35,618 bases of DNA from Erysipelotrichaceae bacterium. Lineage in GTDB: Bacteria > Bacillota_I > Bacilli_A > Erysipelotrichales > Erysipelotrichaceae. Below are positions 1-35,618 of the stretch, piece by piece (position 1 is the stretch's first letter; every line of letters starts with the position of its first letter). A program made the translations under genes and the position numbers. Under the pieces are notes generated by a model, which saw nothing but the letters and a program-made list of their open reading frames with translations, searched no databases and had not been told where the DNA came from. The stretch lies in assembly GCA_009773735.1 (NCBI GenBank), contig WSYG01000013.1, positions 1 to 35,618 of the forward strand. The letters run 5' to 3'.

Positions 1-1160
1 TGTTTGATTTCATTCATGAAGGCTTCGAGTCGATCGAGGGCTTCTTTGATGTGTTGAAGGGAGTAAGAGTAAGAGAAGCGGACATAACCTTCTCCAGCTG
101 CCCCAAAGGCATTACCAGGGATGACCGCGACTTTTTTTGTTTGAAGCAAGGCACTACAGAAATCCATTGAACTTAAGCCTGAAGAACTGATATCTGGAAA
201 GGCATAAAAAGCACCAAGAGGCGTTGCGCAAGGCAAGCCCATTTTATTGAGTCGATCTACGACAAGTCTTCGTCTCATATCGTATTGATCACGCATATAC
301 TTGATATCATCATCTCCGTTTTTAAGGGCTTCGATACCAGCGAATTGTGAGATCGTTTGTGGACAAAGAATCGCATTGGCGTGATAAATGGCCATATTCT
401 TTAGGATTTCTGGACTTGAACATACAAAACCTAATCGCCAACCGGTCATTGCGTAAGCTTTTGAGAAACCGTTGATCAGGATTGTTTTTTCTTTCATTCC
501 AGCACATTGTGCAATCGAAGCGTGTTTAATTCCATAGATCAGTTCACTATAGATTTCATCCGATATCACCAGAATATCTTTATCACGTAGAACACAAGCA
601 ATGGCTTCATAATCTTCATGGGTCATGACTCCGCCTGTGGGATTACTGGGATAATTAAGCACCAAAACTTTTGTCTTATCGCTTATGGCAGAAGTAAGTG
701 CTTCTGCGGTCAATTTAAAGCCGTTGTCTGCGGTTGTTTTAATGGGTACTGCAACAGCACCACACATGATGATCAAAGGGACATAAGTGATATACGCGGG
801 TGTGATCAAAATAACTTCATCACCTGGATTAAGTAAAGCAACAAAAGCTGCTTCTAGAGCTTCTGAAGCTCCAACCGTCACCATGATTTCAGTACCAGGA
901 TCATAGTCTAAATGATGTTTACGACTCATGGTCGCTGAGATTTCTTTTCTTAAGGTAAGAAGACCTTTAGAAGGGGTATAAAAAGTCTTGCCTTGTTGGA
1001 TGGAATCGATGGCTGCTTGACGGATATGAAATGGGGTAGGGAAATCAGGTTCACCGACACTTAAAGATAAAATCGTAGGATCTGTCGCCAGCTCAAGGTA
1101 TTTGTGCAGCACACCTTCAGGGATCTGTGATAGCCTTTTATTAAATGTAATGGGACTCAT
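1..1160 (-). CDS. PLP-dependent class I/II aminotransferase (C-terminal end outside window)
   Basis: Read on the minus strand, an open frame begins with ATG at 1160-1158 and runs off the left edge after about 386 codons, so nearly the whole of a roughly 390-residue enzyme is present. It is a fold-type I aminotransferase: the N-terminal part has SVGEPDFPTP, the middle has NYPSNPTGG, and the pyridoxal-phosphate lysine lies in NGFSKAYAMTGWRLGF. Such enzymes swap an amino group between an amino acid and a 2-oxo acid in the cytoplasm; aspartate, alanine or aromatic substrates cannot be told apart here. The start overlaps the stop of the upstream Lrp-type regulator by ATGA, so the two are co-transcribed and the regulator probably senses an amino acid handled by this enzyme. 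The family is sure, the substrate is not. Confidence 0.93.
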   Translation of the reverse strand, partial: MSPITFNKRLSQIPEGVLHKYLELATDPTILSLSVGEPDFPTPFHIRQAAIDSIQQGKTFYTPSKGLLTLRKEISATMSRKHHLDYDPGTEIMVTVGASEALEAAFVALLNPGDEVILITPAYITYVPLIIMCGAVAVPIKTTADNGFKLTAEALTSAISDKTKVLVLNYPSNPTGGVMTHEDYEAIACVLRDKDILVISDEIYSELIYGIKHASIAQCAGMKEKTILINGFSKAYAMTGWRLGFVCSSPEILKNMAIYHANAILCPQTISQFAGIEALKNGDDDIKYMRDQYDMRRRLVVDRLNKMGLPCATPLGAFYAFPDISSSGLSSMDFCSALLQTKKVAVIPGNAFGAAGEGYVRFSYSYSLQHIKEALDRLEAFMNEIK

Positions 1161-1642
1161 TCGCTTTTTAGAGTAGAACGGATATCTTGAGTGCTGCCAT
1201 CTTCAAGCATGATGCCGTTTTCCTTATATTTATTTAAGATAAAATGGGTATTGGTCGATATGACAGAGTCCAAAGTCGCTAAGCGTTTGGCAACAAATGT
1301 AGCCACTTCTTGCATCGTCTTGCCTTTAACAAAAACCGCTAAATCATAATCTCCGGCCATAAGGTAAACACTGTCAACAGCTTCTAGGGCAACGACACGA
1401 TTGGCGATGTCTTGAAAGCCGAATTCTTTCATAGGGACAACTTTAAGTTCGATCATCGCATGAACTGGCGCTTGATCGATCTTGGATTCATTACATATCG
1501 TCAGATAGCCTTTGATGATGCCTTCATCTTCAAGCTTTTTGATTCTTAAGGCTGCCTCTGCTTCACTGATTCCAAGCATGACACCCAATTCTCGATGACT
1601 TAAACGAGCATTATTTCTCAATAAACTTAAGATCTTATCCAT
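1157..1642 (-). CDS. Lrp/AsnC family transcriptional regulator
   Basis: This is a feast/famine regulator of about 161 residues. An N-terminal winged helix-turn-helix (LLRNNARLSHRELGVMLGIS followed by KKLEDEGIIKGY) precedes an RAM/AsnC ligand-binding domain (AMIELKVVP, then VYLMAGDYDLAVFVKG). A longer frame starts with GTG at 1654, but I prefer ATG at 1642-1640: GAGG at 1652-1649 sits 6 nt before it, and the shorter protein starts at MDKILSLL as is usual in the family. It overlaps the downstream aminotransferase by ATGA, implying a shared transcript. Lrp-type proteins form octamers that bind promoter DNA in response to amino acids. An imperfect inverted repeat at 1685-1706 covers its own -35 region and suggests autoregulation. 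Confidence 0.93.
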   Translation of the reverse strand: MDKILSLLRNNARLSHRELGVMLGISEAEAALRIKKLEDEGIIKGYLTICNESKIDQAPVHAMIELKVVPMKEFGFQDIANRVVALEAVDSVYLMAGDYDLAVFVKGKTMQEVATFVAKRLATLDSVISTNTHFILNKYKENGIMLEDGSTQDIRSTLKSE

Positions 1643-1667
1643 TTTGGACCTCACTTATTCTATTCCT

Positions 1668-1706
1668 ATTATAAAGGATAAAGCACCGATTGAGGAGCTC
1701 ATCGGT
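1668..1706 (-). promoter_or_regulatory. Promoter of the lrp-aminotransferase operon with an inverted-repeat operator
   Basis: On the minus strand a perfect TATAAT lies at 1673-1668, about 26 nt before the ATG. No good -35 is visible. The place where it should be (1691-1696) is the centre of an imperfect inverted repeat: ACCGAT at 1685-1690 pairs with ATCGGT at 1701-1706, with an inner GAG/CTC pairing. A repeat centred on a weak -35 is a plausible autoregulatory Lrp site; that part is inference. Confidence 0.5.
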
Positions 1707-1777
1707 CATCTTAAGCATTAAAGAAGATTCAACCTTTAGATTCTCATGAGTTGTGTGCCGAATTTAATTCTATACGC

Positions 1778-1783
1778 TATAAT
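1778..1783 (+). promoter_or_regulatory. -10 element very close to the flippase start codon
   Basis: TATAAT lies 8 nt before the ATG at 1792. Transcription would start at about 1790, leaving almost no 5' leader, and no Shine-Dalgarno sequence can be seen. No convincing -35 stands at 17 nt; TTGTGT at 1751-1756 is 21 nt away. Confidence 0.45.
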
Positions 1784-1791
1784 AATATGGT

Positions 1792-3333
1792 ATGAAATTC
1801 AACATGACTGAACAGCGGATGTTGGCCGTCAACATTGGCTCCAGATTCTTCTCCTATACCATCAATATCGGTGTAAACTTCTTTCTTACCCCCTATATCG
1901 TTACAGCTTTAGGAGCTGCGACCTATGGATATATGGGGCTCGGTCAGAATTTTATCTCGTATATAGATATCTTTACTTTTATGACAGCTGGAACATTATT
2001 TAGATTTGTTATGATTGCTCATACACAAAAGAAACAAGATGATGTAAATTCTTTCTATTCTAATTCTTTCTTTTCAACATTGATTTATTTGACGACGTTG
2101 ATCATTCCGGTATCGTATGCGATTTATCGCCTGCAAGATTTCATTAAGGTCAATCCTGTCATTGTCAATGACGTTAAAATATTGTTTGTTTTACTGCTGA
2201 TCAATTTTATATTTAATACATTCTTTTTGATTTTTAGAACAGGAACTCAAATGGTCAATAAGATATATTTGATTTCCATCCGTGACTTTTTTGCGGTTAT
2301 TCTAGAGACCATACTCTTATTGAGCTTGTATGTCTTCTTTGAACCTAAGATCTATTATTTAGGGATCTCAGCGGTTGTCATATCTGGCATGACTTTAATC
2401 TATGACTACTCCATGTTGAAGCGTTTTGTGCCTTATGTTGAAATCAAAATCAAACATATCCAAATGGATAAGTTAAAGGAATTGATTAGCACAGGTTTCT
2501 ATTACATGGTTAAACAGTTCAGTGGTGTCTTACTGGTTGGTTTGGATTTGTTGTTTGCCAATACTTTTATTTCTGAATTGGCAATGGGACAATTGGCGAT
2601 CGCAAAGATCTTACCTAAAGCCATGCAGAGTTTCTTGTCTTTAGCGACAGGTTCATTTATCGTTATCTTTACGAAATTATATGCCCAGAGAAGAATGGAA
2701 CATTTGGTTGTTCAAGTTAAACGCGGGATCAAAGTATTGGGAACAGTGACCATGTTGCCCAATGTCATTTTGATTGTTTATGGGCTTCCTTTTTATAAAC
2801 TATGGATACCTGCACAAGATGTACAATTAATCTATGTTTTGTCGGTTACCACAGCTTTGGTTTTGGTCATGAACGGTTTGATGTTTCCACTGAATTCAAT
2901 CTTTACAGTGACCAACCGATTGAAGGTGAGTGCACTAGTTGGTATGTTGTATGGAATAATTTCAGCAGTAACAACATTATTATTTCTAGTCTTCACTGAT
3001 TTTGGAATCTATGCCATCGCTGGAGTATCAACTTTCTATGGACTGGTATTGCCTTTTGTGTTTGTAATGCCTTACGGTGCTTATTGTTTAGAACTGCCAA
3101 AGTTTGCATTCTTTCCACTCATGTTTCGTAGTTTGCTTACTTTTGGAACCTTGGTTGCCTTTGGATTTGGAATGAGCATGATCATCATGCCTAACACCTG
3201 GATCGAGTTGATCATATCTTGTGGTATCTTGGGGTTAGCCAGTATTGCACTAGTCTATTTCGTTTATTTCACCCAAGATGAACGCAAACATATCTTGTCT
3301 ATCTTTGGGATCAGAAACAAGAAGATCAATTAA
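1792..3333 (+). CDS. Polysaccharide/oligosaccharide flippase-like membrane protein (MOP superfamily)
   Basis: The 513-residue product is hydrophobic along its length, with about 12 to 14 predicted membrane segments, which is the usual size for Wzx/MurJ-type flippases of the MOP exporter superfamily. The N-terminus (GSRFFSYTINIGVNFFLTPYIV followed by LGAATYGYMGLG) is the typical opening of polysaccharide-biosynthesis flippases: a first helix, then a conserved A-x-Y-G turn. Such proteins move lipid-linked sugar units across the cytoplasmic membrane. No glycosyltransferase or polymerase gene stands nearby, so the gene is solitary and its cargo cannot be told; teichoic acid or lipid II-like substrates are equally possible. 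It ends at its own terminator. The start is unusual because no ribosome binding site precedes it and the -10 box is only 8 nt away. Confidence 0.82.
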   Translation: MKFNMTEQRMLAVNIGSRFFSYTINIGVNFFLTPYIVTALGAATYGYMGLGQNFISYIDIFTFMTAGTLFRFVMIAHTQKKQDDVNSFYSNSFFSTLIYLTTLIIPVSYAIYRLQDFIKVNPVIVNDVKILFVLLLINFIFNTFFLIFRTGTQMVNKIYLISIRDFFAVILETILLLSLYVFFEPKIYYLGISAVVISGMTLIYDYSMLKRFVPYVEIKIKHIQMDKLKELISTGFYYMVKQFSGVLLVGLDLLFANTFISELAMGQLAIAKILPKAMQSFLSLATGSFIVIFTKLYAQRRMEHLVVQVKRGIKVLGTVTMLPNVILIVYGLPFYKLWIPAQDVQLIYVLSVTTALVLVMNGLMFPLNSIFTVTNRLKVSALVGMLYGIISAVTTLLFLVFTDFGIYAIAGVSTFYGLVLPFVFVMPYGAYCLELPKFAFFPLMFRSLLTFGTLVAFGFGMSMIIMPNTWIELIISCGILGLASIALVYFVYFTQDERKHILSIFGIRNKKIN

Positions 3334-3335
3334 AT

Positions 3336-3371
3336 AACCCAGAATCTGATGATGAAAGACCTGGGTTTTTT
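3336..3371 (+). terminator. Rho-independent terminator after the flippase gene
   Basis: AACCCAG at 3336-3342 pairs with CTGGGTT at 3361-3367, followed by a T run to 3371. The loop is long (18 nt), so it is of medium strength. Confidence 0.7.
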
Positions 3372-3390
3372 ATATCTGAATATGTAGGTG

Positions 3391-3449
3391 TGATTGTGTC
3401 AGCTTGAGTGAAATAGGTTCAGTAAAAATGCAAAAATATGACACAATCA
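3391..3449. repeat. 11-bp perfect inverted repeat upstream of the methyltransferase-GH3 operon
   Basis: TGATTGTGTCA at 3391-3401 is repeated perfectly inverted as TGACACAATCA at 3439-3449, with 37 nt between the arms. No T run follows, so a terminator is unlikely. The core ATTGTGT occurs a third time at 3529-3535 inside the next promoter, which argues for a protein-binding site. Confidence 0.6.
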
Positions 3450-3524
3450 TCAGCGTTGTCTATGATGACTTAATAATCTCTTTTAAATTAAGCGTTTTTT
3501 GATGTAAATGTTATGAAAACCCTA

Positions 3525-3554
3525 TTGTATTGTGTTTCAGAAGGGGTGTATAAT
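3525..3554 (+). promoter_or_regulatory. Promoter of the methyltransferase-GH3-HD-GYP operon
   Basis: TTGTAT at 3525-3530 and TATAAT at 3549-3554 are separated by 18 nt. The ATG follows 26 nt after the -10, with GAGGGG as ribosome binding site. ATTGTGT at 3529-3535 overlaps the -35 and the spacer. Confidence 0.7.
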
Positions 3555-3580
3555 AAAAATACACACTTTGAGGGGAACTC

Positions 3581-4150
3581 ATGAGTCCAATTTTGTTAGG
3601 TGTTTTTGCTTTCTTCATATTGACCATGTTTGACTTCAATAAGCTGAAAATGCTTCACCCTCTTTTAAACGGTCTATTCGCGGTAGGTGTCATCACCTTA
3701 ATCGTCGCAACTGCCCTTATCGTAACTGATAAAAAACCTTTGTTTACGTTTAATGCTCAACCCTTGTTTTGGATCATTTCCATACTTGGTTTGATAGAGA
3801 TGATCTATGCTTTATTCTTTGCTTTACCCTTTGAGAAGACCTATGTAAAAACAAAAGAAGCTTCCCAGATCGTGACCAGTGGCTTGTATGCGCTATGTCG
3901 TCATCCTGGAGTTTGGGGTTTCTTTCTAGCCACATTGTTTGGGGCTTTGGCTCTAGGGAATGGGACGTTGTTGGTTGCGGCTTTGGTTTGGACATTGATG
4001 GATATCCTACATGTATATATACAAGACAAAGTATTTTTCGTCAAGACACTACAAGGATACACTCGATATAAGGAGACGACCCCCTTTCTGTTTTTTGGAA
4101 CCAAAGAACTTAAGAGGACCTTCAGCACGCTGGGGAAAGAGAAAACATGA
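3581..4150 (+). CDS. Isoprenylcysteine carboxyl methyltransferase-like integral membrane protein
   Basis: This 189-residue membrane protein has about five hydrophobic helices. Its C-terminal half carries the pattern of the ICMT/phospholipid methyltransferase superfamily: GLYALCRHPGVWGF, with R-H-P at residues 107-109, and near the end a Y-x-x-Y-x-x-x-TPFLFFG segment. In that family these residues bind S-adenosylmethionine and the methyl acceptor at the membrane face. Bacterial members act on varied lipids or small hydrophobic acids and mostly have unknown substrates. It is the first gene of a three-gene operon, with GAGGGG placed before the ATG, and its stop overlaps the GH3 start by ATGA. 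The neighbour activates a carboxylic acid, so a methylated acyl product is conceivable but unproved. Confidence 0.75.
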   Translation: MSPILLGVFAFFILTMFDFNKLKMLHPLLNGLFAVGVITLIVATALIVTDKKPLFTFNAQPLFWIISILGLIEMIYALFFALPFEKTYVKTKEASQIVTSGLYALCRHPGVWGFFLATLFGALALGNGTLLVAALVWTLMDILHVYIQDKVFFVKTLQGYTRYKETTPFLFFGTKELKRTFSTLGKEKT

Positions 4151-5757
4151 ATTTTGACGAGTTGTTGAAAGCCAAAAAACATGATGAAATATGGGCTCGC
4201 TATTGCGGGTTCTTAGACTTGTCGGTCCAAGGATTCATGGACATCCAAAACAGTTTATTGATGGAACAAATCGGTCTTTTCAGTAAGAGTGAATTGGGTA
4301 AGAAAATCCTTAATGGTAAACATCCTAGAACCATCGCTGAATTCAGACAGATGTGTCCTTTAACGGAATATGATGATTATGCGGATATCTTATTGAGCAA
4401 AGATGAAAAAATGTTACCTGCTAAACCCGTGGTTTGGATCGAAACAACGTGGGAAGGCGGAAAAGCACCTGTTAAGGTTGCTCCGTATTCTGAAGGCATG
4501 GTAGAAAACTATAAAGATGCTTGTTTAGCATGCATCATTTTAGCTTCTAGTAAAGCCAGAGGTCAATTTGATCTACAAGTCGGCATGAATTTCTTAAACG
4601 GAATGGCCCCGTTACCTTATCTTACAGGTTTATTACCGGATGTTTTAGCAGGCGAGTATAGTGTTAATTTCTTTCCGCCAGCTAAAGAAGGCAATGCGAT
4701 GGGCTTTGGCCAACGTAATAAAGAAGGCTTTAAGATGGGCCTTCAACAGGGATTAGATCTATTCTATGGATTATCCAGCGTCATCGTTAGGATGAGCGAA
4801 CAATTCATCGAAGGTAATAAGGGTTCTTCGAAAGTTAAACTTGGAAATTTTAAACTGAGTCGTTTGGCGACCTACGCAAAAGCAAAAATGGTTGCTAAAG
4901 CACAAAATCGTCCTGTTTATCCAAAAGATGTTTTCAATCTCAAAGGTTTTGTTTGTATCGGCACAGATACCTTACATTTTAAAAAGAAAATTGAACAGTA
5001 TTGGGGCATTCGACCACTAGAAGTATTTGGTGGAACCGAAGTCACATGTATCGCCATTGAATCTTGGGTCAAAGATGGTTTGATTCTTTTACCTAATGTA
5101 TGCTTCTATGAATTTATCCCGATGAGTGAATTCTATAAGAATCTTGAGAATCCAAATCATCAGTGTAAGACGTATACTTTAGATGAAATTAAAGAAGATG
5201 AATACTATGAACTCGTTATCACCACCTTTAAAGGTGGAGCTTTTGCGCGTTATCGTGTCGGTGATATCTTTAAATACGAAATTGGATCAGCTAAAAATGA
5301 TGGGGTCGTTTTACCACATTTCAGATACATCGATCGCGTAGACCCAGTTATTGATTTGGCAGGATTTACACGCATCACAGAAGCTACGATTCGTGAAGCA
5401 ATTACCTTATCTCATTTACACATCGATGCTTGGTTTGCGCGCAAGTGTTATGACTCTCAAGCTCGTCCATACATCAATTTAACCTGTGAAATCAATCATC
5501 CTCAAAATGAGCCGGGAATCGACAATGCAGATTTGATCAAAGAACAACTCGAGATCTATTTTAAATACATCGACAGTGATTATGCCAATCTTTATAAAAT
5601 GTTAGGAATCGAACCGTTAAAAGTAACGATCATTCCTTCAGGGACTTTGGCTAAATATCAATCAACCATTGCTCATCCAATGCAAAAGGTCAATCCTAAC
5701 CATTTCGATGAAGTTGAAGTTATGAAACTTGCTTTCGGACAAGGATCACGCTCATGA
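4147..5757 (+). CDS. GH3 family acyl-adenylating protein (GH3 auxin-responsive promoter family)
   Basis: The 536-residue product matches the GH3 family, relatives of acyl-CoA ligases that in plants activate carboxylic acids with ATP and join them to amino acids. Visible landmarks are FGGTEV (about residues 294-299), where plant enzymes have a conserved S-S-E turn, and YELVITTFKGGAFARYRVGDIFK-like sequence around residues 350-376 with R-Y-R-V-G-D at 368-373, the hallmark of the family. The N-terminal phosphate-binding loop is altered: around residues 98-115 one reads TTWEGGKAPVKVAPYSE instead of the usual S-S-G-T-T-x-G-x-x-K. Whether it still uses ATP is therefore open. It overlaps both neighbours by ATGA. 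The substrate in bacteria is unknown. Confidence 0.85.
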   Translation: MNFDELLKAKKHDEIWARYCGFLDLSVQGFMDIQNSLLMEQIGLFSKSELGKKILNGKHPRTIAEFRQMCPLTEYDDYADILLSKDEKMLPAKPVVWIETTWEGGKAPVKVAPYSEGMVENYKDACLACIILASSKARGQFDLQVGMNFLNGMAPLPYLTGLLPDVLAGEYSVNFFPPAKEGNAMGFGQRNKEGFKMGLQQGLDLFYGLSSVIVRMSEQFIEGNKGSSKVKLGNFKLSRLATYAKAKMVAKAQNRPVYPKDVFNLKGFVCIGTDTLHFKKKIEQYWGIRPLEVFGGTEVTCIAIESWVKDGLILLPNVCFYEFIPMSEFYKNLENPNHQCKTYTLDEIKEDEYYELVITTFKGGAFARYRVGDIFKYEIGSAKNDGVVLPHFRYIDRVDPVIDLAGFTRITEATIREAITLSHLHIDAWFARKCYDSQARPYINLTCEINHPQNEPGIDNADLIKEQLEIYFKYIDSDYANLYKMLGIEPLKVTIIPSGTLAKYQSTIAHPMQKVNPNHFDEVEVMKLAFGQGSRS

Positions 5758-8318
5758 TGGACCAAATTTACGAGACCATCTATTGGGGTATCCCAATCCT
5801 ATCTTTGATTTTCTCATTCTCGATCTTCGTTATTTTAGCCCTGTCTAAAAAAGATTTGACCATCAAATCATTTATGTTGATGATGGCATCGATGACAGTA
5901 TGGTCTTTCTCGACTTTGATGATGAAACTTAACGTAACACCAGGTACTTTATTCTGGCAGCGTACGATGGTTGCAGCATTGATGATGATTCCGTATACAG
6001 GCTACATCTTCTTTACAGTGTTCATTCATATGAAACGTTATATCTCATTATTGTTGTGGGGAATATTGGAAGTCGCGATGCAAATCGTCAATATCCTGGG
6101 TTATACCACCATATCTGCGGTTATGGTCAAGATTCCAACTTCACCTTTTATTGAGTTGAATTATTCCTTGGGTCTTGGAGCCTATGTTTCCTATGTGTTG
6201 ATTTTTGCCTTACTACTCTCATGTTTGTTCTTAGCTCAACGTGAGTATCGCAAATCAAGATACATGGGTGGCTTAAAGAATGTCATGGTCGCGTTGTTTA
6301 TCATCTTCATCGGGATTGGGGCCAACTTGGTACCAGTCATCGGGAAATGGCCAATTGACTTCTTTGCGGGTAGTATTGCATCCTTATTCATCATGTATGC
6401 GATTTATCGCAACCGTGTCTTGGAATTAAAGTTTGTTATCACCAAGGCCGTTATCTTTACCATGTTGCTAACTGCGATCACCATCGGCAGTATTTTTGCT
6501 GTAAATGGTTTGATCACATTCTTCAACCAACTCAATACAGGACTCGACAACAATTTGTTCATCCTGATTGTAACCTTTGTATCCTTATTGATTTTCCAAC
6601 CTTTGTTTAAAGTTATTTATTCATTGGTCAACAACATATTCTATAAAGAAGAAAAAGTTAGAGAAGCACGAATTGCCAGCTTTACCCGTCAGATTGCCAA
6701 TAATTTGGAACTTAGCAAAATCATCGATAGTTTGATGAGTGCTGTGTCTGATGTCAGCGGCAATGCACGCAATTATCTATTCTTGAAAGATGATGTTAGT
6801 GGAAACTATTCTTTCTATGCTTCTTCACGCAAACTGGAAAGTGTTTCATTTGAAATCAATGTGACTCATCCATTCGTGTTGTGGTTCAAACAATATGATG
6901 AATTGATCAACGGGAAATCCTTGGATACCAATGCCTTCTTTAAGACCATGTGGGACCAAGATCGCAGAGCTTTAAATGGTATCTTATTTGAAACAGCTGT
7001 ACCATTAAAATCCAATGGCAAACTGATCGGTCTACTTCTGATGTGTCATAAGGATACGCATTCTATTCGTGATATCCCTCAAACCGATCAGATCAACATG
7101 GTTTGTATGACTGCTTCTATTGCGATCGCCAATGCGATCTTGTTTGAAAAAGCACGTGAAGAAGCCACTGTTGATGCCTTGACCAATACCTTTAACCATC
7201 GTTACTTCATGGATTACTTGATCGATGTGACCAGTCAATCTAAAACCAATAACGTTTCGTTGGCTCTGTGTGGAATTGACATGTTTAATGTATACAATGA
7301 TTTATATGGGCACTATGCTGGAGATACCGCATTGACCAAACTTGCTTCTAAGATTAAGCAAGTCGTTGGGGACAGTGGTTTGGTGTGTCGTTATGTCGGA
7401 GATATCTTCGCTATTGTTTTACCAAATACAGATACTAAGAAAGCCTATGATTTGATGGAAAAGATCCGTGTCGTCATTGAACAGACATCCGTATCTGCAC
7501 CAGATGAATCAGCTCGACAACTCACTGTAAGCTGTGGATTATGTACTTATCCATCCCAAGCAGCCGATGATAAATTGTTGCTGAAGAATGCTGGATTGGC
7601 TTTGATTGAAGCCAAGCGTGGCGGACGTAATAAGACTGTACTCTTTAATTCAGCCATCAATGAAGATTCTAAAGAAGGCATTGCCTTGGACGAGAATCAA
7701 TTGGCGACTGTATATGCCTTGACTGCCACCATCGATGCGAAAGACCATGTTACTTTCGGTCATTCACAACGTGTTGCGAAATATGCTACTGCAATTGCTG
7801 AAGCTTCGGGTGCTAAACCTTCGGAAGTTGAAATCATACGGTTGGCTTCATTGCTTCATGATATCGGTAAAATCGGTGTTCCTGAAAATGTATTGACCAA
7901 GACCAGTCGTTTGACCACAGAAGAATATGAAACCATGAAGAAGCATGTTGATCTATCGATCACCATCATCAAATATTTGCCTTCATTCTCAAAAGTTATT
8001 CCTAGCGTTATTGGTCACCATGAGCGTTGGGACGGCAAAGGCTATCCACGAAAGATTGCCGGCGAAAGTATTCCTTTCGGAGCCAGATGCATTGCCTTAG
8101 CTGATGCCTTCGATGCGATCACGTCTGATCGTCAATACAAGATGAACCAAGACATCGATTACGCACTTAATGAAATCAAACGTAATGCTGGGACTCAGTT
8201 TGATCCCGAGTTGACCACCATCTTCATTGAACTCATCACCAGTGGAAAGATCATTGTTGAACCGACGCGTACAAATATTTATACCATCGACAGTTTCCTC
8301 GAAAGACCCGTTAATTAA
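5754..8318 (+). CDS. Membrane GAF / degenerate GGDEF / HD-GYP protein (probable c-di-GMP phosphodiesterase)
   Basis: The 854-residue protein starts with about nine membrane helices (residues 1-295) resembling the 7TM region of some histidine kinases. A GAF-like region follows (about 310-460), then a GGDEF domain (from about 466), then an HD-GYP domain (about 660-850). The GGDEF signature is broken: the active loop reads CRYVGDIFAIVLP near residues 543-555, so V-G-D-I-F replaces G-G-D-E-F and cyclase activity is unlikely. The HD-GYP domain is intact, with LLHDIGKIGVPE (H-D near 701-702), GHHERWDGKGYP near 753-764, and AGTQFDP. Such domains hydrolyse cyclic di-GMP. The degenerate GGDEF may bind GTP as an allosteric signal. 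It overlaps the GH3 gene by ATGA and ends at a terminator. Confidence 0.93.
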   Translation: MMDQIYETIYWGIPILSLIFSFSIFVILALSKKDLTIKSFMLMMASMTVWSFSTLMMKLNVTPGTLFWQRTMVAALMMIPYTGYIFFTVFIHMKRYISLLLWGILEVAMQIVNILGYTTISAVMVKIPTSPFIELNYSLGLGAYVSYVLIFALLLSCLFLAQREYRKSRYMGGLKNVMVALFIIFIGIGANLVPVIGKWPIDFFAGSIASLFIMYAIYRNRVLELKFVITKAVIFTMLLTAITIGSIFAVNGLITFFNQLNTGLDNNLFILIVTFVSLLIFQPLFKVIYSLVNNIFYKEEKVREARIASFTRQIANNLELSKIIDSLMSAVSDVSGNARNYLFLKDDVSGNYSFYASSRKLESVSFEINVTHPFVLWFKQYDELINGKSLDTNAFFKTMWDQDRRALNGILFETAVPLKSNGKLIGLLLMCHKDTHSIRDIPQTDQINMVCMTASIAIANAILFEKAREEATVDALTNTFNHRYFMDYLIDVTSQSKTNNVSLALCGIDMFNVYNDLYGHYAGDTALTKLASKIKQVVGDSGLVCRYVGDIFAIVLPNTDTKKAYDLMEKIRVVIEQTSVSAPDESARQLTVSCGLCTYPSQAADDKLLLKNAGLALIEAKRGGRNKTVLFNSAINEDSKEGIALDENQLATVYALTATIDAKDHVTFGHSQRVAKYATAIAEASGAKPSEVEIIRLASLLHDIGKIGVPENVLTKTSRLTTEEYETMKKHVDLSITIIKYLPSFSKVIPSVIGHHERWDGKGYPRKIAGESIPFGARCIALADAFDAITSDRQYKMNQDIDYALNEIKRNAGTQFDPELTTIFIELITSGKIIVEPTRTNIYTIDSFLERPVN

Positions 8319-8329
8319 GACGGGTTTTT
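8306..8329 (+). terminator. Terminator overlapping the end of the HD-GYP gene
   Basis: ACCCGT at 8306-8311 pairs with ACGGGT at 8320-8325, followed by T residues to 8329. The stop codon lies within the loop. Confidence 0.75.
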
Positions 8330-8347
8330 CTTTGTATAAAAAAGGAA

Positions 8348-8374
8348 TATACTAAATGTATCTTATATAAGGAG
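8348..8374 (+). promoter_or_regulatory. Probable -10 and ribosome binding site of the AmmeMemoRadiSam operon
   Basis: TATACT at 8348-8353 is a good -10, but the -35 position (8325-8330) is only a T run shared with the preceding terminator. AAGGAG at 8369-8374 is a strong ribosome binding site 7 nt before ATG 8382. Confidence 0.5.
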
Positions 8375-8381
8375 AAACATC

Positions 8382-9677
8382 ATGAGCGTTATCGGGTGTT
8401 TTGTACTACCACATCCACCAATCATCATCCATGACATTGGTCAAGGAGAAGAACAGGCCATCATCAAAACCATCGAAAGTTTTCGGTTAATTGCGAAAAT
8501 GATTGGTCGTTTAAAGCCGGATACCATTATTTTAAGTTCACCTCACGCACCATTCTTAAAAGATCATTTCTTCATTTCATCGACCGATACTGATGAGGGC
8601 AATCTGGAAAAATTCGGAGCCAAACAACTTAGTATCAAAATGCGAAATGATACAGAGTTCATTCAAGCATTATGTATGATCAATAAAAATGTAATAAAGA
8701 CAAAAATCCCTGTTCCGCTCGATCACGGGGTCATAGTCCCCATGAGTTTTGTATATAAAGAAATCCAGAATTTTAAGTTTGTAAGATTGGGGCTTTCTGG
8801 ACTGGATCGACATGAACACATTCAACTGGGTCAACATATCAGAACCATCGCCCAAAACTTAAACAGACGTGTCGTTTTTATTGCGAGTGGAGATATGTCG
8901 CATCGCCTAAAAGCAGATGGACCATATGGTCTTCACCCCTCAGGACCAAGATTTGATCAAAGAATTACTGAACTCCTGAGTAAAGGGCATCTTGAAGCCT
9001 TGTCGCGCTTAGATCCTGATCTCTGTGATGAAGCTGCAGAATGTGGATATCGTTCTCTGCTGATCATGAGTGGTGTTTTAAAGGATCTAACGTTCTCATC
9101 AAAGCTTGAATCCTATGAAGATGTGTTTGGGGTTGGGTATGCTTGTGCTTCTTTTATTCCTCAAAACGATCCATATGTAGAACTAGCAAAGCAAACCATT
9201 CGAAGCATCATTCTCGATCAAGTTGAGTTGAAAGTACCAGAAAGTACTCCACAAGCTTTATTGAATACGAAAGCAGGAGTCTTTGTCTCCATCCACAAAC
9301 AAGGTCATCTGAGAGGTTGTATTGGAACCATCAGTCCAACCAAATCAAATGTTGCACAGGAAATTATAACTTGTGCGATTTGGGCATCGACCGAAGATTA
9401 TCGTTTTAGTCCCATCAGAGCAGATGAACTCGATCAACTTGAAGTTCATGTTGATGTATTGGGACAAGCTGAAAATATTGATGGTCCTCATCAACTTGAT
9501 CCAAAACGATATGGTGTCATCGTTTCTAAAGGGCATCGTAAAGGTTTGTTGCTGCCAGACCTTGACGGGGTAGATTCTGTTCAACAACAAATATCGATTG
9601 CCCTACAAAAAGGTGGAATTTCAGATCACGAAGATTATCTTCTGCAACGATTTGAGGTGATCCGTCATCATGATTGA
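8382..9677 (+). CDS. amrA: AmmeMemoRadiSam system protein: LigB-type dioxygenase-like domain fused to AMMECR1 domain
   Basis: This 431-residue fusion has two parts. Residues 1 to about 260 form a LigB/Memo-type domain with VLPHPPII (His11), LSSPHAPF (His55) and ASGDMSHRL, positions that in class III extradiol dioxygenases bind iron. Residues about 265-431 form an AMMECR1 domain with its hallmark LRGCIGT and the following DYRFSPI. In many bacteria and archaea the two domains are separate genes found next to a radical SAM gene. Here they are fused, and the radical SAM gene follows with an 8-nt overlap. The set is widely known as AmmeMemoRadiSam; I know of no agreed reaction. Genome databases call this fusion protein A. 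The family assignment is firm, the function unknown. Confidence 0.9.
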   Translation: MSVIGCFVLPHPPIIIHDIGQGEEQAIIKTIESFRLIAKMIGRLKPDTIILSSPHAPFLKDHFFISSTDTDEGNLEKFGAKQLSIKMRNDTEFIQALCMINKNVIKTKIPVPLDHGVIVPMSFVYKEIQNFKFVRLGLSGLDRHEHIQLGQHIRTIAQNLNRRVVFIASGDMSHRLKADGPYGLHPSGPRFDQRITELLSKGHLEALSRLDPDLCDEAAECGYRSLLIMSGVLKDLTFSSKLESYEDVFGVGYACASFIPQNDPYVELAKQTIRSIILDQVELKVPESTPQALLNTKAGVFVSIHKQGHLRGCIGTISPTKSNVAQEIITCAIWASTEDYRFSPIRADELDQLEVHVDVLGQAENIDGPHQLDPKRYGVIVSKGHRKGLLLPDLDGVDSVQQQISIALQKGGISDHEDYLLQRFEVIRHHD

Positions 9678-10494
9678 GTGTAAAGTTTGTTTTCATCATT
9701 GTCGTTTGGAAGAAGGACAGATTGGTTTTTGTCAGGGACGTAAAAATGAGTTAGGCAAGAACATCCCATTAAACTATGGAAAAGTAAGTTCCATTGCTCT
9801 AGAACCCATAGAAAAGAAACCACTTTTAAGATTCCATCCCGGGTCTAAAATCTTATCGATTGGCTCTGCCGGATGTAATCTCAAATGTCCGTTTTGTCAG
9901 AATCATACCATTTCAATGGCAAGACCAGATGAGCTACAAATGCAGACTTTAATGCCAAAAGATGTTGTAGAGTTAGCCATCAAAATGAAAAGCCAAGGTA
10001 ATATTGGGATTGCTTTTACATACAACGAACCACTCATCAATTATGAATATGTTCTTGAGACTTCGAAACTTGCAAAAGCTGAAGGATTAAAAACAGTTCT
10101 AGTAACCAATGGAACCGTAGAATCTGAGATATTAAATCAATTGGTACCTTTCATTGATGCATATAATATTGATCTAAAAGGATTTAATTCAGCATTCTAT
10201 CAGCAACTATGTGGCGATTTTGAGAATGTCAGAACCAACATAAAACTTGCCCAAAAGTTTGCTCATGTAGAAATCACAACGCTCATCATACCTGGCAAGA
10301 ATGATAAATATGAAGATATGGAAGCTGAGGCTAAATGGCTTGCCGAAATAGATAAAGATATACCTTTGCACATCACACGTTTCTTTCCAAATCATTTGTG
10401 GAGTGATCTTAAGCCAACACCTTTAGCGACGATGGTGCGACTAAAAGCCATCGCAGATGTTTATTTGAATCATGTTTATCTAGGGAATGTATAA
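9670..10494 (+). CDS. amrS: AmmeMemoRadiSam system radical SAM enzyme
   Basis: The 274-residue product carries the radical SAM cluster motif GCNLKCPFCQN, with cysteines at 69, 73 and 76 binding the [4Fe-4S] cluster that cleaves S-adenosylmethionine. A second cysteine set near the N-terminus (Cys4, Cys7, Cys11, Cys21) is typical of this subfamily, which resembles pyruvate formate-lyase activating enzymes but is shorter in context. AFTYNEPLINYEYV and VTNGTV fit the TIM-barrel strands. It begins inside the end of the upstream gene (8-nt overlap), so the two proteins are translationally coupled and presumably act together. A glycyl-radical enzyme partner is not present in the window, so simple activase function has no support here. 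Confidence 0.93.
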   Translation: MIECKVCFHHCRLEEGQIGFCQGRKNELGKNIPLNYGKVSSIALEPIEKKPLLRFHPGSKILSIGSAGCNLKCPFCQNHTISMARPDELQMQTLMPKDVVELAIKMKSQGNIGIAFTYNEPLINYEYVLETSKLAKAEGLKTVLVTNGTVESEILNQLVPFIDAYNIDLKGFNSAFYQQLCGDFENVRTNIKLAQKFAHVEITTLIIPGKNDKYEDMEAEAKWLAEIDKDIPLHITRFFPNHLWSDLKPTPLATMVRLKAIADVYLNHVYLGNV

Positions 10495-10518
10495 AAAAGC
10501 TGAGTGACCTCAGCTTTT
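10495..10518. terminator. Bidirectional terminator between convergent amrS and pepT
   Basis: AAAAGCTGAG at 10495-10504 and CTCAGCTTTT at 10509-10518 form a perfect 10-bp stem with TGAC loop. A-run and T-run on the two sides let it serve both convergent genes. Confidence 0.85.
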
Positions 10519-10526
10519 AAATGATA

Positions 10527-11753
10527 TTAGGATTCAGCGTGTAGACGAACGATCTCAACGATGGTTTCAACAGCCCTTTGCATCACATCATAGGATACAT
10601 ATTCATACTTGCCATGATAATTGCCTCCACCGGTAAAGAGGTTAGGGGTCGGTATCCCCATAAAGGAGATCTTGGATCCATCTGTACCTCCGCGGATGGC
10701 TGAGATCTTTGATTCTATACCTAAGTTTTTCATGGCTTTTAGTGCCAAATCTACTGAACGCATGTCATCTTGAATGACATCTTTCATATTGAAGTATTGG
10801 TCATTTAGGATGACTTCAAAACGATTTGCTCCATATTTATCATTAAGATAGGCAGCATTCTTCAGAATCTGTTCTTTTCTTGCGAGAAACTTAGCTTTAT
10901 CATGATCTCTTATGATGTAGTGCATCTCGCCTTCTTCAACTTCTGTTTTCATAGAAGATAAGAAGTAGAAACCTTCTTTTCCTTCTGTATGTTCAGGCAC
11001 TTCACTTTGAGGCAGTAAACTGTCAAACTCCATAGCGAGTTTACTGGTAGAAATCATCTTGTCTTTAGCACCACCCGGATGTACAGATACACCGTGAAGC
11101 TTAACCAAAGCTTTAGCTGCGTTGAAGCTTTCATATTCAAGTTCACCCAATACTGCCCCATCTAGGGTATAGGCAAAAGCTGTATTAAAATCCTTTACAT
11201 CAAACAGATCTGCGCCTCTCCCAATTTCTTCATCAGGTCCAAATGCGATCTTGATTTCTCCGTGTTTGATTTCTGTATGATTCATCAAATAAATCATGGC
11301 TTCAATGATTTCACAGACGCCTGCTTTATCATCAGCACCAAGTAACGTTGTCCCATCGGTCGTAATCAAGGTATGACCTTTTAGTTCCAGTAATGAAGGA
11401 AACAGCGCAGGAGATAAAACGATATTTTGATCTTTATTGAGGACGATATCTAACCCATCATAGTTGGATATCACTTGAGGTTGTATGTTTTCGGAATTGA
11501 AATCGGCTGTATCGATGTGGGCAATGAATCCTATGGAGTCCACCACTTTATCGGTATTGGCAGGTAGTGTTGCACACACAAAGCCGTTGATAGGATGGAT
11601 TTTAACATCACTGAGACCCAAACCTTTTAATTCATTAGCCAACATCTTGGCGAATTCAACTTGATTCAAGGTTGAAGGAACGGTCTTACTGTTTTCATCA
11701 GACCTGGTATTTATTTTTGCATAACGGATAAAACGTTCTAATAGGTTTTCCAT
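10527..11753 (-). CDS. pepT: Peptidase T (tripeptide aminopeptidase)
   Basis: The 408-residue product is an M20 family metallopeptidase of the PepT type, which removes the N-terminal residue from tripeptides in the cytoplasm. The two-zinc site is complete: IAHIDTADFN (His79, catalytic Asp81), TLLGADDKAGV (bridging Asp near 142), GPDEEIGRGAD (catalytic Glu and zinc Glu), AYTLDG (Asp), and a C-terminal GGGNYHGKYE (His). The length equals the family norm. The start has GAGG 5 nt ahead on the minus strand. It is monocistronic between a shared terminator and the divergent WYL gene. It likely supplies amino acids from peptides brought in elsewhere. Confidence 0.97.
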   Translation of the reverse strand: MENLLERFIRYAKINTRSDENSKTVPSTLNQVEFAKMLANELKGLGLSDVKIHPINGFVCATLPANTDKVVDSIGFIAHIDTADFNSENIQPQVISNYDGLDIVLNKDQNIVLSPALFPSLLELKGHTLITTDGTTLLGADDKAGVCEIIEAMIYLMNHTEIKHGEIKIAFGPDEEIGRGADLFDVKDFNTAFAYTLDGAVLGELEYESFNAAKALVKLHGVSVHPGGAKDKMISTSKLAMEFDSLLPQSEVPEHTEGKEGFYFLSSMKTEVEEGEMHYIIRDHDKAKFLARKEQILKNAAYLNDKYGANRFEVILNDQYFNMKDVIQDDMRSVDLALKAMKNLGIESKISAIRGGTDGSKISFMGIPTPNLFTGGGNYHGKYEYVSYDVMQRAVETIVEIVRLHAES

Positions 11754-11776
11754 AAGTGCCTCATTTCATTGTTTTC

Positions 11777-11805
11777 ATTATAGAAGAAAAGCTTCCTTAA
11801 TTAAA
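11777..11805 (-). promoter_or_regulatory. Probable pepT promoter
   Basis: On the minus strand TATAAT lies at 11782-11777, with TTTAAT at 11805-11800 at 17-nt spacing as a weak -35. The ATG follows 23 nt after the -10. Confidence 0.55.
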
Positions 11806-11825
11806 GTCTTTTCATTGAAGGTTCC

Positions 11826-11854
11826 TTGTTTATCTGTCCAAAGGGTTGTACAAT
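11826..11854 (+). promoter_or_regulatory. Promoter of the WYL / DprA-like operon
   Basis: TTGTTT at 11826-11831 and TACAAT at 11849-11854 have the ideal 17-nt spacing. AGGGG precedes the ATG at 11878. Confidence 0.65.
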
Positions 11855-11877
11855 AGAAACAACACTAGGGGTCACTT

Positions 11878-12909
11878 ATGGAACCATTTGACAGCAGTTT
11901 AGATCATCAGGATGATAATTATCATCAAAGTAATGCGGGTAAAAATCAACTTAAGCTGTTGAAAGTTTATGACATCTTATTAAAATACAGCGATGAGAAC
12001 AATCAACTCAGCGTTAAAGACATCATGAACAAGCTTTCTTCAGAGGGCATTTCAACGGAACGCAAAAGCATATATCAATACATCAAGCTCTTGGAAAGTA
12101 CAGGTGTTGATATCATCACCAATCGTGCCAAACAAAATCAATACTTCATCGGTAATCGTCAATTTGAATTACCAGAATTGAAATTGTTGGTGGATGCTGT
12201 ATTGGCTGCGAAATTCATCACAGAAAAGAAAAGTTCTGAACTGATCGGTAAGTTGGTCACGGCTAATGTGAGTGTCTATGAAGCCCAGAAGTTACAACAA
12301 CAGGTTTTAATTACCAAACGTCCAAAAACGGATAATGAAAAAATATACTTCTCGGTCAATACGATCCATCAAGCCATTACCGACAAAGTCCAGATCAAAT
12401 TTAAATATTATGACATCAGTCTTATCAAAGAAAAGATCTTTAGAAAAAGCGGAGGTTATTATACCGCAAATCCAGTCTGTTTGATTTGGGATGACGATAA
12501 GTATTATATGGTTGCCTATCATGATAAACACAAAAAATTTACGACCTATCGCATCGATAAGATGGAACAGGTTTCTGCAACCGAATTCAAGGCGATCCCT
12601 GTACCTTTAACATTGAATCTACAAAAACACATAGAAGGCATCTTCGATATGTATTCTGGTCAACAAGAAATCGTTACTTTGAAAGTCAAAAATGATTTGA
12701 TTGGGGCAGTGACCGATCATTACGGACGCCAAATCGAAGTCATCCCATATGACGATAAACATTTCAGTGTTAAACTGAATGTACAAACAAGTCCTACTTT
12801 CTATGCTTGGCTCTTTACCTTTGGTGATCAAATCAAGATTTTATCTCCAATCCATGTGATCGAAGACTATAAACACAGACTTGAGATCAACCTAAAGAAT
12901 CACACATGA
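11878..12909 (+). CDS. HTH and WYL-domain transcriptional regulator
   Basis: The 343-residue product has a helix-turn-helix region at about residues 25-90 (SVKDIMNKLSSEGISTERKS, then YQYIKLLES) and a WYL domain at about 165-235. Within the latter, DDKYYMVAYHD is the strand around the W-Y-L position, and FTTYRIDKM is the conserved arginine-containing strand. The C-terminal third fits a WCX oligomerisation segment. WYL domains bind nucleic acids or nucleotides and control DNA-damage and defence functions in known cases. The gene overlaps the next one by 4 nt (ATGA at 12906-12909), so regulator and DprA-like protein are made together. Promoter and leader are ordinary. Confidence 0.88.
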   Translation: MEPFDSSLDHQDDNYHQSNAGKNQLKLLKVYDILLKYSDENNQLSVKDIMNKLSSEGISTERKSIYQYIKLLESTGVDIITNRAKQNQYFIGNRQFELPELKLLVDAVLAAKFITEKKSSELIGKLVTANVSVYEAQKLQQQVLITKRPKTDNEKIYFSVNTIHQAITDKVQIKFKYYDISLIKEKIFRKSGGYYTANPVCLIWDDDKYYMVAYHDKHKKFTTYRIDKMEQVSATEFKAIPVPLTLNLQKHIEGIFDMYSGQQEIVTLKVKNDLIGAVTDHYGRQIEVIPYDDKHFSVKLNVQTSPTFYAWLFTFGDQIKILSPIHVIEDYKHRLEINLKNHT

Positions 12910-13790
12910 ATCAAAATCAACGCAATCGACATTTGGCCATCAATTACGCCATCCTGAAGAAACTAGTTCAAGATGAACATGCTTTGTCCAAACTCATCAC
13001 CAAAGACAATATTATGGAACTCTTGGATGTTCAGAATTTTTATCATACGCATTTTGCGGCAACCAAATTTGTAGAATTCTTTCCAGTCATCTATCAATTG
13101 TTAAGAAGAGAAACTGAAGCTGCTTTTGCTCGATTAAAACCACGAATTAGAATCTATCATCGATATGAAGCAGAGTATCCAAGCAGTTTTATCAATGACT
13201 TGGGAGTCGATGCGCCTTTATTTATCTATGCTTGTGGTGATACAGATCTGTTTGAACGCAGATTGCCAAAGTTGGCTTTGATCAGCAATACAGGTCAAGC
13301 CGATCGTTTGATACAAGCTTCTTTGGATATAGTAGAACAGTTCGATGGTTCTAGAGAAGTCCTTGTGTTGTCTCAACAAACCCCCCTGAATCATATCTTG
13401 TATGCGAAAATCCATACCTTGTCTGTCTCAAGTATTGTATTCGTCAACAATTCACTCAACAAGTCTATTTTTCAATCGACTTTCTTTCCATGCAATCAAA
13501 CTAAAGTAAAACATCTGCTGATTTCAGCGATTTCACCTGATGAAACCAATCTTGATCAAATGCAAGTTATCACAGATGCGTTAGCCGTCTCTATATCCAA
13601 AGCAGGGATTTTATTGAGTGAACAAGCCTCTGATTTGAAGTTAGAGGGATGTTTACGTTGTCTGACTTCACACAAGCCTTTGATCGTTCCGTTTTTTGAG
13701 TATGCTCGACATGAACTGATTTTGCCAATGAACCGTCTGGCTGTCCGTAAAAACATTGATGTGATGGTGCTGCATTATTTACTTAAGTGA
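12906..13790 (+). CDS. Divergent DprA/Smf-like protein lacking the usual nucleotide motif
   Basis: The 294-residue product seems related to DprA/Smf, the single-strand-DNA binding loader of RecA in transformation. The support is a short stretch at about residues 85-125: Y-P-S-S-F, then D-APLFIYACGD-x-x-LF, like the family's Y-P-x-x-L ... P-x-x-L-Y-x-x-G. The order of later strands (LALISNTGQ, VLVLSQQTP, GILLSEQASD, KPLIVPFFEY) also fits a Rossmann-like fold. The canonical G-T/S-R after the first strand is replaced by S-N-T-G, and the G-G-x-x-S region is not recognisable. It may be a paralogue with a changed role. It is translationally coupled to the WYL regulator and ends at a strong terminator. 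The homology is probable, the function unknown. Confidence 0.55.
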   Translation: MNQNQRNRHLAINYAILKKLVQDEHALSKLITKDNIMELLDVQNFYHTHFAATKFVEFFPVIYQLLRRETEAAFARLKPRIRIYHRYEAEYPSSFINDLGVDAPLFIYACGDTDLFERRLPKLALISNTGQADRLIQASLDIVEQFDGSREVLVLSQQTPLNHILYAKIHTLSVSSIVFVNNSLNKSIFQSTFFPCNQTKVKHLLISAISPDETNLDQMQVITDALAVSISKAGILLSEQASDLKLEGCLRCLTSHKPLIVPFFEYARHELILPMNRLAVRKNIDVMVLHYLLK

Positions 13791-13829
13791 TAATTCGACA
13801 CACTTTCAACAACTTTATTAAATATAATG

Positions 13830-13857
13830 AACCTGGATTAAATCAATCCAGGTTTTT
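13830..13857 (+). terminator. Strong terminator after the DprA-like gene
   Basis: AACCTGGATT at 13830-13839 pairs with AATCCAGGTT from 13845, with loop AAATC and a T run to 13857. Confidence 0.9.
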
Positions 13858-14062
13858 ATACATTTCTCTCAGAGTGAATTGATGCCCAATGGATGATCTT
13901 GCAGGAAGTCATGCGATTGGGCTTTGGATTTATTTTACTGAGTCGGTCTATTCATGATTTCTCCCTATAAAGAGATCCTAGTGGTTTTTTATGTGAAAAT
14001 ATTCAGAATATTATAAAGTTTGGAGATAATTCACATCTTTTTGATTTTTTAGAATTTTATAC
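13858..14062 (+). other. Non-coding stretch with a possible structured element
   Basis: The gap between the DprA-like gene and the reductase is 335 nt. After the terminator it holds a long imperfect hairpin: GCCCAAT at 13884-13890 pairs with ATTGGGC at 13916-13922, and ATGA at 13893-13896 pairs with TCAT at 13909-13912, with a loop rich in purines. A T-rich stretch follows. I could not match it to a known riboswitch or small RNA. A small repeat AATATT-CAG-AATATT lies near 13998-14012. No open frame worth reporting was seen. The rest up to the promoter at 14063 shows nothing I recognise. Confidence 0.4.
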
Positions 14063-14097
14063 TTGTAGTTCACCCATAAAATGACTAAACTGTCATT
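14063..14097 (+). promoter_or_regulatory. Promoter of the CoA-disulfide reductase fusion with an operator on the -10
   Basis: TTGTAG at 14063-14068 and TAAACT at 14086-14091 are 17 nt apart. The -10 is flanked exactly by a 6-bp inverted repeat, AATGAC at 14080-14085 and GTCATT at 14092-14097. A regulator bound there would block polymerase. AAGGACC lies before the ATG at 14126. Confidence 0.6.
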
Positions 14098-14125
14098 GGA
14101 CAATCATAAAGAAAAGGACCCTTAA

Positions 14126-16612
14126 ATGAAAAAAATACTTATTGTTGGGGGTGTCGCTGGTGGTGCAACCGCTGCTGCCAGATTACGCCGCTTAAGTGAA
14201 GAAGATCAGATTATTATGTTTGAAAGAGATGAGTATATCAGTTTCGCGAATTGTGGACTGCCTTACTACATCGGTAAAGTGATTACAGACCGTGATGATT
14301 TGTTGGTTCAGACTGTTGATGGGATGACCGAACGTTTCAACATGGACATCCGAAATTTCTCTGAAGTCGTTGATATCAACCGTGTAGATAAGACAGTCAG
14401 CGTCAAAAAGACAAAGACTGGAGAAATCTATACTGAATCATATGATGTTTTACTGTTGTCTCCAGGAGCTAAACCGATTGTTCCACCGTTGGATGGTCTC
14501 AAAGAAGCCACCAATCTATTTACATTAAGAAATATTCCAGATACTGATGCGATCTTCCGTTTCATCGAAACCAAGCATCCTAAAAAGGCTGTTGTCGTAG
14601 GTGGCGGATTTATCGGTGTAGAAATGGCAGAAAATCTTGTTGAACGCGGGATTGAAGTCACCATCGTTGAAAAAATGCCTCAAGTCATGGCTCCCATCGA
14701 TTTTGAATTGGCTCAATTGGTTCACCAAGAACTCAACACCCACGGTGTTAAATTAGTTTTGGGCGACGGTTTATTAAACTTCTCCAATCAAGGTAAAAAT
14801 GTCAATTTAGAATCAGGAAAATCCATCGAGACCGATTTGATCATTTTAGCCATTGGGGTTGTTCCTGAAAACACATTAGCTAAAAAAGCGGAATTGTTGG
14901 TTGGTCCTCGTGGTCATATCGCCACGACTTCAAAACTACAAGTCATGGACGCCAAAACCAATGAGATCGTTGAAGGTATTTATGCGATCGGTGATGCGAT
15001 CCAAGTCAAAGATGTCGTTGCGAATGTTGATACTGCCATTGCTTTGGCATGGCCAGCAAATCGTCAAGGACGTTTAGTGGCAGACATCATCAATGGTGCA
15101 GATGTTGAATACAAAGGCTCGCTTGGTACATCAGTACTCAAAGTCTTTAATTTAACGGTTGCTGCTACTGGAAACAATCAACGTTTGGCTGAAATGAGAA
15201 AGATCCCTGTTCAATCCATTCATGCCCACAGAAACAATCATGCGTCGTATTATCCAAATGCCACAAACATCTCGCTCAAGTTAATCTATAACACTGAAAC
15301 ATTAGAAATCGTTGGGGCTCAAGCAGTTGGACAAGATGGCACAGAAAAAAGAATCGACGTTATCGCAACAGCCATCAAATGTAAAGCCAAGGTCACAGAT
15401 TTATCGGATTTAGAATTGGCTTATGCGCCGCCATTCTCTTCCGCAAAAGATCCAGTCAATATCTTAGGTTATATTGCGGAAAACGTTATATCTGGTGATT
15501 ACAAAGTTACTTACCCAACTCAAATCGATGAATTGGTTAAACAAGAAGCTTTCTTCTTAGATGTCCGTACACCTATCGAATATGACACAGGTCACATTGG
15601 AAATGCTTTAAACATCGAAGTTGATGAATTAAGAGATCGTTTAGGAGAAATCACCGTATCAAAAGATACACCGATCCATGTCAACTGTCAGGTTGGCTTA
15701 CGTGCTTACATTGCCATTCGTATCTTAAGAGCTCATGGATTTACCAATCTGTATAATGTTTCTGGAGGATACAGTACCTATAAATCTTACAAGTATGTCT
15801 TGAATTCAGCCAATCGTTCATCGATCAGTGCAGATAAAGTTGATGAAACTACAGGTCAAGCCAAGATCGTAGCACCAAAAGGTGATTTCACAGTTATTGA
15901 TGTGACTGGCATGCAGTGTCCTGGACCTTTGCTATCACTGTACAAAGCTATCCAAAACGCAAATGAAGGCGAAGGTGTCCGCATCATCGCAACCGATCCT
16001 GGTTTCTCAAGTGACGTTGAAAACTGGTGCAAAAGCAATGGCCATACGTTGGTTTCCCTCAATCTTGAAGGCAACAAATACATTGCGGATATCGTCAAAG
16101 GTCAAAAATCCCAAGCTAAATTAAGCACAGGTGCTTTGAATCAAGAAAACGCCACCATCGTATTATTCTCAGGCGAACTGGATAAAGCTTTAGCTTCCAT
16201 GATCATTGCCCAAGGGGCAGCTGCTCAAGGCAAAAAGGTCACCATCTTCTTTACTTTCTGGGGATTGAATGTCTTGCGCAAATCAACCCATGTGTCTGTT
16301 AAGAAAAACTTCATAGAAAAGATGTTTGGATTTATGATGCCTCGTGGTACAAAACACTTGCCTTTATCCAACATGAATATGATGGGTATGGGACCTGAAA
16401 TGATCAAGATGATCATGAAACAGAAGAATGTTGATTCATTGGATTTGATGATGAAGAGCTGTTCTGATCTAGGGGTTAAGTTCATTGCCTGTACGATGAG
16501 TATGGATCTCATGGGCATCAAAGCCGCAGAATTGATCGATGGCGTTGAATTGGGCGGCGTAGGAACCTACATCTCCCACAACGAAAACGTTGGGACAACC
16601 CTGTTTATCTAA
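14126..16612 (+). CDS. CoA-disulfide reductase-rhodanese-TusA-DsrE fusion protein
   Basis: This 828-residue polyprotein joins four sulfur-handling domains. Residues 1 to about 450 are an FAD/NAD(P)H pyridine-nucleotide reductase of the CoA-disulfide/polysulfide type: GGVAGGATAAARLRR binds FAD, and SFANCGLPYY holds Cys43, the single active cysteine of that family. A rhodanese domain (about 465-555) has VNCQVGLRAY with Cys521. A TusA-like domain (about 585-660) has GMQCPGPL with Cys598. The last 160 residues resemble the DsrE/F family (LFSGELDKALASM, later CTMSMDLMGI). Together they could take a persulfide, pass sulfane sulfur from cysteine to cysteine and reduce it with NADH. It stands alone between two terminators, so its partner proteins are elsewhere. 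Polysulfide reduction or persulfide detoxification is inferred. Confidence 0.92.
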   Translation: MKKILIVGGVAGGATAAARLRRLSEEDQIIMFERDEYISFANCGLPYYIGKVITDRDDLLVQTVDGMTERFNMDIRNFSEVVDINRVDKTVSVKKTKTGEIYTESYDVLLLSPGAKPIVPPLDGLKEATNLFTLRNIPDTDAIFRFIETKHPKKAVVVGGGFIGVEMAENLVERGIEVTIVEKMPQVMAPIDFELAQLVHQELNTHGVKLVLGDGLLNFSNQGKNVNLESGKSIETDLIILAIGVVPENTLAKKAELLVGPRGHIATTSKLQVMDAKTNEIVEGIYAIGDAIQVKDVVANVDTAIALAWPANRQGRLVADIINGADVEYKGSLGTSVLKVFNLTVAATGNNQRLAEMRKIPVQSIHAHRNNHASYYPNATNISLKLIYNTETLEIVGAQAVGQDGTEKRIDVIATAIKCKAKVTDLSDLELAYAPPFSSAKDPVNILGYIAENVISGDYKVTYPTQIDELVKQEAFFLDVRTPIEYDTGHIGNALNIEVDELRDRLGEITVSKDTPIHVNCQVGLRAYIAIRILRAHGFTNLYNVSGGYSTYKSYKYVLNSANRSSISADKVDETTGQAKIVAPKGDFTVIDVTGMQCPGPLLSLYKAIQNANEGEGVRIIATDPGFSSDVENWCKSNGHTLVSLNLEGNKYIADIVKGQKSQAKLSTGALNQENATIVLFSGELDKALASMIIAQGAAAQGKKVTIFFTFWGLNVLRKSTHVSVKKNFIEKMFGFMMPRGTKHLPLSNMNMMGMGPEMIKMIMKQKNVDSLDLMMKSCSDLGVKFIACTMSMDLMGIKAAELIDGVELGGVGTYISHNENVGTTLFI

Positions 16613-16634
16613 GTGATTTAAAATAAATACTATT

Positions 16635-16662
16635 AGCTGATCCTCAACAGATCAGCTTTTTT
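16635..16662 (+). terminator. Terminator after the sulfur-transfer fusion gene
   Basis: AGCTGATC at 16635-16642 and GATCAGCT at 16650-16657 form a perfect 8-bp stem, followed by T residues to 16662. Confidence 0.9.
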
Positions 16663-16702
16663 ATACGGTGCTCAAAGTCTAAGTGTTATCTGTGCATTTA
16701 TG

Positions 16703-16750
16703 TTTACCCAATAATCAGTTCATGATAGGATATGCACACAAATCTTTGTG
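16703..16750 (+). promoter_or_regulatory. Probable msrB promoter with a palindrome at the transcription start
   Basis: TTTACC at 16703-16708 and TAGGAT at 16726-16731 are 17 nt apart, and TGA just before makes an extended -10. The palindrome CACAAA-TC-TTTGTG at 16737-16750 lies on the expected start site and may be an operator. Confidence 0.5.
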
Positions 16751-16800
16751 ATTAAAGAAGTACGATTTATTGAAACCATACTGGAAAGGCAATTTAACCT

Positions 16801-17217
16801 ATGAAATTTGATCTCAGTCATCTTACCCCCTTACAATTTGAAGTTACTCAAAAAGGCGCAACCGAAAGACCTTTTACAAATCCTTATGATCATCTGTTTG
16901 AAGATGGAATTTATGTTGATGTAGTATCTGGCGAAGCACTTTTTTCATCCAAGGATAAGTTTGATAGTGGATGTGGGTGGCCAAGTTTTACCAAACCCAT
17001 TGATCCCAATCAAGTTGTTTCCAAACGTGACATCTCTTTTGGGATGATCCGAGTTGAAGTCAAATCTAAAGAAGCAAACAGTCATTTGGGTCATGTCTTT
17101 GATGATGGGCCTAAAGGATTACCGCGCTTTTGTATCAATGGAGCATCTTTGCGTTTCATTCCCAAAGAACAACTTGAAGAGCAAGGATATGGCCAATACA
17201 AGGCACTCTTTGATTAA
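16801..17217 (+). CDS. msrB: Peptide-methionine (R)-S-oxide reductase MsrB
   Basis: The 138-residue product repairs oxidised methionine (R-sulfoxide form) in proteins. GCGWPSF (Cys58), [10 protein letters not shown] and [11 protein letters not shown] are the family signatures, and Cys111 in the last is the catalytic residue. The two C-x-x-C pairs that bind structural zinc in many MsrBs are missing: the first site reads V-S-G-E. This is the zinc-free form common in Gram-positive bacteria. The ribosome binding site AAGG is rather far (11 nt) from the ATG. A SWIM-domain gene follows after about 29 nt without a terminator between, so the two are probably one transcript. The position after a sulfur-redox gene fits an oxidative-stress theme but may be chance. 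Confidence 0.97.
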
Positions 17218-17246
17218 ATATGATAAAATAAAGGCAAGGTAAAACC

Positions 17247-17801
17247 ATGCCCTTTAAACTTAGAAATTTCACAGCGCGTACCAGAGCTTTGGTTCTACAA
17301 AGAGCCATCGATTTGGTCGATCATCAAAGTGTATTACTTTTAGATCATGATGATGAGCATGCTCAAAGTCATGTCCAAAACAATCGTGGGGGGATCTATC
17401 ATGTCGAGATCCGTTTTCGTGATGAAGAAGTTGTATTTACCCATTGTGACTGTCCTTATCGGGGCGTAGGTCTATGTAAACATACCGCAGCGAGTCTATT
17501 ACAGTTGTTAGTCGTTCAAGGTTTTGATCTAAAATCCATCAAAAGCAGTGAGTATCACTTCAATGATGCGGATATCGATGAAGAGAATGAAGAAGATTTG
17601 GTCCTAAAAGAACTCATTACTGAAATCAACAACGATAAATACTTTGATCTGTTTCAATTCTTAGCTTCTCAAGATCGTGAACAACTCTTAGGCTTCATCG
17701 GACATTACCTTGAAGAAAGTGAAGATATTCGACTTGTCGTCATGGCTTATCTATGGTATAAAGGTGAGCGTCAAACGCCAACCAAAGATTTTTTATCGTA
17801 A
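17247..17801 (+). CDS. Small SWIM zinc-finger protein
   Basis: The 184-residue protein has one recognisable domain, a SWIM zinc finger at about residues 70-95: THCDCPYRGVGLCKHTAASL, that is C-x-C-x7-C-x-H. SWIM domains bind DNA or proteins and often sit in SNF2-type helicases; here the domain stands alone without helicase motifs. The C-terminal half (about 100-184) is acidic and probably helical, rich in Asp and Glu (DADIDEENEEDLVLKEL), with no further motif I know. AAGG stands about 9 nt before the ATG. It likely shares the msrB transcript and ends in a terminator whose stem begins at the stop codon. The function is unknown. Confidence 0.75.
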   Translation: MPFKLRNFTARTRALVLQRAIDLVDHQSVLLLDHDDEHAQSHVQNNRGGIYHVEIRFRDEEVVFTHCDCPYRGVGLCKHTAASLLQLLVVQGFDLKSIKSSEYHFNDADIDEENEEDLVLKELITEINNDKYFDLFQFLASQDREQLLGFIGHYLEESEDIRLVVMAYLWYKGERQTPTKDFLS

Positions 17802-17821
17802 AGGTGCTTGGCACCTTTTTT
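17801..17821 (+). terminator. Terminator after the SWIM gene
   Basis: AAGGTGC at 17801-17807 pairs with GCACCTT at 17811-17817 (loop TTG), followed by T residues to 17821. Confidence 0.85.
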
Positions 17822-17834
17822 GTTGGTTAAAAAA

Positions 17835-17902
17835 TGGCACTAATCTTCGTTGACAACCTTATAGAACGAACTGTTGTGGGTAGCTAAAGACTAACCTATA
17901 CT
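17835..17902 (+). promoter_or_regulatory. Mannitol operon promoter with candidate MtlR site
   Basis: TTGTGG at 17874-17879 and TATACT at 17897-17902 are 17 nt apart. TGGCACTAATCTT at 17835-17847 begins 62 nt upstream of the -10; nearly the same motif begins 61 nt upstream of the mtlR -10. A poor -35 with an upstream conserved box suits an activated promoter. A small hairpin (AGGTG at 17911-17915, CACCT at 17921-17925) lies in the leader. Confidence 0.6.
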
Positions 17903-17954
17903 ATGCATGAAGGTGTTTATCACCTATTCTCACATTACCGAAAAGGGAGGTACT

Positions 17955-19010
17955 ATGAAAGAGAAGATTCAAAGTTTTGGTCGTTTCCTTAGTGGCATGG
18001 TTATGCCGAATTTGGGCGCATTCGTTGCTTGGGGATTGATCACTGCATTGTTTATTGGAACCGGTTGGTTACCGAATGCTACATTCGTTAAACTCGTCGA
18101 CCCAATGATCTTGTATTTGTTGCCGTTATTGATTGGTTATACTGGCGGTAAGATCGTACATGGCCAACGTGGGGCAGTTGTTGGCGCAACAGCTACGATT
18201 GGGGTTATTGTTGGTGGTAGTATCCCAATGTTCTTGGGTGCTATGATCATGGGCCCAATCACAGCTTGGGTATTAAAACAAATCGACAAAGTTTTGGAAG
18301 ACAAGATTCCTTCTGGATTTGAAATGTTGGTTGCTAACTTTACCGCTGGTATCGTTGCTGCTGCATTCGCTGTTATCGGTTTAGCTGGTGTAGGTCCGAT
18401 CGTTACGACCGTTACCAATTGGTTTGGAAGTGGTGTTCAAGTCATCGTTGATGCTGGTTTATTGCCACTTGCTTCTTTGGTTGTTGAACCTGCTAAAATC
18501 TTGTTCTTAAATAATGCCATCAATCACGGCGTGTTTGGTCCTTTAGGGATCGCTCAAGTTGCTGAAGCTGGCAAATCTATCTTCTATCTTATTGAAACAA
18601 ATCCTGGACCAGGCCTTGGTGTCTTGGTTGCTGCTTGGTTCTTTGGAAAAGGCTTGGCAAAAGATTCTGCTCCTTCTGCCATCATCATCCACTTCTTGGG
18701 TGGTATCCACGAAATTTATTTCCCATATGTCTTGATGAATCCGTTGCTGTTGGCTGGCGTTATCGCTGGTGGCGCAACTGGCGTCTTCACCTTCGTTCTC
18801 TTGAATGCTGGATTGGTTGCTCCTCCATCACCTGGTTCGATCTTCGCTTTATCCGCTATGGCTTCTGGTGATCTATTGAAAGTCTGGTTGGGTATTGCAT
18901 TATCTGCTGGTGTCTCCTTCTTTGTTTCAATGTTGGTCTATAAATTTACAGAAACAAAATCTGATTTAGAGGAAGCCACAACAGTATCAAAAGCCAACAA
19001 AGGCATCTAA
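17955..19010 (+). CDS. mtlA: PTS mannitol-specific IIC component (membrane permease)
   Basis: The frame is open from ATG 17907, but I place the start at ATG 17955, where GGGAGG lies 5 nt ahead and the family's usual N-terminus ([18 protein letters not shown]) begins. The 351-residue product is only the IIC domain of the mannitol permease. It keeps the mannitol signatures, such as [32 protein letters not shown] and [18 protein letters not shown], whose G-I-H-E loop binds sugar. The usual IIB and IIA parts of a full-length MtlA are not fused here; IIB is the next gene, starting directly after the stop codon. It carries out uptake and phosphorylation of mannitol together with IIB and IIA. Confidence 0.95.
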
Positions 19011-19298
19011 ATGACTGCGATTAAGAAAATTGTGTTCGCATGCGACGCTGGTATGGGATCCAGTGCCATGGGGGCAAGCACCCTGAAAAAGAAATTGAAG
19101 AACGCGGGAGTCGATATAACAGTGGCTCATACCTCGATTGAGGATGTTCCATCTGATGCTCAACTCATTGTTACTCATGAATCTTTGGCAGCGCGTGTAC
19201 GCAAAGAACACCCTGGCGTAGAAGTTGTTACCATTCGTAATTTCGTTGGAGCACCTGAATACGACTTGATCGTTAAACGTTTTACGGAAGATAAATAG
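19011..19298 (+). CDS. PTS mannitol-specific IIB component
   Basis: This 95-residue protein is a stand-alone IIB domain. VFACDAGMGSSAMGAS carries Cys11, which takes phosphate from IIA and gives it to mannitol during transport. The start codon touches the stop of the IIC gene, so the two are translationally coupled. It is clearly similar to the IIB domain of the IIB-IIA protein at 21530, though many positions differ after the active loop, so the locus has two transport IIB domains besides the one in MtlR. The two copies may differ in regulation or partner. A strong terminator follows at once, which leaves this pair as a two-gene transcript. Confidence 0.95.
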   Translation: MTAIKKIVFACDAGMGSSAMGASTLKKKLKNAGVDITVAHTSIEDVPSDAQLIVTHESLAARVRKEHPGVEVVTIRNFVGAPEYDLIVKRFTEDK

Positions 19299-19302
19299 CC
19301 AT

Positions 19303-19325
19303 AAGGAGTCTTCGGACTCCTTTTT
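19303..19325 (+). terminator. Terminator between the IIB gene and mtlR
   Basis: AAGGAGTC at 19303-19310 pairs with GACTCCTT at 19315-19322 around a TTCG tetraloop, followed by T residues to 19325. Confidence 0.92.
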
Positions 19326-19330
19326 ATTTT

Positions 19331-19397
19331 TGGCACTAAGTCTTAGAGCACAATTCAATCGTGTCACTATCAAATCTAATTAAGCATGGTCTATAAT
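19331..19397 (+). promoter_or_regulatory. mtlR promoter with candidate activator box
   Basis: TATAAT lies at 19392-19397 and no -35 is recognisable at the right distance. TGGCACTAAGTCTT at 19331-19344 repeats the box found before the mannitol IIC gene and begins 61 nt upstream of the -10. The -10 is only 6 nt before the proposed ATG at 19404. Confidence 0.55.
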
Positions 19398-19403
19398 GGA
19401 CTT

Positions 19404-21533
19404 ATGACACAAAGACTCGCTATTTTAAGCCCACGAATGATTCATTGTTTGACTCTGTTATCTGACAGTGACAGTTTTAAAACAGTCAATGATCTCGCAA
19501 ATGTCTGTAAGACCAGCAAACGTACTTTGTTTAGAGAAATGAAAGACATCAATGGGATCTTGAAATCTTATCAGTTGTCGATCATCTCAAAGACAGGGTT
19601 GGGTATCAAACTGGATGGATCCAATGATGATAAGTTACACTTCAAAAGCCTCTTACTTCAAATCTCTGCCAATCAAGGCATTTTAGATAAAGATGATCGT
19701 CAACAAGCCCTCTTAGCTGAACTATTAAAAAACAAAAGTCTACAAAAATTAATTACCTATGCGAATCTATTTCAAGTTTCAGAAGCCACGATCTCCAATG
19801 ACATCAATGGGATCGAACCTTTACTCAATGACTATAAGATTACCCTGATTAGAAAACCTGGACTCAATCTGTATTGTGAAGGAAATGAAGAAGACTTTAG
19901 AAAAGCCATCACTGATTTTATTTATACTCATATGGAAGAAGATAAGTTTACTCGCTTGATCTCTTCGACCAAAACACCTTGGGACATCGAAGATTATTTC
20001 CGTCATCAAGGACCAGACAGTATTCTCAACGTCCTCAACAAGGACATCTTGTGGCAAGTCATTCAGGTCTTGCAGGATAATGATACGGTATGGGCCAATC
20101 GTTTGGCTCAAAATTCCTACATTGGCCTGATCTTGCATTTAACTATTGCGATTGAACGGATGCGTAATCATGATCCCATTTTGATCAATGAAGAACTGTT
20201 GAATCGCTTAAAAAAAGATCCCATGTTTGATCGAGCCAAAGAACTCGCTGAACATTTCGAAGACGAATTTGACTTAAATTTCCCGATGGAAGAACTGGCT
20301 TATATCACCATGCATTTAAAAGGAGCAAGACTCCTTCATATCGAAGAAAGTCCCATCAGTGACGTTGAAGATGTGGTTAGTCCATATGAACTTCAACGTT
20401 TGGTATATCAGTTGGTCGACTACTTTGAAGACATCACCAAATCCAGTGTTAAACAAGATGATCTATTGATTTCTGGATTGATTACTCACCTAAGACCAGC
20501 TTTAACGCGTATTAAGTATCAGTTACAGATTCGCAATCCTTTATTAAAACAGATTCAAACTCAATATTCAGAAGTCTATAAAGTTTCCTTGTTGGCCACT
20601 GAACGCTTAGGTAAACAAAACAACATCGCTTTCAATGAAGACGAGATTGCTTATCTAGCTTTACACTTTGGGGCAGCACTAGAGCGTCTCAATCAAAACA
20701 AACCCAGAAGGACTGTGAATGTTGCGGTCTTATGTGCATCAGGTATAGGCATCAGTGCCTTATTGGCATCAAGAATCAAACGTTTGTTTAAAGAAGATAT
20801 CCATATTGTGCCTAGATCACAGTTTGATCTAGAGACTCTACATAAAGAGAATTTCGACCTTTTGATCACTACGATGGAAATCAAACCAACAAAGATCCCA
20901 GTCATCATGGTCAATCCGTTGTTATCCGATGCTGATATTGAAATCATTAAGTCTCAAGTCTATGCTTTAGCAATGTTACCTAAAAAGATAAGCGACAGTG
21001 TTTTGGATCAACAAGATAACATCACAGTCATCAAAGAAATCTCCTCTTCATTAAGTGCATTGATCGACAATGTCGACGTGGTCAATGTAAAATCTTCTTT
21101 GACCAAAGATCAATTGTTGAATTTAGTAGGCTATCGCATTGGTAAAAACGAAACCCAAGGCAAACAAATCGTGGCTGATCTAAAGGCTCGTGAAGTCATG
21201 GGTTCTGTCATCATGGATGACGAAGGATTTGCGTTATTCCATGCAAAAAGTTCGGGTGTTGATCAACCAGTTATGATGGTGTTTAGACCTGACCAAGGAT
21301 TCCTAGAAGCCTTTGATTCTCAAAAAATCAAAGTCGTTATCATTTTACTTGTTCCGCCTTTAGGTGAAACGATCTTAAGCCGATTTATGAGTATATTGAC
21401 CTCATCTTTACTCGAAGATGAGCTCTATAAAGCTGCTGTATTTGGTCAAGATAAAAGCATTCTCAAAGCAGAAGTCAGAAAAGTCCTTAATGATCCCTTC
21501 AATGCGTGGATCATGGGCCAGGTGAAACTATGA
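19404..21533 (+). CDS. mtlR: Mannitol operon transcriptional activator MtlR (BglG-type with PRDs, IIB and IIA domains)
   Basis: The frame opens at 19386, but the TATAAT box at 19392-19397 would then lie inside the gene. ATG 19404 is the better start (709 residues, beginning MTQRLAIL). Two HTH regions (residues about 10-60 and 100-150) come first, then two PRDs with histidines in HLTIAIERMRN, MHLKGARLL, THLRPALTRI and LHFGAALERL. An EIIB-like domain has VAVLCASGIGIS with Cys444, and an EIIA-like domain has FALFHAKSSGV with His613. This is the MtlR layout of Bacilli, where phosphate from HPr and from the PTS tunes DNA binding so that the operon is switched on with mannitol. The stop overlaps the next ATG (ATGA). 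Confidence 0.94.
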   Translation: MTQRLAILSPRMIHCLTLLSDSDSFKTVNDLANVCKTSKRTLFREMKDINGILKSYQLSIISKTGLGIKLDGSNDDKLHFKSLLLQISANQGILDKDDRQQALLAELLKNKSLQKLITYANLFQVSEATISNDINGIEPLLNDYKITLIRKPGLNLYCEGNEEDFRKAITDFIYTHMEEDKFTRLISSTKTPWDIEDYFRHQGPDSILNVLNKDILWQVIQVLQDNDTVWANRLAQNSYIGLILHLTIAIERMRNHDPILINEELLNRLKKDPMFDRAKELAEHFEDEFDLNFPMEELAYITMHLKGARLLHIEESPISDVEDVVSPYELQRLVYQLVDYFEDITKSSVKQDDLLISGLITHLRPALTRIKYQLQIRNPLLKQIQTQYSEVYKVSLLATERLGKQNNIAFNEDEIAYLALHFGAALERLNQNKPRRTVNVAVLCASGIGISALLASRIKRLFKEDIHIVPRSQFDLETLHKENFDLLITTMEIKPTKIPVIMVNPLLSDADIEIIKSQVYALAMLPKKISDSVLDQQDNITVIKEISSSLSALIDNVDVVNVKSSLTKDQLLNLVGYRIGKNETQGKQIVADLKAREVMGSVIMDDEGFALFHAKSSGVDQPVMMVFRPDQGFLEAFDSQKIKVVIILLVPPLGETILSRFMSILTSSLLEDELYKAAVFGQDKSILKAEVRKVLNDPFNAWIMGQVKL

Positions 21534-22243
21534 GAATTCCAAAGATCATCGTTATATGTGATGCTGGGATGGGTTCTAGTGCTTTAGGGGCAAGTCTTTT
21601 AAAGAAAGAACTCAAGAAAAATGGCTTGATTGCGGATGTATCGAATGCATCAATCGATGACGTTAATCAGTATGCCGATATCATCGTTACTCATCACAGT
21701 TTTGTTGAACGCATGAAGAAACATTATCCTAAGGCTCAGCACTTTGGCCTCATGGATTTCATTACCATAGACAACTATAGAAAGGTCATAGATAAGGTAA
21801 AACAAATGACAACACCAGCAGTCTTATTAAAGGAGAACATCAAGATCAATTGTCCAACGGTTGATTCTGATACTGCCATCGTTTTGGCTGGACAAAATTT
21901 ACTAGAAAGCGGATATGTTCAAGAGAAATACATACAAGGCATGCTTGAAAGAGACCATAGTTTATCTGTCTTTATGGGCAATTACATCGCTTTACCGCAT
22001 GGTGAATATGAGTATAAACAATACATCAAAACCAGTGGAATTGTGGTTCATATCTATCCGCAAGGCATAGATTGGCATGGTGAAGTGGTTAAACTAGTTG
22101 TTGGTTTAGCAGGCCAAGGTGAAGATCATATGATCATCTTATCGAATATTGCAACTGTCTTCTCTGAAGAAGAAGATGTGCTTAAAGCCATTACTTATCA
22201 AAATGTCGATGAGATCTATGCTCTACTGACACAGGAGGAATAA
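21530..22243 (+). CDS. PTS mannitol IIB-IIA fusion protein
   Basis: I take ATG 21530, which overlaps the mtlR stop and has AGGTG before it; an upstream ATG at 21506 would add residues inside mtlR. The 237-residue product joins a IIB domain (residues 1-90, VICDAGMGSSALGAS with Cys10) and a mannitol-type IIA domain (about 97-237, YIALPHGEYEYK with phosphorylated His157). It supplies the IIA needed by the separate IIC and IIB proteins. A second in-frame start, ATG 21806 at residue 93, has AAGG 8 nt before it and sits exactly at the domain junction, so a free IIA may also be made. mtlD follows after 2 nt. Confidence 0.93.
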   Translation: MRIPKIIVICDAGMGSSALGASLLKKELKKNGLIADVSNASIDDVNQYADIIVTHHSFVERMKKHYPKAQHFGLMDFITIDNYRKVIDKVKQMTTPAVLLKENIKINCPTVDSDTAIVLAGQNLLESGYVQEKYIQGMLERDHSLSVFMGNYIALPHGEYEYKQYIKTSGIVVHIYPQGIDWHGEVVKLVVGLAGQGEDHMIILSNIATVFSEEEDVLKAITYQNVDEIYALLTQEE

Positions 22244-22245
22244 TC

Positions 22246-23382
22246 ATGAAACAATCCGTTCATTTTGGGGCAGGGAATATCGGAAGAGGCTTCATTGGTT
22301 TACTGTTGAATGAATCAGGTTATCATGTGACATTTTTAGATGTCAGCGATTTACTGATCAATGAACTCAAGGCGAGAAGATCATACACTGTTGAATTGGT
22401 TGGTCAAGAAGTTACTGAAATCAAAGTAGAAGGCGTAGATGCTTTAAACAGTAAAACTGATCTTGATCAAGCTCAACAAGTTTTGATGAATGCCGATCTC
22501 ATCACCACGGCCGTTGGTCCCAATATATTACCGCTGATTGCGAAACAATTGGCGAGTGTATTTGAAGCCAAGGCTACCAATAAAGTTCATCAGTTGGTCA
22601 ATGTTATTGCCTGTGAAAATACAATAGGAGGATCTTCTCAAATCTATAATGCTTTGGTACCTCTTTTAAGTCCTAAAGCTAAATCATACCTAGATACTTA
22701 TGTTGGTTTTCCAAATGCGGCAGTCGATCGTATCGTTCCCAATCAAATAAATGTAGATCCGTTATGGGTCAAAGTAGAACCATTCTATGAATGGGTCATC
22801 GATGCGACCGCAATCAAAGGTGAACTTCATATCGAAGGCATGCATCAATCCAATAAATTAGAAGCTTATATCGAACGTAAACTCTTTACCGTCAATACTG
22901 GACATGCAGCTGTTGCCTATGCTGCGTACCAAAAAGGCTATGCGACAATACAAGAAGCTATGAAAGATGAATCGATCGTAGAATTGGTCAGTGGGGTTTT
23001 ACATGAGACTGGGGCTTTGATAGTCGCTAAGCATGGTTTTAAATCCGATGAACAAGATACTTACATTGAAAAAACCTTAGAGCGATTCCGTAATCCATAC
23101 TTAAGTGATGAAGTATCACGGGTCGGACGTTCACCTTTACGTAAACTATCCAGCTCTGATCGATTCTTTAGACCTTTCAGAGAATGTATCGATCGTCAGT
23201 TGCCTACAGAACATCTTGAGATAACAATCGCCAATGCGATGAAATATAACAATCCTGATGATGATGAAGCTAAGAAACTTCAAATTCTGATCCAACAAAA
23301 TGGTCAACGAGAAACCTTGTTGGAAATCAGTGGATTCTCAGCCTATCTAAAACACATAGACGCCATCTTATCAAAACTCTAA
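22246..23382 (+). CDS. mtlD: Mannitol-1-phosphate 5-dehydrogenase
   Basis: The 378-residue enzyme oxidises mannitol 1-phosphate to fructose 6-phosphate with NAD+, the step after PTS uptake. The N-terminus VHFGAGNIGRGFIG is the NAD-binding glycine loop characteristic of MtlD. VIACENTIGG and YVGFPNAAVDRIVP follow, and the C-terminal domain has KLFTVNTGHAAVAYA with the conserved catalytic region. AGGAGG lies before the ATG. It is last in the mtlR, IIB-IIA, mtlD transcript and is followed by its own terminator. Length and motifs are complete. Confidence 0.97.
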   Translation: MKQSVHFGAGNIGRGFIGLLLNESGYHVTFLDVSDLLINELKARRSYTVELVGQEVTEIKVEGVDALNSKTDLDQAQQVLMNADLITTAVGPNILPLIAKQLASVFEAKATNKVHQLVNVIACENTIGGSSQIYNALVPLLSPKAKSYLDTYVGFPNAAVDRIVPNQINVDPLWVKVEPFYEWVIDATAIKGELHIEGMHQSNKLEAYIERKLFTVNTGHAAVAYAAYQKGYATIQEAMKDESIVELVSGVLHETGALIVAKHGFKSDEQDTYIEKTLERFRNPYLSDEVSRVGRSPLRKLSSSDRFFRPFRECIDRQLPTEHLEITIANAMKYNNPDDDEAKKLQILIQQNGQRETLLEISGFSAYLKHIDAILSKL

Positions 23383-23404
23383 ACCGGAACTTTCCGGTTT
23401 TTTT
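23381..23404 (+). terminator. Terminator after mtlD
   Basis: AAACCGGAA and TTCCGGTTT at 23381-23400 form a short-loop stem beginning in the stop codon, followed by T residues to 23404. Confidence 0.88.
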
Positions 23405-23434
23405 GTGCCTTAATCAAGGTGCAAATATAAAAGT

Positions 23435-23451
23435 TAGTAAACGCTTACAAA
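23435..23451 (+). promoter_or_regulatory. Candidate cre (CcpA) site upstream of the acyl-CoA operon
   Basis: TAGTAAACGCTTACAAA matches the Gram-positive catabolite-responsive element consensus WTGNAARCGNWWWCAWW at 16 of 17 positions as I align it. It ends 5 nt before the -35, where CcpA would be placed to activate rather than block. No ccpA gene is in the window. Confidence 0.55.
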
Positions 23452-23456
23452 TTTCG

Positions 23457-23511
23457 TTGACAAGGCAATATCTATCCCTTATATTGAATATGTAAGGTGA
23501 ATCACTATTCA
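23457..23511 (+). promoter_or_regulatory. Promoter of the thiolase-Liv-CoA-transferase operon with operator-like repeat
   Basis: TTGACA at 23457-23462 and TATATT at 23480-23485 at 17-nt spacing make the strongest promoter in the window. Just after the expected start site lies TGAAT-CACT-ATTCA (23498-23511), a perfect 5-bp inverted repeat that resembles half-sites of TetR-type fatty-acid regulators. The TetR gene at the end of the operon is a candidate binder. Confidence 0.7.
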
Positions 23512-23543
23512 TGTTTAAGATGATCACCATTTGGGGAGAAACC

Positions 23544-24752
23544 ATGTCAAAAGTATACGTCGTAAGTGCTAAAAGAACTGCACTTGGATCTTTCTTAGGG
23601 GCACTTAAATCTGTACCTGCTGGTGAATTAGGCGCAAGCGTCATCAAAGCTGTTTTATCTGAAACTAAAATCGATCCAAGTGTGATCGATGAGGTCATCA
23701 TGGGCAACATTCTGCCTGCTGGTCAAGGCCAAGGTGTTGCGCGACAAGCATCACTTAAAGCGGGTGTTCCTGTTACTGTGCCTGCTTATGGGGTCAATAT
23801 GGTTTGTGGTAGCGGTATGAAGAGCGTTATGTTAGGTTATACCTCTATCAAAGCTGGTTTATATCATGTGGTTGTTACCGGTGGTGTTGAAAACATGTCC
23901 TCTGCGCCATACTTAGTTCCTAAAGAAGTGCGAACAGGAACAAAAATGGGTCCACTTACAATGAATGATCATATGCTTTCAGATGCGTTGTGGGATGCTT
24001 TTGATGGTCAACATATGGGTGTTACTGCAGAAAACATCGCACAAAAATATAACATATCCAGAGAAACTCAAGAGGCATTTGCGTTTGCTTCACAATCTAA
24101 AGCCATCAAAGCTGTTGATTCTGGTGTATTTAAAAATGAAATCGTTCCTTTAACGATCAAAGTCGGTAAAGAAGAAATCGTATTTGAAAATGATGAGTAT
24201 CCAAATCGTAAAACAGATATCGCTAAATTGTCGAGTTTAAGACCTGCCTTCGTTAAAGATGGTTCCGTTACAGCCGGAACATCCTCTGGTATCAATGATG
24301 GCGCAAGTGTAATCCTTCTGGCTTCTGAAGAAGCCATCGAGAAATATTCATTAATCCCTCTTGTTGAATTGGTGGGGATTGGACAAGGCGGTGTTGAGCC
24401 ATCGCTTATGGGTTTAGGTCCAACCCCAGCGATTCGACAAGCATTGAAACATGCGGGATTAAAGATCGATCAGATCGAACTCTTTGAACTTAATGAAGCT
24501 TTTGCGGCTCAATCTTTAGGGGTAGTCAGAGAATTGGCTCAAGAATATAACGTTACAGAAGAAAGCATCTTAAATAAAACCAATCCTAATGGAGGTGCCA
24601 TTGCTTTAGGACATCCAGTAGGAGCCAGCGGTAATCGTATCATTGTGACTTTGGTCCATGAAATGTTAAGAAAAGATTTAAATTATGGATTGGCTTCCTT
24701 ATGTATCGGAGGCGGTATGGGTACCGCTGTCATCTTAAAGAAAGTGAACTAA
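23544..24752 (+). CDS. Acetyl-CoA acetyltransferase (thiolase)
   Basis: The start is ATG 23544, where GGGGAGA lies just upstream; an earlier ATG at 23511 in the same frame has no ribosome binding site and falls in the operator-like repeat. The 402-residue product is a complete thiolase of the biosynthetic (thlA/phaA) kind. VCGSGMKSV has the acyl-accepting Cys88, GHPVGASGNR has His357, and CIGGGMGTA has Cys387, the base that activates the second acyl-CoA. It condenses two acetyl-CoA to acetoacetyl-CoA or runs in reverse to cleave 3-oxoacyl-CoA. It opens a long operon next to an SDR reductase, a pairing typical of hydroxybutyryl-CoA metabolism. Direction here is unknown. Confidence 0.95.
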   Translation: MSKVYVVSAKRTALGSFLGALKSVPAGELGASVIKAVLSETKIDPSVIDEVIMGNILPAGQGQGVARQASLKAGVPVTVPAYGVNMVCGSGMKSVMLGYTSIKAGLYHVVVTGGVENMSSAPYLVPKEVRTGTKMGPLTMNDHMLSDALWDAFDGQHMGVTAENIAQKYNISRETQEAFAFASQSKAIKAVDSGVFKNEIVPLTIKVGKEEIVFENDEYPNRKTDIAKLSSLRPAFVKDGSVTAGTSSGINDGASVILLASEEAIEKYSLIPLVELVGIGQGGVEPSLMGLGPTPAIRQALKHAGLKIDQIELFELNEAFAAQSLGVVRELAQEYNVTEESILNKTNPNGGAIALGHPVGASGNRIIVTLVHEMLRKDLNYGLASLCIGGGMGTAVILKKVN

Positions 24753-24764
24753 AGAGGAAAAAAT

Positions 24765-25484
24765 ATGAGACTTGAAGGGAAAGTAGCCATTATTACAGGC
24801 GGTGCCAAAGGCTTAGGACAAGCCATGGCAGAACGATTTGTTGAAGAAGGCGCGACTGTTATAGCAGCAGATATGGGAGATTTAAGTTACAGTCATCCTA
24901 AAGTAGAAGGTTATAAGTTAAATGTTGCGGATTCAACAGCATGTAAAGTGTTCTTTGATGAAGTTGTCGCAAAATATGGAAAAATCGATATTTTGGTCAA
25001 CAATGCTGGAATCACACGCGATACCACAACGCGTAAAATGACAGATGAACAGTGGGATTCAGTCATCAATGTTAATTTAAAGGGTGTCTTCAATTTAACG
25101 CGTTATGTTGGACCTTTTATGCAAGATCAAAAAAGTGGATCCATCATCAATATCTCATCGATCGTAGGAGTTTATGGTAACTATGGTCAAGCCAATTATG
25201 CAGCTTCAAAAGCAGGCATTATTGGATTAACTAAGACATGGTCCCGTGAATTTGCAGCCAAAGGCGGAAACGTTAGAGTCAATGCGATCGCACCAGGTTA
25301 TATTATGACGGATATCTTAAAAACAGTACCACAAGATTTATTGGATAAATTCGCATCGATGACCATGATCGGTCGTTTAGGTCAACCCATAGAAATCGCT
25401 AATGTTGCCTTATTCTTGGCATCAGAAGAGGCATCTTACGTTACAGGACATGTACTAGAAGCCAATGGTGGAATGAGACTATGA
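24765..25484 (+). CDS. SDR family 3-oxoacyl-CoA/ACP reductase (FabG/PhaB-like)
   Basis: The 239-residue product is a classical short-chain dehydrogenase. TGGAKGLGQ at residues 11-19 is the nucleotide loop, NNAGITRDTTTRKM is the FabG/PhaB-type segment, and YAASKAG holds the catalytic Tyr145 and Lys149 with the Ser of ISSIVG. The R-D-x-T-x-x-x-M form of the second motif points to acetoacetyl-CoA or acyl-ACP reduction to the (R)-3-hydroxy compound with NAD(P)H. The gene follows the thiolase by 12 nt, with AGAGGA before its ATG, and overlaps the next gene by 4 nt (ATGA). With the thiolase it could make or use 3-hydroxybutyryl-CoA. FabG of fatty-acid synthesis is less likely in this setting. Confidence 0.9.
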   Translation: MRLEGKVAIITGGAKGLGQAMAERFVEEGATVIAADMGDLSYSHPKVEGYKLNVADSTACKVFFDEVVAKYGKIDILVNNAGITRDTTTRKMTDEQWDSVINVNLKGVFNLTRYVGPFMQDQKSGSIINISSIVGVYGNYGQANYAASKAGIIGLTKTWSREFAAKGGNVRVNAIAPGYIMTDILKTVPQDLLDKFASMTMIGRLGQPIEIANVALFLASEEASYVTGHVLEANGGMRL

Positions 25485-26374
25485 AACAATACGTAGTTAA
25501 AACAGTCCAGATACCATCTGGCGAAACCATTGCTTATCGTGAATGTGGTCAAGGAAATGATGTTGTCGTATTAGTACATGGTAATATGAGCTCATCGGTT
25601 CATTTCCAAACTACCATGGAAAAACTTGAAAATGATTTTAAAGTATATGCGGTTGATTTACGTGGTTTTGGGGATAGTTCTTATCTTCAAGAACTCAACA
25701 GTCTACGTGATTTCGCTTTGGATATCGAAGAATGGGCTAGAGTCACTGGATTAAATCAATTTACTTTAGTCGGTTGGTCAACTGGTGGAGGCGTTGTCCT
25801 TGAGATGGCTGCTGATTTACCAAATCAAGTTAAAAAAGTTATCTTATTAGACTCCGTTGGGATCAAAGGCTATCCGATGTTTAAAAAGGGACCTGATTAT
25901 CAGCCCATTTTAACGCAACCCATTACCACCAAAGAAGACATTAAAGTTGACTTGGTTCAAGTTGTACCGATCTTGATGGCTTACGCCAACAAAGATAAAG
26001 CAATGCTGAAAGCCATTTGGAATGCTGTGATCTACAATAAAGTACAACCCAATGAATCTGATTATGATCTCTATCTAGATGCGATGATCAAACAGCGCAA
26101 TTTAGTCGATGTCGATTATAGTTTGGTACATTTCAACATGACATATGATGTTAGTTTAGCAGGTCAAGGAAGTGGTCGAATCGATCTCATCAAATGTCCT
26201 GTAGTTATTCTTCATGGGACCACTGATATGGTCGTGCCATTTGCTTATGCACTAGAAATGAAAACCGCTTTTGGGGATCGTGCAACATTGATCCCACTTG
26301 AAGGCATTGGTCATTCATGTGTAACCGATGATTTAGAATTATTTGTATCTACTTTGAAAGCAAACTTGAATTGA
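25481..26374 (+). CDS. Alpha/beta hydrolase
   Basis: The 297-residue product is an alpha/beta-fold hydrolase. VLVHGNMSSSVHF is the oxyanion-hole strand, VGWSTGGGVV has the nucleophile Ser100, and GIGHSCVTDD holds the histidine; HGTTDMVVPF has the likely Asp. It has no signal peptide, so it acts in the cytoplasm. The nucleophile is serine, not the cysteine of PHA synthases, so polymer synthesis is excluded. Esters, thioesters or oligomers of hydroxy acids are plausible substrates in this operon, but the family is too broad to choose. It overlaps the reductase by ATGA and the KAS III-like gene starts one base after its stop. A second hydrolase of the same fold stands at 33482. Confidence 0.88.
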   Translation: MKQYVVKTVQIPSGETIAYRECGQGNDVVVLVHGNMSSSVHFQTTMEKLENDFKVYAVDLRGFGDSSYLQELNSLRDFALDIEEWARVTGLNQFTLVGWSTGGGVVLEMAADLPNQVKKVILLDSVGIKGYPMFKKGPDYQPILTQPITTKEDIKVDLVQVVPILMAYANKDKAMLKAIWNAVIYNKVQPNESDYDLYLDAMIKQRNLVDVDYSLVHFNMTYDVSLAGQGSGRIDLIKCPVVILHGTTDMVVPFAYALEMKTAFGDRATLIPLEGIGHSCVTDDLELFVSTLKANLN

Positions 26375-26375
26375 T

Positions 26376-27398
26376 ATGAAAGAAAATATTGGAATACTAG
26401 GACTGGGGATCTATATCCCAAAAACAGTCATGACTGCAGCTGAAATCGCTGAAAAAACCAATGGGGTATGGACTGAAGCTGCCATTCAAGAAAAACTAGG
26501 CATTCTTCAAAAGCCCATTCCGGGACCACTTGATGGAACTCAAGAAATGGGTGCTTTAGCCTCCATTGAAGCCATTAAAAATGCCAATATCGATCCTAAA
26601 GAGATCGATGTTATCTTATGCTTTGGTGAAGAATGGAAAGAATTTCCTTTAACAACTTCAGCTTTGTATATCCAAGATCGTATAGGAGCGACCAATGCCT
26701 GGGGCGTCGATGTTCAAAATCGCTGCTGTACTTCTGTTACTGCTATGAAAATGGCGAAAGATATGTTGATTGCGGATGAAAGTATTTCCACAGTCTTGAT
26801 TTGTGGTGGATATCGTAATGGTGATTTTGTAGACTATACCGATAAAAATATGTCGATGATGTATAACCTTGCGGCTGGTGGGGGCGCTTTGATTTTGCGC
26901 AAAGGCATGGATCGTAATCTATTATTAGGCAGCCATTTGATTTCAGATGGTTCTTTAGCACGAACAGCCGGCGTTGAAATCGGTGGGACAGCCAATCCAA
27001 TCACCTGTGAGAATTTAAATGTTGCGTTTAAGTCCTTAAGACTCATGGATCCAGAACGCATGAAGAATCGTCTCAATGAAGTCTCAGGTGCTAATTGGAT
27101 GACATGCATCGATAAAGCTCTGGAAAAATCCAAACTAACCAAGCAAGACATTACTTATCTTGATATCTTACACATCAAACGATCAGGTCATTTAGGCATG
27201 TTGCATGACCTAGGACTTAATGAAGATCAAACGGTTTACTTAGAAAACTATGGTCATATGGGTCAAGTCGATCAAATTCTATCCTTGGTTCTTGGTTTAG
27301 AATCAGGAAAAGTTAAAGATGGAACCATTGTATGTATGATTGCGGCTGGGATCGGATACGTCTGGGCAGCCAATATCGTGAAGTGGGGCCAAGCTTAA
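26376..27398 (+). CDS. KAS III (FabH)-like thiolase-superfamily enzyme, divergent active site
   Basis: The 340-residue product has the length and order of 3-oxoacyl-ACP synthase III. GILGLGIYIPKTVMTAAEIA opens it, DVQNRCCTSVTAM carries the nucleophile at Cys117 (with a second Cys118), DILHIKRSGH carries His266, and AAGIGYVWAANIVKW closes it. The third active residue differs: FabH has Asn in Y-G-N-T-S-A-A-S, but here one reads NYGHMGQVDQ with His294. The usual C-A-G-F after the nucleophile is C-C-T-S. It is therefore unlikely to be the housekeeping FabH; it may make a C-C bond with another acceptor or transfer an acyl group. It is coupled to the ABC permease gene (TAATG). The ribosome binding site is weak. 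Confidence 0.85.
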   Translation: MKENIGILGLGIYIPKTVMTAAEIAEKTNGVWTEAAIQEKLGILQKPIPGPLDGTQEMGALASIEAIKNANIDPKEIDVILCFGEEWKEFPLTTSALYIQDRIGATNAWGVDVQNRCCTSVTAMKMAKDMLIADESISTVLICGGYRNGDFVDYTDKNMSMMYNLAAGGGALILRKGMDRNLLLGSHLISDGSLARTAGVEIGGTANPITCENLNVAFKSLRLMDPERMKNRLNEVSGANWMTCIDKALEKSKLTKQDITYLDILHIKRSGHLGMLHDLGLNEDQTVYLENYGHMGQVDQILSLVLGLESGKVKDGTIVCMIAAGIGYVWAANIVKWGQA

Positions 27399-28273
27399 TG
27401 TCGACGTTTATGCAATTATTTTTGAGAAGCTTGGAAACAGGAAGCATCTATGCGCTTGCCGCATTAGGGATCATCATTGTTTTTAGGACCTCAAACATCA
27501 CTCATTTTGCGCAAGGTGCCCTAGGTACATTCAACACCTTTGTCGTGGCTATTTTATTCACCAATTATCGTTTTCCTTTGTGGGCTGCGATCTTGGCAGG
27601 AATCTTGTCTGCTTTTGTTATGGGGTTGATGGTTGATTATTTCATCATCCGTCGGGCAAAGAAAATTGCCCCGATCGCTAAACAGATCATTACCTTAGGG
27701 ATGGTCCTTGTTATTGTAGGGGTCACTGCCATCTCTTTTGGTTTGGATCCTTTTATCTTACCTAAGCTTTTCCCAAAAGGCGATGTCATGATCGCTGGGG
27801 CATCCATTTCAATCAATGGTCTCTTCAACATAGGATTTGGTTTGGTTCTTATGGGTATCTTATTTGTCATCTTACAGAAAACTAAATGGGGATTAGCCGT
27901 TAGGACAACCGCATCCAATGAGTTTACAGCGCGTTTGATGGGTGTTCCTACTCGCAATGTCACCATGATCGCATGGGCTTTAGCAGGTGTCTTAGGTGTC
28001 TTGGCTGGGGTTATGTATGCCCCGCTTAATCGAGTAGATGCTGGGATGTTGGATTATGTTCAAATCAGTGCTTTGGTGGCCTGTGTACTAGGAGGCTTTC
28101 AAAGTTTCCATGGACCAATCATTGGTGCTTATATCCTTGCGATCGCAAAGAATCTGATGAGTTTTTACTGGTCAGATGTTTGGGCTGAACAATTGGTCTT
28201 GATTGCGGTATTGATCTTTATCATCTTTAGACCTAATGGGATCATTGGAAGAAAGATCGTTAAGAAGGTCTAA
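27398..28273 (+). CDS. livH: Liv-type ABC transporter permease (LivH family)
   Basis: I start at ATG 27398, which overlaps the previous stop as TAATG and has GGGG upstream; the frame is open from 27332 but that stretch lies inside the KAS III-like gene. The 291-residue product is a LivH-family permease with about eight helices, opening with FLRSLETGSIYALAALGIII and the typical ITHFAQGALG near residue 45, and ending in IFRPNGIIGRK. With LivM it forms the channel of a high-affinity importer driven by LivG and LivF. The family imports branched-chain amino acids, but relatives carry urea, aromatic acids, amides and short carboxylates. Its place inside an acyl-CoA operon argues for a carboxylate-like cargo. 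Confidence 0.92.
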   Translation: MSTFMQLFLRSLETGSIYALAALGIIIVFRTSNITHFAQGALGTFNTFVVAILFTNYRFPLWAAILAGILSAFVMGLMVDYFIIRRAKKIAPIAKQIITLGMVLVIVGVTAISFGLDPFILPKLFPKGDVMIAGASISINGLFNIGFGLVLMGILFVILQKTKWGLAVRTTASNEFTARLMGVPTRNVTMIAWALAGVLGVLAGVMYAPLNRVDAGMLDYVQISALVACVLGGFQSFHGPIIGAYILAIAKNLMSFYWSDVWAEQLVLIAVLIFIIFRPNGIIGRKIVKKV

Positions 28274-28275
28274 TC

Positions 28276-29319
28276 ATGATAAAAAAATTATCATCATATA
28301 AAAAGGGGCAACCCCTCATTAAGAATGCCTATATGTCTTACGCTTTGTTTGGATTGTTTCTTGCCTTGATGCCTTTGTTTGGATATTTAGGGATCATTAA
28401 AAGTAGTTATGTTACGATCATAGCCTCAGTTATCTATTATTCAATCGCAGCTTTAGGTTTAAATGTATTGTTGGGTTGGACTGGTTTGATTTCTCTGGGA
28501 ACGGCTGGATTTATGGGTTTGGCTGCCTATATATCAGCCTACATTACCTACAATATGCATTTGCCCTTTGAGATTGCGCTGGTCACTGCGGTTGTGGTAT
28601 CCACTTTACTGGGGGTACTGGTAGGGTACATCTCACTAAGAATTGAAGGAATTTACCTAGCCATCGCAACTTTAGCAGTCGCAGAGATCTTAAGAAAAAC
28701 ATTTGAAGTCTTTGATCCTTTTACAGGGGGTGCCAGTGGTAAACCCATCTCATATCCAACTCTCTTCTTTTTCTATAAATATTCAAGAGCCGATCTTAAA
28801 ATCTTTGAAACTTTACTGTATTTGATTTTGGTGCTCTTCTTGATCGCTGTGATGATCTTGGTTCACAACCTGATGAAAGGTCAAGTAGGGCGTGCTTTAA
28901 ATGCCCTGCGTGGCTCAGAAGCAGCTGCCCAAGCCATGGGCATCAATCTTTTGAAGTATCGCTTGTTTGCCTTTGGATTTGCCAGTGCAACCGCATCTCT
29001 TGCGGGTGTATTGTATGTTCACTATAACCGTTATACCAATCCTGATCGATGGTTATTAGCTCTTTCTTTGAATCTGGTGGCTGCGATCATCATCGGTGGT
29101 GTGCGCAATATCTACGGGACCATCTTAGGGGTGTTTATCGTTGTGGCAACCAAAGATATGGTGTTGGCTCAGATTCCGTATTTCGCCAATAACCCTAACT
29201 TTGCGTTGATGTTTAATGGCATCTTGATCATCTTGATCATCCTGTATTATCCTTATGGACTCATCAGGATTGGAGCTGATCTTAAGAAGTTGGTTGTAAA
29301 GATCAAGGAGAAATTCTAA
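28276..29319 (+). CDS. livM: Liv-type ABC transporter permease (LivM family)
   Basis: The 347-residue protein is the second membrane subunit. It has about nine to ten helices; LGLNVLLGWTGLISLGTAGFMG is the conserved LivM region, and GRALNALRGSEAAAQAMGIN is the cytoplasmic loop that couples to the ATPases (the E-x-A-A-x-x-x-G-I-N pattern). A short basic tail (LKKLVVKIKEKF) ends it. It lies 2 nt after livH and 2 nt before livG, with GAAGG as ribosome binding site. It has an N-terminal basic stretch (MIKKLSSYKKGQ) before the first helix. The substrate is not shown by the sequence. Confidence 0.93.
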   Translation: MIKKLSSYKKGQPLIKNAYMSYALFGLFLALMPLFGYLGIIKSSYVTIIASVIYYSIAALGLNVLLGWTGLISLGTAGFMGLAAYISAYITYNMHLPFEIALVTAVVVSTLLGVLVGYISLRIEGIYLAIATLAVAEILRKTFEVFDPFTGGASGKPISYPTLFFFYKYSRADLKIFETLLYLILVLFLIAVMILVHNLMKGQVGRALNALRGSEAAAQAMGINLLKYRLFAFGFASATASLAGVLYVHYNRYTNPDRWLLALSLNLVAAIIIGGVRNIYGTILGVFIVVATKDMVLAQIPYFANNPNFALMFNGILIILIILYYPYGLIRIGADLKKLVVKIKEKF

Positions 29320-29321
29320 TC

Positions 29322-30125
29322 ATGGATGAACTACAAAACAAAACTGTCTTGAGTATCCAGGATCTCTCCATCTCATTTGGAGGCATCAAAGCTGTTGATC
29401 ACTTGTCGTTTGATGTCGACGAAGGTGAAATCTTTGGGCTTATTGGTCCCAATGGGGCAGGTAAAACAACTGTATTCAACTGTATTACACAATTCTACAA
29501 ACCCAATCATGGCTCGATCCGATTTAAATCCAAACAAGGAAAAACAATCGAATTGACCACACATAAAGTTCATGAAGTCATTGGTTATGGTTTGGTTCGT
29601 ACCTTCCAGAATGTTGAACTGATCAAAGAGTTATCAATTCTAGATAATGTGTTGATTGGTGGACACATTGATTTTAAAACCAGTTTCATAGGTCAAGCAT
29701 TTAATACAAAAAAAAGCAAAGCAGAAGAAGCATTGTATCGTCAAGAAGCCATAGAAATTCTCACATTCTTAGGCATCGCTGATCGTAAAGATTGGCTGGT
29801 CTATGGACAACCTTACGGAATCTTAAAGAAAATCGAATTGGCTCGTTCATTGATGTGTAAACCAAAGCTGATCATCTTGGATGAACCGGCTGCAGGTCTC
29901 AATGATTTAGAGACCTTAGACTTTGCGAAAGTCATACGCCAAATACGTCAGCGTTATAATTGTTCAATCTTATTGGTTGAACATGACATGCGCTTGGTCA
30001 TGGATGTCTGTGATCGAATCTGCGCCATCAACTTTGGGAAATTCTTAGCCGTTGGTACCCCTGGTCAAATCCAAAAGAGTCCTACTGTTCAAGCTGCTTA
30101 TCTTGGAACGGAGAATCCCGCATGA
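29322..30125 (+). CDS. livG: Liv-type ABC transporter ATP-binding protein (LivG family)
   Basis: The 267-residue ATPase has Walker A GLIGPNGAGKTT, the Q-loop ARTFQ-like VRTFQNVELIKE, the LivG form of the signature QPYGILKKIELARSL, Walker B LIILDEPAAGLN and the H-loop LLVEHDMRLVMD. The R-T-F-Q-N and A-A-G-L-N segments are typical of LivG rather than LivF. It powers transport as a heterodimer with LivF. The gene overlaps livF by ATGA, keeping the two subunits in equal amount. An ordinary member, complete in every motif. Confidence 0.95.
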   Translation: MDELQNKTVLSIQDLSISFGGIKAVDHLSFDVDEGEIFGLIGPNGAGKTTVFNCITQFYKPNHGSIRFKSKQGKTIELTTHKVHEVIGYGLVRTFQNVELIKELSILDNVLIGGHIDFKTSFIGQAFNTKKSKAEEALYRQEAIEILTFLGIADRKDWLVYGQPYGILKKIELARSLMCKPKLIILDEPAAGLNDLETLDFAKVIRQIRQRYNCSILLVEHDMRLVMDVCDRICAINFGKFLAVGTPGQIQKSPTVQAAYLGTENPA

Positions 30126-30850
30126 AAACCGTTGCCTTAAAAATATCGAATCTAAAAGTACGCTATGGAGCCATTGAAGCCATCAAGGGCATCGATTTGT
30201 ATGCCAATGAAGGAACCATCGTGGCACTACTGGGAGCCAACGGTGCCGGTAAATCAACCACCTTAAGAACCATTTCGGGTTTGGTTGAAGCTAGTTCTGG
30301 TACGATTGAATTCTTTGGGAAACCCATTCACAAGATGGATGTTGAACAGATTGCACGTTTAGGGATCGCTCAAAGTCCAGAAGGACGCCAGGTCTTCAAA
30401 GATCTGACCGTCGAAGAGAATTTACGTGTTGGTGCTTTTACCGTAAAAAACAGAAAGCAGATCAAAGCTAATTTCGAACGAGTCTATGGATATTTCCCAG
30501 TCTTACAAGAACGTAAACATCAAGTAGCCTCAACCTTATCTGGTGGGGAACAACAAATGTTGGCCATCGGCAGAGCATTGATGAGCAGTCCAAGAGTCTT
30601 ATTGCTTGATGAACCATCACTGGGTCTAGCTCCCCTTATCGTTCAAAGCATCATGAAAATCGTCAAAGAAATCAGTGAAGAAGGTACGACCATCATCATC
30701 GTTGAACAAAACGCGGCCCAAACCCTGAAAATCGCAGATTATGCATATGTATTAGAAGTCGGCAACCTAACGATGCAGGGTCCAGCCTCAGAATTAATTC
30801 ATGATCCGAAATTAATTCAAGCATATTTGGGATCACATAAACAAGGCTAA
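30122..30850 (+). CDS. livF: Liv-type ABC transporter ATP-binding protein (LivF family)
   Basis: The 242-residue ATPase has Walker A LLGANGAGKSTTLR, the LivF-type loop IAQSPEGRQVF, signature TLSGGEQQMLAIGRAL, Walker B VLLLDEPSLGLAP and the H-position segment IIIVEQNAAQTLKIAD, in which Q-N replaces the usual H-D as is normal in LivF. The start overlaps livG by 4 nt. It dimerises with LivG under the two permeases. The substrate-binding lipoprotein gene follows 32 nt later with its own strong ribosome binding site, which lets it be made in excess. Confidence 0.96.
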   Translation: MKTVALKISNLKVRYGAIEAIKGIDLYANEGTIVALLGANGAGKSTTLRTISGLVEASSGTIEFFGKPIHKMDVEQIARLGIAQSPEGRQVFKDLTVEENLRVGAFTVKNRKQIKANFERVYGYFPVLQERKHQVASTLSGGEQQMLAIGRALMSSPRVLLLDEPSLGLAPLIVQSIMKIVKEISEEGTTIIIVEQNAAQTLKIADYAYVLEVGNLTMQGPASELIHDPKLIQAYLGSHKQG

Positions 30851-30882
30851 TAATGCTCAAACATTATTATAAGGAGGAAAGA

Positions 30883-32118
30883 ATGAAGAAGATTTTAGTT
30901 GTTCTGTTGTCTGCACTGATGTTGACATTAGGTTTGACATCCTGCAAAAAAGAAGTTGTTTCTCAAGGGGTTACCAAAACAGAAGTTTTGATCGGTAACT
31001 GTGCCGCTACTTCCGGAAACCTTGCCAATGTCGGTGGACCGTTCATTGCTGGTTTGGAAGCCTATCTGAAATACGTCAATGATGCCGGTGGTGTTGCTGG
31101 ACGTAAGATCAAATTTGTGCATAAAGATGACGGCTTCGTCGCTGAAGCAGGTTTAGCTTGTACACAAGAAATGATCAATGATAACAAAGTATTCTCATTG
31201 GTTGGACACTTTGGTACACCAACAGTTGGTGCAACCATGAACTTGTTGAAAGAAACTGGCGTTCCTGCCGTATACTTCGCAACAGGTATTGGCCAATTGT
31301 ATGATGAAAAAGCCACTGAAGAAGAAGGCAACTACAATCTATTCCCAGTTCAGCCAATTTATAAGACTGAAGGCAGAATCATGGTTGCTCGTGCAGTAGG
31401 GGATTTCAAAGCTAAAAAAATCGGTATTATTTATACCAATGATGACGCTGGTAAAGATTTGTTGGCTGGAGCTAAGACACAAGTTGCAGCGTTGACTGGG
31501 ATTACGCTTGTTGAACAACAAGTTGCTTATGGTTCAACAGACGTTTCTGCAGCCGTTACTTCCATTAAGAATGCCAATGTTGATTTCATCATCGCAGCTT
31601 CCAATCAAGTTACGATCGCAACCATCATCAAAGAATTGGCTGCACAATCTGTCAACAAAGATGTTATTACGACCTATGTCAACGTAGCACCTGCTTATGC
31701 AAGTTTATTCATCAATGAAATCCAAGGCAAATTTGATGTCTATGGAAACGGCTGGGTCGCTTTTGATGCGACACACAAAGCCGCACTAGACTTATACCAA
31801 TCCAAAATCGATGCTAAGTATGCTGTTAATGCTTATGCCATTACAGGTTGGATCGCAGCTTATTACTTCGTAGAAGGTCTAAAACGCGTAGACAAGAAGA
31901 CCCTCAATTGGGATAACTTCAGAACTGCAATGGAATCAGCTCCAATCACCAATCCTTTTGGCGGCGTTATTGACTTCAAAAACGGTCAACGTTTAGGTAC
32001 CATGGAAATGAATCTATCCAAAGCTGCACTCGGTGCTTTGAATGCAGAAACCAATTTATATGCTGGTGTCTGGACCAATGTTAAAGATTTAGAATCTATT
32101 GAATCCATCTTGAAATAA
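30883..32118 (+). CDS. Liv-type ABC transporter substrate-binding lipoprotein
   Basis: I start at ATG 30883 because AAGGAGG lies just before it and the residues that follow make a classic lipoprotein signal; an ATG at 30853 would add ten polar residues ahead of it. Residues 1-20 are basic then hydrophobic, and the lipobox LTSC ends with Cys21, which anchors the protein to the outer face of the membrane. The remaining 390 residues fit the type I periplasmic-binding fold of LivJ/LivK relatives: EVLIGNCAATSG, YLKYVNDAGGVAGRKI and VGHFGTPTVGAT. It is the ligand receptor of the importer. A long hairpin follows the gene at 32133-32157. The bound ligand is unknown. Confidence 0.93.
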   Translation: MKKILVVLLSALMLTLGLTSCKKEVVSQGVTKTEVLIGNCAATSGNLANVGGPFIAGLEAYLKYVNDAGGVAGRKIKFVHKDDGFVAEAGLACTQEMINDNKVFSLVGHFGTPTVGATMNLLKETGVPAVYFATGIGQLYDEKATEEEGNYNLFPVQPIYKTEGRIMVARAVGDFKAKKIGIIYTNDDAGKDLLAGAKTQVAALTGITLVEQQVAYGSTDVSAAVTSIKNANVDFIIAASNQVTIATIIKELAAQSVNKDVITTYVNVAPAYASLFINEIQGKFDVYGNGWVAFDATHKAALDLYQSKIDAKYAVNAYAITGWIAAYYFVEGLKRVDKKTLNWDNFRTAMESAPITNPFGGVIDFKNGQRLGTMEMNLSKAALGALNAETNLYAGVWTNVKDLESIESILK

Positions 32119-32132
32119 GTGTTGTATCATAA

Positions 32133-32157
32133 GCAGGGGAGGATCTTCCTCCCCTGC
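32133..32157 (+). other. Long GC-rich hairpin between the binding-protein and CoA-transferase genes
   Basis: GCAGGGGAGGA at 32133-32143 and TCCTCCCCTGC at 32147-32157 pair perfectly over 11 bp with a TCT loop. Only ATTTCTCTC follows, so it is a weak terminator at most. It may protect the 3' end of the binding-protein message or thin out read-through into the next genes. Confidence 0.75.
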
Positions 32158-32177
32158 ATTTCTCTCTAGGAGGCCCT

Positions 32178-33482
32178 ATGGACTATTCAAAGAAAATAAT
32201 TAGTGCTCAAGACGCAGTTAAACTCGTTAAAAGCGGAGACATGATCGTGACTGGAATGGCTGGAGCTGAAGGACGCGATTTTTTATCGAACTTACACACC
32301 GTAGCCAAAGATGTTTCAAATGTCACGGTAACCAACTGTCTGCCCATGTCGGATCAACAATTTTTAACCGACGAATATAAAGAATCCTTTCATATCGATG
32401 GGTGGTTTTATTCACCGACGTTACGTAAAGCTCATAAAAATGGTAACTGTTCATTCATTCCCAATCATTTACATTTAGCTGGAACCAAACGATTGGCCCA
32501 TGTTCATACCAATATTTATGTAGGATCTGCTTCCATGCCAGATAAACATGGATATGTTTCTCTATCCATAAGCAATACCTATGAAAAACAAGTCATCGAA
32601 GATGCAGATATGGTCATCTTGGAGATCAATCCAAATTTTCCTTATACCTATGGCGATCTTGAACTCAGTTTAGATGAAGTTGATTATTTGATTGAATCCA
32701 ACTATATGCCCCCTGTTTTACCAGAAGGTGATTTTAATGAAAAAGATGAAAAGATCGGACAATTTATTGCGGAACATATTCAAGATGGAGCCTGCCTTCA
32801 GTTAGGTATTGGTGGTATCCCCAATGCGGTAGCTGCTTCATTGACGCATAAGAAAGATTTAGGCGTACATACTGAGATGATGACGACAGGACTCATGAAG
32901 CTTGCGAAAATGGGTGTTATAACAGGCAAAAAGAAGCAAATGCAAAAAGGTAAGATGATTTGTACCTTTGCGATGGGGACGGCTGAGCTTTATGAATTCT
33001 TAGATCACAATCCGGCAGTGAACATCTTAAATGGGGCATATGTCAATGATCCGTATATCATTGGACTCAACGACAATATGGTCTCCATCAATACAACACT
33101 AGAAGTTGATTTGACAGGTCAATGTGCTTCAGAATCCATTGGGACCATGCAATTTAGTGGAACAGGTGGGCAATCAGATACAGCTACCGGTGCACAAAAT
33201 TCAAAAAATGGGAAATCTTTCATTGCCTTATATTCAACAGCGATGATCAAAGATCCAATCACAGGTGAACGGGTTGAACAATCAAAGATCGTTCCTTTCT
33301 TAAAGCCAGGTGCCATTGTTTCATTATCACGCAATGATGTCGATCATATCGTCACCGAATATGGAGTCGCAGCTTTAAAGGGGACGAATGTGAATGAACG
33401 TGTAGATCGACTCATTTCAATAGCTCATCCTAAATTCAGAGAAGACCTTTATCGTCAAGCCAAAGAACTAGGCATCATCTAA
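32178..33482 (+). CDS. Acetyl-CoA hydrolase/transferase family CoA-transferase
   Basis: The 434-residue product is a class I CoA-transferase of the acetyl-CoA hydrolase/4-hydroxybutyrate CoA-transferase family. QLGIGGIPNAVAASL and VHTEMMTTGLM lie in the middle; Glu233 in the latter is the residue that forms the glutamyl-CoA thioester. DLTGQCASESIG and SGTGGQSDTATGAQ are the C-terminal landmarks, with the G-G-Q-x-D turn lining the CoA pocket. It moves CoA from a donor such as acetyl-CoA or butyryl-CoA to a free carboxylic acid, which would activate what the importer brings in. GGAGG lies before the ATG. It touches the next gene (TAATG). Confidence 0.93.
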   Translation: MDYSKKIISAQDAVKLVKSGDMIVTGMAGAEGRDFLSNLHTVAKDVSNVTVTNCLPMSDQQFLTDEYKESFHIDGWFYSPTLRKAHKNGNCSFIPNHLHLAGTKRLAHVHTNIYVGSASMPDKHGYVSLSISNTYEKQVIEDADMVILEINPNFPYTYGDLELSLDEVDYLIESNYMPPVLPEGDFNEKDEKIGQFIAEHIQDGACLQLGIGGIPNAVAASLTHKKDLGVHTEMMTTGLMKLAKMGVITGKKKQMQKGKMICTFAMGTAELYEFLDHNPAVNILNGAYVNDPYIIGLNDNMVSINTTLEVDLTGQCASESIGTMQFSGTGGQSDTATGAQNSKNGKSFIALYSTAMIKDPITGERVEQSKIVPFLKPGAIVSLSRNDVDHIVTEYGVAALKGTNVNERVDRLISIAHPKFREDLYRQAKELGII

Positions 33483-34294
33483 TGGAATTTACCTATAAAG
33501 ATTATAGTGTTTATTATGAAACCTATGGGACAGGAAAACCGATCTTGATCCTTAATGGGATCATGATGTCTACCTTAAGCTGGAAACCATTTATTGAAGC
33601 CTTCTCAAAAGACAATTGTTTGATCCTGATCGATCTTTTAGATCAAGGAAAGTCATCTAAACTGGATGGATTAACCTACAATCAAGACATTCAAGTAGAT
33701 ATGTTGGCTCATTTTATCAAAGCCCAGGCTTTTATAGACTTAGCTGTCTTTGGGATATCTTATGGAGGAGAAGTCGCCATTAAATTGACCATTGCTTATC
33801 CACAGCTTGTAGAAAGACTGTTACTGTTTAATACGACCTCTCATACATCTTCTTGGCTACAAGAAATTGGCTATGCTTGGAATAAAGCGGCCAGTGATCC
33901 AGCAGCGTATTATTCCACTACGATACCTGTTATTTACTCACAGAAGTTCTATGAAAAACACATCGAGTGGATGAACAGACGTAAAGAAATGCTACTGACG
34001 GTCTTTGCGAATCCTGTCTTTATTCAAGCTATGATCCGTTTGACCAACAGTGCCAATGATTTGGATGAGAGAGCTCATCTTAAAGAAATCAAGTGTCCTA
34101 CCTTGGTCGTTGGTTGTGAACAAGACATCATCACGCCTTTCGCAAATCAACAATTTATTGCCAAGGAAATCCCACAAGCTCAATTGGTTTATGTCCCAGA
34201 TTCAGGTCATGCGTTGATGTATGAGAAACCAATCCTCTTCAGTTCCTTGGTCTTGGGTTTTACCAACAATACCAAACTTGAAGATGTGATATAA
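33482..34294 (+). CDS. Alpha/beta hydrolase
   Basis: The 270-residue cytoplasmic protein has the alpha/beta hydrolase pattern: ILNGIMMSTLSW at the oxyanion hole, FGISYGGEVAI with nucleophile Ser93, VVGCEQDIITPF with the acidic residue, and PDSGHALMYEKP with the catalytic histidine. It is shorter than and only distantly like the hydrolase at 25481, so it is not a recent copy. The start overlaps the CoA-transferase stop by TAATG, showing that the two are coupled. Removing CoA or an ester group from the pathway's intermediates is a reasonable guess without direct support. The next promoter's -10 overlaps its stop codon. Confidence 0.87.
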   Translation: MEFTYKDYSVYYETYGTGKPILILNGIMMSTLSWKPFIEAFSKDNCLILIDLLDQGKSSKLDGLTYNQDIQVDMLAHFIKAQAFIDLAVFGISYGGEVAIKLTIAYPQLVERLLLFNTTSHTSSWLQEIGYAWNKAASDPAAYYSTTIPVIYSQKFYEKHIEWMNRRKEMLLTVFANPVFIQAMIRLTNSANDLDERAHLKEIKCPTLVVGCEQDIITPFANQQFIAKEIPQAQLVYVPDSGHALMYEKPILFSSLVLGFTNNTKLEDVI

Positions 34295-34301
34295 TATATC
34301 A
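34287..34301 (+). promoter_or_regulatory. Promoter/operator of the TetR gene
   Basis: The 15-bp palindrome TGATATA-A-TATATCA contains TATAAT (34290-34295), and its TGA makes an extended -10. No -35 is seen. A symmetric site on the -10 is a likely autoregulatory operator. It does not resemble the repeat at 23498-23511. Confidence 0.5.
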
Positions 34302-34316
34302 AAATATGGAAAATCT

Positions 34317-34913
34317 ATGAACCGATTTGTAAATCAACCTAAGACTAAACGAGGTCAAGCCACTCTTGATAGGCTATGTAAAGCCGCTGAGCAACTGTTT
34401 TATAAACAGGGGTATTATGCCACCTCCATCAACGATATCACCTCTAGAGCGAAAGTAGCGCCTGGTACGTTTTATATTTACTTCACCGATAAGATCAACA
34501 TCTATAAATATCTCTTGGTAAGCTATTCTCATGAGATTCGTATGCACATCGCATTACGTATCAAAGAGTCTAATGTAACCAATCGTAAAGATGCTGAACG
34601 TATTGGTTTAAGATCATTTCTAGAATTCATCAGTGAACACAAGAGCATGTACAACATCATCTGGGAATCTTTATACATCGATAAACGATTATTTGTGGAG
34701 TATTATACGGATTTTGCGAAGAATTATGCCCATCATATCGAAGAAGCCATTGGGATCGGTCAAATGAAAGATTATGATCCAGAAGTAGTGGCCTATATGT
34801 TGATGGGAATCTCAAATTTTATCGGACTGAATTGGGTCATGTTTAGTGACCGTAAAGATGTTGATCATGCAGTCGATGAAGTCATGAAAATACTAGAAGA
34901 GGGTTTGTTCTAA
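34317..34913 (+). CDS. TetR/AcrR family transcriptional regulator
   Basis: The 198-residue product starts with a TetR DNA-binding domain: TLDRLCKAAEQLFYKQGYYA, then INDITSRAKVAPGTFYIYFTDK, the helix-turn-helix with its usual G-T-F-Y-x-Y-F end at about residues 48-54. The rest is a helical ligand-binding domain (from about 65) without recognisable sequence. There is no clear Shine-Dalgarno before the ATG, and the leader from the -10 at 34290 is about 15 nt. The gene is last in the acyl-CoA/Liv operon and most likely represses it, with a pathway acyl-CoA as signal; this is the common scheme for such regulators. It may also be read from the operon promoter. Confidence 0.93.
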   Translation: MNRFVNQPKTKRGQATLDRLCKAAEQLFYKQGYYATSINDITSRAKVAPGTFYIYFTDKINIYKYLLVSYSHEIRMHIALRIKESNVTNRKDAERIGLRSFLEFISEHKSMYNIIWESLYIDKRLFVEYYTDFAKNYAHHIEEAIGIGQMKDYDPEVVAYMLMGISNFIGLNWVMFSDRKDVDHAVDEVMKILEEGLF

Positions 34914-34939
34914 CAGACCTTTTTTAAATCAAAGACTCA

Positions 34940-34948
34940 TGATATAAT
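34940..34948 (+). promoter_or_regulatory. Extended -10 promoter of maf
   Basis: TGATATAAT is a perfect extended -10, which does without a good -35; only a T run stands at the expected place. AAAGGGAG precedes the ATG at 34976. Confidence 0.65.
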
Positions 34949-34975
34949 GCTTCTGTTTTCAAAGGGAGAACACAT

Positions 34976-35545
34976 ATGTTGAAATCCATCATCCTGGCAA
35001 GTCAAAGTCCACGCAGAAGAGAATTAATGTTACTGCTTAATATTCCTTTTAGTTCAGAGAATCCTCAAATCGAAGAAGAGCTGGATCCTTCTTTGCCTTT
35101 AGTCAAAGCCATTGAAAAAATCGCCATAGACAAAGCTCTGGATGTATTTCAGCATCACCCCAAATCCATCGTTATCGGCTCAGATACCGTCGTTGTTATC
35201 GATGATGTTATATTGGGAAAACCAATAGACAATGAAGATGCGATTCGTATGTTAGATCTCTTATCAGGTAAGACGCATAAAGTCATCACCGGTGTTTGTA
35301 TGATCAGTGATAAAGAAAAAGTCGTATTTCACTCCATCTCAAAAGTAACCTTTTATCCGCTTACAGATGCGATGATCAAAAGTTATGTCGCATCAAATTT
35401 ACCTCTTGATAAAGCAGGTGCTTATGGGATCCAAGACAGAGGCGCTTTGTTTATCAAATCCATCTCAGGTGATTATTATACAATCATGGGTTTACCAATT
35501 GCTGAAGTCAGTCGTCGTTTAAGATTGATGGATGGGGGCAGTTGA
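34976..35545 (+). CDS. maf: Maf family nucleotide pyrophosphatase
   Basis: The 189-residue product is a Maf protein. ILASQSPRRRELM at the N-terminus, VIGSDTVVVIDD, LGKPIDNEDA and KAGAYGIQDRGA are the family signatures. Maf proteins split nucleoside triphosphates, mainly dTTP, UTP or modified nucleotides, to the monophosphate, and so guard against damaged bases; they are also linked to arrest of septum formation. The G-A-Y-G-I-Q segment is the type found in the dTTP/UTP (YhdE) group. The next gene begins 38 nt later, with no terminator seen between. Confidence 0.96.
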   Translation: MLKSIILASQSPRRRELMLLLNIPFSSENPQIEEELDPSLPLVKAIEKIAIDKALDVFQHHPKSIVIGSDTVVVIDDVILGKPIDNEDAIRMLDLLSGKTHKVITGVCMISDKEKVVFHSISKVTFYPLTDAMIKSYVASNLPLDKAGAYGIQDRGALFIKSISGDYYTIMGLPIAEVSRRLRLMDGGS

Positions 35546-35583
35546 GGGTTTAAAGAAAGGTCAAAAGACAAAAGGGAGAAACT

Positions 35584-35618
35584 ATGGAATTAATGTTTTA
35601 TGGATTCGTGTTATTGGC
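35584..35618 (+). CDS. Start of an unidentified gene cut by the right edge
   Basis: An ATG at 35584 with AAAGGGAG just before it opens a frame reading MELMFYGFVLL to the window end. Eleven residues are too few to name it; they are hydrophobic, as in a membrane helix. It probably shares a transcript with maf. Confidence 0.55.
   Translation, partial: MELMFYGFVLL

Follow-up and report, generated by a model that had tools for sequence, protein, structure and literature searches.

A conserved three-gene cassette joins a GH3-like protein and a membrane methyltransferase to a c-di-GMP phosphodiesterase in Firmicutes

Sequence comparisons indicate that three genes encoding a membrane methyltransferase, a GH3-like protein and a cyclic di-GMP (c-di-GMP) phosphodiesterase are one unit that has evolved together across diverse Firmicutes. 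At each of the 46 loci examined, the GH3 gene is flanked by the methyltransferase gene immediately 5' and the phosphodiesterase gene immediately 3', all on one strand. Because gene order is kept in relatives, a functional link of the two enzymes to the phosphodiesterase is well supported, and adjacency by chance is rejected. The initial annotation of this DNA had let the proposed link stand or fall with retention of the order in relatives, and the order held without exception.

The cassette was recognized in a window of 35,618 nucleotides (the whole stretch of DNA that was analysed, from an Erysipelotrichaceae bacterium), where three open reading frames on the + strand span positions 3581-8318: gene 1 (3581..4150, 189 aa), gene 2 (4147..5757, 536 aa) and gene 3 (5754..8318, 854 aa). 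Both junctions have the ATGA overlap that had been read there initially, at 4147-4150 and 5754-5757. A Shine-Dalgarno-like GAGGGG, read in the sequence (3570..3580, +), directly precedes the gene 1 start codon, and a terminator-like hairpin (8301..8330, +; 12 pairs with a T-rich tail) overlaps the gene 3 stop codon. Because of the overlaps and this terminator, the three genes are probably co-expressed. Sites resembling promoters, one of them upstream at 3438-3466, did not exceed chance expectation, and control by a riboswitch was rejected, given that Rfam yielded no match in the window and a match of chance level upstream.

The gene after it, at 8382, is part of another set that is already known, AmmeMemoRadiSam. 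Directly 3' of the cassette terminator, this pair (8382-10494) consists of a LigB/MEMO-like and AMMECR1 fusion followed by a radical SAM protein (TIGR04337, 249 bits); it does not occur at the matching position in genome G001, and in G006 that position holds no more than a gene related to the first of the pair. On the other side, positions 1792-3333 encode a multi-pass membrane protein of 513 aa, which resembles a flippase on inspection, has no Pfam match at 0.01 and is kept upstream of the cassette within the genus. In sister species, a 337-339 aa ORF that does not occur in the window (L014:4285-5304, L015:4317-5330) lies between this gene and the cassette. The window also holds, at 23511-34913, genes for a thiolase, an SDR, two alpha/beta hydrolases, a KAS III-like protein, parts of a branched-chain amino acid ABC transporter, a CoA transferase and a TetR protein. 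In genus g64 (L069 and L073), the cassette is closely followed on its 3' side by genes related to this TetR and thiolase, and in L069 SDR and KAS III genes come next. Such thiolase/SDR/KAS III-type neighbours might supply acyl substrate, or their presence may be coincidental.

Conservation was assessed by searching the GH3 protein against relatives, samples at family, class and phylum level, a sample of Clostridia, and contigs from genomes and viruses, and by fetching the flanks of GH3 loci and comparing their ORFs. The 46 loci (34, plus 11 more, six of them from the Clostridia sample, plus one IMG/VR contig) include many close relatives, and about 29 lineages were hand-picked for the flank test. 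Two methyltransferase genes overlooked by the ORF picker were recovered with tblastn; the phosphodiesterase is shortened in two loci (L013 and L056) and split in L131, and L062 has an apparent frame break in the GH3 gene. GH3 subfamily members with the full cassette diverge to as little as 42% identity, and their hosts are Erysipelotrichia-type Bacilli and Clostridia.

The unit comprises exactly three genes. Clustering of the flanks across the roughly 29 lineages revealed no fourth recurring gene besides common families and one local synteny block, and a larger gene cluster is rejected in that the flanks recur only as ABC ATPases, c-di-GMP proteins, MerR-like regulators and, in one family, that synteny block. 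Where a GH3 gene of the same family or of Clostridia lies outside the cassette (L074-L078, L141-L149), it has no methyltransferase or phosphodiesterase partner, and the two kinds of GH3 gene coexist in some Clostridial genomes. A defence system was also considered and rejected: PADLOC gave no specific match for the cassette, only weak HD-domain matches.

Gene 2 is a member of the GH3 family with a GH3/ANL fold, as assigned by profile and fold comparison. Pfam detects GH3_M at 52.7 bits and the GH3 N-terminal model at 20.8 bits, slightly below its cut-off of 23.6, and both models, GH3_M and GH3, have matches in each of the 18 aligned members at E values up to 0.1. A search of structures with the gene 2 profile returns plant GH3 enzymes (best E 6.1e-10), and GH3 and PaaK-type ANL enzymes are the first fold matches of AlphaFold models that are themselves of low confidence (pLDDT 49 and 57, owing to the few sequences supplied for prediction), with the phosphate loop in a low-confidence part. 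Plant GH3 enzymes join acids to amino acids. With these acyl acid amido synthetases (e.g., JAR1 and GH3.12) gene 2 shares the family, by profile and fold, and recognizable motifs II and III, but identity in structural alignments is about 15% and the canonical motif I is missing.

In place of the canonical TSGTTGxxK, gene 2 has a rebuilt phosphate loop, T100-T-W-E-G-G-x4-K110-x-A-P113 (4444..4485, +). Motif I reads TTW[EKR] in all 46 loci (loop TTW[E/K]GG....K), a conserved lysine follows the loop tryptophan by eight residues in nearly all cassette GH3s, and the canonical form, (S/T)SGT(S/T)xGxxK, is absent from the cassette GH3s of the 46 loci, whereas GH3s outside the cassette carry TSGTTGxxK or similar. 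(A non-GH3 protein, L135:354-2108, was left out of the rebuilt GH3 alignment, and the loop alignment moved by one residue.) The motif I serine S115 is essential in the bacterial GH3 protein OlsH (PMC12493201); its placement on the cassette loop is ambiguous, as joint alignments set it against residue 103 (E, or K/R in one clade) and another alignment sets it against T101. The remaining motifs are recognizable: motif II (F-G-G-T-E, residues 294-298; 5026..5040, +) is [FY][GA]GTE in 45 of 45 proteins, motif III (GGAFARYRVGD, residues 363-373; 5233..5265, +) is GG[AV]FxRY in 45 of 45, and a hinge-like motif, DRVDPVIDLAGFTRI (residues 396-410; 5332..5376, +), recurs in 44 of 45, L136 having VD for ID, such that the pattern DR.....ID.AGFTRI is almost invariant among cassette GH3s.

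Because the phosphate loop is rebuilt in every cassette member, adenylation by gene 2 cannot be assumed. Of the initial description as a 'GH3 acyl-adenylating enzyme', the first half is borne out by the fold and by motifs II and III; the adenylating chemistry is only predicted, motif I having been rebuilt throughout. Nor does an ordinary GH3 gene suffice as a full description, since motif I differs and canonical GH3s occur without the partners. A protein of this kind might have ceased to adenylate altogether, and might instead bind a ligand or nucleotide and sense an acyl molecule or the ATP/AMP state, regulating the phosphodiesterase or the methyltransferase by contact. The non-canonical loop of every member agrees with such a role, and the 1:1:1 pairing of the genes fits a regulatory complex equally well; however, motif II GTE, motif III RY, the P-loop lysine and the hinge-like motif are all conserved, and the GH3 gene is under strong purifying selection. 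Between the window and G001 it is the most constrained of the three genes (dN 0.058, dS 1.35), with a dN/dS of about 0.04; the phosphodiesterase has 0.05 and the methyltransferase 0.16, all of them rough values given that dS is near saturation. Moreover, a replacement loop that is nearly invariant and has become fixed in every lineage suggests selection, not decay. We therefore regard a non-adenylating regulator as unlikely.

Gene 1 is a multi-pass membrane methyltransferase of the ICMT/PEMT superfamily, to which it is assigned as a membrane protein (four hydrophobic segments at a simple threshold) with a family profile and the superfamily RHPx motif, R107-H108-P109-G110 (3899..3910, +), of which R, H and G are invariant across the cassette family. 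In Pfam it scores 24.6 bits against ICMT (cut-off 24) and 22.7 bits against PEMT (cut-off 25), and among 20 homologues PEMT matches 16 and ICMT nine. Its profile finds the solved ICMT of Methanosarcina acetivorans (4A2N) at an E value of 1.7e-5, a distant match. The RHPx motif and a C-terminal Y..Y pattern are common to gene 1, 4A2N and the PEMT family, but 4A2N has an E-E pair before the C-terminal helix where most cassette methyltransferases read Q-D or Q-E. Against the NCBIfam model isopcys_mtase, which represents ICMT proper (prenylcysteine carboxyl methylation), gene 1 reaches 21 bits, the equivalog cut-off being 160. An earlier reading as an ICMT-like carboxyl methyltransferase thus keeps its superfamily and loses its specificity: because the phospholipid-methyltransferase model fits at least as well as ICMT, O-, N- and S-methylation would each be compatible with these matches.

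Association of a GH3 protein with a methyltransferase has a described precedent. OlsH makes N-acyl ornithine, from an operon that includes a methyltransferase, and its homologues are reported mainly in Bacteroidota, Pseudomonadota and Planctomycetota (PMC12493201). The OlsH/OlsG/OlsI operon of Singulisphaera acidiphila resembles the cassette in pairing a GH3-like protein of similar size (OlsH, 526 aa), whose divergent GH3 motifs are still recognizable, with an operon methyltransferase. The two differ in motif I, which in OlsH has the canonical form TSGTTQGATK and in the cassette is the TTW[E/K]GG loop, and in the remaining gene, in that the OlsH operon encodes an acyltransferase of the alpha/beta hydrolase kind and, from its description, no c-di-GMP protein, whereas the cassette has a 7TM phosphodiesterase. 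With this motif I, and with neither a hydrolase nor any other fourth gene recurring in the flanks, the cassette does not represent an OlsH-type ornithine lipid pathway. The precedent of the OlsH operon for structural lipids (PMC12493201) nevertheless raises the possibility of a unit for membrane-lipid homeostasis, in which genes 1 and 2 would produce a structural amino lipid or alter a head group, and gene 3 would couple the state of the membrane to c-di-GMP-controlled surface behaviour, with no diffusible signal. Matches of gene 1 to phospholipid methyltransferases in 16 of 20 members point the same way. We consider this improbable to a similar degree as a non-adenylating regulator: an acyltransferase partner such as OlsI is missing and no fourth gene takes its place, and a dedicated 7TM receptor would seem to exceed the needs of an ordinary lipid operon.

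Gene 3 has the architecture 7TM-GAF-GGDEF-HD-GYP, as judged from Pfam, hydrophobic segments and homologues. Its N-terminal membrane region has seven hydrophobic segments (5787..6596, +), recognized as HisKA_7TM in 11 of 19 homologues (best 1.5e-14), and is followed by a GAF domain (6711..7115, +) that is weak in the window protein (E 0.017) and matched as GAF_2 in 15 of 19 homologues. The GGDEF domain (7164..7634, +; 117 bits) retains the nucleotide-side NDLYGHYAGD, but its signature is degenerate (VGDIF, residues 548-552) and so lacks the GG(D/E)EF of an active diguanylate cyclase; the canonical signature, as GGEEF, occurs in 14 homologues, all in one clade. The HD-GYP domain (7731..8213, +) matches HD_5 at 125.7 bits, and its LLHDIGKIG and HHERWDGKGYP are intact, the HD and HHE..GYP motifs and the HD_5 profile together marking gene 3 as an HD-GYP phosphodiesterase. 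Because no complete homologue has lost the HD-GYP motifs and the GGDEF signature is canonical in one clade only, the conserved output of gene 3 is predicted to be hydrolysis of c-di-GMP, and the degenerate GGDEF domain is perhaps a GTP-binding regulator. The protein has much company in the window's genome, which in a search by protein family contains 19 GGDEF, 14 HD_5 and three EAL matches, about 18 GGDEF and 13 HD_5 of them outside the cassette; in Mobilibacterium, where EAL proteins are present, the cassette protein is the sole HD_5 match. Flagella are rejected as a general target, because flagellin is missing from the window's genome and from most cassette-bearing relatives searched, and present in one cassette-free relative.

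Distribution of the cassette is patchy and its members occur together. The GH3 subfamily occurs in seven of the eight genomes of the window's genus, in about 30 of 196 genomes of the family (four weak matches to other GH3s set aside) and in about 7 of 341 genomes of the Clostridia sample. Across 116 family genomes, the methyltransferase profile scores 184-232 bits only in the 16 with the GH3 gene (one of the 16 matches being a 70-bit fragment at a contig end), and its best match in genomes without that gene is 52 bits. All three gene trees have the same three main clades, and their distances are correlated pairwise (rho 0.84, 0.86 and 0.88; Mantel p 0.001). Members from Clostridia sit in two of these clades, adjoining Bacilli members, which fits block transfer or deep duplication. 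At the end of the IMG/VR contig (L150:3986-10214), the cassette follows soon after an endolysin-like phage gene, which would make it either phage cargo or host DNA flanking a prophage. Carriage on plasmids was looked for, gave no match and is rejected. That the genes are merely transcribed and inherited together, e.g., by co-transfer as a mobile unit, with genes 1 and 2 forming a small pathway without regulatory effect on gene 3, would suit the patchy distribution, the two Clostridial clades beside Bacilli and the cassette beside a prophage end, but it is quite improbable, in that members should then be lost or swapped over time, whereas all 46 loci keep the three genes in order, the trees agree and no plasmid copy was found.

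Because the enzyme pair and the membrane receptor are invariant, the simplest account has the receptor reading what the enzymes produce. We hold with moderate confidence that the cassette is a self-contained, co-inherited module in which the two enzymes make an acyl-type product and the gene 3 receptor reads it. Gene 2, if an active enzyme, would activate or conjugate a carboxylic or acyl substrate, its likeliest reaction being to join a fatty or aryl acid to an amine; gene 1, acting in the same pathway, would methylate the product of gene 2 or its precursor at the membrane; and gene 3 would serve as a one-component receptor, sensing through its 7TM or GAF region, in which the product sets phosphodiesterase activity and hence the local level of c-di-GMP. 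Its response to an acyl-type membrane molecule would be to lower c-di-GMP. The acyl nature of the signal, the substrate and the direction of signalling are what we infer; the rebuilt GH3 motif I, the position of gene 3 as one of many c-di-GMP proteins and the low confidence of the structure models count against this reading.

For a receptor that reads an enzyme product, RpfF/RpfR is a precedent in logic; the chemistry has one in OlsH and the methyltransferase encoded beside it. The phosphodiesterase RpfR acts on c-di-GMP and responds with higher activity to the fatty acid that its partner RpfF makes (PMC4698668), and both RpfF/RpfR (BDSF) and RpfF/RpfC/RpfG (DSF), in which RpfG uses HD-GYP, resemble the cassette in combining an acyl-signal enzyme with a c-di-GMP phosphodiesterase as receptor or effector (PMC4698668, PMC8846402). 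The components differ: RpfF is an enoyl-CoA hydratase and the cassette enzymes are a GH3 protein and a methyltransferase; RpfR senses through PAS and hydrolyses through EAL, and the DSF route employs the sensor kinase RpfC, whereas the cassette receptor is a one-component 7TM-GAF-GGDEF-HD-GYP protein. In that the three genes contain no RpfF enoyl-CoA hydratase and no RpfR or RpfC domains, the likeness to DSF-type systems is one of logic only. A more specific proposal, which we advance tentatively and think rather less probable than the module itself, is a convergent one-operon signalling system of Firmicutes, in which a GH3 protein with a remodelled loop and a dedicated methyltransferase would yield a methylated acyl conjugate that the 7TM HD-GYP receptor reads directly, lowering c-di-GMP, the whole being a counterpart both of the DSF systems and of the hormone conjugation carried out by plant GH3 enzymes. 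A search of the open-access literature, which is not proof of absence, returned no paper describing a GH3/methyltransferase/phosphodiesterase cassette.

To our knowledge, few chemical inputs are known for c-di-GMP phosphodiesterases, and a cassette with its own enzymes beside its own receptor is a direct route to a ligand. A branch of the GH3 family that remodelled its nucleotide loop and afterwards kept the new form unchanged is likewise a clean test of how far GH3 chemistry can change. The cassette is present in two named strains, Aminicella lysinilytica DSM 28287 and Mobilibacterium timonense, which opens it to study beyond metagenome bins. Because the three genes are found together and have evolved as a unit, these results suggest that the cassette is an undescribed system for making, and responding to, a small lipid-like molecule.
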